Shown: positions 1 through 64,000 of the stretch, piece after piece | Layout: each line of letters opens with the position of its first letter | Numbering within the stretch: position 1 is the stretch's first letter | DNA from: Hippopus hippopus | Taxonomy: Eukaryota; Mollusca; Bivalvia; Cardiida; Cardiidae | Direction of reading: 5' to 3' | Length of the DNA stretch: 64,000 nucleotides | Assembly (NCBI GenBank): GCA_946811185.2 | Contig: OX328100.1 | Span: forward strand, 18,464,999-18,528,998 | Position numbers and translations under genes: made by a program | Notes under the pieces: model-generated | What the model saw: the letters and a program-made list of their open reading frames with translations, nothing else | Told to the model about the DNA's origin: nothing | The model's database searches: none

Positions 1-205
1 GCTTTTTAACCCTTTACCACACAAATCGAAGTGTTAATGACCCTGAAAGAGAAGGCTTTCAAAAGCAGAGAGAAAAGGACAACATGTTGTCAGCCTATAT
101 TTTCTCCTTTTCCCACAACGTTTCCTAACCTATCAAAGACAGAAATAGTCATTTAAGCTACATTCAATTTGTCTTTTTGCAATGGCTTTAAACTTGGTAC
201 AGTAA
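1..205. repeat. piggyBac-type MITE, family A, partial copy
   Basis: The TTAACCCTTTACCA terminus lies at 6-19, followed by an imperfect hairpin around TTTTCTCCTTTTCCCAC and the TTTGTC...GCAATGGCTTTAAA tail seen in the other family A copies of this window. The right terminus is degenerate. Confidence 0.6.
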
Positions 206-210
206 AAAAA

Positions 211-812
211 CTAGAGGCACTTGAGCGCCTGTATCGCTCCACAGGCCTGATATTTCTATAATGGCGAAAGGAAGTTTTTAACAATTATCATTCAATCCTG
301 CATTTTAGCTCACTGAAGAAACAATTTGGTAGACAACCACCATAGGAACTTACCTGCAAAACAACAATGAAATCCAATGAATAGTTTTAGAGAAGAAATT
401 TTTCAAAGATTTTACTTTATACCATAAAAGGAAAATGAGTCTCCCATAAAAGCCATGTTTTTTGACAGATCTTTTTTTTTAAGGAATTCTGTAAACCTGT
501 ATCTAAGGAACATTCCTGCAAAATAATAATGCTATCCGAATAGCGGTTTGGGAGGAGAAGATTTTTAAAGGTTTTTTACTTTGGTTGCCATGGCAACCAG
601 AATTCTTCATGGAACACAATTATTTGAAGGAATTTGAAAGAGGACCACCAAAGGAACATTCCTGTGAAATTTGGTAAAAATCCAGTCAATAGTTTCTGAG
701 GAGAAGTTTTTTAAAGAAAAAGTTTACGGACGCACGCACGGACGGACGGACGGACGCACGACGGACACAACGCCATGACAATAGCTCGCTGGCCTTCAGC
801 CAGTGGAGCTAA
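211..812 (+). repeat. Bivalve-type repeat ending in CCAGTGGAGCTAAAAA, copy 1
   Basis: It starts with CACTTGAGCGCCTGTATCGC and ends with GGCCTTCAGCCAGTGGAGCT plus an A-run. A short ACGG/ACGC tandem run lies at 725-765. The same ending recurs at 1340-1368, so this is a dispersed element. I know this ending as common in bivalve genomes. No coding capacity is seen. Confidence 0.6.
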
Positions 813-1085
813 AAATTGTCATTTCTTAAAGAGTAAAATTAACGTATCATGCGCTTAATTGGCATTGAGAGAGACATACAGCATAAAAAGTCTGTATGGT
901 AATAAACTTACTTTGCAAACATAACCTCCACCCCGCCCGCCAAACAAAAACAGTCATATTTTTTTTAAATGCAAAGATAATGTCAATGAATACAAGCATG
1001 AAAGGTAAAGTTCTGAAAAAATTTGAGTGATAGAAACCTTACTTTAAATTAAACATTCCATTCATGTGAACATAACTGTTAGCAT
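813..1085. other. No recognisable feature
   Basis: AT-rich sequence with no supported gene or repeat boundary. Confidence 0.4.
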
Positions 1086-1089
1086 CAAA

Positions 1090-1368
1090 ATAAATCAAAG
1101 ATGTTCAATATTTTTCAGTTTTGTTGCCATGGCAACCAGAGTTTTTGAAGGAATCAAATTCTTTCAAAAAATTCTAAAGAGGACCATGGCAGAATCATTT
1201 CTGTGAAGTTTCATCAAATTTGGATGGGTACTTTCAGAGAAGAAGAAGTTTGAAAAAAAAGTTAACGCACGCACGCATGGATGGACGGATGCACTCACGC
1301 ATGGACTGACACACGACGGACACCGGGCCATGACATAAGCCCGCTGGCCTTCAGCCAGTGGAGCTAAA
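1090..1368 (+). repeat. Bivalve-type repeat, copy 2 (3' part)
   Basis: It shares the TTGCCATGGCAACCAGA block, the ACGCACGCA/GGACGGA tract and the CCAGTGGAGCTAAAAA end with the copy at 211-812. It is shorter at its left end. Confidence 0.6.
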
Positions 1369-2085
1369 AATCAAGATGATGAAAAGTAGATCGTGGAAAA
1401 CACGAATACCCATGACACTTAACAAATATTGGTTCGACTTCATCCGATCAGAGTCACTTCAAACTGCTTTGTCATGTTAAATAATGAAATTAAAAAAGTG
1501 AATTTTTACAAATTAAATAAATGATGACCATAGTTTACATTTTTTTATAGGTAATTAATCATTTATTAGTACATTAATGAAACCCCCAACTTTTTCAGAA
1601 AACCCCAAGTTTTTCAAATTTGCTAATCTAGAACGTGACAAAAACCCCTTGTCTGAAAAAGCAGTGGGAACCCTGTGTGTGCCTTGCAAATATGACAACA
1701 CTTTGTTTACATTAGACGATATAAAGAAAGTCGGACAATCAATGAGGAAAATAAAAAAACGGTCTTTTTCGTCCCTGATTTTTCTTCCGTGAGGTCTAGC
1801 GTGTAACCAATATTTGTTGCATGAATTTTAATTCCATAATGTGTTTTATGCAGAAATTTCCTCCAGAGGGTAAAGCGTATGAATACCAATGATAAAGGTT
1901 TTCCTAACAAAAAAAGTTCTGCACCTCTGAAATACAGCAAAGGATGAAGATCTACCTGTGTCCGAGGATCTTTACTTCTCTGTGCAGACAGGAAGGCAAT
2001 AGCCATGAAGTAATCTGTCCATTCTAGATATCCTTCTCTCTTTTTTGACACTTTTTCTCTGTCAATAAAAAACAGAAAAAAGAAA
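1369..2085. other. No recognisable feature
   Basis: Low-complexity AT-rich DNA. Short open frames here have no recognisable motif and no coding character. Confidence 0.4.
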
Positions 2086-2087
2086 AT

Positions 2088-2250
2088 TAACTCTTTATCA
2101 TCCAGTCCCGAATTTTAAAGGCTCTTCTGAAAATGGCTTTTTTCTACCCTTTACATCTAAAATTGCATTATTTGCAACCCATCTAATTTGAAGTCTGCAA
2201 ATACTATCAATTTTGACTGGTCTAAAATTTTGTCAATCGGTACAGAATTT
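2088..2250. repeat. Family A MITE, decayed and internally deleted
   Basis: AACTCTTTATCATCCAGTCCC at the left and GTCTGCAAATACT...GTCTAAAATTTTGTCAATCGGTA at the right match both ends of family A. The central hairpin is missing. Confidence 0.5.
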
Positions 2251-2267
2251 ACTCTTTACAACACAAG

Positions 2268-2372
2268 ATGGTTCTAGATGATTTACAGATGTTTCGGTAA
2301 CAGACGAGTTCCGTAACATAGACTTATAGAGTAAATTGATTGGATGTTTCAGTAACAAAGCAGATATATAGT
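2268..2372 (+). repeat. MITE family C, copy 1
   Basis: This block of about 100 bp contains GATGTTTCGGTAACAGACGA and GATGTTTCAGTAACAAAGCA. An inverted copy of the whole block lies at 13285-13390, which shows it is a dispersed repeat. Confidence 0.55.
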
Positions 2373-2435
2373 GTTTATGTACCATAACGTTCTTTGTATC
2401 TAATGCATGGCTTTGTTTGGTATCCAGTCCTTTTG

Positions 2436-2560
2436 ACACCAGGTCATTTCGACACCTGGTCATTTCGACACTTTTTGGTCATTTCGACCCGTATTTTGGT
2501 CATTTCGACACCCCCCCAAAAAATTTGCAAAAAATGGTCGTTTCGACACCCCTTCATTTC
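2436..2560 (+). repeat. Tandem GGTCATTTCGACAC motif array
   Basis: The motif (G)GTCATTTCGACAC, or a close variant, occurs five times at irregular spacing of about 16-45 bp. Nothing codes here. Confidence 0.7.
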
Positions 2561-2825
2561 CCCTACCCAAATATTAAGAAAAAAAAAAACATGTAATGTT
2601 TTGCACAGTATGTTGTAAAATATTTCAATATTAAATTTTTTTTGCAGTATATAGTGAAAATTACCTCTTTGTCGATGTTTATGTTTACTTATTTTGTTCT
2701 ACCATTGCAGATGGACATTCATCTTGATTGATACATCAGTGGAATAGTATTTGCGGATGTTGGTAAATGAAGATGATGATAGAAATGTGTTATTTGTTAG
2801 TAATAATAGAACTTCGTTATGTTGA
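2561..2825. other. No recognisable feature
   Basis: AT-rich DNA without supported genes or repeats. Confidence 0.4.
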
Positions 2826-2995
2826 ATGATTGATTGATTGTATGGTGTTTAACGCCATTTTCAACATTATTTCAGTTATATCGCAGCGGCCAGTGCACCT
2901 ATCCATGCTTTCCTGGATTCTCTTTTACCAGTACTGCGCACAATTTTCTTTCCAAGCCACTGGCTGCTTTCCCACATAATCATCACTGAAAACCT
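2826..2995 (-). repeat. SINE fragment, GTTTAACGCCA family
   Basis: It has the GATTGATTGATTG tail and a GTGTTTAACGCCATTTTCAAC block. The following TTTCCTGGATTCTCTTTTACC and CTTTCCAAGCCACTGGCTGC match the SINE at 56936-57199. The tRNA-derived head is missing. Confidence 0.6.
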
Positions 2996-3295
2996 CGTTA
3001 TGTACTCTTATGTTCTTTCATGTTGCTTGAACAAATGCTAACTATGAAACAAACTGTTGGTTAGTGGAATTAATTGTTTCTTTGATTTGTTTTAATTTGA
3101 AAATTGTTTTTTGCAAATATTATACCCACTAACTGATTGTTTGCCTTAATCTGTATACTAATTAAAAACAGATAAAAAGTACTGTTAATTAATTTGAGTA
3201 TTTAACAGAGTTCCCGATCACGCAAAATCATGCGTGAAACATGTAGGAATGAAATAAAAATCGTACAAAATTACAAACCTATACGCGAAAGTAGC

Positions 3296-3401
3296 TAATA
3301 CGTGCGCACGTAATAAGTAATACGTGCGCACGCAGTAGCTAATACGTGCGCACGTAATAACTAATACGTGCGCACGTAATATTATTGCGTGCGCACGTAT
3401 T
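3296..3401. repeat. GTGCGCAC palindromic tandem array, left block
   Basis: It consists of repeated units of about 20 bp built on ACGTGCGCACGT joined by AATA/AGTAGCTA linkers. The core is self-complementary and alternates purine and pyrimidine. The array resumes at 4220. Confidence 0.85.
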
Positions 3402-4219
3402 CAGGGGTCAAATTTAACTTTTTTTTCAACTAGCAAAAATTTGCTAGTGACCATTTTTTCTACTAGCCAAAATCTATTTTGTACTAGCAATATTTTAACC
3501 CATTGCCACTCAGTCCAGTGTTTTAACGACTCTGAAATGGGAAACTTATGAAAACATTGTGGCAAAAGGAGAAATTGCTCATAATGAGCAATTTCTCCAT
3601 TTCCCACAATGTTTTCTACATTATTAGAGAATTAAGTTTCCTTTGTACCAATTTTGAAATTGTCGTCTGCAGACGCTTTCAATTTGGGAGAGTCTAAATA
3701 TTGAGTGGGTCTCGTCTGTTTGCTCATACAATATTATAGCTCAGACTCTACACATTCGGCATGGCAAAGAAATATCCTTTGTTTGGACAAACTGTTTGAT
3801 CATTAATTTATATTAAATAAATATTCCGGCGATGTCACGGAATCCGGCCTTTTGCCGAAAAAACTGGATATTTTCCGCTCCATACCCTCTGCGAGGCAAT
3901 GTAGACGTATAAATGATGTCGGAATCGTCTACGCGCTTTAAATATCGGATACATGTGTTTACAATATCGCAACAAGCGTCTCTATGAATACCGGTCACGT
4001 GGTCGGTGATACTCTCAAAGGATAGTTCTACACCGCATACTACAATTCAGTGTACACGAAAAACGACTACATTTATGGATTAATTCAGATTTTTAAGGGG
4101 TAGGTTTGCCCATTTTCCGGCGCACTCGCAAATTATTTCGACTGCTAGAATTTGGCACTCGCATTTTTTCATTTCAGCTCGCATTTTGCGAGTTTGCGAC
4201 CGTTAAATTTGAACCTTGG
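3402..4219. mobile_element. Non-autonomous hAT-like insertion inside the GTGCGCAC array
   Basis: The ends are inverted: CAGGGGTCAAATTTAAC at the left and GTTAAATTTGAACCTTGG at the right. TATT flanks both sides (3398-3401 and 4220-4223). CAGGG-type ends suggest hAT, but the usual 8-bp duplication is not clear because the target is itself repetitive. A family A MITE lies inside (about 3490-3780). No transposase is seen. Confidence 0.6.
3490..3780. repeat. Family A MITE nested in the insertion
   Basis: It reads AACCCATTGCCACTCAGTCC, then a central hairpin around GAGAAATTGCTCATAATGAGC at about 3570, then the GTCGTCTGCAGACGCTTTCA tail. The order matches the other family A copies. Confidence 0.6.
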
Positions 4220-4612
4220 TATTAGCTAATACGTGCGCACGTAATAGTTATTACGTGCGCACGCAGTAGCTAGTATGTGCGCACGCAGTAGCTAATACGT
4301 GCGCACATATTAACTAATACGTGCGCACGTAATAACTATTACGTGTGCACGTAATAATGTCTATCTTCCACTTCCATCTTGAAACAATGGCTTCCGTTCA
4401 TGATTCTGATTGGTGGATTATTACGTGCGCACGTAATATGTAATACGTGCGCACGTATTAGCTACTGCGTGCGCACGCAGTAGCTATTACGTGCGCACGT
4501 ATTAGTTATTACATGTGCATGTATTAGCTACTGCGTGCGCACGTAATACTACTGCGTGCACACGTATTACTTATTACGTGCACACATATTAGCTACTGCG
4601 TGCGCACGTAGT
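4220..4612. repeat. GTGCGCAC palindromic tandem array, right block
   Basis: It has the same ACGTGCGCACGTAATA units as 3296-3401, with variants such as ACATGTGCATGT. A unique segment of about 80 bp (4345-4420) interrupts it. Confidence 0.85.
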
Positions 4613-5610
4613 ATAAAATATATCTTCCATGTCACTTTTGTGCCACCGTACCTTTCTTTAACACAGTCTATGAAAAAGCGTTTTGTTGACGTCAATGCCT
4701 TTCGTGACTCGTCTGTAAACTAATATTGGGTCATGGCTCAGGGATGTTGTACTTTGGAAGCTTTTGGATTTCAGAATTCGGGTGTCCGTAAGCAAGCAAG
4801 GTATGCTAGTCGTAGAACCATTTAAAATGTAGAAAACAGAATTCATATTGAGTACAGTAGTCATCAGCCAGACTTCGGCATTGACTCTGTTGTACAAAGC
4901 ATGAAAAGGCATGTGAAAAGATGAGCATAAAGACTACTAGTTAAGACGTTGCCAAACCATTCTTTTACTTTAAGTTACATGTAAAAATGTACATTCACTT
5001 AGTAGATCTACATGATTTTTCTTCACCTGAAAGAGAAAGGGGCATTTAAGAAAATGATTTAGAGCTGTAGGCATAGATCTACACGATAGTTTTTCTAAAT
5101 TTGTACCCCCATTTTTTTTCTTATACCCCTATTTTTCAATTGCAGGGGATACAAAACCCCGTAATAAAAATTTCAGTGGGAACACTGATTTAAAGAGTTA
5201 TATGGATAGGGGTATCCAAAGAAGTATTTAGAGCAGATGAAATTGTATGTGCAGTTGGAAATAAGTAGGCTACTTAAATATGAAGTGACAAGAATTTGTT
5301 AAGTCATTTTGTGTTAGTATATAATTGAAGATTATAAATAAACGGGAGTTTTTAAAGGAAGTGGTTCATTGTTTTATTGTTCTGGAATGGCAGATAATTG
5401 TGTTAAATGTGGGGGTGTGGTCAGGAGGAGACAACAGGTTTCGTGCAATACATGTAAAAGATGGCAGTATCGAACATGTGACACAGGATAGTCAAATTAT
5501 TTTGTATAAATTTTACTTTTTTCCCCTCTACTGAAATAAAACTACAAAAATCAATATCTGACCACACGAACCATACTGTCCGATCTTTCATCTACTGCAA
5601 ACTTAATCTT
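4613..5610. other. No recognisable feature
   Basis: AT-rich DNA. Small open frames on both strands lack motifs. Confidence 0.4.
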
Positions 5611-5614
5611 TCTA

Positions 5615-5795
5615 ACCCATTACCACTTAATCCCAAGTTGTAATGAACCTCATGTACAAGCCTTTTGAAAAAATCCTAAAAACAACCACCATTTTCCTTT
5701 TCACACAATGTTTTCAACCATATCGAAGAAAAGCTCCATCACATTGAATCACACTGAATTTGTTGTCTGCAAATGCTTTCAAGTAGCACACGCAC
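5615..5795. repeat. Family A MITE, degraded
   Basis: AACCCATTACCACTTAATCCC at the left, TTTTCCTTTTCACACAATG in the middle and TTGTCTGCAAATGCTTTCAA at the right match family A. Confidence 0.55.
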
Positions 5796-5904
5796 AAGCC
5801 GTTGTTGTGATCGAGTCCAAATTTTTGTTGTTTGTTGAAGTCACGTAGACAATCAACCATCATCATGGTTTCAATGGAAAAGCTTGGCTTACCATTATTT
5901 AAAT

Positions 5905-6122
5905 CGAGTTTACCCCCTTATCCCACTGAGAAAGTGATGAGTAATTTGTAAACTAAAAGTAAAATCCCAAATATTGATATTTCAAAAGTATTTTTGGGAT
6001 AAGATATTTCCTTATCAGTCAGTGTAGATTCAATATCAGACCGCATGTTTTGTGCAGTCTAATCTTCATTTACACTGCCTGCAAAAGGTCAGAAACTCAC
6101 GCTTAGCAGCCTAAGGATTAAT
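5905..6122. repeat. MITE family B, copy 1
   Basis: It contains CCCCCTTATCCCACTGAGAA, the CAGACCGCATGTTTTGTGCA hairpin and a CAGCCTAAGGATTAA end. The order is the same as in the better copy at 6145-6351. Confidence 0.55.
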
Positions 6123-6144
6123 TGCCCCCATTTGAGAGCACAAG

Positions 6145-6351
6145 TTAACCCTTATCCTGCTTAATAAGTGAAATGAAAGATTCAAACCGACATTACAAGC
6201 TCTGTTTCTGTTTCAAAGGTATTTTTTGAGGAATGACTTCTCCACAAGGAAAAGTGTAGATTCAAGAGCAGACTGCACATTCTGTGCAGTCTGATCTTGA
6301 TCTACATTGTCCACAAAGGGTCAGTGACAGGCGTTTAGCACTAAGGGTTAA
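6145..6351. repeat. MITE family B, copy 2, TTAA-flanked
   Basis: TTAACCCTTATCC begins it and CTAAGGGTTAA ends it. A hairpin CAGACTGCACATTCTGTGCA lies near 6270. TTAA plus CCCTT termini fit piggyBac-type target sites. No coding capacity is seen. Confidence 0.65.
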
Positions 6352-6661
6352 AGTCTGTAGATATACAATGGTATACACCAAGAATATAGGTTACATGTAA
6401 TTTAAATGAAACTTTAACTGAATGTCATTTTTCATTGATATGTCCGTCATGTAGACAGAAGAAAAAATAAATCACACGTTGCAACAAAACATGACAAAGT
6501 GTAAAAAAAGTTATGCAACAACAGCTCGCGGCTGGTGAGAATCGAGATCAGAATTCACTCAACGTGCTTTCTGATTCCGAATCAACGCCAGCCGTTATAG
6601 AGGCTAGTTGAAATTTTTCAAAACATACAAAAAGCAGCCAATTTATTTTATTCTTTGACAG
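6352..6661. other. No recognisable feature
   Basis: Only AT-rich DNA between two elements. Confidence 0.35.
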
Positions 6662-6664
6662 TAA

Positions 6665-8036
6665 AGCCTGTCTCACACAGAACACACGGCTTATACGGTT
6701 GGCCACCCGTGTAAACCGTACATACAACCGAACCAACCGTGGCCTTATCCGAGTTACACTCGGGCCATTCGAGTGTATCCGTGAAAGCCGTGTATGATTT
6801 TTAAAACTTTTAAAAAACTGGCACGGGTGCCATGTCCGTGTATGATCGTATTAGCGATCGTACAAGACCGTGAGAGACCGTGTGAGACCGTACGAGACCG
6901 TATATACAACCGCACATGAAGTCCACTCCACGAGTCAGCTCAACCGTGTCAGTATCGTATATAAATCGTATGGAATCGTGTGAAACCGTTCCCAAGTCCT
7001 ACATCCAACACCCGGATTAACACTCGAATGTCACACGATCACCGTACGATTCACACGAGTGTACACACGGTTTTATACGATCGCCATACGACCAATACGG
7101 TTTCATACGATCGCCATACGACCAATACGGTTCAAGTACGAATTATACATGGTCAAGTACGACCAGACACGGTCTCTACGTCTGTACAAAGCTCGTGTAT
7201 GATCATACAGCACTCGAACACAACAGAAAACAGAACCACCTGCTGCCACCTTGAAACAACAGAGTACTTGCTACATAATGCCTCCAAAGAAGAAGAAGTT
7301 CCCCAAAAGAATCCCCACCATGGAAGATTCTCCCAGCGAGAATACAAAAAGGGCCACCAAGGCCCTCCGACTACTTCAACCTGTTGACCCTGTCGACCCT
7401 GATGAGCTGGAGGACCCGCTGGCACTACCTGACGAGATACCCAGAGATTCATTCTCGGATGCCAGCTCCATGGGCCCTCCAGGAACTGCCGCACCCACGA
7501 AAAAAAGGTACATTTTACATAATCTCAATGTCTATCAGTCTTATCATGATTTCTAATTCCCTTATTCTGTCATCTGCCATTTTTATAACTTCTCTGTTGA
7601 AAGTTCGAAAATTTATGAAGCCAAGCCATCAAAACGAGTCAATTTATATCAGAACATACACGAATGTGTGATAATTCGAGCATAACTCGAACAAAAGTCG
7701 GTGGGACCGTATGTAAACCCTGTAAATGTCCAGTTAATCGAGTAAAAGTCGTGTTTAATCGTACTAGGCCGTAACAGACCGTACTAGACCGTACTTGGAA
7801 CCGTACAACAATCATATGAAAATCGTTTGCAAATCGTGTTCAAACCGTGACAAACCTTGCTTGACCGAGTATATCCGTGCTTTGTTCGTACATACTCGTG
7901 CTACATTCGAGTCTAAATCGTACCAACTCATCCCCAGGCACGGTTGGAGCTCAATACTCGTACCAGTCAACCCGTGTATAACCGAGTATACCGTATTGGA
8001 ACCGTGTGCCCAACCGTGTTCTGTGTGAGACAGGCT
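6665..8036. mobile_element. PIF/Harbinger-like non-autonomous element rich in CCGT/CGTA motifs
   Basis: It starts with AGCCTGTCTCACACAGAACA and ends with the inverted TGTTCTGTGTGAGACAGGCT. Both ends are flanked by TAA (6662-6664 and 8037-8039), the 3-bp TNA-type target of Harbinger elements. Dozens of ACCGTGT, ATCGTATG and ACCGTAC motifs fill both arms, leaving only about 7220-7680 free of them. No transposase is seen; a candidate short exon lies inside (7278-7507). Confidence 0.7.
7278..7507 (+). CDS. Possible captured exon inside the Harbinger-like element
   Basis: An ATG opens a 76-residue frame that starts MPPKKKKFPKRIP. It is basic at first and then acidic and proline-rich (DPVDPDELEDP). 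At 7507 the frame meets AAG|GTACAT, which could be a splice donor; if it is not spliced, the frame runs on to 7556. This is the only part of the element free of the CCGT/CGTA motif, so it could be a captured host exon or the first exon of an element protein such as the Harbinger Myb-like partner. I do not recognise the family. The coding call is weak because no second exon is identified. Confidence 0.25.
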
Positions 8037-8039
8037 TAA

Positions 8040-8712
8040 GTTTGACTCATCGAAAATGACTGCCTTTTACATATTTTTCAGGTCTTATGGATCGTGGTCT
8101 GCAGTCATATCTTGACTCTACACTGTTCCGCAGGTCTGATTTTATAAATGTAAATTAAGCTTCGTAAAGTGTCTGAATTACCCGAACTTGCTCTAGCAGC
8201 TTTTTTTTTTTTCACGGTTTTCATGGATGTTGCACAACGTTTTCTTTTTATACCTAAACCCAAATAAAGCAGTCATTTCGTAAAACCTTCATCACGGTCG
8301 AACGACATACAATCAGAATTTTTGAAACAATAGACTCATTCTCAAAAAACATGACCATTCAATGTCACTATACTTTTAATGAAAAATAAAAAAGATTCGT
8401 GACCACCAGGGGATTATGGTAAGCGAAATTACCAACTACTACATGCAAAGACAAAATTCAGAAGTATTTTGCCCTTCCCGATGCTGTCCAATCAACACCC
8501 ATGCACATTATTTGTAGCTTGGTCACTGAAATCGCCATGTTGCCAAGAATTAATCATTATTGATGTAGACAAATGCTCCCAATTAAAACAAGTATTTCGT
8601 GGTAAACAACACTTTTATGCAAAATTTCGATGGAAGCCTTGCTACATTTAACAAAAAATCTGACATAATATGAGGAACGCCAAAATGATACTGAGACTCA
8701 GTTGTGACGCCA
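8040..8712. other. No recognisable feature
   Basis: AT-rich DNA. A 60-residue frame at 8469-8651 lacks coding features. Confidence 0.35.
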
Positions 8713-8714
8713 AT

Positions 8715-10295
8715 TCTCTGTAATCAACGGGACAATCTAAATAAGTCCCCCAGATTCGGTAGAAGAATCCAATTTTGTTCCATTTGATATAACAGATAGC
8801 TCCCTTAAAGACTTGTATTTAACACTATTACCATTTTTTAAACACACTGCACCTTGTAAGATGGGAAAAAGACGAAGAAGTCACTTTAGTTGAACCGTAA
8901 TAATTATGTAGTAATCAACGAGTCCTGTTAAAGATTCCGAATGAAATTAGTGCATCTAACTATGAAATATAAATGAATGCATATTCGAGACTAGAACTGA
9001 CATGCGGGATATGTGCAAAGTGATTCTGTTGGCCAATACACTCGACCTTTTCAAAATATAGTGAAAAAGCTGATTCACACTTGTAAAAAGTAATCAACGA
9101 GTCGTAATCAACGAGCCCTTGACATCAATCATGTCAAAATCATGATAGCGAAATCATGTAATTCAACATTATTTATCTTCGGTTGAATTTCAGTTGTTAA
9201 AATCCCTTTGATTTCAGTGAATGTTTTGTACGGTTATGGCGTAATTATCCTGATTCTAAGGTTACGTTTCGGAAACTATGGTGTCTTTCTAAAAGGGTCT
9301 TGTTGACTGCATATTGCATATTATTCTGTTGTAATTTATATTTTAGCCATGCTCTGTGAAAAGGGGTTTGATGCATTTACTAAAAGTATCGACCCATGTT
9401 AGTCTGCGCAGTTGTCACAGGCTGACCAGTGTGGAAACAATTTGCTTTTTTACAAACTTTCTACAGTCAAGTATCACTCTACCTCATGATTTGACAAAAT
9501 GGATTTGATGGATATGAACATTATACAATATCATGACTTAATTGATTTAACACATTGCGGAGATGCATAAAACCCCCTTTGCCAAACATGGCTCATTTAA
9601 ATTGATACCAAGCATGTAATTATTCAATTTTTTTTTTTCTTCAGTTCTTAGAAATGATTGTCATAAATCAGACCTTTGTCGATGTTTGCGGGGGCAGGAG
9701 GAGTGTCTACGGTGAATTTAAGTGGTGGGCAGGGGGAGTGTCTATGGTGAATTTAAGTGGTGTATTTCTTTTTTATTAACAACATATTCCATATACTCTA
9801 GGATCAATATTCCTTCGTCAATAATAATCAAAATGTATAAAGATAACACTTCAAAGATTTACTATAAGGTGTCTGACAGTGGTGAAAACATGATATTTTA
9901 GCAGTGGAAAAAGGTGAAGCTGTGAAATGATATAGAGATGCAGAAAAATGATGTCAGTGGATCCAGTGATGATCGTATTTGAACAAAAAATGGAACTGAG
10001 TCGAAATTTCACAGTTTCAGATAAGTTATGAAAAGTTACTGATTAAAAGATTTTTACAAATGTTCATAACGTTAACACTCTAAGTGTAATAAACGGGACA
10101 AAGGATTAAAGTCAACAAATATGATCCTTGTTCACTCTTCATAGCTGTATGTCAAAATGGTTTTTGGTTGTTAACTCAGTTAGATTTCCTCATAAATTCA
10201 GGTAAATTGCATTGAATTAGCATTCATTTAGGTTTTTATAGACACTCTAATAGACGGGACAATCACTAGTAATAAACGGGACAGTGGGAAAAGTT
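8715..10295 (+). repeat. Region with dispersed TAATCAACGGGAC motifs
   Basis: The motif or a close variant (TAATCAACGAGTC, TAATAAACGGGAC, TAATAGACGGGAC) occurs near 8720, 8911, 9092, 9104, 10087, 10248 and 10270, always on the same strand. The layout resembles the subterminal motif arrays of the other elements here. I could not define termini. A family D MITE is nested at 9346-9606. Confidence 0.45.
9346..9606. repeat. MITE family D, copy 1
   Basis: It begins GCCATGCTCTGTGAAAAGGG and ends CCTTTGCCAAACATGGCTCA, which are inverted ends. It has an internal GTCTGCGCAGTTGTCACAGG block. Other copies lie at 17664-17935, 33575-33840 and 59470-59672. Confidence 0.6.
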
Positions 10296-10299
10296 CTAA

Positions 10300-11130
10300 T
10301 ATTATTTTAAGTATTCAATCGAGGATGAAAAAATTTTGGCTATAATGAGTAAACATGTTTACTGTATGAAAGCATATGATTCTTTAAAATTATTTCACCT
10401 TTGACATATTTTATGAAAAAGAATAGATAGTTTACAAGCATATACTACATCATTTTCATAGAAATATATTTTTCAAGCCCAGCATAGTGCATACTTTTCT
10501 TGGTAACAAAAATTATACATGTTATATACCAGTCCACGTGAAATTTTATCAAAATTACGACAAAAACTTTCAAAATTGTCCAAAGCTAATTAAGCTTGGA
10601 AAGCGTCATCTATTCTGCGCAACGGTAGTTCTTAAAATCATGCAGAGTTGATAAGGCATGTATACACACAAACATAGACTAAAATTCCTAAAAATAAGTT
10701 CAAGGCTGGTGAAATTCAAAATTCGGTAGCTTTTAACATGGAACTACCTGGCAAAATGAAGCAAAGCAGTAAAATTCGATATAAAAAAAAAATTCCGGAT
10801 TTTTATATGCCCGATGGTCATGTTTTGTGAGAATGAGTCAATGATGTTTATCTCAGCTTAATTTACTATGATTTTAACCCTGAGAGCGTCCGATGTCCAT
10901 TTTATAAACCTAGATGTTTGGAATACTGAAAATTCAACGGGTACAAGATTAAGGCATGGGTATATATTCATCACTTGAAATATGGTTGGAAATGGAAAAA
11001 TAATAGGAAAAAAGTGTGGATAGCCAAGTACTGAAAAAAAAAAAAAAAAAAATGTGTGGATTGATTATCTGTCAAGGGAAAAAGGGTGGAAAGTGCAAAA
11101 TTAAAGGTTTGAAGAAAAGAAAGCCACGTA
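10300..11130. other. No recognisable feature
   Basis: AT-rich DNA with an A-run at about 11034-11051. No gene is supported. Confidence 0.4.
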
Positions 11131-11426
11131 GTGGCAGGGCTGAAAAATAGCGCTGGTCTGAGGTCCGGAACCTACTGAAATGGAGATTGGACCTGTGGAA
11201 AAAAAACAAGGTGAGGGTCCGACGGACCTGTCAAAATTGAGGTCGAACTTGTTCAGTCTTCAAAGTAAAGAGTCCAATGCGCGAAGATGAATTCAGAATT
11301 ACTTAAATTCAGAATAATCATTCTAATGATAATTGAGGTCTGCTTGTTTAGGAAAATCTTCTTGTAAAAGTGAACTACTTTGAAAATTTTAAGTCATTAT
11401 AATGTCAACATTTCCCCGGTTCCCAA

Positions 11427-11728
11427 TTTGTCTACCTTCAATAAACGGATACATGTGGTGAAGCCAGCTAAAATCTACGAGTGATATATTCTTTGTCTTC
11501 TGCTAAAAGTTTACGACAAAAAGTTTTTTCAAACTTGGGTTTTCATCAAATATCAAACAGAAAACTCCGTAAGAAAATTTGTCTACCTTCAATAAACGGA
11601 TATATGTGGTGAAGCAAGGTAAAATCTACGAGTGATATATTCTTTGTCTTCTGCTAAAAGTTTACGACAAAAAGTTTTTTCAAACTTGGGTTTTCATCAA
11701 ATATCAAACAGAAAACTCTGTAAGAAAA
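11427..11728 (+). repeat. 151-bp tandem duplication
   Basis: The block from TTGTCTACCTTCAATAAACG to about AGAAAACTCCGTAAGAAAAT occurs twice in a row with period 151 and only a few differences, so the duplication is recent. Confidence 0.85.
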
Positions 11729-12035
11729 TAAAAAGAGCTTTCATAATTGGAGGAGAGCAGAAACTATGAGGAGAAACAGCGGGTTGGGACCTTCCAACAA
11801 TATTGAAATGAAAGTTGGTCGTGGGTTTCATTCCACGATGCAACTGTTCAACTGAGTTGCTCCATAAAAAGACTAACGCAATCAAAAATATTCCAATTTG
11901 CAAATTTCATGTTGGTCTACCTAATTATGCTGATTGTTTAATTGATTGAACATCTTTGCTCAACTGAAACCACCAGAGTAAAAGAATTGAAATGGTAAGG
12001 TTTTTATTTGTCATCTTCTGAGATACCACTACTCT

Positions 12036-13127
12036 GTAGGGTCAATCTGGGTAAATACGGACGATTTTTACACAGCTCACTTCGTTAGTCAACTACTCTT
12101 CCAAGTTGAAAGCCATGACCCCTAAACCCCATGTGTTAATATTTCACGACTTTCGTCTTTGATATTTTTGCTATACTATATAGTTTACTCTGCATAAGAT
12201 ATTGCGAAAAATACAGTTGAAGTTACTTATTCAAATCTGGGTAAATACGGACATAAGGGGTGAAGTACGGACACAGACTGGAAAATTACGGACACCTTAC
12301 TTTAACTTGGAAAAATACGGAATAGCTCGCTACAATGTTTTCAAAAGAATATTTCTGCCATAACCTAATATAACAATGGATTGGGTGTGACCTAAACGGA
12401 CAATGATAGTAATAGATCTAACACAAACTGCACAATGACATGGTAATACTTACAAAATGCAGTGAACGATGAAAGATTGTTCCTTTAAGCTAAATATCGG
12501 TAGTGCTCTAAAATGTGTTTATTTTCGGAATAGCATCTAATTCTACTTTATTATCCAAGTCACCCAACTCTAGATCATGTCCGATTCAAGCTAACAATAT
12601 GCCCTATAGATATCCTCCTTTTCAAATATCATTTGATAAACATGAATTCTTTAGCACACAAGAAATATTTTTTGTTAGTGTCCGTAATTTTACCATGTGT
12701 TCAAACGACTGGTTTAATACTGACACTTGCAGTTTTCTTCTTTATCTCGGTTAATGTGTATTTTACCACTATTTTGATGATTTATTAACTTTCTTCAATC
12801 ATTTTTCTTAGTTTTTAATATCATTTCGGCTTAGCGTAAAATTTCTGTAATTCGTGAAAGCGTTCAAGTACCTGTCAGAGTTGTAGCACAAATCTTTAAA
12901 GTCAAGCACAGTTGAGAAAGGGCAAATCACATGGCGTTAAATATGCTTGCATCATCACGGAAACTTAATCGTCATCGAAAATAGCACACTGACACAGAAA
13001 TAAGACGGGAGAGCTTAAAATAGATTGTACCAAGGAAATTGAAGTTAAAATACACTCGAGGATTTTCCGAAATGTAGCGCATGTCTGTAATTATACCTCT
13101 GTCCGTAGTTACCCGGATTGACCCTAC
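12036..13127. mobile_element. Nested element with TACGGACA motifs
   Basis: GTAGGGTCAATCTGGGTAAA at the left is inverted at the right (TTACCCGGATTGACCCTAC, 13109-13127). Subterminal motifs AAATACGGACA, AAATTACGGACA and AAGTACGGACA recur at 12053-12320, and inverted copies lie near 12675 and 13100. CTG adjoins both ends. No protein gene is seen. Confidence 0.6.
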
Positions 13128-13284
13128 TGTACAATGACTGAAAAAAAAAAAAAGCATGGATCTGCCACAGTATACCTTGGACCCTCCTGTTATTATGGCC
13201 AAAAGGTCCAGGATCCAGCTGCTATTATCACTATTTTTCAGCCCTGAGGCTGAGTGGCTGTAAAGAACATCACGGTACAACACT

Positions 13285-13390
13285 ATATAATTGCTTTGTT
13301 AGCGAAACATCCAATCGATCTACTCAGTAAGTCTATGTTACTGAATTCGTCTGTTACCGAAACATCTGTCACCCTTCTAGATTTGCCCAC
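13285..13390 (-). repeat. MITE family C, copy 2
   Basis: It is an inverted, diverged copy of 2268-2372 that keeps both GATGTTTC-GTAACA motifs in reverse orientation. Confidence 0.55.
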
Positions 13391-13549
13391 ATTGAAGGAA
13401 TTAGTACACAGTAATTGATAATAAATATCTGTGGTTCAATTAGGTGATGGGCTTTCTCTTTCAAAGGATAGAAAGTGTTACAAAAAATTGACAAAATACT
13501 TGTTACCAACATTTTCCCATTTTTAAACAACATTTTCAAAACTGTTCTT

Positions 13550-15010
13550 AATCGGGTATACTAATTACCGGATTGTAACAAAATGTAGTACCTAAATACC
13601 GTAATGTTACAAAATGTTACGGAATGTAGATGCCTAATTCACGGAATGTGACAAAATATGGACGAGGTAACAACGAAATGTTACGGAATGTAATTCTAAA
13701 AGCCTAAATACCGGAATTTAGCTAACTGAAGGATAAATGCGGATAATATTCACACACATATACACTCATATACGCACGCAAGCATGCTCACAAAACTGAC
13801 CCAAAAAGTAAATTTTCACCAATTCTTTGATTGCATTCGTATATTATGTATAAAATTGATGAGGGTGTTAGAGATTTCATTGCTTTCTAGAGCCTAAACA
13901 CTGATGTTACAATTTCTTGTAAATGTTGACAGCTGCAAAATATTGATCAATCAATTAGTCAATCAATCAATCAATCTGTCAGTCAATCAGTCAGTCAGTC
14001 AGTTGATCAGTCCATCCATCCATCCATCCATCAAACAATTCCAGAGCTTGCCTACCGGAATGTAAGGACAAGATCATCACCGGAATGTAATAAAACGTGA
14101 AGCCTTAGTACTGGAACTTTACAGTGTGAAATGTTACAAAATGTGGAAGTCTAAAGACCTGAATGTTACAAAATGTAGATGCTATAAGGCTGATCTGAGA
14201 CAACACTTTACGCAATTGTCCGACTGTCCCTTTTCGCGAGTTGCAGGTCGTATAGCACTTTAATTTGAAAAGCCTAAATACCGGAATGCAGCTTACAGAA
14301 GAATAAATGTAAATCAAACACGCTCACAAAACTCCCCAACACACCAACAAAACAGGCCTGCAATGTAAATTTTGATAACAAAAATAGAAAAATATACTAA
14401 GAGTTAGGAGGGGGACCATTGTTCATATTATGCTTCTTTGAAACAATTGCAAAGTTGGACATACGAGAGTGCAGGAGTTTTCATAGCCCTTTACAGCCTA
14501 AACGTTGTGATGTAAATAATTTGTTCCAAAGTGTGGAAAATGCATCACCCAAATGTAAGAAAGTGTAATTTCAGAGCCTAAACAACAGAATGTGGCAATA
14601 CACTATTTACGTACTATTAAAGGCACAGTAAAAGCCAAAATAACAAAGTAGGTGTCATAATACACTTAGATTTAAATCATACCATTTAAAAGCATGGAAA
14701 ATATTGTGGAGATGACAGTCTGGTATGTGGTCGTGCCATGTGTTAGTCACCGGCAGACAAAAAAAAGAATTTTAAAATCATTTAAAAAGTAAACAAAAGA
14801 CAAAGCTAACTGACAGGTTTTAACTTAGTTTTGAAATTAATTTCTCTGTCAGCGACTAGGGCTTGGACAGACCGTACAATGATAGATTTTTATCTTCAAA
14901 ATAATTTCTATACTTTTAAATGGTATGATATAAATTCAATTGCATTTAAACAATATAAAATTTTGGCCTTTATTGTTACTTTAACGAGTACTATAGCCTT
15001 ACCGAAATGT
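13550..15010 (+). repeat. CGGAATGT motif array, plus-strand arm
   Basis: Repeats of CCGGAATGTNACAAAATGTA with the linker GCCTAAATA recur irregularly, densest at 13555-13735 and 14040-14180. The same motif in reverse orientation fills 17400-18392 and 21543-22560. The cassette GAATGTTACAAAATGT defines the family. Confidence 0.7.
13925..14035 (+). repeat. SINE 3' end with ATCA/GTCA tail
   Basis: TGTTGACAGCTGCAAAATAT followed by ATCAATCAATC and GTCAGTCAGTC runs matches the 3' end of the SINE at 15175-15440. The head is missing. Confidence 0.5.
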
Positions 15011-15174
15011 AATTCTTAATCCATACATAAGAAAAAAAAATGTTCTTTTTGGAGAGGGGGTGGCCAGAGGATGTTGGAGGACGCATATAGGATCACTCTA
15101 CTGCAAAAGGTGGAACATCTGGTGCTTATGTGTAAACGTATATAGCTTCCTGGAGTTTGCAATAGTCCTTCAAG

Positions 15175-15440
15175 GCTCAGTGGTTAAGTGTAAGACCCGT
15201 AACCTTGAGGCTCTGGGTTTGAGCCTAACTTGAAAGCAACAGAGTTTAGTGGGAATGCCCGTGGGCAAGACACTTCAGTGCCTAAGTCTAGAACTAGTGA
15301 AACACAGGACAAACATGAGTACGCGAGCTGTCGCAGTGAGATAACATAAATATTGTTGAAAGCTGCGCAAATATCAATTAATCAATCAATCGGTCGGTTG
15401 ATCGCTCGCTCGATCAATCAACCAACCAATCAATCAATCA
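15175..15440 (+). repeat. tRNA-derived SINE
   Basis: GGCTCAGTGGTTAAGTGTAA resembles a tRNA A box and GGGTTTGAGCC a B box about 45 bp later. The body runs to AAAGCTGCGCAAATATCAAT and a tail of ATCA repeats. It is a retroposon, not a tRNA gene, because no tRNA fold can be completed after the B box. Confidence 0.7.
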
Positions 15441-15444
15441 GTCC

Positions 15445-15850
15445 TTGAGTTTGCAATGAAATGTAAAGCCTTTAGAAACTGCAGAATCGTATAACCAAAT
15501 GTTCCGAAATTGAGCCGTAGCAGCTGAAAATTTGGTCATAGGACAGCATACCTCGAAGATTTAGGTACTGCTAAAACTTCTTGGCGACTGCACCTGTTTT
15601 TGCAGCCGTGGGTAGAGGGGGTTCGGATGGGAGATTCATTTACAAATGATTAAAGGAAATCAGCCGAGCACCATTCGATCTCTGTCCGGGGCCTGAAATA
15701 CGTCTACTAGGATCGGATTGTGACCGTGTTACAATCCCCTTTTCAAAAGAAACAAAAGGAATATAAAGAAATAATTCTGATCCATGGAACATGTAATGAA
15801 ACACCGATAGTCACTATATATGGAAACAATTCTGACTAGTTTTTTTTGTT
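15445..15850. other. No recognisable feature
   Basis: No supported gene or repeat end. Confidence 0.35.
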
Positions 15851-15855
15851 GGCTA

Positions 15856-17390
15856 GCCCGCATAGCTCAGGTGGTAACACGTAGGACTCGTAACCGTCAA
15901 GTTTGGGTCCGATGAATCACCGAAATACCGAAATATCACCGAAACACCAAAATACCCCTAATTTTTTATTGCTGTGTTCTGATTACTATTGAAGTACAAC
16001 AGATTTGTCTTTTTTTTTGTATTGACCCAAATAACGTTTTTAGAGATGAAGGGCTGTTAGTTTAAATCATAATGACAAAATAACAGCATATCATTGAGGT
16101 CCACCGTAAACAATGTGCATCGGGATAGCCGTATTTATGTCCACCGAAATAGATGCTCGATATTGTAAAAATTTGTTAATTTAGGGATTCTACCTCCACA
16201 AGATTTGTCTCTTTTTCACAGAAAACACGAATAATTAAAGTAATGATCACTACTGAGAAGATTAATGTTGAAGGAAAATGTTGTTAATATACATTGATCA
16301 TTGATTCACGTGGAGAACAATCACCGAAATACTCGCGTGTGTAGTCCTGACACACCGAAATACCTGATCTTTATTACACAAAATAAAGACTTGGGAGTTA
16401 TCAGTATGGTATTGTCACCCATATATTATTTCTTTAAATTATAAACACAAATATACTCCACAGAGAATGCAAGTGCATTCCATTTGCGAACGAAGTACTT
16501 AAATTATGCATTGCGTGATGTATCCATCGTAACGTGCGTGTCGCCTTTGACCAACATTTTCTGCTTTTTCCACTATGTTTACTGACCTATAGAGTGAACT
16601 GCAGTTACATATACATATATTTTATGTAGATCTATATCGATTTTTGATTTATCGTCTGCAGATGTCGAATATAGACAAGTCTACAAATTTAACGCTGGGT
16701 AACATGTTTACCCGATTCAAAATGGCGCCCAGTTTTCTAGATACGTAAACTTTTAATTTCATTATTCAAATATCAAGAAAGAAAAAGATTTTTTCCGAGC
16801 ATGTTTATGGATGTAAATCAGACACATCAACTTTGTAAAACAGCTACTGTAGTAAGAACGTAAAGTCCCTGAATCGACATATTTTACTACGTCGTGCAGG
16901 TATTTCGGTGGACAAATGGTATTTCGGTGAACATTCATTACAGTGGACATCAATGGTATGTTGTTATTTTGTCATTTTTTTTTAAACTAACCACCTTTCA
17001 TCAATATAAACATAAGTTGTGTTAAAAACACAAGAAAGACAAATCTTTCGTACTTATATTAGTAATTTTAACTAATTATAGAAAAAAAAAAGAAAATGGG
17101 GTATTTCGGTGTTTCGGTGGTATTTCGGTGATTCGTCGGACCGTCAAGTTTTGGGTCACTTGAGGGTGTGGGTTCCATTCCCATGGCTGGCCGTCGAAAA
17201 TTACAAATAGTCTTTTGGATGCAACATTAAAGCGAGGTCCCATGTGACGATGCTATACACCGAGCACGTTTAAGGACCAGGCATAACTTAGGATGGGTTT
17301 CGTCCTGTATCTGGCACTATTCTCTGTAACATATCTATTAGCCTTCAGTGGGCATCGCCCATATTGGCAATGATAAACAAACTCAATTCA
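15856..17390 (+). repeat. tRNA-derived SINE split by a foldback element
   Basis: The head GCCCGCATAGCTCAGGTGGT is tRNA-like. After the insertion at 15906-17142 the SINE resumes with TTTTGGGTCACTTGAGGGTG and GGGTTCCATTCCC, and ends near 17390 with ACAAACTCAATTCAATCAAG. Confidence 0.6.
15906..17142. mobile_element. Foldback, Mutator-like element rich in ACCGAAATACC
   Basis: Terminal GGTCCGATGAATCACCGAAA is inverted at the right end (to 17142). The arms stay alignable for about 250 bp: the block around TTAGTTTAAATCATAATGAC in the left arm pairs with its inverse near 16970. The flanks are GTCAAGTTTG and GTCAAGTTTTG, a target duplication of about 10 bp. Long inverted repeats plus a 9-11-bp duplication are typical of Mutator-like elements. 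The motif CACCGAAATAC recurs in both arms. No transposase is present. Confidence 0.6.
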
Positions 17391-17399
17391 ATCAAGCTA

Positions 17400-18392
17400 C
17401 TTTTGTGTTCCAAAAACACCCGTTTTGAACCTGATGTGTGTTATTCCATTGATTTCGTTTCTTCCTTTGTAACATTCCGTTACAACATGTAAGCTTTTGA
17501 AATTAATTTATATTTCTTCGTTGAAGCTTTCACATCTAAGTATCCATTTTATATAAAAACTAAAAATATTGATGGTGATAACTTCATATTTCGTTATATA
17601 GTTCTGTGTTTAAAATCCAGATTTGGGTACATTTTGCTACGTTCCGGTGTTAAGTCACTGCATGCGCATTTAATCCATGTTCTGTGAAAAGGGCGCTTAA
17701 TGCATGTGCGAAAAGTATCGGCCCAGGTAAGCCTGCGCATTCCGCTGGCTGACTTAGGCTGAATCTTTTCCGTAGTGGTCAATTTTCGGTATGACCAAGG
17801 ACTGCTGTACCACACGATTATGTCAGTTGTTGAAAAATGGGGCTAATTTGGATCAATAATTTTGTGATCGCTTGCTTGGTATCATGCATCACGAAGATGC
17901 ATTAAGCCTCTTTTTGCCAAAGCATGGCTCATATATTATAGAACATTTTCTCCCCATTAAAAATGGTATAAGTTCAAATTTAAGAACGAGTTTGTGTCTG
18001 CAGTTACATTTCCTCCCTGAACGCTGACTATTCTCTTGTACATTTATCATAATTGACATTTCGGGCCCTTGATTTTTGTGTTATTTAGTTTACAGTTATA
18101 TTTCATTCAACTACACTCAGGTATTTAGCTTTGAAAAATTACATTCCGTAATATTCCGTTGTTGCCGCTTCCACATTCTGTAACATTCCGTGAAATAGGC
18201 ATCTACCTTTCATAACATTTTGTATCATTTTGTAATATTCCTGTATTTTGGCCCCACATTTTGTTACATTTCCTTTTGGCCTGAATTATTTTGCTGCTTA
18301 AGCTACATTTATAGGTAATTTAAGTTACATCCGGTAACATTTCACTGTAGAAGCATCAACATTTTGTAACATTCCGGTATTTCGGCATCTAC
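17400..18392 (-). repeat. CGGAATGT motif array, minus-strand arm, part 1
   Basis: It is the reverse-orientation array (TAACATTCCGT, ACATTCCGGTATTTAGGC). It is continuous in logic with 21543-22560; the two are separated by the hAT-like insertion at 18393-21542. A family D MITE is embedded. Confidence 0.7.
17664..17935. repeat. MITE family D, copy 2
   Basis: It runs from GCATTTAATCCATGTTCTGT to TTTTGCCAAAGCATGGCTCA, with GGTAAGCCTGCGCATTCCGC inside. The ends are inverted, as at 9346-9606. Confidence 0.6.
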
Positions 18393-21300
18393 CAGGGTTT
18401 TCCCTTAGCAACAAAAGTAGGGGGGTCATTGTGACCCCCTAGTCGAAAATAATGGGGGTCATTTTGGAATTTGTGGGGGTCACAACAAAATGTAATTTTC
18501 TTAGACAAAAGCTACTATTTATGAAACTATGTGTGTTTTTTGTGTTTTCTATTCACTGTAAATCTTTGTTTACCCTATACATGTATATGTATTATTACAT
18601 GGTGATAGACAGTGTTGTCAAAATATGCCGATTGGCGATCGAAATCATCGCTTAAAATCGCGTTTGGATCGGTTAGTTTTGCCGTTGATGCGAGTTTTTT
18701 TTTTTACCGCCTGCCTTGTTTATATTCGTTTAAATTCTGTTAGGATCCTTGAATTTTTAAAACGTTTTATAATAATTGCAAGCTTAACGAGAAACCTTTA
18801 CACGCCGTGTCCTTGAAAAATTTTTGGAAAAACCAGTCTAAAAATAAATGCTGCTTGTATCACAATCGCAACGTCTTGTAACCTACCAAGTCTTTGAGAC
18901 GCTCTTTAAAATCAAATTGCTCTGTCAAGCGTCCAGTTGTTACGGTTTTGGCCGTTAATTGTCTTGAGTTTTCGCGGCGCGGAATTTTTTTTTTATTTCT
19001 AAACAATATCTCAGCCTGCGGAAAAAAGAAAGAATACACCCAAAGCTTATCTAGAAACGCAATGCGTATATGAAACAAAGCGCCAGGGCCCCTATCAGCA
19101 AAATTGGTAGGATGATTTCAAAAGGACGAATTTTGGTATCATCAGGCTTCTTCGTCAATGGATTAATACAGTAACTTAAAACTATGTACATGCTATTAAA
19201 AACATGATATACATGATATACTGTATTTCTACCATTTCTACAGCTGCTCATTTGTAACTTTTGTCATAAATTTTGGCTTATTAGAGGTGGGAGAAATATT
19301 GAGACTTTAGACCCCTGACCATTTAGACCCCATTTTTTTTCCTTATGTAGTGTGACTCTTTGGACACTCAAACCCATATTTCTGTTTTTCAGATCCCTAT
19401 AATATGTCTCTTACATGCTTGGCAGATGTTTTTAGTGCTTTAAAGGAATGTGGCCATTGCTCTATACGGTACTTATACAGTTGTCAATACTGAATTTCTT
19501 GTGACACAGGCCTATATCTATTTTTCTTTTCACATGTATACATTACATACTTTGCTGATAGCCCATCTATATTTGGTCATTTGTGATTATATCACACAAA
19601 AAAGTCCATAATTATCTGGGTCGTATTCTCAGGATTTGCGTGATCTGTATCCAAATTTTTTTATAACTACAATAGATTATTGATGCAGAGGAGCAGGATG
19701 ATGATATGTTGGCTCATGATGTTGCCATTCTACAAAACAAAGCATACAAAATGCTGATGAATCTAATTTAAAAAAAAAAAAAATCCCAGATAATCAGGAG
19801 GCACCCAGATAATAAAGTTAGGGATTCCTGCTGGATCCCAAAGAAAAAAAATTTGTGTCTAACCCTGGAAAGCAGATGAATTTACTGAATTTCGGCTTTA
19901 CAGTGGATTGTTATGACTCAGGTATGTTGTTAGAAATTTTAAGGTTGCTTAATTTTTTCACAAGCAGATGAAAAAAAAAAGGAATAAATTGCACATATAT
20001 ACAACTCCTTTCAAGGCAAATAACAGCACCGATACATTTCTTACCCAGTTAGATCTCTGCGGCAGTAAAGCTTGACCAAGTACGTGTATATTTTATAACC
20101 TCAAGGGTGATTCTGATTTATTCTTTTCTATACATACAATTTAGGCATGAGAATATGCATTTATAACAACAAAGATGAAAGACACTACAAACCAGAAATG
20201 CAAACTAAATGAATGACAAAATTAGAGTCTATAAACAGATAATTTTTAAACAACTCTCAACTATAAAAATTCTTTCACCTGTATTTTATATCTAACGGCA
20301 GTATTTTTCTCTAAAAATCCACTTTTTCCAAGTGTAAAAAGCTTAAGAATATATTACAAACGATCTATTTTGATAAAAAAAGTTTAATATTATTTTCTCC
20401 AAAGAGCAAATGTAATTTATTTTGGCAAAGACTGAGAAAGAAGAATGAAGGGATTTGCATGCAAGGAGATGGCTTCCAAGCTGTTAAGAATTGCTGAAAT
20501 TCAATTTCGGCCGGGGGGCTTTGCCCCCCTGGTCCCCCCTACCAGGGCGTTGCCCTGGACCCACAACGGGGCTTATGCAGCCCCCTTGACCCCAGGCCTG
20601 ATCTGTTAGAATTCAGTTTTGATCTGTTATTTTAAAACATTTTGACAAACCTGGATAGATACATAATAACACCAGAGATTCTCTATATAGAGGGAGCTTA
20701 CAGCTTTGGTGGCACCTTCTTATAAAGAGTATCTGTACTATGCTTTATTTAAGCCTAAGCAAATATGCTGTAGCTGCAGACAAGCTGTCATATTTCTAAG
20801 TAATTTTAATCTTTCAAGGGTATTCTCACGACTGCTAGTGTTTTGACGATCATGCACAAGGATTGAATTTCGAAGTATGTGCCGCCTCACTCTGTGGTAA
20901 AGGGTTATTTTGTTTTGTTTTTATCACAGGAATCGACCGTTGGTGATAATAGCTTGTTGTCGGCCGGATTGGGAAGTCTCCGTTATTTTTCTTGATAGAG
21001 AATATCCATATCGGCCGAAAATAAACTATTTTCACTAATTAAACGGCCGATTCCTGTGTTTCGACACACGGGTCGCATTCATGCCGCTGTTTACAGTGAA
21101 TAACCAAGTGTATCTCTTTAGCTAACTTACAGTAAACCCTCGAGACCTTGAAATGTGTTTCTGGGTGCTCTTACAAGGTAATGTATGGTCTGATCTTTGC
21201 TTAAGGGCTCTTCTTCCTTGCAGACAGCAAGAATGACGTCGATTTTGACAGAGCCATGGATATTGTTTTCATTAGAGATCGACTGGTTTAGTTTACAACC

Positions 21301-21542
21301 ATTTAAAGACCGACGGTATTCTAGTAAAATCGACACACAGTCCAGTTTTTCATCCCATTTTCTCTTCGTACTCCAGATTTTTATTCTACTCGCGATGTAA
21401 CATTTTCGGTAGTATATAAACGATTGTTATTAACTCATATCGTATTAGTGCGTCTACAATGACGCACTGTTGAAAAAACTGCGGGTCATTTTCCATAAAA
21501 ATGCGTCAAAACGCACAAAATCGTGCATCAAGGAAAACCCTG
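18393..21542. mobile_element. hAT-like non-autonomous element, 3.15 kb
   Basis: CAGGGTTTTCC at the left end is inverted as GGAAAACCCTG at the right end. TCTAC flanks both sides (18388-18392 and 21543-21547), and the CGGAATGT array is continuous across the insertion. A GGGGGTCATTGTGACCCCC palindrome lies at 18420-18438. I see no transposase; short frames at 18625-19251 have no family motifs. A GC-rich patch (20507-20600) stands out inside it. Confidence 0.65.
20507..20600. repeat. GC-rich patch with GGGGCTTTGCCCC palindrome
   Basis: GGGGGGCTTTGCCCCCC and CCAGGGCGTTGCCCTGG hairpins lie together in an otherwise AT-rich element. It may be a separate small insertion; no gene is seen. Confidence 0.5.
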
Positions 21543-22560
21543 TCTACAATTTGTTACATCCAGTATGAAGGCTTTTCAAATTAAATTTTGTAAGATTTCA
21601 TTGTTGAAGCTCCAACATCTTTAGAAGCATCTTTTCCACACTACATGTGAATTTCGACAGTGATAACTCGACATTTCAGTCAGTCTTTGCTTAAGCTCCT
21701 GATTTGGTTATATTTCGTGACATTCGGGTGGATTATGTCTCCGCATAAATGATAGTTAAGTGTCTTCTCCTCAATATTCTGACTATATTGTGTTCCCTTG
21801 ATCAAAATTCACATTTTGGGCTGGGTTAATTGTGTTTCTTAATGTATATTTACTCTTCAGTTAGCAATATTCCGGTATTTAGGCAGTTAATATTACATTT
21901 TGTAGCATCATGCTGTTGAAGCTTTCACATCTCAAGCATCTGTTTTACATAAAAAAACTAAAAATGTCGATGGTGATAAATCTACATTCCGTTACAATTT
22001 TGTTATTAATCTCCAAGTCTGGTTACATGCGACATTCCGGCGTTTAAGTCTCTGCACCTACATTTTCCCAAAAAAATCTGACTATTCTCATGTACATTCA
22101 TGAAAATTCAAATTTCGGGCCTAGATTCATTTGTTGTTTAATTTACAATTATACTTCATTTACCCACATTTCACTATTTAGGCTTTTAGAATTACATTCC
22201 GTTACATTCCGTTGTTGCCACTTCTACATTCCGTAACATTCAGTGAATTAGGCATCTAAATTCCGTAACAATTTGTAACATTTTGCTACATTCCGGGGCA
22301 TAATACCGGAAAACGCCCCTCCATTATATCACGAAAACGCATGAAAATCTAAATCGTGTGTTAAAAGAATTTTGATTTCTAATGGATTCATTCTGTATAC
22401 ATCAAATACAATATTGGTCTACGGAATAAAGCACAGAATTTCATTATCTTTTAATTCGGAAAACAATACCACATGTATGCATAGGGCTGTATAGTGGAGG
22501 GGCGTTTGCCGGTATTATGCCCATTCCGGTAATTAGGCATCTAAATTCCATAACATTCCG
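21543..22560 (-). repeat. CGGAATGT motif array, minus-strand arm, part 2
   Basis: It contains many ACATTCCGTTACATTCCGT and CCGGTAATTAGGCATC units. A 225-bp MITE interrupts it (22297-22521). The outer edge (GGTAATTAGGCATC near 22560) mirrors the outer edge at about 13550. Confidence 0.7.
22297..22521. mobile_element. 225-bp MITE with 8-bp target duplication
   Basis: GGCATAATACCGG starts it and CCGGTATTATGCC ends it. CATTCCGG flanks it exactly on both sides (22289-22296 and 22522-22529). An 8-bp duplication fits hAT- or Merlin-type transposition. The GGGGCGTTTGCCGG and CCGGAAAACGCCCC subterminal blocks extend the inverted repeat. Confidence 0.85.
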
Positions 22561-22810
22561 GTAATTAGGCATCCCCTTCTTAATCATTAATCATTAATAA
22601 CGATCGTATATATATACTGTTTTCTCCTTTCTCCGTTCACCTAAGCGGATATAAGCTCACCAAATACACAATTTCGGTCAACGAATCAAAATTTTCATGT
22701 AATGATTAAATATAACATCTGAATTAAACTTTTAACTGACAAAATTCACTACAACTTGCATCGAAAGGTTCGATCCGAGGACGTTTTTAAACCTACCTCG
22801 ACAATCTGGA
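22561..22810. other. No recognisable feature
   Basis: Short spacer before the pogo-like element. No gene is seen. Confidence 0.35.
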
Positions 22811-23147
22811 TAGTATGGCCGCTTTCTCATTTCTCCGTTCATTTGATTGGTTGTTAAGGCCGGTCGCTAGTGACTGATGAATATTCTACACTCCAGTTCA
22901 GACGGACTAACCCATTCATATATGATGTGTATTGAACTGATCGTAAGCCACTAGAGTTGATAACTATTGTTTTTTGTGTAGGAAACGTGAACAAGTGTTA
23001 AAAAAATGTAAAACAATGCACAACAGCAGAAATATATGCATGTAAGAGAAAATTACAAATGGTCACCACCAATAACAACAACTTGTATAAAAATTAAATC
23101 AACAATTGACTTTGAAACTTCATAAAGAGGGAGTTGTGTGATAATGT

Positions 23148-26049
23148 CTAAACAGTGAGTTCCTCGCAGTGTTTACATAAAAATTGGCTTTGTCGCCGGA
23201 CGACTCTGACGTCTGTACAAAACTGAAGATGAACCCAGTGGTCGCACCTGTCGCACTTGGCCCAATTGATGACTTTTTTGCTTGGAATATCATCAACATT
23301 CGGAGGGATAAACTTGCCACACACACAACATGGAATGTCATTGTCATCGTTAGTATCTGGAATTTCATCGAGATTTTGGGATGGTGAAAGCTGTTGATAA
23401 CTATTGATTATCCCTTTACTGATTCCGCTGGTAGAAGGTTTAACACTTGATGACTTCGTCTGCTTTGGTTGTTGAAGCTGCACGTCATATTGGGTCAGTT
23501 CCCCTATGTACTCGTCTTCCGTTATTGCTCTTCCACTCGGCTTTGGTTTGACACTCGCTTTCTTTCCCTTGCAACATTTGCATTGGTTGCTGTCAGAAGC
23601 AGAATACTGTGATTGTTCCATCTTAAGTTTCAGAAATTCCTCCACAGCCTCTTTTCCGGACTTGATGGCAGCTATCTTTTCTAATGGTCGATCTTCTCTA
23701 AAAGCCTCACATGGAAACAGGGTTTCTTTAGATATTATCAGGGTTCTCCTTTGACCTGGGACTCCGGGTTTTGACGCACGGAAATCCGAAATGACCCGTT
23801 TTTGATGCTCCAAAATATCTTCCTAAGCGTCAATTTGACGCATGAGATTACCAGCCAAAGGGTCATATAAATTACGTCACATGCATCCGGCAGGAATGTA
23901 GCCTATAATAAACACGATCAGTGTCAACTGTGTACAGACGCATGCAGCTCTGTTTATCACACGTAATCAAGCTGGCGAGTGGCGAGTCATTTTTGAAAGC
24001 ATGATAAAGGTGTTAGTCCAATTATCTAGTGTAAAATGACAGGTTTTCAAGTTAACTGCTACCCTAATTAACAAATTTGTATCAAATCATGCAGTAATAC
24101 TTGTAAAAATATTAACTGATTTGAAAAAAAGATTGCTGGAAAAAAACGTGAAAACCCATGACACAACAGAAATCATTTCGACATCGTCCGATCAGAGGCA
24201 CTTCAAACTATCTTTTCATTTTTGGAGACAAATTCAAACAGTGAATTTATACTTATTTCTTTATGAAACAATAAGTGAAAGCTAAAATCTCTGTTTAAAA
24301 ATTAAGAAAAACTTTTTAAGATGAAAATAAACAACAACCTTAGATTAGATGGGGGGGGGGGGGGGGGGGAACAAGCGTGAAAGAAAAAGTAAGTGGACAA
24401 GAAAAGAAGACTTAAATCTTAAGAAATAACACTTTAATGGATGTGACCTTTATTTTCTCCCTTTTCCACAATGTTCCGGGGTAAGAAAGACAAATCAAGT
24501 CGTTCCAGCCACATTTGAATTGTCGTCTGCAAATGTCTGAAATAATTATGATCTAGGCAAAAGTTTTTGTTGTTTGGTAAACAGTTCAAAAGTTGTTTGT
24601 GTCCGTTTATTCATCAAGATGAATTGCATGCTAGGGCTGCAATTTAAAATTCTTCTGTCCACTTCATTCCAACAAGTCTCTACATAAGATAGGGTATTTT
24701 CTTATCTAATTCCTATCCATAAATGAAGAACATAAATGGAAAGTTTTCATTATTTCACCCTTATCTCTCGGTGATAATTTTGACCCTTGGACATTTCTAT
24801 TAGACTCTTGGAAATTCCATTTTGACTCTTGAAAATTTGGGCCCAAGAGTCAATGACTCTTGGGACTCTGGACCTAGGGAGAACCCTGTATTATGTCCCT
24901 ATTGAAGGGATATATACCCGTCTTCCTAAAAGCTGCCTGTATATTGGGTGGACTCATAGCTCTCAGGTAAGACTTGCATGCAAACGTAGCTATCTGATAT
25001 CGGGTAATTACCTGGCCCATGTTTCTCTGCATGAAGTTGGCGCATTCTTGGTAGAAGTAATTCTTAAAAGGACCAAAAACCACTACATCAAGAGGCTGCA
25101 GGACATGTGACGTGTGAGCTGGCAATACGAATAGTATGACATGTCTCTCCCTGGCCCACTCTATTAACATCGATGATGTATGAGAGGCATGTCCATTAAA
25201 AAGAAGAAGGATTGGATCTTCCCTGGTATCCCCACCACCGATGTAGGGAAGAAAGTGGTTAGACAGATAATCCTTAAATATCGTAGCGTTGGACCATCCA
25301 GTGTCTGACATCACTGCCTGTGTTCCTGTCGTAGCTCCACTAAGCAGCTCTTCATTATATCGCTTTCCCTTGAAAACAAAGAATGGAGGCAATGAATTTC
25401 CAAGGGCGTTAGCGCATCCTATCAATGTAATGGTAGAGGACCTCGGTGAAGTAACTGACTGTGGTTTACTACCAGGGGTTGCGATGACATTCAGTGGGCG
25501 ATGGTCTGGTTGAAGACCAGTCTCGTCTACATTATAGATGAAGTGCGGCTTCTCATGCAGGTCGTATTTTTCCATAATACTCTCCAAATTACCGAAGTAA
25601 TTATCAACAGCCTCTGGTGTTGCAGACTTAGCTCTGGCCGTATCAAGTTTTCTTGGTGAAAGAGAGGCTAGTCGGTGATTCCATCTGCTTAAGAAAGAAT
25701 ACAGCCAGTTGTTGCTCGGTAGCTTCCTCTCGCTCCTCCGCCCGAGGTCATACATTAGTTCTCCTGCTAGATGCTGAAACTGGCAGTTTGAAAACCCATA
25801 CCCCAGCTGGGCCATAACTTCTTCATGCGCCACCAAAGTTTCTTCCTCTTCATGGGACAAGACGGTACTATGTCCTAGTTTGAAGGTGTACGGGTCTACA
25901 ATTCCTGTTACTCTATCTCACAGTGTCTGAACAGGAACACCGAAACTGCTAGCAGCTGTCCTAATCTTCCACCCCTTTTGTTTTAAAGCCTCATAAGCAA
26001 GGACGAGATTCTTTTGGTCATATCTTAGCTTAGTAGTGCATTTTTTCAT
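23148..26049 (-). pseudogene. Pogo/Tigger-like DDE transposase with C-terminal PHD finger
   Basis: The frame opens at ATG 26049 (MKKCTTKLRYDQ) with a pipsqueak-like helix-turn-helix. It meets an in-frame TGA at 25918-25920 and then continues through the DDE domain (NVDETGL; QPLDVVVFGPFK). The position of the second catalytic aspartate reads FNGHASH, with Asn where the family has Asp. The frame is then cut by an insertion (23739-24888). It resumes with KETLFPCEAFREDRP, an acidic linker and a PHD finger (CCVCGKF ... CDRCDHWVH ... CKHCEE) that ends at 23148. The family's job is cut-and-paste transposition in the nucleus. Stop, changed catalytic residue and insertion each argue that it is dead. 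Confidence 0.8.
23739..24888. mobile_element. hAT-like insertion in the transposase gene
   Basis: CAGGGTTCTCC at the left is inverted as GGAGAACCCTG at the right, and TATTAT flanks both sides (23733-23738, 24889-24894). The transposase coding sequence is continuous across the site. It contains a G-run of about 18 (near 24351) and GACTCTTGG repeats at the right end. No coding capacity is seen. Confidence 0.8.
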
Positions 26050-26804
26050 TGGTTTTGTCTGAAATCAGACATGATAAATTACCTTTAATTTGCAATCATT
26101 GCAGCTTACATTTTTGACATATTTAGATTGAGACCAAATGGAAGCTTAGTTAAAAAACTGGGCCTCCATCTCATCGAGATTTGACCTTCAGTTTGTATCA
26201 ATATGAGATTGAGCGTTATTCATTTAGCTCAGCCTACATTGCAAAATTATCAGTAACTTAATAATATTCAATATTTCGTCATTAATAATTCGTCATGTAG
26301 ACTGAGATAAATGAATCACGACCCATCTTATCTTAATCTGATGCTTATTGACACTAAATTGAAAATACAAAACCAACATAACAGTTTTCCCTCGATATCT
26401 TTTTTAATTAGTGACAAAAATAACACGTAGAATGCAATTATCGAACTGGAGTGTATTTTTGACAGTTTCTAGACTTTATGCAAGTTTCTGTCGAGTGGGA
26501 AAGTGGTCATCCGCTTCTGCTACAGGTCACAATATTGGGTAAATACAACCGATTTAGGCTTTTTTAATGTGGAAAAAGCATTGAAAATGTGTTTTTGATT
26601 GTATCTAATGCTGTATGTTCTTTCAAAATGTGAAAATTACCTGCTTTTGTCGCATTTTTGCGTCTTAATCGATAGAAAAATACTTCCGATGTCGAGTAGA
26701 ATAGAATCCGGGTGAAACAAAACGTCACGAGCGGTTATTCCTTCCGTTTTAGTACATGAACGGAGAAATGAGAATGAACGAAGAAATGAGAAAAGGCCAT
26801 ACTA

Positions 26805-27195
26805 CCATCCGCTTAATCAAACCCTTGACGAAGGGTCATACCGTAGGTACTCTGATTTCATATGAAATATAATGAAGAAGTTTCCTGAAGATAGGTCTCT
26901 GTTGAGAAAGAGAGGGAGACAAATCAAGGAAGTAGAAGAAAAGTATACCCGTTGCACTTGTCACCGCCTCTCACAAGTACATCAGACATTTTCTGTCGGT
27001 CGATGGTGCTTTGGATTCTACAGCTCAGCAGTCCGTAAATTCGCGGGAAATGTCAATAGACTAGGGTGAGGCTAAAACTATTCTAAAACAGCGAGCATCA
27101 AAGTCGTCTAATTTACAAACAAATCTACTTGGTCATGTATCTTAGTCACACATAAAAGTTCTTACCGGGAGTAATCTTATCATCATCATGCTAAA
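26805..27195. other. No recognisable feature
   Basis: No supported gene or repeat. Confidence 0.35.
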
Positions 27196-27213
27196 ATCAC
27201 ATGAAAATGATCC

Positions 27214-27585
27214 GAAACCATCCATCCATTCGTCTGGTTATCCATCCATCCATCCATCAATCCATCTGTCCGTCCATCCGTCCATCCATCCATCCATCCC
27301 GTCCACCCATCCATCTATCCATCTCCACAAGCCAGCCATCCGTGCATCCATCCACCCGTCTGTCTGTCCATCCGTCTGTCCGACTATCCATCCATCTATC
27401 CATCCATCCATCCTTCCGTCCACCCATCCGTCTATCCATCTGCAGCAAGCCAGCCATCCATGCATCCATCCACCCGTCTGTCCGTTCATCCGTCTGTTCG
27501 ACTATCCATCCATCCATCCATTTAGTCAAAGTCCGTCTATTCATTCATTCATTCATTCATTCATCAAATCCATCTATCCATTAAG
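27214..27585. repeat. ATCC/GTCC tetranucleotide minisatellite
   Basis: Degenerate CATC and CGTC tetramers run for about 370 bp. A higher-order unit around CAAGCCAGCCATCC is repeated near 27329 and 27447, and an ATTC tail lies at 27539-27563. The long open frames over it on both strands are artefacts of the tetramer periodicity. Confidence 0.9.
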
Positions 27586-27599
27586 GCGAAGTTCATCCG

Positions 27600-28290
27600 T
27601 TTGCCCACATGAAATTCACATCTGGTCCGTTGTTTTGTGATGTAGATGTAAGTCGGAGTGGGGGATTAAGCAGAATTAAATGGATAATGTCCGTCTGTCT
27701 GTATATCTGTCTCTGTCTCGTTTTAGCCAGTTGAAACCATCCAAGAATCTTGATAGGCAAATTACTTCGAGAAAAGGTTCTGTGTCAGTAACTAAGATTC
27801 AATGTAAGTATAGATGAAGATCGAATTACACGAAAGATTTTTACTGTCCTAGGAGACATACGTACAAGCAAGAAATGGTCTTGAAATTTCATCTCAAGGG
27901 ACTATTTGTTTCCTACCAACCAGAAAAGTCGGTTGTTTTGATGGCTGCTTACATTGAATCAATGCATGTTGTTGACATTGCACATCAAGACCAGGCTGTC
28001 ATTGCTGTGCAGTCTGATTTTAAACCTACAAAGTCCGATACGACGAGGATTTTTTCCCCAGAGAAAAGTATCTACTTTGCAATTTAACCAATAAACTGCC
28101 TATTCAAAAGGATGAAGCTGTACGCCTGATTATAAAAACCAAAATAGATGTTCTGTGCAGTCTGATCTTGATCTAAACTGTCAGCAAAAAGTTGTGTCTA
28201 ATGAAGATTTTTGTTTCTTACGTACAACATTTTCATTGAAGAAGATAGGCCCCATTTTCGAAACTGGTACATCGCAGTAGATCTAAACAC
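27600..28290. other. Mostly unique, with family B MITE fragments
   Basis: Pieces such as GTGCAGTCTGATTTTAAACC (about 28006) and GTGCAGTCTGATCTTGATCT (28155) match the hairpin side of family B. Nothing else is recognised. Confidence 0.4.
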
Positions 28291-28610
28291 GAAGTACATA
28301 TATACTGAACCAAAAAAGAAACTTCCCCTGTGTTTAAGTGCAAATGCAATGTTATTTAAAAAAATCAAAATATCAGATGACCTACATATATTCGGGCGAA
28401 CGATTATGTGTCCGATAAAACAAATTTTAACTCGACTGAAAGCATTTTCCAGAAGAAACCCGCTGAAAGCGGATTTCACGTGCATGCACGGACCAGTATA
28501 ATTCGTGTATATTTTTTGAAACCTTTCAGTCTAATTTTATAGACTTTCATGTCAATAAGAAAAAGACGTTGAAAAAAATTAAATTCTTGTTAGTTTTATT
28601 TATTTTTGAT

Positions 28611-29636
28611 ATGCCTAGAATTCCGCAAAATTTACGTGAACGTGCCACTGGCATGCTTAATGTTGGTATGACGATGGATGCTGTTGCTATGAATATTGGA
28701 TGTTCTACTCGTGCTATTCGACACCTTAGGCAACGTTTTCAAGCAACAGGGCGTACAGAAGATCGACCACGTAGTGGACGTCCTCGCGTCACGACGCGCG
28801 GCCAAGACCACTATATTCGGAACACCCACCAGCGCAATCGCTTCCAAACTGCCACAGCCACTGCTGCTAGCACCCCTGGTACACATAACAACCGTATATC
28901 TGCCCAAACTGTGCACAATCGCTTGCGCGAGGGTGGGTTACGTGCACGTCATCCATACGTTGGTTGTGTTTTGACGCGACGTCACCGTGTAAATCATGTT
29001 AATTGGGCACGTACACACCAACGCTGGCTTAGACAACAATGGAATAGAGTTCTTTTCTCTGATGAGTCCAGGTTTTCCATTCATCGAGGTGATGGCAGGG
29101 TTCGAGTATACCGTAGGAGAAATGAACGTTATGCCGACTGTTGCGTACTTGAACGAGATCGTTTTTGGGGTGGGGGTTCTGTCTTGGTCTGGGCAGGCAT
29201 TGCACATGGCTTTCGCACTAATCTCGTCGTTATCGAAGGGAATTTGAATGCCCAACGCTACCGAGATGAAATTCTTGTGAGGCACGTTATCCCACTGTTT
29301 CAAAATAATGCCAATATCACTCTTTTTCAACATGATAATGCCACAAGCCATACAGCTAGGGACAATGTGAATTTCCTCAGGGCGAATAACATTGCATTTA
29401 TTAATGACTGGCCTGCCAAAAGCCCTGATCTGAATCCCATTGAACACCTTTGGGATAATTTGGACGAGCGTGTTAGACGTCGCCCTATTCCACCGTCAAA
29501 CGTCATTCAGCTAAAACAAGCCTTAATTCAGGAATGGAACAACATTCCACAAGCCGAAATCAATACACTTATCCGTTCTATGCGCAAAGGATGCCAGGCA
29601 GTCCTTCATGCTGAAGGTGGTCATACCCAGTATTAA
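28611..29636 (+). CDS. Tc1-like transposase, intact
   Basis: This 341-residue protein is the usual length for Tc1 transposases. The start chosen is the ATG of MPRIPQNLRERATGML; a frame extension upstream to 28569 adds a hydrophobic stretch that the family lacks. It has an N-terminal helix-turn-helix (residues 1-60) followed by an RPRSGRPR linker. The DDE catalytic core shows FSDESRF, FQHDNATSH and SPDLNPIEHLWD with the E of the DD34E triad. It ends GGHTQY. No stop or frameshift is visible, so the enzyme may still be made. It would cut the inverted repeats at TA sites in the nucleus. Confidence 0.92.
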   Translation: MPRIPQNLRERATGMLNVGMTMDAVAMNIGCSTRAIRHLRQRFQATGRTEDRPRSGRPRVTTRGQDHYIRNTHQRNRFQTATATAASTPGTHNNRISAQTVHNRLREGGLRARHPYVGCVLTRRHRVNHVNWARTHQRWLRQQWNRVLFSDESRFSIHRGDGRVRVYRRRNERYADCCVLERDRFWGGGSVLVWAGIAHGFRTNLVVIEGNLNAQRYRDEILVRHVIPLFQNNANITLFQHDNATSHTARDNVNFLRANNIAFINDWPAKSPDLNPIEHLWDNLDERVRRRPIPPSNVIQLKQALIQEWNNIPQAEINTLIRSMRKGCQAVLHAEGGHTQY

Positions 29637-29639
29637 TTT

Positions 29640-31044
29640 GTGATTTTGGTGAGCGACCCCTTCCGCATTTTAACTACCATTTCACTACTTTTGGATAAAC
29701 CCTCAGCAATAATTTTTTTCACACAAAGTCGCAATAAAATACTCTTTCAATGCATATAAATCATAGCCAACTTTCACGGACATGCTTTATCAACAGTCTC
29801 GCATATCAACAAATCGATGAAAATAATCGATATCATACGTAAAGGTTCGGAAGTTTCCGGAGTTTGGCGAACTAAAACCGTGTATACTAGTAATCGATAT
29901 TCGATAGCCCGCAGCGATAAAAGATAAGAGAAACGTAACATTACGTAACAGTAGCCTGCTTCAAATTTACAATCCTTGCCTAGACTGTATATCTGCCCTG
30001 GCGTTTATTTTTTTCGGATTTTAACCTAAACCCCTTTGTCTGCTACAGCACAGTGTGACCCTTGAAGATCAGTAACAGGCTGCACACAATGCGCACCCTT
30101 ATTGGACTAGACAGCATATTGGATTTACACCGCCAGATAGAGCGAGATTTTTCTTGAGAAAAGAACATTGAAATTGTTATATTTCAGCTTTATTTGTCGG
30201 TTTGTTATTCATTTATCCTCGGATTAAGGGTTAAGTTTTGATTCTCTGAGACATTAACTGATCCCTGCTATTCGGTCCTTAAACTGCTCTCGACAGTTGC
30301 ACTTTTTGTGGTCTGATCTTGAAACCTAATCCGTCCAAATGCACTTTTGCTGACATTGTAGATTTATAACAGGCTGAACAAAACAAGCTGTCTGATCTTG
30401 AACTTAATCGATTCGATATGTAGAAAAATATTTTGGTTAAAAAAATCTTTGATATTCATGGCAGAATCAACAAGTTTAATTCAGCAGAAAATTCGGTATT
30501 TTGGGAGTACCGGTTTAACACTAAAGTTATCATACTCTCCCGAGTCTAACGGACCTGAAAGAAAAGGCTTTTGAAAACTTTGTTGGAAAGGGAGAAAATT
30601 TTCTCCTGTTCCTACAATATTTTCTACCTTTTCAAAGACAGACATTATCATTTGAGTTGCATTTAATTTGTTGTCTGCAAGTATTTTTAATTTAGTGATG
30701 TCCAAAATTTCGTCATTTGGTAACGGGTTTAACTATTGACGAGAAAATTTGCCTTATGTGGAAGTTACATACCAATCCTATGGTTTCACGACCCTGAGAA
30801 AGAAAGCTTTCGAAAACACACGGAAAGGAGAAAATACTTGTGATGGGCAATTTCTCATTTTCTCCAGGGATAGTATATGACATGTTATCTACGATCCCTG
30901 TTTTCCCACAATGTTTTCTACCCTTTCAAACTCAAGTTTCATTATGTGCCGCATTTGTCGTCTACAGGTGCTTTCAATTTGAAAAAAAAAAAAAAAAAAA
31001 ATCCTAAGGCTAGTTTAATCCTGATTTTCATATTTGTGTATATC
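29640..31044. repeat. MITE fragments nested in the Tc1-like element
   Basis: Family B fragments (30035-30420, with CACAGTGTGACCCTTGAAGA) are followed by two family A copies (about 30525-30732 and 30728-31005). The second copy has a small insertion in its hairpin (AGGGATAGTATATGACATGT..., 30856-30898) that is itself a short inverted repeat. An A-run of about 19 lies near 30981. Confidence 0.5.
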
Positions 31045-31301
31045 TGCACTTAAACACAGGGGAAGTTTCTTTTTTGGTTCAGTATATATGGTAACTGACG
31101 GAAAGGATCAAAAGCCAACGTTCTCATGAAATATGATGATAGAATGAAGCCCATGGGGGCTATAAAAATAATTTCATAAGATGAAATGAGTTTTTCAAAA
31201 ATGGCTGAAAAGGAGTAAAGATGTATCTTTAAAACATTGAGTGGTGATACGCAGCCTTTTTCAAGGTCAAAGTGGAAATTCATACATATAAAAATACAAA
31301 T

Positions 31302-31340
31302 AAGCCATGCTCTGAGAAAAAGGGGCTATATGCATCTTTT

Positions 31341-31371
<31 letters not shown>
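31302..31371 (+). repeat. Family D fragment and CA microsatellite
   Basis: AGCCATGCTCTGAGAAAAAG is the left end of family D. It stops at a perfect CA run (31339-31363) that continues as imperfect CA/CG. Confidence 0.7.
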
Positions 31372-31559
31372 CACGTGCACACGGCACGGTGTAGACTGAG
31401 GACACCTGATTTTTGCAGGCAACTGAGGACACCACTTTGCCAACACTGTATGACCTTATAATTTCACGTACATACTCCATGTTATATCTTAAACTCGTGT
31501 AGCTATTGTTTTTTCTTCTAAAACGTATGGATAGAATCATGAAAATTTACCTGAAAATG

Positions 31560-32400
31560 GGGACATTTCCTAGATACACTTCGTACTGGGGACAGACCAA
31601 CCTTTAAGGACATCTCAACCACTGAGGATAACTTGCACACCAAACACTGGGGACTTCACACACTGTTAATCATATATACACTTCAACCCACCGGTGAGGT
31701 GGCTCACTGGTTAAGGTGATGGATTTGTAATCTAAGGGTATTAGTATAATATAGGGGTCATGGGTTCAATCACTACTGGCACCACTTTATTTTTCGTGAG
31801 AGTGCCCTTGGTCAAGACACTTCATGGCCCCAGCCTAGTACTGGAGAAATCCATGAAACATGAATAAGTGAGCTGTGACTATGATAAGGCTAAATCACCA
31901 TTCAAACAAAAGCAGAACAATATCTGTGAGGACCGCCAAACCACCGAGGACAACTTGCACACAAAACAATGGGGACTTCACACACTTCGCACTGGGGACA
32001 GACCTATCTGTGAGGACAGCCAAACCACTGAGGACAACTTGCACACCAAACACTCGGGACTTCATACACTGTTTATCATATATACACTTCGACTTACCTG
32101 TGAGGTGGCTCACTGGTTAAGGTGATGGATTTGTAATCTAAGGGTATTGGGATAATGTAGGGGTCATGGGTTGATCACTACTAGCACCACTTTATTTTTC
32201 GTGAGAGTGCCCTTGGTCAAGACACTTTATAGCCCCAGACTAGTACTGGAGAAATCCACGAAACATGAATAAGTGAGCTGTGACCATGATAAGACTGAAA
32301 CACCATTCAAACAAAAGCAAGAAAATATCTGTGATGACCGCCAAACCACTGAGGACAACTTGCACACAAAACAATGGGGACTTCACACACTGTATATCAT
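31560..32400 (+). repeat. 406-bp tandem duplication with SINE-like core
   Basis: The block GGCTCACTGGTTAAGGTGAT ... GGGGTCATGGGTTCAATCAC occurs at about 31702 and 32108 (period 406). It has tRNA-like A- and B-box-like segments and an ACTTCATGGCCCCAG body. Around it a shorter unit of about 80 bp (GAGGACAACTTGCACAC ... GGGGACTTCACACAC) recurs at about 31624, 31940, 32031 and 32354. Confidence 0.75.
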
Positions 32401-33040
32401 ATAAGCTTTACCTCGCATTGGAGACAGAGAGCAGGAGAGAGATTGATAGTAGACAGCTTCAGTGAGATGCAGCACTTAGTTTTATTATCTAAATGTATTT
32501 AGGAAAAATACTGCCATTTTTATGGGCTTCAAGAAAATACCGTATATGTGAGCCGCTTGTCGGAGGAGCCAATGTCATTATAGAAAAGCGCGACTATTTG
32601 CCCTGCAGTATTACGGGGCTCGAAGTGACGCCATTTAAGGTCAGATACATGAATACTGACTTTGAATGAGTTTATGGAATACGGTGTTAATTCTTTCGAC
32701 TTCCATAACGAGCAAAGCTCGTTTTGCGGTACCACCGTTCTAGATTTTTAAAAATAAATTTCCGACTTCGTTCTAGGTTTTAGTCTAAATCTAGAAGGAG
32801 ATGCCTAAAAACTGTGTGTCTTCCGGTTGGTCGCACAGCGCCACACGTATCACAATCTTTCGCACATTTATCTGATTGGTCAAAAATGGCAATAATTATC
32901 TACTGATCGAATCATTACTTAAAAATCATCGCAAGTTTAATGAGTACAGATTATCTAATTTCCTACTTACTTTCAGCGTATTAAATATCTATTTTTGTAT
33001 AAATAAGCGCAATCATCTATGCTAGAAAATGATATATAGG
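32400..33040. other. No recognisable feature
   Basis: No supported gene. CGAGCAAAGCTCG at 32709 is a short palindrome. Confidence 0.35.
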
Positions 33041-33049
33041 ATCTGACAT

Positions 33050-33185
33050 GAGTTGACGTTGAGATAAAATTTTATTAAATGAGTCTATGGAAAATGTTAT
33101 TAAACGAGCCTTTGGCGAGCTTAATAACATTTTTTCTTGACGAGTTTAATAAAAGTTTTATCTCATACGCCAACGAATGTCAGAT
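33050..33185. repeat. Large imperfect palindrome
   Basis: GTTGACGTTGAGATAAAATT at the left pairs with TTTTATCTCATACGCCAACG at the right, and inner arms ATGTTATTAAACGAGC and GCTTAATAACATTTT pair across a CTTTGGC loop. The arms are about 60 bp each. It could be a small foldback element. Confidence 0.6.
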
Positions 33186-33189
33186 TCTT

Positions 33190-33570
33190 TTTATCACATA
33201 ACGTAATTTTACAAATCATAGATCAGAAGATGCAAAACCATCTAGAGATGCACCCGCGGTAATAGCCATCATAAACCCATTCACATCTATGATATACGTA
33301 CAAAATGACGTCAAAAATTACGTCACACAATTGTGATATTAAACGTGTATGAGATAAGAAAATTCGTAATGGGTATATTACACTGAAAACAAGGGAGGTT
33401 ATGTGATAAAACGTTATTGATCATAGGCCTACTATTTTTACGTCATGCACGAGCCGTTTTTTCCTGGAAAATTTTATGTCGAAGAAATGACAAAACTATT
33501 TTTTTGACAGTTTCAAAATGCCTTTTAAAGAGAAAGCCGTTTTTTTTTTTTTTTTCTATATATAATAAAC
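33190..33570. other. No recognisable feature
   Basis: AT-rich DNA with a T-run at 33540. No gene is supported. Confidence 0.35.
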
Positions 33571-33574
33571 GTGC

Positions 33575-33840
33575 TATGATCTGTGAAAATAGGGCTTAAT
33601 ATATCTGCAAAAACTGTCGGTCCAGGTCAGCCTGTGCAGTCCGCGCAAGCTGACCTGGGTCAAAACTCTTTACTAGATCTATTGATCAATTTTCTGCATT
33701 TCAAAGGATCAGTATGCATGCCTCGTGATTTAGTCAGTTAGCATACGAAATGGATTAGATCCATGTGGATCAATAATTATGTGATGATATCATGCATAAG
33801 GGAGATGCATTACGCCCCCTTTTGCAAGAACATGGCTTAA
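33575..33840. repeat. MITE family D, copy 3
   Basis: CTATGATCTGTGAAAATAGG at the left and CCCCCTTTTGCAAGAACATG at the right are inverted ends, with GGTCAGCCTGTGCAGTCCGC inside. Confidence 0.6.
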
Positions 33841-33940
33841 TTAAATACATTTATTCAAATGTTACGAAAGTTTTTCGATAAATCTAAAAGTTTTTCGTTG
33901 TTTTTTTTTTTTTTTACCCATAAGATTAATATCTATCCGA

Positions 33941-33946
33941 TATCTT
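33941..33946. other. Left target-site duplication TATCTT
   Basis: It is identical to 52644-52649 and abuts the terminal AGTAGATAG of the element. Six base pairs is the standard Polinton duplication. Confidence 0.93.
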
Positions 33947-34166
33947 AGTAGATAGTAAAATTCCCACCCTGGCTCTTTTTGGACGTAAATCACAAAATGA
34001 GCTAGCATTCCTAACCATATCATGGTGACTAACCCTCCAACCGACTAACCCTAACCACAACTAACCACCCAAATAAATTCCTTAATCGACTAACTAGTTA
34101 ACCAGACAAACCGACTAACTAGTTAACCACGAATCTAAGACTAACTTAAATTTCAAAAAATTTTGA
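33947..34166 (+). repeat. Left terminal inverted repeat of the Polinton
   Basis: It starts AGTAGATAGTAAAATTCCC and pairs with 52424-52643 with scattered mismatches and A-tract drift at the inner edge. The inner half (34027-34147) is built from many CTAAC/CTAACC words, including two ACTAGTTAACCA blocks. Confidence 0.93.
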
Positions 34167-34198
34167 TAAACAATTGAATTTAGAATTAAAACAATATA

Positions 34199-35918
34199 AT
34201 GGAAAACTATTTAGGAATTACAATTAATAATGATCTAAACGAATTATTTAGTAATCATGGACTGGATTTATTACGTAAGTATTATTTATTGAATGGGGAA
34301 ACTCCTCAACAAGCATTTGCAAGAGCTAGTGTGGCTTATAGTAAAGGTGATTTAGAATTTGCCCAGAGGATATATAATTATGCATCTTCTCGTAAATTTA
34401 TGTTCTCTTCTCCTATATTGAGTAATGCCCCATTACCAGATACAAAAGGGCAAAAAAGTCAACCAATTTCCTGTTTTTTGAGTTATGTTCCTGACAACAT
34501 AGAGGGTATCATTGATCATCTAAGTGACACATGTTGGTTTACAGTAGTAGGAGGAGGAATAGGAGCAGACTGGAGTTCAATTAGATCATCTGACGGTAAA
34601 TCAACTGGGCCAATTGCATTTTTAACACCTATCAATGCGGCAATAAACTCATATAAACACGGGAAAACAAGAAAAGGGAGTTATGCTGCATATTTAGATA
34701 TTACACATCCAGAAATAACCGAATTCATCTCAATGAGGATACCAACAGGTGGAGATATTAATAGAAAAAATTTAAATCTATTTAATGCTATTAATATCAC
34801 TGATGGCTTCATGAGAGCGGTTAAAATGGTACAAATTATGACCTTATAGATCCAAAAACAAAAGTTAGAACTCCAACAAATGCCAGGAGAATATGGGAAA
34901 CCATTCTTGAATCCAGAAGTAGAATAGGAACACCATATTTAAATTTTATTGATACTATAAATGCAGGTCTACCTCAAGTAATGAAAGACCAGGGATTAAA
35001 AATCTGTGGAAGTAATTTATGTAATGAGATTCATTTACCTACTGACGCAACTACAGATGCTGTATGTTGTATATCATCCGTAAACGTTGAGTATTATAGA
35101 GAATGGGATGAACAATTTATAAGAGATATTGTAAGATTTCTAGATAATGTATTAGATGTATTTATCTTAAATGCTCCAGACAATATTAAGAAAGCAAAGA
35201 AAGGAGCAATAAGAGATAGACCATTAGGCCTAGGAGTGATGGGATTAGGGTTTTTTTTTTTCAAAAAGAAGGTATTCCATTTAAATCAGATGAGGCAAAG
35301 AAACTTAACATTGAAATATTTAAGAGAATGAAAGAATATGCATTAAAAGAAACCGAACAACTAGCAAAAGAAAGAGGTGAATGCCCTTCAATGAAAGGCA
35401 CAGGAAGGAGAAACTCTCATTTATTAGCTATTGCCCCAACATCTAACAGTTCATTAATTATTAATAATTGCTCAGCTTCTATTGAACCAAATATAGCGAA
35501 TGTATATACATTAAAAACAAGAGCTGGAACATTCCTATGGAAAAATAAATATTTAGAAAATGAAATAGAAAAGATCAACCTCAATAACAAAGAGACTTGG
35601 GATTCTATAATAAAAAACAAAGGTTCAGTAAGTCATTTACCGTTGTCTGATGAGACAAAGAAAGTTTATAAAACAGCTAAGGAAATAGATCAGTTAAAAA
35701 TGATAGAATATGCCGTAGACAGGCAGAAATATATATGCCAGGGGCAATCATTAAATGTATTCATAAGCGCAGCCGCCAAAAAAAGGGAAATCCATGAGAT
35801 CCATTACAAAGCTTGGGAAATGGGATGTAAAGGATTATATTATTACAGAGGAGAAGCTGTAGATAAAGCTGAAGATATCTCTACTACTCCAAAGGAATGC
35901 ACTAGATGTGTAGCATAA
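34199..35918 (+). pseudogene. Ribonucleotide reductase class I large (alpha) subunit, two frameshifts
   Basis: The product would reduce ribonucleotides to deoxyribonucleotides in the cytosol together with a small subunit. Segment 1 (34199-about 34826) has the first redox Cys (QPISCFLSYVPDN) and NAAINSYKHGKTRKGSYAAY. Segment 2 (to about 35250) has the active-site loop SNLCNEI, with Asn, thiyl Cys and Glu, and the partner Cys in AVCCISSVNV. Segment 3 (to 35918) has the paired tyrosines of radical transfer (GLYYYRGEA) and a C-terminal CTRC cysteine pair. The full length would be about 570 residues, without an N-terminal ATP-cone, similar to compact phage-type enzymes. Breaks lie in an A4 run (34823-34826) and a T11 run (35251-35261); either could be a sequencing or assembly error. 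No small subunit gene is present in the element. It is the only plus-strand gene in the left 10 kb, and it converges on PolB. Confidence 0.93.
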
Positions 35919-35923
35919 TTATT

Positions 35924-35944
35924 AAATTGTTAAAATAACAATTT
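35924..35944. terminator. Hairpin after the ribonucleotide reductase stop
   Basis: AAATTGTTA, AAA loop, TAACAATTT: a perfect 9-bp stem six bases after the stop codon. Confidence 0.55.
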
Positions 35945-36000
35945 AGTAATTTATATAGTAGTGTGGTAGAAGATGTGGTATTTGGAGATTTGTGCAAGGA

Positions 36001-36021
36001 TAACTTTATTTTTTAAAGTTA
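36001..36021. terminator. Hairpin after the PolB stop
   Basis: TAACTTT and AAAGTTA form a 7-bp stem at the 3' end of the minus-strand polymerase. The same ATAACTTT/AAAGTTAT stem recurs at 49830-49862. Confidence 0.5.
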
Positions 36022-39000
36022 TATTTCATAATGCCCCCAAGCTAGTGTGTCAATCTTGTTCTCCAAGACAAACATTTTATCATCACTTGATCCTAACGCT
36101 TTTTTGTTTAACTCTTCAGTATACATATCATGGCTCCTACTTCTTAAAACAGTCATCTTTCTATACTGATCCTTTTCTGCAAGCAAACACTCTTTGTAAT
36201 TATCAAAATTTATCTCTTTCTTGATAACCGCTTCTTTAACACCTTTACACCTTTTATCTTCCTTACCATCTAAAGTTTCATAAGCGTACATTTTTGCTCC
36301 TAAACCAACAAACTCAATCATAATCTCACCACCTAACTCATCTTTAAACTTTCCAACTACTCGTGCATTACAATCATTTTTTAAGAAATTATCTTTAGGA
36401 TAATTACTTGTATCAAACATTTCAGATACATCTTTTTCTATATCCTTATACAAATTTTTAGTTTCTATTTCAAGAATAAAACTATCTGTATCAGTATAAC
36501 ACATTCTAACCTTTTCACCATACTTAGCTTTAAAGTAATATTAATAAGTTTTTTGCATATGTGTTTTACTGATGTCTAAGATGCTTAATCCTGAGTAAAT
36601 AGGTTTAATATATTTTAAATCAGTCTTTTTCATGTGTACCGCTGTTAGGTTTTCATCGAATATTGTTGTGTGGCTATAGTTTGGTTTTGCTACTAATTTC
36701 CTATAACGCTCCTCATTAGAAACCAGGTGTATCGTTACTCTATTTCTCAAGTTTTCCATAGTCTTACCAAAGACTGAATTATTCATCAACTTAAAAAAAT
36801 CTTTTTCAAAATTATTTTTAGCTGCTTTTGTTAGTTCAATGTTTGTATTAATGTATGACTTAAGCCATGCACTTTCCTCAAACTTAATTCCTCGATGTAT
36901 TTTAGTAATCTTTAAGCCTAAATCAACACATGTTTTTAAGGCTTCATGATGAATAACATAATTCTTTTTATTATTTAAGTTTGGAATAAGTTTTTCTACT
37001 TTTTCTATCTTTAAACGTTCAGGTGCTAAAGGAAAGTCATTGTGTAAATCATGTAATTCTTTAGGATATTCTAAATCTACTTCTAATACACATGGGATTT
37101 TTTGCCAAATTTCTAATTCTTTATTTTTCATCCATTTAAAACCATGAGTAGGAAGAGGACGACTCATTGCCCAAGGGTAAAGGCTGTTTGCATCTATATA
37201 TAATAAATATTTTGATGGTTTACTAGGGTCATATAATTCACCCATATCCTCATTATTTGCTTTTACATATCTTTTGCTACACATACTAACACCTCCTTTA
37301 ATACCTAATTCTACCATCAAAAGCATATCAGGATCAGATAAAAGCTCTAGGTTTACTTTTGTTATTTTTAATGCTGCATCCCAAGCTAAACCAGGAGCAG
37401 TATAATACCAACTAGGATCTAAGTCATAGTTTTCACAGCAAACATCTCTAAAGTTTTCAAAAACATCTGCTAAAAGCAATACATCTATTTTATTGTAAAG
37501 TTCTAAGTAATCCTTAAACGTTTTCATATTAAAAGCTTTCCAAACCTTTTGCGCATGAGCATAATCTTCATCTGTAATTCCTTCTTTGTTTAAACAAGAG
37601 TAAAATGCTTCTTTGGGTGGTAGTTTTTCTTCTTTAAGTTTATCAAATGAATCTAGGTACTCATAAGGAAAAACTCCTTTTCTCCTAACTAACGGTAGTT
37701 GTTCTTTAGTAAAATATTTTGCTAAAATTTTCAACTGACTTTCCTCTAAGTTGCTTGAAAGTTTATCCAAACTTGAATTCATAAACTTGAAGCTATCGAG
37801 GAATCTAATTTTATGGTTTATATTTTCTCCAACCCAAATGTCTTTACTAAAACTAATATATTTCTCTTCATTATTTGGAATACAATCAATCTTTCCTGCA
37901 GATTTACCAAGACATTTAATAAAAAGATGAGCATCATATCCACTAAGATTATGAAGGTACACAGGTGTGAAGTTAGGATTTTTAGCTTTTAGGTTGCATT
38001 TATTATGCGCGGCGCCTCTATATTTACCTGTAAAATGACAATGATCTCTTACTCTATAATCAGCATGATTAAATTTTCCACCACAAATCCAGCAGTGTGT
38101 TTGTTGTGTATGTTTTATTTTTTCCTCTATTGTCATTTCAATAGGCTTTGGGTTTTGGTGGTACCGTTGATGAATTTCTTGTATATCATCTTTTAACTGG
38201 TTTATAAAAACTTCCTCAGCATTTTCTCCGGTATAACTTCTTTCTACAGGATTACACACAGTATCATCAAAACATTTTACAATATAAGAAAAACTGCAAG
38301 GTATATGCTTTTGGCGCTGTATAGTATAACTTTTTTCTGGGTTTGGTTGGCATGTGTATATTGGTTCTAAAACACTTTCAAAATCAGCGTATACAGCAAA
38401 GGGAACCCGAAGTTTTCTAGCATGGTTTTCAAAAGCTAACATGGTACCTGGTTTTGGCATTTCTAAAGTAATAGGTTCATGTTCATTACAGTATTGTTTA
38501 TGTTTTTCTAAAAGTTCTTTACTACCAAAATGATTTAAACATCGCCTGCAATACGATACACTACCATGATCAATTGCTTGTTTTCTCATTAAACCACTAA
38601 AGTTTTTTATGAGGGCATAGTGCATGTTTTCCTCATCTTTAATAAAAAGAAGATCAATATGTTTACTTTTTTCATTATCTGTAATTCTTAAAGGATAAAA
38701 TTTACGATCATTGGTATACCCATAAACATTTACACTAATTTCAGGATTTTGTTTTTCGAACTTAATGATATCTTTAAACGAAACAGGATACTCTATTCCC
38801 TCCATGTTTAAACTACTTTCCTTTGCTTTTAAATCCTTGTCAACTTTCTCTGCATTATGCTCTTTAGGGTTTAACGCTCTTAAGATACACCATAAAAAGC
38901 ATTTACCATCTTTATTTTTCATATTGATAACTGCTTTTTTGTTAGTAATCCATTTTGGCAAAGGTAAGTGACCATTAGCTCTTAAAGGAACATAAGCAGC

Positions 39001-39624
39001 TGTATGTAGTTCTAACCGAACTATACTTCCAAAAGTCCAACCACTACCTTCTCTTTGAAAATTAGCTAAATTTTCTAAAACTTCATCTATCATTTTATTC
39101 AACAAATCCTCTACTTCTCCTCTGTTTAAATTTAAATGTTGATTACTATGGAAAGCACGTTCAACAGGGGCTTGGTCAAGATTTGTCATTAACCATAATT
39201 TACACCTAAGTACAAGTTTTACCTTTGTTTGTAAATTATTTTGAAGAGTATTTATAAGAGACATCCACGTTTCTGCGAAAAATCTTTGTGGGTTATAGCC
39301 TTCTCTACCCTCTATAACATGTTGAGTAGCATACCCTCTAAATGCGGATTGAGCAGCTCTAATCTCAAACGGCTGCCTTGGAGGGTAATTTTCACTAACA
39401 TGTTCAACAATTTCATCTAACACTTGTGGTATTTGTGTTGTCTCCACATTACCGGTTAACCAATTAGTAAAATCATTTATTCCTCTTTGTATGAATCCTG
39501 GTACGACAGCTGAGGCTAGTTGTCTTGTTCCAGAGTAAACATTAGACGCAGTTCGTCTTGCTCCTGAGTAAACATTAGACGCAACGCGTCTACCCATGTT
39601 TGTAAAACTATTAAATAAACTCAT
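36019..39624 (-). pseudogene. polB: Family B DNA polymerase (Polinton, protein-primed type), one in-frame stop
   Basis: It replicates the element's DNA in the nucleus. Order of parts: a basic N-terminal stretch with the repeat ASNVYSG (residues about 15-35); a Polinton-typical segment KNKDGKCFLW ... HYALIKN (237-341) that faintly resembles an OTU protease; a C2H2-like finger (359-381); ExoI YADFESVL (412-419); an endonuclease VII/HNH-like zinc insertion HCWICGGKF ... DHCHFTGKYRG (510-536); ExoII LHNLSGYDAHLF; ExoIII YNKIDVLLLADVF (710-722); polymerase motif A YIDANSLYPWAM (809-820); motif B KLMNNSVFGKTMEN (945-958). After residue 1027 a TAA (36541-36543) interrupts it. The same frame continues to motif C YTDTDSF and ends at 36019. 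So a single point change separates the last catalytic motif from the rest. The ATG at 39624 lies just after a TTATATAAAA box. Confidence 0.93.
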
Positions 39625-39684
39625 TTTTATATAACAGATATAATTTCTTAAGCAATTACAATTTTTCCTATTTGTTTCAAAAAT

Positions 39685-39714
39685 TTTTATTATAACAACA
39701 ATGTCATAATAAAA
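39685..39714. terminator. Hairpin after the SAP-like gene stop
   Basis: TTTTATTAT pairs with ATAATAAAA over a 12-nt loop, directly next to the TAA of the minus-strand gene that ends at 39715. Confidence 0.45.
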
Positions 39715-40062
39715 TTACTGAATGCAAATCTTATATTTATTTTTCCAAACCCTTCCATTCCAGTTCACAATTGTTTGAGGACAATGATCTATAAATTTAC
39801 CCGCCTTATAAATTGATGGAAAGGTTTTTATTTCACCAGTTTCAACATCCTCTAAACTAACTTCTTTAGGATTATGCATAATAATTTTTAATCTATCAAA
39901 CCTAGGGTCCTTGCTTATTTCTTTTTCAGGCAACTTGGGGGACTCCTCTGGTAACAATCCATGTTCGTTCACCAACTTAACTAACCGCTCTTTATCCCAG
40001 TAAGAGCAGAAAGTTATATTATTTTCTTTAAGAATTTTTTTTAAATCTGTAGTCTTTATCAT
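39715..40062 (-). CDS. Small DNA-binding-type protein (SAP-like and NUMOD-like parts)
   Basis: 115 residues. The N-terminal part (LKKILKENNITFCSYWDKERLVKLV, written here in two pieces: LKKILKENNITF and DKERLVKLV) has the spacing of a SAP-type helix pair. The C-terminal part (residues 75-115, with TFPSIYKAGKFI and VWKNKYKI) resembles the NUMOD1-type helix-turn-helix found beside homing nucleases. I infer DNA binding, perhaps at replication or packaging; no catalytic residues are seen. It lies between PolB and the major capsid gene on the same strand. TTATATAAAA precedes the ATG directly. Confidence 0.6.
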   Translation of the reverse strand: MIKTTDLKKILKENNITFCSYWDKERLVKLVNEHGLLPEESPKLPEKEISKDPRFDRLKIIMHNPKEVSLEDVETGEIKTFPSIYKAGKFIDHCPQTIVNWNGRVWKNKYKICIQ

Positions 40063-40084
40063 TTTTATATAAGAAAAAAATATC

Positions 40085-41371
40085 TTAATACACTACACTC
40101 ATTTTATTTCCATCAGACTGGAAGTTAATTAGCTTATCACAAATAACAACAGCATATGCCTCTGTGTTTGCAGGTACATTTTCAGTAAAATTTGCCTTGA
40201 TATGGATATCGTTGACTGAGTATTTTAATCTCTCACTCTGTTTGGAAACGTCAAACACAAACATAGGATAAAGGGTTTTATAATCTGGGGGAGTAATGTT
40301 AGGGTTTGACACCAATTCATCCATGTTATAAAACTTAGATCTAAATAGAGCAGCATCACCGTACACTCTACTAAATTGATGCGCAGTGAATGAAAGATTA
40401 TAGTCAACCGTAGGATATCTAACAGTATTTAACGTAACATAGATATTGTTAATGTTTGCATGATCAAATATTGCTGGATTTTGCTCTTGATCACCACTTT
40501 TACCAGTCTGAAAGCCAACAATGATAAAACGTGGCACCTCAGGTGATGATTTGGTAGAAAGTCTCCAGGTAAATGATGTTGTCTGAGGAACTGCGATAAA
40601 GTCGCACTGCCTCATTCTATATCCAACCGGTAATTTTTCTTTTTTCTCGATAATTTTATAAAGTACCATCTTCTCTCCGTCTGTAGGTAGCACATGTGGC
40701 ATAAACCAAGATATTTTAATTAAATTAATCCTACCATCAGCAGGAGCAGCACCATCTCGAAAGATTGCATCATTATCATCATTTCTTGTCAAGGTGAGGG
40801 TTTGCTTCATTCCATACAATATTTTATTATAATCATCACAAAAACCAAATATATGTTTTAATGGAACTCTGAAGCTAAAGGTACCTCTTGGAAGGGCATC
40901 CCTAATAATATACCTTCTTCTTACTTCAAAACCAGTGTTTCCAGCAGCTGCAGTATTTGTTGTATCCTTATACCACAATTGGTTTAACCCTTGTGATTTT
41001 GAGAAGTCATCTGGGTATTTTAACAACCCAAGCATTGTAGTAGCCTGGCCAGGATTCAATATGGATTCAATCTCCATACCTGAAAGTTGATACTTAATAT
41101 TTTTAAAGAGATACATGAGACCATTGTTTGTTAAAGAAATATTGGTGTTTGCATCGTAAGCTGCTCCAGTATCACTTCTTACTGATTCACCTATAATAAG
41201 TAAATAACTCTCACTAGGATGTTTAAAGATATCTTGAGTTTCAATGATAATCCTAATTTCTCCTCCTGAGTTGTTGAGATGTGTACCTGTGATCGGTTCA
41301 TACTCATGGTGTTCATACTCAACAATGCTATCATCTTTTAAAATTGGGTCAGTGATTCTTAAAATGTCCAT
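40085..41371 (-). CDS. Major capsid protein, double jelly roll
   Basis: 428 residues, beta-rich throughout, with the Polinton capsid-type phrases FRVPLKHIFGFCDDYNKI and GMKQTLTLTRNDDNDAIFR near the middle and PRFIIVGFQTGK about residue 280. Its length and position (among the other virion genes, opposite the integrase cluster) fit the trimeric hexon-like shell protein predicted for Polintons. The frame is intact. It starts at ATG 41371 and ends 22 bp before the next gene. The assignment is by sequence character from memory; a structure prediction would settle it. Confidence 0.78.
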   Translation of the reverse strand: MDILRITDPILKDDSIVEYEHHEYEPITGTHLNNSGGEIRIIIETQDIFKHPSESYLLIIGESVRSDTGAAYDANTNISLTNNGLMYLFKNIKYQLSGMEIESILNPGQATTMLGLLKYPDDFSKSQGLNQLWYKDTTNTAAAGNTGFEVRRRYIIRDALPRGTFSFRVPLKHIFGFCDDYNKILYGMKQTLTLTRNDDNDAIFRDGAAPADGRINLIKISWFMPHVLPTDGEKMVLYKIIEKKEKLPVGYRMRQCDFIAVPQTTSFTWRLSTKSSPEVPRFIIVGFQTGKSGDQEQNPAIFDHANINNIYVTLNTVRYPTVDYNLSFTAHQFSRVYGDAALFRSKFYNMDELVSNPNITPPDYKTLYPMFVFDVSKQSERLKYSVNDIHIKANFTENVPANTEAYAVVICDKLINFQSDGNKMSVVY

Positions 41372-41381
41372 TTTATTATTG

Positions 41382-41413
41382 CAATTATAATTTTTAAATA
41401 AAAATTACAATTG
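41382..41413. terminator. Hairpin after the 117-residue gene
   Basis: CAATTATAATTTTT pairs with AAAAATTACAATTG (one mismatch) over a 4-nt loop, seven bases beyond the minus-strand stop at 41420. It also sits just upstream of the capsid gene start. Confidence 0.6.
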
Positions 41414-41419
41414 TATACT

Positions 41420-41773
41420 TTACTCTAACCAAAGCTGGGTGAAAGACTTATTTTCATCATTAACAAACACACCTTTAAGTTTAATGCTTTTTGCAGTATC
41501 TAGTTTAGTTTTAGGATACACTCTATTACCGTATACAAGTGTTATTTGGGGTATATTCCACTCTTGTAAACGTTCATTCACCTTTTCCTCAATCTCTTTC
41601 ATTTCAATTACTTTTTCAGGAGATAACTTTACAATAGCTTTTTTATAACCATATTTTGCGTTATTAATTTCAAGGATTTCACAATCTTCTAATTTTAACA
41701 ATGCACCTACTATAGTAATAGAACTAGTATTGTATTTTTTATAATCTACACGATTAAATTTTAATTTTAACAT
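41420..41773 (-). CDS. Unknown 117-residue Polinton protein
   Basis: The frame is intact from ATG 41773. The protein alternates beta-strand-like segments (ITIVGALLKL, ITLVYGNRVYP, IKLKGVFVND) with one charged helix (VIEMKEIEEKVNERL). I do not recognise the family. A single-strand DNA-binding or replication accessory role is conceivable from the fold pattern, but nothing in the sequence proves it. It lies between the capsid gene and the small core-like protein gene. Confidence 0.6.
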   Translation of the reverse strand: MLKLKFNRVDYKKYNTSSITIVGALLKLEDCEILEINNAKYGYKKAIVKLSPEKVIEMKEIEEKVNERLQEWNIPQITLVYGNRVYPKTKLDTAKSIKLKGVFVNDENKSFTQLWLE

Positions 41774-41855
41774 CTTCTTTTTTAAGCAATGTTTTTTTCC
41801 TTAACTTATTTTTATTTTTTCTTCATACTACTTTAATGCCTGCTCCACTGTTTAA

Positions 41856-42221
41856 TTATTTAACTAAATCTTGAATAGCAATAGCACTTCCTTCTATTAA
41901 GGTATTAATGTCTTGCGTTTTAGGTGTATCAGCGGGTTTCGGTGGTGTGCTATATTTTTGTAAAATTTTCTTTGATTTTGGTGTCAAAGCTTTTGTAACC
42001 AATTTTTTCCCTGCATCTACGGCAGCACTTTTTCCAACCTCTAAAGCTTTCTTTGCACCTTCCTTTGCTACACTCTTTCCCACATCAAGGGCAGAAGATG
42101 CAATTTGTTTAGCTGCGCTACTTGTAAAAAACCTCGCTAAAAAGTTAGCAATACTGTCAAAGATTCCAGCACCACCGTATGAATACCTTCTTTTAAATCC
42201 GTGTTTTTTAGTGACAATCAT
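41856..42221 (-). CDS. Small basic Ala/Lys-rich virion protein, probable core or pVI-like
   Basis: 121 residues. A basic start (KKHGFKRRYSYGG) is followed by a hydrophobic amphipathic segment (FDSIANFLARFF) and an Ala/Lys repeat region with GKS motifs (DVGKSVAKEG, EVGKSAAVDAG). Such composition is usual for adenovirus-like core or membrane-active minor proteins. YGGAG could be a weak protease site but does not fit the adenain consensus well. A CTATAAAA box sits directly before the ATG. It ends the co-directional pair with the gene at 42224, only 2 bp away. Confidence 0.55.
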   Translation of the reverse strand: MIVTKKHGFKRRYSYGGAGIFDSIANFLARFFTSSAAKQIASSALDVGKSVAKEGAKKALEVGKSAAVDAGKKLVTKALTPKSKKILQKYSTPPKPADTPKTQDINTLIEGSAIAIQDLVK

Positions 42222-42223
42222 TT

Positions 42224-43213
42224 TTATAGTATAGACATTAAATTTTTATAAGTGTTTGTATTTAAAACACCTTGTCTTTTTAATTCATCACAAATGCTCA
42301 CCAACTCGTTTCTTACACGTGTGTTACCTGCTTCTTTACTTGCCAACAACAGGTCTAGTCTTTTTACTAATGCGTTAGGGATACACGGGATAACAATTCC
42401 TTTTCCAAGGAATTTTCTATCAAACCAAACGTGGGAAAGAATGTTTCTCCATTTATATGATTTACCGTTTTTTGGGTTTTTACTTTTTGGGTCATTATTT
42501 TGATAGAGGGTATTGGTGTAGTCCATTATATCCTTGTAATCTTCAAGATCCTGGGCATTATAAATATTTTCGTCTGGTTTTCTAGATATGATTAATTCCC
42601 ATAAACCAGGTGTACCTTCATAAAATCTTTCACCAACTAAAATATTATCTCCTGCAATGCCGACTGGTGTGTCACCAATATAAAATGCGCCATTTTTGTC
42701 ATATAACCCATACGTTGTATCAGCTCCATACTTAGTAGCAAACTTTCTTAGGTACTTCTCCGAGAGTGGTCCAACAAAAACTGGATAGTTCTGTTCTTCA
42801 TCTTTTTTATCCATTTCTTCCATATACCGCCTAATCTCATCAATTTCTTCATCTGTCAGTTTTTCTGGTTTTTTGTAAGCTTCGGTAGATGGAAATGCTG
42901 GAAACTTAATAGCTTCTGGTAATTTTTCTACACCTTCTTTAATAGGTATAAGCCTCTCAGTAATCTCCTTTGTTGCAGCTTTTTGTGCTTCTGTAATATC
43001 CTTTGTTGTAGCTTTTTGTGCTTCTGTAATCTCCTTTGTTGTAGCTTTTTGTGTTTCCGTAATAGGTTTAAAAAACTTTGAAAGATCTGTTTGGAGTTGC
43101 TGTTGGCCTGTTCTCTCTGCTAGCAGATTATCCCGAATCCTCTTTTTTGTTTCAAGATACTCCTTTACAATTAAGTCCCTTTTTGCAGGATCAGTGATTT
43201 TTAAAAAAGACAT
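42224..43213 (-). CDS. Conserved Polinton protein with coiled coil (DUF8207-like C-terminus)
   Basis: 329 residues. An N-terminal coiled-coil region holds three to four copies of an 11-residue unit (TEAQKATTKEI and variants, about 53-86). The C-terminal half contains YGLYDKNGAFYIGDTPV, GTPGLWELIISRKPDE and WRNILSHVWFDRKF, the pattern I associate with a domain widespread in Polinton-bearing invertebrate genomes (DUF8207). The function is not known; a virion or packaging role is inferred from its place between capsid-type genes. The frame is intact. Confidence 0.6.
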   Translation of the reverse strand: MSFLKITDPAKRDLIVKEYLETKKRIRDNLLAERTGQQQLQTDLSKFFKPITETQKATTKEITEAQKATTKDITEAQKAATKEITERLIPIKEGVEKLPEAIKFPAFPSTEAYKKPEKLTDEEIDEIRRYMEEMDKKDEEQNYPVFVGPLSEKYLRKFATKYGADTTYGLYDKNGAFYIGDTPVGIAGDNILVGERFYEGTPGLWELIISRKPDENIYNAQDLEDYKDIMDYTNTLYQNNDPKSKNPKNGKSYKWRNILSHVWFDRKFLGKGIVIPCIPNALVKRLDLLLASKEAGNTRVRNELVSICDELKRQGVLNTNTYKNLMSIL

Positions 43214-43334
43214 TTTTTAATTACTAAAATAATTTTTTATCTCAGTTCTTAGCATAGTTTTTATCATAATTTCTTAACATGTTTCATAACTAAAGCTGCA
43301 TGAAAACTTTATTTTTCTTGGTTTGTTACTACTT

Positions 43335-43925
43335 CTACGAGTGAGCGGTACGATTCTTTTCAACCAACTTCCGAAAGGACTCACGCGCTTCTTGCCTCCC
43401 TCTCTCAATTAAACTTTCTTCATTTTCAGCAAATATCTTTTTCTTAGTTTTTGTTCTTATTTCATCCTTCATCTTCTTATACTTCTCTTGTTCTTCCATG
43501 ATAAGTTTAAACTCTTCATCTGATATATGACTGTCAACTAAAGCTTTAGATATATGTGAAGCAATTGTGTCAAGCTTAGCATCAGCTGTCATCCGAATCT
43601 TTTGATGTTTTTCTCCTTTTGTTTTTGAATTCCTTACTACATACTTACCTACCATTGAGAGTAAGCCGGTTGCTGCACTTGTAATTTCTAAACCTAATGC
43701 TATTGGTACCGCTGCAACTGTACCCAATAGTATGGCTCCTCCAACACCAGAAGCCATTGTTAGCCCAATCAATGCTGTATCAATACTATCAACAATTCTT
43801 GCGGCTCTAAAATATTTCTTAGCTAAGGCTTCTCTTTTTTGGATTTCATTCTCAAGAAACTTCTGTACTTCAGATATCTTTTGTAAACGGTAGGAATGTC
43901 CTTTATCATCCCCTATTGTGTGCAT
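43335..43925 (-). CDS. Membrane-segment protein of unknown function, conserved in Polintons
   Basis: 196 residues from ATG 43925. The frame extends 10 codons further to a TTG, but the ATG is the better start. An N-terminal helix (EVQKFLENEIQKREALAKKY) is followed by a hydrophobic Gly/Ala-rich segment (GLTMASGVGGAILL through VPIALGLEI, written separately), probably two membrane helices. A charged helical C-terminus (DEEFKLIMEEQEKYKKMK) follows. This layout is seen in other invertebrate Polinton-type proteins. A role in the virion or at membranes is inferred. It is divergent from the pVI-like gene at 44042. Confidence 0.5.
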   Translation of the reverse strand: MHTIGDDKGHSYRLQKISEVQKFLENEIQKREALAKKYFRAARIVDSIDTALIGLTMASGVGGAILLGTVAAVPIALGLEITSAATGLLSMVGKYVVRNSKTKGEKHQKIRMTADAKLDTIASHISKALVDSHISDEEFKLIMEEQEKYKKMKDEIRTKTKKKIFAENEESLIERGRQEARESFRKLVEKNRTAHS

Positions 43926-44030
43926 CTCAGTAAATATTACAGACCAAGATGGCAATTTACTAAATCTTAGAGGCGAAAATTTAACAATAAGATTTCATAT
44001 TACAGAAGCGAGATAAAATAAAAAAAGAAT

Positions 44031-44044
44031 TATATATAAAAATG
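44031..44044 (+). promoter_or_regulatory. TATATATAAA box against the start codon
   Basis: TATATATAAAAATG places a TATA-like box immediately before the ATG of the pVI-like gene. The same arrangement occurs at 39624, 40062 and 42221 (minus strand) and at 46671 and 48080 (plus strand). Confidence 0.5.
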
Positions 44045-44626
44045 ACAAATTACACTACTGTTAAAGTTAATATATCGGAAGGACAAAAGCAAAAGCTTCA
44101 ACATGCTGTTAAAGCTGGTTGCCCAGTAAGTATTCGTTTAGGTTATGAAGATTTACAAGGTAATGATGTTTTAGCATTAACCAATTCACAAGCAAAGAAA
44201 ATAGCTAAAGCCTATGAGAGTGGTAAGGGTATAACTATTAGAATGTCTGCGAAACAACTTAAACATAATATGAAAATAGAGGGAGGTTTTCTTGGAATGT
44301 TAGCTGGGTTGGCTGCCAGTGCTTTACCAATGTTAGCAAAAACTGTTTTACCAGCTTTAGGTGTTGGTGCTCTATCCGGATTAGCCTCATCAGGAGTACA
44401 AAAAGCAATGGGGTCAGGTCTCTATCTTAAAAAAGGAGGATGCGTTTGTCAGGTGGAAACTGATGGATCTGGATTATACTTAAAGCCATACAAAGGTAAA
44501 GGATTAGAGCCTGCTGGTGATGGTTTGTATTTAAAGCAAGGAGGAAAAATTTATGATGGAAAAGGACTTTTACTTGGACCTAATAGCCCATTTGCTAATA
44601 TCCCTATCTTAGGAGCTATATTGTAA
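44042..44626 (+). CDS. pVI-like minor virion protein with adenain cleavage site
   Basis: 194 residues. Residues 79-83 are IEGGF, which fits the adenovirus protease consensus (M/I/L)xGG-x. Directly after it comes a hydrophobic, Ala/Gly-rich membrane-active stretch (LGMLAGLAASALPML ... GVGALSGLASSG). Three GLYLK repeats follow (GSGLYLKKGG, GSGLYLKPYK, GDGLYLKQGG), then a hydrophobic end IPILGAIL. By analogy with adenovirus pVI, protease cutting would release a membrane-lytic peptide during cell entry. It is divergent from the gene at 43335-43925. Confidence 0.72.
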   Translation: MTNYTTVKVNISEGQKQKLQHAVKAGCPVSIRLGYEDLQGNDVLALTNSQAKKIAKAYESGKGITIRMSAKQLKHNMKIEGGFLGMLAGLAASALPMLAKTVLPALGVGALSGLASSGVQKAMGSGLYLKKGGCVCQVETDGSGLYLKPYKGKGLEPAGDGLYLKQGGKIYDGKGLLLGPNSPFANIPILGAIL

Positions 44627-44627
44627 T

Positions 44628-44662
44628 GTTATAAGTAATAATATTTAAATATTATTTATAAC
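44628..44662. terminator. Palindrome after the pVI-like gene
   Basis: GTTATAAGTAATAATATT and AATATTATTTATAAC form a nearly perfect stem that starts one base after the stop codon. Confidence 0.6.
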
Positions 44663-44676
44663 AAGTAAAAATAAAA

Positions 44677-45057
44677 ATGGATATACATAAATTTGGTATA
44701 AAACCTAATACTGCTAATCAACATAAAACTATATTTTGGAAACCTCATTTAGATGGAGTAAGATATCCTCCCTTAAAGCAAGATCCTCTAAAATGGAAAA
44801 TATACTCACAAGTAGATATCAAGATTCCTCTTTGTGATGGTATGAGACTTTCGCTAGGATTTGGTTATATAACTACACGAGGAGTTTTAGTGGTATCTGT
44901 TAGCAATAAATGGAAAGATAGTTTAACCATTCTTAATGGAGTACATCTTGATAATTAGACTAATGATATCTTTGTCTACATTTATAATTTCTCACAAAAC
45001 CCAATTAAAATACATGAGGGTGAGTTATTCTGCTATCTAAAATATCTACAATCTTGA
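44677..45057 (+). pseudogene. dUTPase-like small protein with one in-frame stop
   Basis: The frame runs 93 residues to a TAG (44956-44958) and then continues in the same frame to 45057. The first part has FWKPHLDGVRYPPL and IPLCDGMRLSLGFGYITTRG; the part after the stop has FVYIYNFSQNPIKIHEGELF. The arrangement of strands and the G-x-x-x-x-H/K-x-G spacing recall the trimeric dUTPase fold, but the catalytic Asp motif is not convincingly preserved. I infer a dUTPase-derived protein that may be a virion or regulatory protein rather than an enzyme. The medium confidence covers both the family call and the decay call. Confidence 0.5.
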
Positions 45058-45069
45058 TATAAAAAATTA

Positions 45070-45088
45070 TCATTTTAATAAAAAATGA
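45070..45088. terminator. Hairpin between the dUTPase-like and penton genes
   Basis: TCATTTT and AAAATGA pair over a 5-nt loop 12 bp after the dUTPase-like stop. Confidence 0.35.
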
Positions 45089-45129
45089 CAGATACAGATC
45101 AAGAACATTCTAATAAAATTTATCCTTCA

Positions 45130-45807
45130 CTACCTCAAGATGTAATGTATTGGTAAGTATACTAAATTAAGTGGTGACTCAATTATCTTATAACAAGGTG
45201 CAACATCTGGGAAAAAAGAGTAAATCGTGTTTTTTGTTGAACCATTAACATAACTTCCAGAAATAATATCTATGTTAACAAGCAAACTATTTATGCTAAG
45301 AATGTTCACTACATTCTCTGACTCATAAAATCCTTGTGTATATTTAGCGTGAGTAAATCCTAATACTTTGGCAATAGAGTTAGGTTGATTAAAATCCACT
45401 TGATAACCATCTTCTAGAGTAAGAACAGACTTTAGGGTATTGGTGTTTGCAGAAATGTTAATATAATAACCTTCATTAACTTCATCGTAATGGCCCTTTT
45501 TTCTCATCTCTTGGTGAATGGTATCATTAATGTCAACAAGGTCATAACTTCCTTCAGGTATTTTTATTTTAATCCATGAAGTACCATCGTCTGGAGAATA
45601 AACGAATATGTTGTTTGTTGCATCAATGTTTGGAAAAGAGTAGTAAGTTTCAAGGTTTACTAATGCTATTTCATATTTTTTATCCTTTTCCAGCTGAATA
45701 GGAGGATTAAACCTTGTTCTAAAGCGTGTTTTGTTGTCGCTTACTATGATTTGAAATGATGTTTTGTGTTCCGTATTTTTTACAATTTGTTCTAAAAGTT
45801 CTTCCAT
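45130..45807 (-). CDS. Minor capsid (penton-type) protein, single jelly roll, C-terminus probably shortened
   Basis: 225 residues. Typical phrases of Polinton penton proteins are IPEGSYDLVDINDTIHQEM, LTLEDGYQVDFNQPNSI with VLGFTHAKYTQGFYESE, and SGSYVNGSTKNTIYSFFPDV. It would form the five-fold vertices of the shell. The reading frame stops soon after NLVYLP, where related proteins normally run on for one or more further strands, so the end may have been lost by deletion or frameshift. It lies on the same strand as the ATPase, downstream of it across a hairpin. Confidence 0.72.
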   Translation of the reverse strand: MEELLEQIVKNTEHKTSFQIIVSDNKTRFRTRFNPPIQLEKDKKYEIALVNLETYYSFPNIDATNNIFVYSPDDGTSWIKIKIPEGSYDLVDINDTIHQEMRKKGHYDEVNEGYYINISANTNTLKSVLTLEDGYQVDFNQPNSIAKVLGFTHAKYTQGFYESENVVNILSINSLLVNIDIISGSYVNGSTKNTIYSFFPDVAPCYKIIESPLNLVYLPIHYILR

Positions 45808-45820
45808 TTTTTAAAAAAGT

Positions 45821-45854
45821 AAAAATATTATTTAGTTGAGTAAATAATATTTTT
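45821..45854. terminator. Perfect hairpin after the ATPase stop
   Basis: AAAAATATTATTTA pairs perfectly with TAAATAATATTTTT over a 6-nt loop. The 14-bp stem touches the stop codon of the ATPase and precedes the penton gene start by 13 bp. Confidence 0.7.
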
Positions 45855-46636
45855 TATACTGACTTAGGTATGTAAAAGTTAACAAAACCGTTTCTATACT
45901 TCCCATCATGTTTTTTACTGGTTAGATCTATAATAGCAAAGCCGTGCGGTCTTTCCCATGCCCTTTTACAAAATTCCCTAAATTCATCCTTTGGCATATC
46001 ATCACCTACATGATCACTATAAATATGGTTAATGTTTTTTAGGTCTTGCCGGAAAAGACAAATAAAATTAGCGTTTTCTCTAATAGTTTGCCTTGGTAGC
46101 CTGAAATAATTCTGTGAAAGGTAAAAGCAGTCAACATTACTATGTCTTCCACGAATGTAGTAACACTCACATTTGCTTTGCTTTTCTAAAAGTAGATCAT
46201 CAAAAATCATTAATCTTTTATTTTCTGGGTTTAACTCTCTCGGATCAGGCACATCACTCGCATTTTCAAAAAAGTTACAACTTATATCCGATTTGTTTTT
46301 AAACGACTTCATCCATTCCTCAATTAAAGCTATAGGGGAAACATCTGCATCCTGTATTTCATCTCGCATGTTAAACAACTTTAAAATATGTTCTTTTGGT
46401 AGTTTTTCTTCAAAAGCCTTTTTTAGTATTCGGTATTCTGGTTGAAAAAGACTTTTTCCAAAAACACTTAAATCATTGTAGTCGAGCCATCCCGGTCTAA
46501 GTAAAAGGTTTAACAATAGAGTAGTTTTACCACATCCTGATTTACCTATAATTAAACCTCTGACACTTTTTGGTAAAAGAGAGTGATTAAATCTCTTTGA
46601 TACTATTTCATTCCATGATAAGTTTACAATATCCAA
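45854..46636 (-). CDS. FtsK/HerA-type DNA-packaging ATPase, start codon changed
   Basis: 260 codons. Walker A is GKSGCGKTT (31-39) and Walker B RLMIFDDLL (141-149). CYYIRGRHSNVDCFYLSQNYF carries the sensor region (given here as two parts, YYIRGRHSN and CFYLSQNYF). This is the A32-like genome-packaging motor of Polintons and related viruses. The first codon is TTG (46636-46634), directly preceded by a TTATATAAA box at exactly the place where its neighbours have ATG. No upstream ATG in frame is evident, so the start was probably ATG and has mutated. The rest of the frame is intact. It is divergent from the PLA2-like gene across 34 bp. Confidence 0.85.
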   Translation of the reverse strand: MDIVNLSWNEIVSKRFNHSLLPKSVRGLIIGKSGCGKTTLLLNLLLRPGWLDYNDLSVFGKSLFQPEYRILKKAFEEKLPKEHILKLFNMRDEIQDADVSPIALIEEWMKSFKNKSDISCNFFENASDVPDPRELNPENKRLMIFDDLLLEKQSKCECYYIRGRHSNVDCFYLSQNYFRLPRQTIRENANFICLFRQDLKNINHIYSDHVGDDMPKDEFREFCKRAWERPHGFAIIDLTSKKHDGKYRNGFVNFYIPKSV

Positions 46637-46670
46637 TTTATATAACTTTTTTAATTTTTATATATAAAAA
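46637..46670. promoter_or_regulatory. 34-bp bidirectional promoter-like spacer
   Basis: TATATAAA faces the ATPase and TATATAAAAA faces the PLA2-like gene, each box abutting its start codon. The spacer is made only of A and T apart from one C. Confidence 0.5.
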
Positions 46671-47168
46671 ATGTATTGTGTTAAATGTAAAAAACATACT
46701 GATACAAACGATATAGAATATGCTGTTGCTAAAAATAGAAGAAATATGAAACGGGGAAAATGTGTAGTTTGTGGAATAACTAAAAATCAGTTTGTTAGGG
46801 AGACAAAGGGTGGATCATTGCTAAATAAAGCTATAAATAATTTACCTTTTGAAATGCATCTCCCTGGTCACAATTTCACAGGTCCCGGCACTAAATCAAA
46901 GAAAAGACTCAATCCAGATTCAACACCAAAGAAATGGAGCAAACCAATAAATCGTGTTGATAAAGCTGCTTACCATCATGATGTTTGCTATCTTCAACAT
47001 AATGATACTGCCACAAGAAACGCAGTATGTGATAAAAATATGTTAACAGAGTTAGAAGGTATTTACAATCCTACTATTAGAGAAAGAATGGAAAGGGGGT
47101 TGGTAAGTAAACTCATTGGAACGAAGAGGAAATTTGGAATGGGAGTTAAAAGAAAAAGTTCAGCATGA
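46671..47168 (+). CDS. Phospholipase A2-like virion protein with zinc ribbon
   Basis: 165 residues. The N-terminus has a Cys4 ribbon (C3, C6, C31, C34; YCVKCKK ... CVVCG). The C-terminal part has LPGHNFTGPG, a calcium-loop-like segment (64-73), and AAYHHDVCY (99-107) with the His-Asp pair of secreted phospholipase A2, as in parvovirus VP1. In that family the enzyme helps the particle leave the endosome. TKGGS at 45-49 may be a weak protease site between the parts. The last four bases overlap the integrase start (ATGA), so the two are probably expressed from one transcript. Confidence 0.8.
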   Translation: MYCVKCKKHTDTNDIEYAVAKNRRNMKRGKCVVCGITKNQFVRETKGGSLLNKAINNLPFEMHLPGHNFTGPGTKSKKRLNPDSTPKKWSKPINRVDKAAYHHDVCYLQHNDTATRNAVCDKNMLTELEGIYNPTIRERMERGLVSKLIGTKRKFGMGVKRKSSA

Positions 47169-48070
47169 TAAATTTAGCGGAAGAATTACATAAACCTGTA
47201 AAAAGAAAATTTAAGAAAAGGAGAGTTAGAGTAAACGGTATAGATAAAATATGGGCTGTGGATTTAGTAGACATGCAAGCATTTTCTAAGTTTAATCATG
47301 GTGTAAAATACCTTCTCGCTGTCATTGACATCTTTTCTAAATATGGATGGTTGATACCATTAAAAGATAAAACTGGAAAACCTGTTGCTATAGCACTAAA
47401 GAGTATTTTTGAGGAGAGAAAACCTGAAAAAATGTGGGTGGATAAGGGTAAAGAGTTTTATAACAAAGATGTAAAAGACTTGGTTGAATTGTATTCTACT
47501 GAAAATGAGGAAAAATCTAGTGTTGTTGAGAGATGGATTAGAACAATGAAAGAAAAAATGTGGGAGTATTTTTCTGCTCATTCTACAAATATTTACATTA
47601 ATGTGTTACCAGATCTCGTTAAAGGATATAATAACACAAGACATTCATCTATTAAGATGGCTCCAGTAAATGCTAGTAAAAAAGAAAATGAAACCAAAGT
47701 TTGGAGAAATCTTTACCCTGATCATCTCGAAATAAAAGATATAAAACCTAAGTTTTCTGTTGGAGACAAAGTAAGGATAACTAAAAAGAAAAAGACTTTT
47801 GAGAAAGGTTATACAACAAGATGGACTGAGGAGGTTTTTACAGTTTCTGAAGTAAAACATACATCACCTGTAACATATAAAATTCAGCATCTTAATGGAG
47901 AAGAAATACAAGGTACCTTTTATGAACCTGAACTGCAGAAAACCAGTCAAGAGCTGTATAGGATAGAAAAGGTTATTAAAAAAGGAAAAAGGAGGTCTCT
48001 TGTAAAGTGGAAAGGTTATTCTGACGAATTTAATTCATGGGTTGATAATAAAGACATTAGAAATATTTAA
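47165..48070 (+). CDS. int: Retroviral-type (rve) integrase with C-terminal chromodomain
   Basis: 301 residues. The core starts WAVDLVDM (first Asp, residue 33), then WVDKGKEF (second Asp, 93) and SSVVERWIRTMK (Glu, 122). The spacing between second Asp and Glu is 28 residues, shorter than the 33-35 usual for this family. An SH3-like part (KFSVGDKVRI) follows, and a chromodomain ends the protein (YRIEKVIKKGKR ... LVKWKGYSDEFNSWVD, 262-297). It would insert the element and create the 6-bp duplication; chromodomains can steer insertion to modified histones. The frame is intact. It overlaps the PLA2-like gene and is followed by the protease 9 bp later. Confidence 0.93.
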   Translation: MINLAEELHKPVKRKFKKRRVRVNGIDKIWAVDLVDMQAFSKFNHGVKYLLAVIDIFSKYGWLIPLKDKTGKPVAIALKSIFEERKPEKMWVDKGKEFYNKDVKDLVELYSTENEEKSSVVERWIRTMKEKMWEYFSAHSTNIYINVLPDLVKGYNNTRHSSIKMAPVNASKKENETKVWRNLYPDHLEIKDIKPKFSVGDKVRITKKKKTFEKGYTTRWTEEVFTVSEVKHTSPVTYKIQHLNGEEIQGTFYEPELQKTSQELYRIEKVIKKGKRRSLVKWKGYSDEFNSWVDNKDIRNI

Positions 48071-48079
48071 CTATAAAAA

Positions 48080-48496
48080 ATGTTAGATATTTCGATTGAA
48101 AACGTAATTTTACCAGATAAACCGCAAAGCAATTTCGAGTTAGAAGATGCTGCAAAAAGATTAAAGATTCCTTCTTTTAGGGGAATTTTTTTACTAGATA
48201 CGTTACCGAGAAAACCAAATAAAAAAGAATGTGGTATAGTAAACTTTGATAAAAGTGGTGGGCCTGGTACACATTGGGTTGCTTGGTATAAAAACGGTAA
48301 AACTAAAATTTATTTTGACAGTTATGGAATACAGCCACCTAATGAAATTCGAGAGTACCTAAAAAGTCCAATACAGTACAATACTGATCAATTACAACAA
48401 GCTGGACAAGTATTTTGTGGGCATTTATGTTTGTACATTCTAAAGGAGTTAAGCTCGGGTAAAAAGTTTCAAAATGTTTTAAATAAACTTTTTTAG
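48080..48496 (+). CDS. Adenain-like cysteine protease
   Basis: 138 residues, somewhat shorter than adenovirus protease. The catalytic triad is visible as GTHWVAWY (His65), IYFDSYG (Asp80) and QVFCGHLCLY (Cys113), with Gln107 as the oxyanion residue. It would mature capsid precursors at (M/I/L)xGG-x sites; such sites occur in the pVI-like protein (IEGGF) and in the protein at 51685-52146 (IRGGH). CTATAAAAA directly precedes the ATG. The frame is intact. Confidence 0.9.
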   Translation: MLDISIENVILPDKPQSNFELEDAAKRLKIPSFRGIFLLDTLPRKPNKKECGIVNFDKSGGPGTHWVAWYKNGKTKIYFDSYGIQPPNEIREYLKSPIQYNTDQLQQAGQVFCGHLCLYILKELSSGKKFQNVLNKLF

Positions 48497-48507
48497 CAGT
48501 ATTAAAA

Positions 48508-49773
48508 ATGCCAGTTGATAAATTTGGACGAATGAAAGATGATAAAACAAGCGGTGATGGTGTGTCACTCGATTACATGAATAATAATTTTTTACGTAAA
48601 GATGGAACAACTGTTGTTTCTGGTTCTATAGACATGAATGGTAATACATTAACAAGGGTTAGTAATCCTGTAAATCCACAAGATGTTGCTACGAAACATT
48701 ATGTGGATGGAAATTCTGGTGGTTTATTAAAAGAAAATGGTGGATACCAAGCCCTTGGATTTATAAATATGGGTTTCAATGAAATAAGAAATGTTAAAGA
48801 GCCTACAGAACCTAACGAAGCTGCTACTAAAAAATATGTGGATAGGAGTGGTAAAGCAATAGTAGAGAACCAAGACGGCACTTTTTCCGCTATTGCAAAT
48901 ATAGATATGCGGGAGTATACTTTAACTAATCTTTTGGATCCCGCAGATGCTCAAGATGCAGCAACTAAAAGATATGTAGATAGTGCAAATAAAGCCTTTG
49001 TTTATGGAGCTGGTAGGTATATGGCAGTTGATGACGTTCTATAGGAGGACGAAGAATTAACAATTTTGGAAGTCCTTTAGAAAATGATCAAGCTGTAAAT
49101 AAGTTTTACGTAGATACCCTCGTTGAGGTGGCTACTGCGGGTGAAAAAGCTTTGACTAAGAAACAAGATGGATCTTTTTCAATGGCTGGTGGAATAGATA
49201 TGAATGATAACCCGATTACTGGATTACCTAATCCTACATCACGTGATGCTGCTGCTAATAAAAATTATGTTGATAATGGTGGAGCTATCGTAAAAAATCC
49301 AATTGGAAGCTTCACAGCGGTGGCTAACGTAAATCTCCAAGGTTTTTCATTAAAAAAACGCTGCAACCCCGGTAGAAGAGAGAGATTTAGCAACAAAATC
49401 CTATGTGGATAAAAAGGTATCCCTTCCTTCTCTCATAGGCCCTAAACCTATTATAACTGTGTGGGCTGAAGAACAAGGGCCAATTGGAGATGGTAATTAT
49501 GAGTTCTCTTTTGGTAATGGTAATTCAGGAAAAAGGCATGGTTTAGGGGGTTACTGCATGAGTGCGTCAGGTAGAATTATAAGAGGAATTTTAACGATTG
49601 TTAAAAAGGATCTTAATGTACCAGAAGAGGTACAAGTTAATATTGCAGTAAACGGATTGGAGCAGGTTGATTACTCTATTATTAAAAAAGCGGATGAAAT
49701 TTGTAGTTGTACGATTTTTCCGAGGGCATTGGAGGTAAAGCAATGCGACATCATAAACTTTATTTCAAGATAA
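48508..49773 (+). pseudogene. Phage-tail-like fibre protein, two frameshifts
   Basis: Six copies of a repeat of about 40-50 residues end in the signature DAATKxYVD (for example VATKHYVD, AATKKYVD, AATKRYVD). Each copy is preceded by an IDMNGN-type strand. Such repeats form trimeric shafts in phage tail and collar fibres. The C-terminal domain of about 110 residues (from PIITVWAEEQGPIG to CDIINFISR) is probably the tip that contacts the cell. The frame changes just before 49044 and again in the A7 run near 49350-49357. The repeats carry on in the new frame each time, so the breaks are recent. It follows the protease by 11 bp and ends at the hairpin shared with the RING gene. Confidence 0.78.
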
Positions 49774-49829
49774 ACTAACCGCGACGTAACACACGCTTAC
49801 ATATCTATTTTGATAGAATTAGACTTGTA

Positions 49830-49862
49830 AAAATATAACTTTGTTTATAAAAGTTATATTTT
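49830..49862. terminator. 13-bp perfect hairpin between convergent genes
   Basis: AAAATATAACTTT pairs perfectly with AAAGTTATATTTT over a 7-nt loop. It overlaps the stop of the minus-strand RING gene (49854) and lies 57 bp after the fibre stop. The core AACTTT/AAAGTT is shared with the hairpin after PolB. Confidence 0.7.
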
Positions 49863-50663
49863 ACGTTTGATTGTGCTTTTTGTTTTACAGATTGGGCAAC
49901 TGGCAAAGTTACCGTTTGTGTTAAAAGTATGACAAATACATATATGGCCACAATTACAAAATAATATATTAGGATCTTTTTCTAAGCATATAACACATGT
50001 TCCTGATTTAAATGTTTCAATCCCATTAGTTACAATAGGATGTTCTCTTTCAACTACTATTGTTCTGGTTTCATTAGGTACATTATGAACTACTGTTGTG
50101 ATTTCAAGATCTGATATATTAGTTCTGTTATTAGTCCAGTTTTCAGTTACATCTAAAAAACCAAACTCTTCTTCATCTGGATTTTCATCTGATTCACTAT
50201 CAGTAATTATATTACCAATAAGTATGGTTGGTGAAAAAGTAAGATACTCCCTATATGCTATACTTATAACATCATTTCTTTCAATATCTACTACACTATC
50301 TAGATTAAGAAATTTATTAAATTCACTTAGAATATTATTAGATTCTTCCTCATCTGATCTATATGTGTAAACCCCTTGTATTTGTTCATGTAAAGGAACA
50401 TATGGTAACTCTACCACATTAACACAAATACCAAAAGTAACATAATCAAAATGTTCTAGTATTTTACTACATTCATAATATAAAGCAGGCTTTAAGTTAT
50501 GGAGTATTTCAATATGATTTTTGTTTTGTGCTTTAGGAAACTCTATCTTTTTTCTACATTCGTAGTAAGGTGAACGATATCGTTTGGAGATATGGTTAAT
50601 TTTATTCTCCAACATATCATTTAATTTATCACTAAAAATATCTATTTTTGTTTTAACACTCAT
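49854..50663 (-). CDS. RING-finger protein, copy 1 (IAP-type RING)
   Basis: 269 residues. The N-terminal 190 residues are not recognised. They share an LKPALYYE/LKPVVYYL core and the LENK start with the gene at 50739-51580. An acidic stretch (ESDENPDEEE) follows. The C-terminal RING begins CVICLEKD and continues PNILFCNCGHICIC to CPIC near the end. One expected ligand pair reads CHTF rather than CxxC, so zinc binding may be altered. Such RINGs act as ubiquitin ligases, and in viruses they often block apoptosis or immune signalling; this role is inferred only. The frame is intact from ATG 50663. Confidence 0.72.
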   Translation of the reverse strand: MSVKTKIDIFSDKLNDMLENKINHISKRYRSPYYECRKKIEFPKAQNKNHIEILHNLKPALYYECSKILEHFDYVTFGICVNVVELPYVPLHEQIQGVYTYRSDEEESNNILSEFNKFLNLDSVVDIERNDVISIAYREYLTFSPTILIGNIITDSESDENPDEEEFGFLDVTENWTNNRTNISDLEITTVVHNVPNETRTIVVEREHPIVTNGIETFKSGTCVICLEKDPNILFCNCGHICICHTFNTNGNFASCPICKTKSTIKRKI

Positions 50664-50721
50664 GATTACTATGTGACGATTTTCCTGTTATTTTTTATTT
50701 AACCTTCAATTTTTTAAATTG

Positions 50722-50741
50722 TAACTTCTCTTTGGAAGTTA
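50722..50741. terminator. Hairpin at the original end of RING copy 2
   Basis: TAACTTC and GAAGTTA pair over a 6-nt loop and overlap a TAA that lies in frame with the decayed C-terminal tail of copy 2. Confidence 0.4.
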
Positions 50742-51580
50742 GATTTTTCTTTTTATTGTGGTTGTTTTTCTACAGACTACAGTTATCTTGGTATAATTCA
50801 AGGCAGTCGGAACATATGGGTATATGACCACAGTTGCAGAATAATATATTTGGTTTATTTGTGGTACATATCAGACATGAATCTAGGTTGAAGCATTTTA
50901 GATCGTTAGTTGGAGTGAAATCATTTAGTATTCCTTTAACTGCATTGAGGGCAACAGCTTCATTATAAATAACTTGTGTTGTATGGTGTTGCGCTGATGT
51001 ACCGTTAATTGTGTTTTCACCATATATCTCATCATCTACTACCTTACATGCTTCACAGTGGTTACAGTTACATTTTCTGTTTTGGCTTGGTTCTACTATA
51101 GTTATGGATGCACTGTATGGTTTTAATGCCAATCTTGTTTCTGCAATGAAATCGTCCTTATAAACAAGTAATCTTTCTGATGATTCGAATAAGTTGTAAT
51201 TTATAAAAAAAATGTTCTAGCCTTTGAGTTGTTAATATTATAAATTGATCATCTGCCATAAACCATAGGATTGCTATAGCATCGTTATATTTAGCTTTCT
51301 TTTTTGATAAAAGATAATATACTACTGGCTTAAGGTCTTTCAGGAAGTTTGTATAAGTCTTGGTTGGGGTTTCTTGGAAATCATAGATTGTTCTTCCTTT
51401 CCATAATTCTGACTTGGTTATGTCTGTTGGGTCGTAAAGGAGTTTGTTCTCTAGGTGGTTCTCTAGGATGGTTCCAAAGGTTGAAACAAATTGTTTTACG
51501 TTTAGTGGCGGGATAGTTTTTGGTTTAGAGGAATATGGTTTGTGAGTAACCTTAAAACTTTTTGATTTGATCATATCCAT
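50739..51580 (-). pseudogene. RING-finger protein, copy 2, two frameshifts
   Basis: The frame opens at ATG 51580 and runs to an A8 run near 51206-51213 (forward strand), where it shifts. The part after that continues to the RING CLICTTNKPNILFCNCGHIPICSDC. The frame is lost a second time at the last zinc-ligand pair (about 50771), and a tail like that of copy 1 can still be read in another frame to 50739. The LENK, LKP-YY and PNILFCNCGHI blocks show that copies 1 and 2 arose by tandem duplication. Here the ligand pair ICSDC that copy 1 has lost is kept, but the final CPxC is broken. Confidence 0.7.
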
Positions 51581-51662
51581 CTCTTAGAATATGATACATT
51601 ATTTTTCTAGAAAATTTTTAAAAATTCAAATTTTTTTTAACTATTAAATGGTTAAAAATTTA

Positions 51663-51692
51663 ATATATAACTTACCATGGTAGGTTATATAT
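51663..51692. terminator. Palindrome over the stop of the last gene
   Basis: ATATATAACTTACC pairs with GGTAGGTTATATAT (one mismatch) with almost no loop. The TAA of the gene at 51685-52146 lies inside the stem. Confidence 0.6.
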
Positions 51693-52146
51693 CTGTTTCA
51701 ATGTTGCTTGCTGATCTATTTGCTATTTTCCTTGTCATATTTATAAATGAGGCGTTATGTCCTCCTCTTATTTTCCTCTTGTCTTTATTAAAAGTTAAAG
51801 CAGAATCGTCGTTCAATAATGAAAGATTATTTGCAATTTCAAATATTATCTCATTTCTGGTTTTTCCCTTTTTTTCTATCCTTATTCCATAATATCTCTT
51901 TGATTGGTTTATTATTTCTCTTTTAGAAAAATTAGCATAATTATATAAATTTTGCCATAACCCTACTATGAGTGGTGTTTTTTGTCTTATTCTTTCATCT
52001 ATACTATCTATGATGAAGTTTACATGATTACCTAGTAACACAGCAAATCTAGCAGAATATAGTCTTTGGAATTCCTTTGGAAAATCTGAAATTAAATTTT
52101 TGAATTTATCTTTAGCTGCATCAACATTTACTAAATTCTCTCTCAT
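51685..52146 (-). CDS. Unknown protein with adenain-type site
   Basis: 153 residues, frame intact from ATG 52146. Mostly helical and basic. IRGGH (126-130) fits the (M/I/L)xGG-x protease consensus, which suggests a virion precursor. The middle part (RYYGIRIEKKGKTRNEI) may be a small DNA- or RNA-binding helix pair. No family recognised. It is the outermost gene on the right, about 280 bp from the inverted repeat, mirroring ribonucleotide reductase on the left. Confidence 0.5.
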   Translation of the reverse strand: MRENLVNVDAAKDKFKNLISDFPKEFQRLYSARFAVLLGNHVNFIIDSIDERIRQKTPLIVGLWQNLYNYANFSKREIINQSKRYYGIRIEKKGKTRNEIIFEIANNLSLLNDDSALTFNKDKRKIRGGHNASFINMTRKIANRSASNIETDI

Positions 52147-52318
52147 GTTTTCTATTGACCTTAGTAAGCTTTAATCATTTAAATTTATTTCTTCGAGAAA
52201 CTCTTTCAATGGTTCCATGTTTATGGTTTGACAAATTTGATCGTGAAAAAATAAGAAAATTTCAAAAAATTTTTGGTTTGATGTATGATTGTGGTTGAAA
52301 TGAAAACATTTTGAGCTG

Positions 52319-52422
52319 AAAAAAGTTTCAAAAATAAAAATAAAAAATTTTCGAGACAAAAAAAGTTTCAAAAATAAAAATAAAAAATTTTCGAGACAAA
52401 AAAAGTTTCAAAAATAAAAATT
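52319..52422. repeat. 40-bp tandem repeat beside the right inverted repeat
   Basis: About two and a half copies of a unit containing AAAAAAGTTTCAAAAATAAA and TTTTCGAGACA. It has no counterpart next to the left inverted repeat. Confidence 0.85.
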
Positions 52423-52423
52423 A

Positions 52424-52643
52424 AAATTTTTTTTTTAAATTTAAGTTAGTCTTAGATTCGTGGTTAACTAGTTAGTATGTTTGTCTGGTTAACTAGTTAG
52501 TCGATTAAGAAATTTATGTGGGTGTTTAGTTGTGGTTAGGGTTAGTCGGTTGGAGGGTTAGTCACCATGATATGGTTGGGAATGCTAGCTCATTTTGTGA
52601 TTTGCGTCCAAAAAGAGCCAGGGTGGGAATTTTACTATCTACT
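52424..52643 (-). repeat. Right terminal inverted repeat of the Polinton
   Basis: It is the inverse of 33947-34166 and ends TTTACTATCTACT. The differences from the left copy are few (for example TTGCGTCC against GACGTAAA), so little time has passed, or the ends were homogenised. Confidence 0.93.
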
Positions 52644-52649
52644 TATCTT
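52644..52649. other. Right target-site duplication TATCTT
   Basis: It is identical to 33941-33946. Confidence 0.93.
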
Positions 52650-54110
52650 GGCAAATTTCTTTTCTAAGACTGATGATAGATCTAGATCTAGTCATTGCGG
52701 CAGACTTCATACCTCTAACTACACTGATCACGATTTCAACGATGGACGTGTTGGAAAGCAGATTGCGAAAAAGCTACTGATAATCTGGTTTTGGCGATCT
52801 ACGCACTCTGAGAAACTCTGGGACAAGTAAAGCATGGATTGGTGCACATGACCGATCTACAGGTATAATACTGTCGAAGAACGGCTTTAAATACCCTATA
52901 AATAAACCAGAGTGCGTTGATCGCCTTGCTTAGATTATTTGTAGGTTTTTTTTTTGTCTCCTATCTGCAATCGATTGTAAAACTTCAACATGAACATATG
53001 ATAGGGTCCTCGTCAGTCACCGGTAGATTTTCAAGTCATTTCTTTTAACCCACATCTCGAATCATCCGGATACCGAAAGAACTTTTCCGCAGTATGTCGG
53101 ATGTATTTGAATTTGAACTAAACTGTCTAGTAATTTTCTTCAAATTCGTCTCCTATCTTTTAACACATTATTCAATGTTTTCATTGATAAAGAATTTAGA
53201 CACTTCCTATTTGTATTTCTGTCTTTTCTTTCTTTCTTTCTTCTTTTATAGATCTGGAGCAACATGCAATGAGGAAATGTCTCCGTAAAATGTTCTGTTA
53301 AATTATGTGAACCAATAATCACCCCAATTTATTTGGCTCTGAACCTGAATTAACAAAATTGTCGGGGAACGGTCTTTATTTTGTTAAGAGAATCCGGGAC
53401 CGTCCTCCCTATTTCACATGTATCTACGAAAGAAGAATGCATTCTACTTTTGACAACGCTCAAAATTATAGTTTTGGTAAAGCCGATCTTCGCAAGCCAA
53501 GGTGACGACCACTACGTAGATCTTATCAAGATCCACATTATGATCGTCATCATGGCTTACGAAGACGGGCAAAGCCGGGATTCGAAATCAAAACCCTATG
53601 ATTTCAAGATCTAGCTTGCAATTCAACTTATTAGATAGATGTTCTACAAATCATTCACGTCGCTTGTATTGAGGCTTTGCCTTTTTCATACTAATAACAT
53701 TTATATGCATATAGATCTACCGATGGGTTTTCGTCGGACTGGAAGGGTCGGAGAGGGACACAGACATTCATCGTAGGGACTGTTCCTGTATTATTAAAAA
53801 AAAAAAAAAATCCCAACATACATGATTATTATTCAGTAGTCATCACTGCATTTAATCAAACTTAATGTCCTTCTTTTCTCTCTGTGTGTGTTGCCTTTTT
53901 TTTTCAGTAAATGAAAATTTGGAATACCTAAAAATATGCTTATGTGTGTAGACACTGTTGCCTGACGCAGTCACTATTTGGCCAGTTTGTCTACGACGTA
54001 TTTTATGCTAATACAAGACAAATAACTTAATTTCTCAGAAAGCAGATGCAAAATACATTTCAACATGGAACAAACTGCACGCGATGAGACGCTGTGATGA
54101 CACCAATAGC
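52650..54110. other. No recognisable feature
   Basis: The right flank of the Polinton. A short TTTC run lies at 53224-53241 and an A-run at 53796. Small frames have no motifs. Confidence 0.4.
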
Positions 54111-54112
54111 TG

Positions 54113-54340
54113 TTAACCCTTTACCAAGCAATCCCTTGTTTTACGACTTTAAAAAAGAGGCCTTTCGAAAACATTGTGGGAAAAGGAGAAAATGCTGGTA
54201 ACCAGCATCTTCTCCTTTTCCAACAATGTTTCCTAACCTATCAAGGGCAAATTTCATCATGTGGGTCTCCTTTAATTTGTCGTCTGCAAATGCTTTCAAT
54301 TTGGAATGGTCTAACATTTTGTCATTTGGTAAAGGGTTAA
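54113..54340. repeat. Family A MITE, complete copy
   Basis: TTAACCCTTTACCA starts it and TGGTAAAGGGTTAA ends it. The central hairpin GGAGAAAATGCTGGTAACCA is near 54185. TTAA at both ends and CCC-type termini fit piggyBac-family transposition. Confidence 0.75.
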
Positions 54341-54565
54341 CTATTTACCAAACGACAAAATTTTAGAATTGTCCAAATTGAAAGCATTTGCAGACGACAA
54401 AATAAACTTGACTCAAAAGTTGAAACTTGACTTTAGAAGAGTATAAAACATTGTGGGAAAAGGAGAAAATGCTGGTTACCAGCATTTTCTCCTTTTCCCA
54501 CAATGTTTTCTGAAGGCTTCTTCCTCTGGGTCGTAAAAACCAAGGATTATTTGGTAAAGGGTTAA
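54337..54565. repeat. Family A MITE, inverted copy sharing a TTAA
   Basis: It begins with the TTAA that ends the previous copy and runs TTTACCAAACGACAAAATTT to GGTAAAGGGTTAA. It is in inverted orientation, so the pair is a tail-to-tail dimer. Hairpin at about 54450-54500. Confidence 0.75.
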
Positions 54566-56630
54566 CAAGACTGAATCATAACGAAACACTGCAAATGAAG
54601 GCTGTATTTTCTTAGTATCATTTTCTTCTTGAGCATGTGCTTGTCATTGACGCCGTATTGGTAATCCCTCGAAATCGCAACATCAGAACTCAATGTGGGC
54701 TAATGGAGTATCAAAAAGAATTTCTCGCACAGATAACATATATACATGTATGTCCACAGCTACAGCCTACACAATTATATGATTTGGTTGGTTTTGTATT
54801 GAGGTTTAACGTATTGAGTTTTTGGACAGACAGGGCAAAAACTATAAGCCCCCGACCTATCGATGCAGGGCGGGGGCATACGAAGACATAAATGGTGACT
54901 TTGAACTAGAGGGGAAACATTACCTTTTGGGGAAAGGAGAAATTGCAATCTCCTAGTCTTTCCTCTTTTCCGACAATATTTTCCAAAGCTTTATTCGTTA
55001 AGGTTGTTAAAACCATGGATTGTTTGGAATAGGGTAAAACTGTAGAGGGGATGTGGGAAAATTAATGTCAGTAACCAACATAATTATCCTTTTTCCAGAA
55101 TTTCCTTGCACTTTTTTAAAACATTATTATGGCGATATCTAACTTTGTGTCAGCAGTGGCCTATAGACATGCATCAAATTCTTTTCAAATTATTGAATGA
55201 AAACCGACATGGGATGATAACAAAACTTCTCTTTCAGCAAGTGGTTACCTGGGGAGACGAAAAGGAGGGGATTGAATTGTTCTCTGTCATTTTCAACAAT
55301 GTTTCAGATGTTCATGGTGAAATTCATTAGTGTGCTGCGTTAGTTTGTTTAAAGCTTTGCCAAAACACACATTCATAAGGCATTCTACTGAAGCAGGAGA
55401 ACCAGCGACAGTCAAATCTGTTTTGATGCATGTGAGAAAAGTAGTCAATGGCTTTGAAAAGGAAGTCGTGTTAGTACTGGCGTGAGACAGCCAGTAAACA
55501 CAGGTGCGTCACTGACCGCCAGACATGAATTTAGCTGTTAAAATGGCAATCAACACCAATGCAAGGCAAAAAAGTCCAATCTGCGAGTAGTATAAAACCA
55601 CCATTATGAGTCTAAACTATTGTAATACTAGTAGTTCAGCTCACCACATAAGCACATTCAAACGTTAGGTCAAGAAAATTGTAATTTTATCAATAAATTC
55701 CTCTTTGCACGTCATTGGACTATTTCTTACGTTTTCAGATGTATAATTTGAAAGTTTGTAGGTGTTAACATGTAGTTCAGTTAACCAATTAAAGTGGGGG
55801 GAAAATGTATGTGGGTAAAAATGTGCTTTTACCACTGAACAAAACAGCGGAAAATGTGGACTTAGATCAGACTCTGCAAAGATGTGCAAGCTGATCTCTG
55901 TCTACATTTTCTGAAAAGAAGGCATATGCTCTAACTTTCCCTAAAAGGTTACAAGTGTTCCAAACAGTGGGTTGAAGAAATGGAAGTAAAAACATGAATA
56001 ATATGTACACTACAGTACAGATTTATTTAGAACATTTTGAATTTCATTTAATCTTTTATCACAAAAACCTGAATTTTACCCATGCTGAGAAAAGACTTCG
56101 AAAACATTTTTTAATACAAAAAAAGGGAAAGAAAATGCTGGTAATAAGCATTTTCTCCTTTTTCAATAATATTTCCTCTCGTATCATTTAATTCCTTGAC
56201 ACGAGTCACTTGACAGGTCTAAAATGTGGTCATATTGTAAAGAATCGATTATTATCAAGGCAGTGTTCTTTTGATGCTATTTTCTGTCTGTTACTTTTTA
56301 TTATTTATGTGACCCATCATGCAAAAAGGTCAATCTGGGAACTCCGTAACTCAAGTTATATGAAAAAGAATTCATAGCTAGGGCTGCTTAATTAGGGTCA
56401 TTATTTGAAAAATGCCATTATTCATATGGAAAATGTCCCAAAAGCAAAATGTTTTGAGCCTAGTCAGACTGACCAGGGTCGATACTTTTCGCAGTTCCTA
56501 GATCATACATTTAAGCATGACAGGCTTTAAAAATAGATACATTCCAATGGTCTAATGCAAATTTGGTTTTAAATGCCTATTCATTATATTGGCTGTAACA
56601 ACTGTTTGCATAAAACAAAAAAAAAAAAAA
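54566..56630. repeat. Decayed family A and B MITE fragments in unique DNA
   Basis: Family A pieces lie near 54915-55045, 55050-55110 and 56085-56190 (each keeps a GGAGAAA...TTTCTCCTTTT type hairpin half). A family B piece lies near 55860-55915 and a family D piece near 56450-56530. No gene is supported. Confidence 0.45.
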
Positions 56631-56634
56631 AAAG

Positions 56635-57832
56635 AGGGCCATGATGGCCCTAAGTTGCTCACCTGAGCTTTTTGACCTAAGTACATTGTGCTTGTTTGCA
56701 TGAAGTTTTGTTACTTCTTATGCACTACGGGGTACATCATTACCACCATCAACAACAACAAAGACAACATGATCTCATATAAATTTACTGATTTTGTATT
56801 ACACCCAATTTTGGTTCTCTGAGATATCATCAAGACAGACATTCTGACCAATTTTCATGAGTATCAGACTGAAAATGTGGCCTCTAGAGCCTACACAAGT
56901 TTTTTCTAAGATTTGACCTGGTGACCTAGTCTTTTGGTTGGTTGTATTGGGGTTTAACGCCACTTTAACAGCTAAGGTCATATCATGGCGTTCGGTGACG
57001 CACATGTGTTTCCTGGCTTTCTCACACCAGTACTAACACAACTTTCTTTCCAAAGCCACCGACTACTTTTCTCACATGCTTCAGCAGAGGTGAGAGGCGA
57101 AAATACGCCGGAAAGAAGGTTCGCCTCAACCGGGTATCGAACTCACAACCACCAGGTCATGAGTCCGACACACTCACCACTGAGCCACTCGGGCGGGGCC
57201 CTAGTCTTTTACCCGACATGATTCATATTCGATCTCATTTCAGATAACATCTAGACAAACATTCTGACCTTTTTTTATGAGTATCCAACTTTCAAAGATT
57301 TCACCTTGTGACCTAGTTTTAAACCTGACATGAACCAATTTCAAACTTATCCAAGATAATAATTATCACCAAGACCAAGGTCCTGGCCAAGTTTCATGAG
57401 TATCAGACTGAAAATGTGGCCTCTAGAGCATACACAGGATTTTTCTAAGATTTTACTTGGTGACCTAGTTTTTGACCAAACATAATCCATTATACAACTC
57501 ATCTGAGATACCATGAAGACAAACATTACAACTCATCATTTTTATAAACTTTCAAGAGTATTGGACTGAAAATGTGGCCTCTACAGCGTACACATACTCA
57601 TACTTTTTTTATGATTTGACCATGTTGACCTAGTTTTTGACCTGACATGTCCCATTTCCAATCTTGCCCAAGATATCATAATGACAAACATTCTGACCAA
57701 GTTTCATGTGTATCGGACTGGATATGTGGCCTCTAGAGCATACACAATTTAAAAGTTGATGATGAACCACTGACACAGCACGATCACAAAAGCTCACCTT
57801 GAGCACTTCGTTTTCAGGTGAGCTAAAAAAAA
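56635..57832 (+). repeat. Bivalve repeat with GCTCACCTGAG/CAGGTGAGCT ends and internal tandem units
   Basis: GGGCCATGATGGCCCTAAGT and GCTCACCTGAGC open it and TTTTCAGGTGAGCTAAAAAA closes it, so the ends are inverted. Inside, a unit of roughly 170 bp (GACAAACATTCTGACCAAGT ... AAAATGTGGCCTCTAGAGCA) recurs about five times. A SINE is inserted at 56936-57199. Confidence 0.7.
56936..57199 (-). mobile_element. tRNA-derived SINE with 11-bp target duplication
   Basis: CCTAGTCTTTT flanks it exactly (56925-56935, 57200-57210). Read on the minus strand, the head is GCCCGAGTGGCTCAGTGG (A box) with the B box GAGTTCGATACCC, then the body, ending in the GTTTAACGCCA block and a CAACCAACC tail. It is a full, little-changed copy of the family seen at 2826-2995. 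Confidence 0.85.
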
Positions 57833-57894
57833 ACCATGCATTTTCACTTGGTTAGGAAATATTAGATCCAAATACATGTACTGTAACTCTAACT

Positions 57895-58324
57895 CTACTA
57901 AACAACAACATTCAAGACAAATTGAATGCATAAATGCAGACAACAAATTAAATGTAGCCAAAATGATCTTGGAAAAGATGGAAAACATTGTGGGAAAAGG
58001 AGGAAATGTTGGTTACCAGCATTTTCTCCTTTCCCTGCAATTCTTTCCGAAGCTTTCTACCTCAGACTTCATGAAACTCGCAATGGAGTGGTGACCGTTT
58101 AACCCTTTACCAAACAACAAAATTTTTGACATGTCCAAATGGAAAGCAATTGCATACAAAATTAATCTAACTACAAATTGAAATTTGTTTTGGGACAGGT
58201 TAAAAACTTTGTGAGAAAAGGTGAAAATGCTGGTTACCAGCATTTTCTCCTTTTCCCATGATGTTTACCAAAGCCTTTAACCTCAGGATTGTTAAAACTC
58301 GAGATTGTGTGGTAAAAAGGTTAA
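57895..58324. repeat. Two adjacent family A MITEs
   Basis: A partial copy (about 57895-58102) is followed by a full one (58099-58324) starting TTAACCCTTTACCAAACAAC. Each has the GGAGAAAATG...CATTTTCTCC hairpin. Confidence 0.65.
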
Positions 58325-58489
58325 AGCTGCATTTTATTTCTAAAATGACATCATGATTGAGAACATTATAGAACCTAGACCACACACGTTATGCAGTCTG
58401 ATCTTGACTACAATGTCTATAAAAAGCATCTACAGTGGTGAAAGGCACTCTCTGGCTTTTTTTGACTAAAAGGGAAAATACAACAACAA

Positions 58490-58740
58490 GCATGATCAAT
58501 CTTTTACTAGTATAACTTAAAATCTTTCCCAAACAATCCAGGGTTTTCAGCCTTTTGAAGACATTGAGGGAAAAGGAAAAATGCTGTTTACCAATATTTT
58601 CTCCTTTTATCACAATGTTTTGTAGCCTGTCAAAACAATTCTTAATTTTTGCATCAAATTCATTATGTTTTCGGCAAATGCTTTGAATTTTGAACAGTCT
58701 AAAATTAGTGCTTTTTTTAACGTAATTCGCGAAACAAATT
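58490..58740. repeat. Family A MITE, decayed
   Basis: It contains AAACAATCCAGGGTTTTCAG, a GGAAAAATGCTGTTTACCAA hairpin half and TTCGGCAAATGCTTTGAATT. Confidence 0.5.
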
Positions 58741-58854
58741 TTCACTTGTACTAATCTCAGGGCAATGTTTCAGGAAAAAACTTAAGTCTCATATTTTACT
58801 CAGATCCACAAAGAGACTTCTTTTCTGACTGGAGCTTGTTATTGCAGAGGCATT

Positions 58855-59045
58855 TCACTAACATGAACAGACTTACGTAACATTCTCAAATGCAAAGCTG
58901 ACACTGCGATTCAGACTCAACATAGCAAAATAACGGACTTAAGTCTGTTAAATAACTCAAGTCCATTTATTTTGCATAGTTGAGCCCGAAACATAGTGTC
59001 AACTCCCGATTTCAGAATGTTACTACAGTCTATTAATGTTACTCA
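58855..59045. repeat. Palindromic MITE around ACGGACTTAAGTCTGTT
   Basis: GTAACATTCT at 58878 pairs with AGAATGTTAC at about 59014. GACTCAACATAGCAAAATAA pairs with TTATTTTGCATAGTTGAGCC across the central ACGGACTTAAGTC. Confidence 0.6.
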
Positions 59046-59139
59046 AACAAGGAACTAAACCTAAGTAAGAACCTGGGACAATTAGTAGATTTGAGTAACA
59101 CGAGAGACTTTAGTGGGTTTTTTTTTTGTGAATCCGGGC

Positions 59140-59285
59140 CCTGTACTCATGCCTAATGTATGGGTCAATGGACAGTCCCGAAGTTGACCCTGAACCCTGA
59201 TGCCAGGTATAGAAGTCGGGACCTTGTGATTATGAGGCCAACAGTCTAGCTCACAACTGTAGACACCACACATCATGCTGATCAA
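59140..59285 (-). repeat. Possible tRNA-derived SINE fragment
   Basis: On the minus strand GAGCTAGACTGTTGGCCTCA and AAGGTCCCGACTTC resemble an A box and a weak B box. The family is not identified. Confidence 0.3.
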
Positions 59286-59309
59286 TTTTACTGGTTGGCA
59301 ATCACAGGA

Positions 59310-59470
59310 TTAACCCTTTACCAGAGAACAAAATGTAAGCATTTTTAGATGACAAATGCTACTAAAACAATAATAATTGTGTTTCATACGAGAGAAATCA
59401 TTGTGAGAAAAGGATAAAATGCTGGTAACCATCATTTCCTCCTTTTCCCACAATGTTTTCAAATGTCTGC
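59310..59470. repeat. Family A MITE, decayed
   Basis: TTAACCCTTTACCAGAGAAC at the left and a GATAAAATGCTGGTAACCAT hairpin are recognisable. Confidence 0.55.
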
Positions 59471-59672
59471 TTTGTCTGTGCAGGCTGACATGGGCCGAAA
59501 CATTTTGCTATCTTTAAATTTTCTGCATGTCAAAGGATAATTCTACCTCATGATTCAGTCCGTTGTTTGAAAAAATGGGTTTTATAGATCCATAATTAGG
59601 TGATGTCTTGCTTGGTATGATGCTTCATGGAGTTGCGTTAAGCCTTGTTTTGCCAAAGCATGGCTCATATAT
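59470..59672. repeat. MITE family D, copy 4, left end lost
   Basis: TGTGCAGGCTGACATGGGCC and TTTTGCCAAAGCATGGCTCA match family D. Confidence 0.55.
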
Positions 59673-59883
59673 AGAAAGCAAAATAGATTATAGAGCTTCA
59701 TCTTTAACCATATAACAACAATGTTATTTATAACTTGTTCTGAAATTTCTTTGAAGTGCAGACGAGCAAACAAACTAACGATGAATGCACAAATAAACAA
59801 ACAGACTGGCCAAACGCAATTGGCAAGGAATTAAAATTTAAAAATGTTAGGTCAGCAGTGTTTGGGAACACTGTCATTAGTCC

Positions 59884-60502
59884 TTAACCCTTTACCAAAC
59901 AATCCCTGGTTTTTACGAACCTGAGATTGAAGCCTTTTGAAAACATTGTGGGAAAAGGAGAAAATGCTGGTAACCAGCATTTTCTCCTTTTCCCATGATG
60001 TTTTCTACCCTGCTGGAAACAAATTTCAATTTTTTAGTCACGTTTATTTTGTCGTCTGCAAATGCTTTCAATTTGGACCAGTGTAAAATTTTCTCGTTTG
60101 GTAAAGAGTTAACTCTTTATCAAACGACAGCATTTTGGACTTGTCCACATTGAAAGTATCTGCAGACGACAAATTAAATACGACTCAAAAGTTAGAATTT
60201 GTTATTCAAAGGGTAGAAAACTTATTGGGAAAGGGAGACAATGCTGGTTAATCCTTTACCAAACAACAAAGATTTAGACTCTTAGCTCATTACCAAACGA
60301 CAAAATTTTAGACATGTCCAAATTTAAAAGTATTTGCAGATGAAAAATTTAAGGGAGCTTAAAAGGTGGAATTTGTCCATGATAAAGTTGTGGAAAAAGG
60401 ATAAAATGCTGGTTACCAGTATTTTCTCCTTTTCCAACAATGTTTTCAAAAGGCTTCTTTCCCAGGGTCGTTAAAATCCGGGATTGTTTGGTATAGGGTT
60501 AA
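59884..60502. repeat. Cluster of three family A MITEs
   Basis: A full copy (59884-60112) shares its right TTAA with an inverted copy truncated at its hairpin (60109-about 60245). A third, inverted copy follows (about 60285-60502). The repeated end-to-end pairing matches 54113-54565. Confidence 0.65.
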
Positions 60503-60534
60503 CAGCATTTCTCCTTTTCTGTTGTTTCTTGTTT

Positions 60535-60721
60535 TCATCCAATATACAATTTCTTATAAAATATTTTAACATTGCCCAATATCATTGTTGAAAGTTTTTT
60601 ATGTTTCTGTATCAGCTCAACACACTGGAGTTTTTCAGGGAGTTTTTTTAGAAGGTTTTTCTTCATTGCTAACAACACGATGTTTTTTCCATCTAGGTCC
60701 ATGGCCTCCTTCCACTGCAGA
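60535..60721 (-). CDS. Candidate terminal coding exon of an unknown host gene
   Basis: On the minus strand a pyrimidine-rich TTTTTTGTTTTCAG ends at 60722. A frame of about 61 codons with normal protein composition then runs LQWKEAMDLDGKNIVLLAMK ... LPEKLQCVELIQKH to a TGA at 60535-60537. There is no ATG near its start, so it would be an internal-to-last exon. I do not recognise the protein; upstream exons would lie at higher coordinates. It is the best host-gene candidate in the window but remains unproven. Confidence 0.35.
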
Positions 60722-60729
60722 CTGAAAAC

Positions 60730-61331
60730 AAAAAATCAAAATTGACAGAAAACCAACCAACTTCTACAATTCTTGACTATCATTGTACCTAAAATTTTGT
60801 TAATGTCTGTTTTGTTGGCTTAAACATCGCACTGACAGTATTTCAATCATTTGGATATGACAACTACTTGAGATCAATACAGTGTTGCCAAACTGCAGTA
60901 GGCATGTGGCATGATACCACACCAAGTCACTATATCTGTATACTGGGCATTGAACACTGGAACTACACTTATATGCTGAGTGCCAAGCATGGGAGCTATT
61001 GAAGTAGCTTTTGTTAATATCTGTTGATACATGTAAATACTGAAACAAAATAAAGAAACTTTGAAAAAGAACCTGAAATGGGCTCCTCTTCCATTTTCCT
61101 AGATTTGGAAAAATCATTCAACCAGAACCAAATTATAATATGCATATCTTAACTTTGTATTGAAACTTCCTATGGCGGTTTAATAGAAACCTGTCCCGTT
61201 GGTTTGGAGAAATAGCTGGGACTAAACCAAAGTTTGTGGGGGAGTTGAAATAATGCGGTTTGATAATCAGGGGAGGTAAATAACAACAAACTATATATCT
61301 CTAATAAGAGGGGTTGTTTCCCTTGATAAGT

Positions 61332-61345
<14 letters not shown>
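60730..61345. other. No recognisable feature
   Basis: It could be intron or flank of the exon candidate at 60535-60721. No other exon is convincing. Confidence 0.3.

Positions 61346-61380
<35 letters not shown>
61331..61380. repeat. TA/GT microsatellite
   Basis: An AT run is followed by a perfect GT run of about 17 units. Long frames over it are artefacts. Confidence 0.9.
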
Positions 61381-61384
<4 letters not shown>

Positions 61385-61499
61385 ACAAGCAATTTCGTTG
61401 AAATGATATCACCCGCTGAAAAATACCTTTTTTGATACAAACATATTAGAGGTATTGTGTTTTGCATGTACATGTGGCCTTTTTGTTATTGGTTCATGA

Positions 61500-61700
61500 T
61501 GAAATTTTACATTAAGCTGCCTTTTTCCATGGCACAGCATTTCATTACATAAATATATATATAGGCCTATAGGAGGTCCATAACAGGATTATAAATTAAG
61601 TCTCCTTTTTCCAGAACATGGCATTTCATTAAATGAAAACAAATAAAGAAAATATACATTAAGCCCCCTTTTTCCATGACACGTCATTATATATAGAAAA
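61500..61700. repeat. Three spaced copies of a family D-like end
   Basis: CATTAAGCTGCCTTTTTCCA, TTAAGTCTCCTTTTTCCAGA and CATTAAGCCCCCTTTTTCCA lie about 60-90 bp apart, each followed by a CATTTCATTA or CATTATATA segment. Confidence 0.5.
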
Positions 61701-61713
61701 AAAAAAAAACTGT

Positions 61714-61900
61714 ACGAGGCGCAGTCGGAAAGTTCCCGGACTGGTCAATTTATAAGCATACTAGCGTCCCGATCATGCTAAAATTTGGTACACATATAAA
61801 CGTGATCTCGCCTTTTTAGTTTGCCTATGTTTGAAAACAATTCATTCGATAATTCGTCCGTAGAAGATGCTTAACAACAGGTGGGTACTCAGTTATGGAG
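61714..61900. mobile_element. Mariner-like terminal fragment
   Basis: TACGAGGCGCAGTCGGAAAG followed by TTCCCGGACTGG is like the end of a mariner-type inverted repeat. No transposase and no second end are visible. Confidence 0.4.
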
Positions 61901-62099
61901 CAATTCAAAAATCTTAGCGTGTAGGAAATTCTTGATCATAAACCAACATTTTAAGTTTCATTAAATGCTGCCATAACGTCGTGAGTTTTTGCATGGAGTC
62001 CCACCAACATTATTTCAAAGTAATTCTGAAGAATCAGCGTGAACGGTTTATAATCTTAAATTTGAAGAGCGTTTTTCATAGCAATCAGGGATCTTATAT

Positions 62100-62259
62100 A
62101 CAGGGATAGGAAACGCGGTATAACTTCCGGTTATTCACTGTCTTCTTTCGAATTGACCGCAAAGGAAAAAACGGCGGCCATCTTAAATTTCGGCATACGA
62201 CGGTCACTGTTTTAATCAACGTTTTGCTTGGTTATCCCATACGTCCTTCTCAACAGGTA
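62100..62259 (+). other. Candidate non-coding first exon of a host transcript
   Basis: A segment with higher GC (AAAACGGCGGCCATCTT) ends at CAACAG|GTAAGT, a consensus splice donor. A strong acceptor TTTTTTTCCAG|ATATGT follows at 63015. No open frame links them, so a non-coding RNA or 5' untranslated region is possible. Confidence 0.3.
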
Positions 62260-63014
62260 AGTTTCGAATATTTACATTCTTAGAATATATGTAACATCAA
62301 TTTTTTCGGAGATTTTGTTTTATATGCTTATTTTGGCGTTAAAAAATCATGACCTAATCATGTTTGCCCCGTAGGGGATGTTCAGCAGGAGGATTTAGTG
62401 ACGTGCAAAAGTACTTTTTAAGTACATAAAGTAGCGTCCAAATAGCAACATGTTGGTAAAAATCACGAGATAGAGTACATCTCCTTGTATTAAAGCCAAT
62501 TTTGTGCTGATTTTCGATTCCTAAGTTAGATAATTATGGGCTCAAAACTGGGCTATTTTCGGTATTTTATCACAAAATGGCGGACCAATGTGGTGAATTT
62601 GGCGGGACCCTAGTGATAGTTGTAGCATTCTCAATTTATTTTTAGAAATAAATTTGTTCATATTTTGACATATTTATAAGCAGTAAGTATTTCTTTTTGT
62701 TTTTAAATCAAATCTAGTGATTTTCGATGCCAAGGTTGGATAACTGTGGGCTCAAAAACTTGGCTATTTTAGGTCTTAATTGCAAGATGGCAGCCTAAAA
62801 AGGGGTTATTTCAGTAAAGGTGGAAGCGCAGTACCGCACATTAGTCAAAAATGATTGGATCTCTGATAGTTGGCCATATCCTGAACAAATTCTCATTATA
62901 GTCTAACCATGTGTAAATAAAACCATATTTTGCAACGTAACTGAAGAATTAAAATGTTACGTTTTGTAAAAAGGAGAAGTTTGAAATTCAGTTGGTTCTA
63001 TATTTTTTTCCAGA
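62260..63014 (+). repeat. Intron-like segment with an internal duplication
   Basis: GATTTTCGAT...GGGCTCAAAACTGGGCTATT (62511-62600) recurs, diverged, at 62718-62805 (period about 207). Confidence 0.5.
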
Positions 63015-63308
63015 TATGTATTGTGAGAGCACAAACACTTCAAAACATGGTTTCAAGAGCTGTCAACATACTGTTGTGATGCATCCTGTGAACAGAAGAA
63101 TGACATTGAAGATAGTTTTGTAATTCTGCATAAAGTGTGCTAGTATAAAACTGAAGCTGGGCTTGAAAACTTGGAATATTAAAGACCAAATCAGCTGTGA
63201 ACTGTACAAACCTGCAAGAAAAATGCTAAAGTGAAATTAATGTATTTGATTATGAAAGCTGTGAGCTTCTTCTACCACCAAAGTATATTTAGTATGTATA
63301 GCTCAATA

Positions 63309-63985
63309 AGCCACTAGAAGTATGGAGTTATTTAATTATCTGTGACAAATGCTAGTATTCCTGAATCCTAAGTTTTCACTAACCTGGGGAATATCCATAC
63401 TTCCGAAAACAATGTGAACAAAGAAGAAACTACCAGTAAGTACATGTCACATTTTCTCATTTCCCCAGGAAAAACAAGTCTCCTCATTTCAGTTTCATTT
63501 CATTTGTCGTCTGCAAATGCTTTCAAATTAGACATGTCCAAAATTTTGTAATCTGACAAAAAGTTAAGGATGGAACCTTGCTCAATTTGCAATGTTTCAC
63601 AACATTTTAGTTGTATCAAAGCAGCCATTATACTTATCTATTTGTTTTTTGACTTTGCACAACTGTCTGCACAAGCTGCGTGTTGCTTTTCCTCATCAAC
63701 ATATTTTTTGAGGGAGAGAAGTATGTATCTGTGTTGTGCAAAATTCTCTGAGAATCATGATGTTGGTTTCCCACTACTCACACTATTGTCATAAAACACT
63801 AAAAGTACATGTATTAAATTTGACATACTTTTGGTTTCTTCAAACAACACAGTACATTCCGTATCTACAGTCTTACAAGCCACTTGTGGTAAGGAGTTAT
63901 CTAATAATCTGTGACAGATGCCAGTATTCCTGAATCCTAAGTTTTCACTACCATGGGAAATATTTACACATCTGAAAACATTGTG
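63309..63985 (+). repeat. Direct repeat of about 110 bp, 560 bp apart
   Basis: CCACTAGAAGTATGGAGTTA ... CCTGAATCCTAAGTTTTCAC at 63312 recurs at 63881 (CCACTTGTGGTAAGGAGTTA...). A family A tail (TTTGTCGTCTGCAAATGCTT) lies between them at about 63504, and another family A hairpin begins at 63975. Confidence 0.6.
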
Positions 63986-64000
63986 GGAAAAGAAGAAAAT

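What the first reader, a model, noticed from the sequence alone, without database searches (positions are those of the whole stretch)
34199..35918. A Polinton that carries a ribonucleotide reductase large subunit
Seen: thiyl-radical loop SNLCNEI, both redox cysteines, the YY radical-transfer pair and a C-terminal Cys pair, all inside the element between its left inverted repeat and PolB. Known: the Polinton core set is PolB, integrase, protease, ATPase and capsid genes; nucleotide-reduction genes are typical of large DNA viruses and phages. Inference: this lineage gained the gene from a phage or a large virus to raise dNTP supply. It lacks the small subunit, so it would need the host's.
Basis: partly seen in the sequence, partly recalled or inferred. 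Interest (0 to 1): 0.88.

Follow-up and report, generated by a model that had tools for sequence, protein, structure and literature searches.

The report
Phage-type nucleotide reductase in Polintons
A virus-like jumping element in an animal genome carries, in three related families and about a hundred copies, a gene of bacterial-virus type for the enzyme subunit that makes DNA building blocks; selection has kept it in working shape, but its usual partner subunit is missing.

Summary
Window 33947-52643 is a complete Polinton: 214-bp inverted repeats, 6-bp target duplication, double-jelly-roll capsid, ATPase, integrase. A class I ribonucleotide reductase large subunit (RNR alpha), frame-broken in this copy, lies between its left repeat and PolB. 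The host genome holds at least 111 RNR matches of 450 nt or more on 18 contigs, 55 in open frames of 560 aa or more, in three families. Family A has the gene at the PolB end, B at the opposite end (two B elements have perfect target duplications), C beside PolB in the one element read. Trees put all sampled Polinton copies in one clade (100/100) among phage-type, ATP-cone-less alphas, apart from giant-virus enzymes, which the host's own exon resembles. Intact copies show purifying selection (dN/dS 0.13 in A, 0.20 in B) and keep the catalytic residues. The only small-subunit gene found is the host's. A and B capsids are close, yet their RNRs are saturated at synonymous sites, so the RNR end behaves as a swappable cassette. 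Most likely a replication cargo from a phage-type source, using the host small subunit without dATP feedback; that pairing is inferred, donor and species range open.

The parts
33941..33946 (.). target site duplication, left copy (TATCTT)
33947..34160 (+). left terminal inverted repeat
   Evidence: 214 nt, 96% complementary to 52430-52643
34199..34849 (+). RNR alpha, open segment 1 (all-alpha domain and start of barrel; first redox Cys)
   Evidence: PF02867 5e-25, PF00317 3.8e-13
34981..35331 (+). RNR alpha, open segment 2 (SNLCNEI radical loop, second redox Cys)
   Evidence: PF02867 2.7e-16
35328..35918 (+). RNR alpha, open segment 3 (YY radical-transfer pair, C-terminal Cys pair)
   Evidence: PF02867 2.3e-39
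36019..36504 (-). PolB C-terminal segment, cut off from the main frame
   Evidence: 84% identical to the C-terminal part of an intact family C PolB
36541..39624 (-). DNA polymerase B (identified by motifs only, recalled) with endonuclease VII-like stretch
40085..41371 (-). [quoted passage not shown]
   Evidence: PF21738 3e-54
45854..46636 (-). A32-like packaging ATPase
   Evidence: PF04665 33.7 bits over cut-off 22.8
46671..47168 (+). DUF5679 plus phospholipase A2-like protein
47165..48070 (+). rve integrase with chromodomain
   Evidence: PF00665 3.2e-7 (31 bits, cut-off 32.6), PF00385 2e-5 (24.9 bits, cut-off 25.1)
48080..48496 (+). probable adenovirus-type cysteine protease
   Evidence: by place (recalled); PF00770 only E 0.14
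48508..49044 (+). phage tail-fibre-like repeat protein
   Evidence: PHROG tail protein 4.5e-20
49854..50663 (-). RING-finger protein 1; a homologue lies beside the RNR in 17 of 20 fetched family B loci
50770..51132 (-). RING-finger protein 2
51685..52146 (-). o516, end gene of unknown function; its homologue takes the RNR's place at the PolB end of two family B elements
52430..52643 (-). right terminal inverted repeat
52644..52649 (.). target site duplication, right copy (TATCTT)

Best explanation
A Polinton lineage captured, probably once, the large subunit (alpha) of a phage-type, ATP-cone-less class I RNR, without the small subunit (beta) that sits next to it in phages. The gene is a replication cargo of the element's virus-like phase. 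It forms a holoenzyme with the host's own beta and reduces ribonucleotides. Because it lacks the ATP cone, this enzyme would not be shut off by dATP at alpha, so the element could copy its DNA in cells with low nucleotide pools. The gene travels in a terminal cassette next to a TIR, and these cassettes are exchanged between Polinton lineages. Shown: presence, copy number, position inside TIRs and target duplication (window copy and two B elements), one clade, phage-type affinity, purifying selection, conserved catalytic residues, mosaic ends, no beta found outside the host gene. Inferred: expression, pairing with host beta, loss of dATP control, benefit to replication, single capture.
For: Other copies: 130 matches in the own genome; 111 of at least 450 nt on 18 contigs, 55 with open frame of 560 aa or more. 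Linkage: 42 of 98 scored capsid genes have an RNR within 25 kb, 21 in geometry A and 18 in geometry B. TIR match in 40 of 40 fetched A loci and 19 of 20 B loci. Two B elements (16.8 and 19.3 kb) have perfect 6-bp duplications, CATGTC and GGCACC. One family C element has RNR beside an intact PolB. Trees: Polinton clade 100/100 within phage-type alphas. Selection: dN/dS 0.126 (A, 13 intact), 0.204 (B, 8 intact), 0.089 (A versus C). Radical-loop Asn, Cys, Glu, redox and tail Cys 23 of 23, YY 22 of 23. No ATP-cone match; best solved relatives 6dqw/6dqx of 585/574 aa. A beta lies within 2.5 kb of alpha in 5 of 5 phage records opened. Class Id alphas lack the ATP cone (PMC8463856, passages) and have median length 565 aa (PMC9531940, passages).
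Against: No expression or enzyme data. Whether a phage-type alpha can bind an animal beta is unknown; alpha and beta pairs co-evolve (recalled). Only 23 of 62 fetched loci are intact, and the window copy is broken. 58 of 98 top capsid genes have no RNR within 14 kb, so the gene is dispensable for many elements. No other animal genome could be searched; the protein collection, which holds scallop Polinton-type capsids at about 70%, shows no RNR above 61% among the 120 best listed.
Confidence: 0.58

Rival explanations
1. The alpha protein works without catalysis: as a decoy or regulator, for instance binding host beta or an antiviral factor, as some herpesvirus alphas do (recalled).
For: No beta of its own. 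Lone viral alphas with non-enzymatic roles exist in herpesviruses (recalled, no call).
Against: Catalytic and radical-transfer residues, including the tail cysteines, are kept in 22 or 23 of 23 intact copies across three diverged families.
Confidence: 0.17
2. The donor was a bacterium (symbiont or gut bacterium) with a phage-type alpha, not a phage. This is compatible with the rest of the best explanation.
For: Francisella and a few others carry the type. The sister set P0001/P0002/P0037/P0052/P0100 is on unnamed contigs up to 93.5 kb.
Against: The type is rare in the sampled genomes of two classes: 1 of 385 and 5 of 369 at E 1e-150, the 5 including the Francisella that defined the class; 2,937 phage records have a match over at least 80% of the query, of any alpha type.
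Confidence: 0.3
3. A host or giant-virus RNR gene landed in the element.
For: Giant-virus-sized contigs and the host do have alphas.
Against: That type forms a separate clade, 100/100 (a long-branch warning was given for the class Id outgroup). The host exon is 50-68% identical to that type, 40-49% to Polinton copies.
Confidence: 0.02
4. The beta comes from a co-infecting virus or another element rather than the host.
For: Only one beta gene, read as the host's, was found in the genome, so a beta carried by something not integrated would not be seen.
Against: No candidate found; selection on alpha would then depend on co-infection.
Confidence: 0.08
5. Passive passenger: one chance insertion amplified with the element and not used.
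For: Many broken copies; many capsid genes without an RNR nearby.
Against: Third positions take 65% (A) and 57% (B) of RNR substitutions and dN/dS is 0.09-0.20; nine capsid genes of A and B elements show only 40% at third positions.
Confidence: 0.02

Closest known systems
Polinton/Maverick elements (adintoviruses)
   Same: TIRs, 6-bp target duplication, double-jelly-roll capsid, ATPase, integrase, PolB by motif
   Different: Carries an RNR large subunit in a terminal cassette; the paper listings showed none about this by title or start of abstract (passages read in three papers)
EMALE07, an endogenous mavirus-like element (PMC8547959, passage)
   Same: Small integrating virophage-like element with an RNR gene
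   Different: It has the SMALL subunit, in one EMALE type of a flagellate; here the LARGE subunit, in an animal genome, three families, over 100 matches
Phage-type NrdA of marine Caudoviricetes (Methylophilales phage Melnitz-1, Pelagibacter phage HTVC019P, phage C48C1)
   Same: Alpha of similar make-up, 50-55% identical over 97-99% of the query
   Different: These phages carry alpha and beta together (5 of 5 records opened); the Polinton has alpha only
Class Id RNR alpha (PMC9531940, PMC8463856, passages; 6dqw and 6dqx are class Id by recall)
   Same: Minimal architecture, median 565 aa, no ATP cone
   Different: 6dqw falls outside the phage-type clade on a long branch; its beta is Mn-dependent and absent here

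Membership tests
Polinton/Maverick | Terminal inverted repeats | tested here: met
   window; two family B elements, (79.7% and 96.5%). Not shown for family C: no TIR match in L153 or L154
Polinton/Maverick | 6-bp target site duplication | tested here: met
   window TATCTT, two family B elements CATGTC and GGCACC
Polinton/Maverick | Double-jelly-roll major capsid | tested here: met
   PF21738 3e-54
Polinton/Maverick | A32/FtsK-type packaging ATPase | tested here: met
   PF04665 over cut-off
Polinton/Maverick | rve integrase | tested here: inconclusive
   PF00665 3.2e-7 but 31 bits under cut-off 32.6; chromodomain 2e-5, also just under cut-off
Polinton/Maverick | Protein-primed PolB | tested here: inconclusive
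   No polymerase profile matched; DANSLYPWAM, NSVFGKTMEN and YTDTDSF motifs read by eye (recalled)
Polinton/Maverick | Adenovirus-type protease | tested here: inconclusive
   PF00770 only E 0.14
Class I RNR large subunit | All-alpha plus barrel domains | tested here: met
Class I RNR large subunit | Radical-loop and redox cysteines, YY pair, C-terminal cysteines | tested here: met
   22 or 23 of 23 intact copies
Class I RNR large subunit | Cognate small subunit in the same element | tested here: not met
   PF00268 found only four exon matches within 4.1 kb on C4, read as one host gene
NrdA of NCBIfam NF006577 (PRK09102) | Score over the curated cut-off of 620 | tested here: met
   692.8, 658.8 and 665 bits, one protein each of families A, B, C
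Class Id RNR | No ATP cone in alpha | tested here: met
   all-alpha domain starts at residue 16 of segment 1, no ATP-cone match; intact proteins 566-574 aa
Class Id RNR | Mn2 small subunit | not testable with these tools
   No beta in the element
Eukaryotic/giant-virus RRM1 type | Groups with that clade | tested here: not met
   100/100 the other way

The most novel reading that the evidence does not exclude
Polintons of this animal trade RNR alleles as a swappable terminal cassette and use them to hijack the host small subunit, forming a hybrid phage-animal RNR that dATP cannot switch off. That would let a Polinton replicate as a DNA virus in non-dividing cells, and would make RNR a recurring, contested gene of animal Polintons rather than a curiosity.
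Probability: 0.38. Interest if true: 0.88.

Novelty: new variant of a known kind. Interest (0 to 1): 0.76.

Why it matters
Polintons are thought to be viruses that mostly live as transposons, but direct signs of a replicative, virus-like phase in animals are few (recalled). A nucleotide-supply gene kept under purifying selection across families is a sign that selection sees DNA synthesis by the element itself. It also shows gene flow from phage-type sources into a eukaryotic virus lineage, and poses a clean biochemical question: can a phage-type alpha run on an animal beta?

Tried and rejected
Other Polintons in IMG/VR: scans with the capsid and with PolB found no relative. Eight Polinton genes of the window gave no match in 80 RNR loci (positive control on the window; one search was the first run) nor in 106 further phage, bacterial and IMG/VR loci (no new control); the 75 loci were not tested. 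The first bacterial scan with one protein found nothing; the alignment scan found 10 loci. Searches of 385 and 369 genomes for the sister protein P0001 found 1 and 5 at E 1e-150, so its owner stays unknown. Searches that did not complete, because the machine was busy: PF02867 and the ATP cone PF03477 in the own genome. Rejected: contamination (copies on 18 contigs, inside elements where read); host-gene origin; giant-virus origin. A-B and B-C synonymous distances are saturated, so no dN/dS is given for them.

The first look had 150 candidates, so counts may be lower bounds. Families are my own cut: A is identity of 83% or more, C is an open frame of exactly 576 codons, B the rest, including one outlier of 61%. 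I fetched 62 of the 111: 40 of 48 A, 20 of 46 B, 2 of 17 C. One of the 40 A loci (L126) has only a 28-nt TIR match at its edge. The B left end was read in two elements, the A right end only in the window, and C's PolB side in one element (L153 with L273). Rows left out of trees: 7 near-identical Polinton rows; 10 Polinton rows and 3 long-branch rows (a fourth, imgvr_L177, re-entered); one search used a chosen subset of 24 rows of the earlier set, 16 of 31 eukaryotic-type alphas and 6dqw, and its label 'phage-type' includes bacteria and unnamed proteins.

Full report
What is there. Window 33947-52643 is bounded by 214-bp inverted repeats, 96% complementary, with TATCTT directly outside each end. 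Inside are a double-jelly-roll capsid, an A32-like ATPase, an integrase (rve and chromodomain matches just under their cut-offs), RING proteins and a PolB recognised by motifs only. Between the left repeat and PolB lie three open segments of one RNR alpha gene.

Other copies. Searching the own genome (1.07 Gb, 34 contigs) with the third segment gave 130 matches from 150 candidates. I worked on 120 of these rows, leaving out 10 adjoining fragments; 111 are at least 450 nt long, on 18 contigs, and 55 lie in open frames of 560 aa or more. I split them into A (48, 83% identity or more), C (17, defined by an open frame of 576, identity 71-73%) and B (the other 46, 61-78%). Of 62 fetched loci, 23 hold an intact frame: 13 A, 8 B, 2 C.

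Linkage. Of 98 scored capsid genes (first look 2,482 candidates), 42 have an RNR within 25 kb: 21 with the A geometry at 4.1-4.2 kb, 18 with the B geometry at 9.0-12.4 kb on the other side, and 3 odd. Within 14 kb, 58 have none, 40 have one, and none has two. Every fetched A locus (40 of 40, one by only 28 nt) and 19 of 20 B loci match the window's TIR.

Three architectures. A, as read in the window: TIR, RNR, PolB (reverse) ... RING1, RING2, o511, o516, TIR. B: at the left end of two elements TIR, o516 homologue, PolB; at the right end RNR running outward to the TIR, with a RING1 homologue beside it in 17 of 20 loci. C, in one element: RNR, o516 homologue, PolB (intact, 1,190 aa, 78-80% identical); no TIR match was found for C. 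The two B elements with both ends read are 16,795 and 19,303 bp long, with perfect target duplications CATGTC and GGCACC. In them DNA identity to the window is 95.8-95.9% over the 1.3-1.5 kb of PolB read, while outward of PolB's end the o516 homologue stands where A has RNR. The RNR thus sits in an end cassette that has been exchanged.

Discordant histories. Capsid genes of five A and four B elements differ by dS 0.07-0.14 between families, while RNRs of 13 A and 8 B copies are saturated (median pS 0.79). Even for the same three A elements, RNR dS is 0.20-0.23 and capsid dS 0.07-0.11. I read this as recombination between Polintons with unlike RNR alleles. Gene conversion of the capsid is a variant that I cannot exclude.

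Selection. dN/dS among intact copies is 0.126 in A (78 pairs), 0.204 in B (28 pairs), 0.135 in C (1 pair) and 0.089 between A and C (26 pairs, dS about 2). Third positions take 65% (A) and 57% (B) of substitutions, against 40% in nine capsid copies. Choosing intact copies excludes stops but does not by itself produce a synonymous excess of this size. Most RNR differences therefore arose while the gene was working, before insertion; the capsid differences look closer to neutral decay after insertion. The radical-loop Asn, Cys and Glu, both redox cysteines and both tail cysteines are kept in 23 of 23, and the YY pair in 22 of 23.

Origin. One protein each of families A, B and C passes the NCBIfam cut-off for NF006577. 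The 120 best relatives listed from the protein collection are 56-61% identical, and the 25 best phage records 49-55%. In three trees the Polinton copies are one clade (100/100) and sister (100/99 or 100/100) to a small set of unnamed proteins, inside a group made up mostly of phage and viral-contig sequences with a few bacteria. Sixteen eukaryotic- and giant-virus-type alphas form a separate clade (100/100), and the host's own exon belongs with them by identity; it was too short to place in the tree. That tree warned of long branches meeting at the class Id outgroup, which does not touch the Polinton placement. The gene type is rare in two sampled bacterial classes (1 of 385, 5 of 369 with the Francisella centre counted). 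I therefore favour a phage-type source but cannot name the immediate donor.

The missing partner. A genome-wide search for the small subunit found only four exon matches within 4.1 kb on C4, which I read as one host gene. All five phage records that I opened have a small subunit within 2.5 kb of alpha, one of them fused to glutaredoxin. The Polinton kept alpha alone.

How it may work. Intact proteins are 566-574 aa with the all-alpha domain near the start and no ATP-cone match. In class Id enzymes the alphas identified so far lack this domain (PMC8463856, passages), and they were described as a minimal architecture of median 565 aa (PMC9531940, passages). An alpha without the cone, if it pairs with host beta, should escape dATP inhibition at alpha. 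The pairing itself is inference.

What is known. One virophage-like element, EMALE07, has an RNR small subunit (PMC8547959, passage). Searches for Polinton, Maverick or adintovirus together with ribonucleotide or ribonucleoside terms listed no paper that is about a Polinton RNR by title or the start of its abstract; I read passages in three and no whole paper. So I found no description of this, which does not prove that there is none.

Limits. That collection gave 5,135 capsid relatives, some on contigs of up to 13 Mb, presumably eukaryotic, with listed identities of 66-74%; its best RNR is 61%. This suggests that the cargo is restricted to this host's lineage among those sampled, with the caveats that broken frames are missed, that only the best candidates were scored and listed, and that near records may be left out.

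Noticed in passing
window 48508-49044 (+): Phage tail-fibre-like repeat protein (PHROG tail protein 4.5e-20): a second phage-like gene in the same Polinton.
   Followed up: partly
window 36541-39624 (-), residues about 498-545: PolB reading frame carries an endonuclease VII-like stretch (PHROG 5e-8; Pfam just under cut-off).
   Followed up: no
window 49854-50663 and 50770-51132 (-): Two RING C3HC4 proteins near the right end; possible ubiquitin ligases or apoptosis modulators.
   Followed up: no
window 46671-47168 (+): DUF5679 fused to a phospholipase A2-like domain.
   Followed up: no
window 54139-54538: Fold-back palindrome with 200-nt arms, 82% complementary, no spacer, outside the element.
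   Followed up: no
L155 4473-5681: Methylophilales phage Melnitz-1: the 'hypothetical protein' after alpha is a glutaredoxin-small subunit fusion, so its alpha, annotated as B12-dependent, is probably class I.
   Followed up: partly
own genome: 2,482 first-look candidates for the capsid, 98 of them scored: suggests a large Polinton load, not measured.
   Followed up: no
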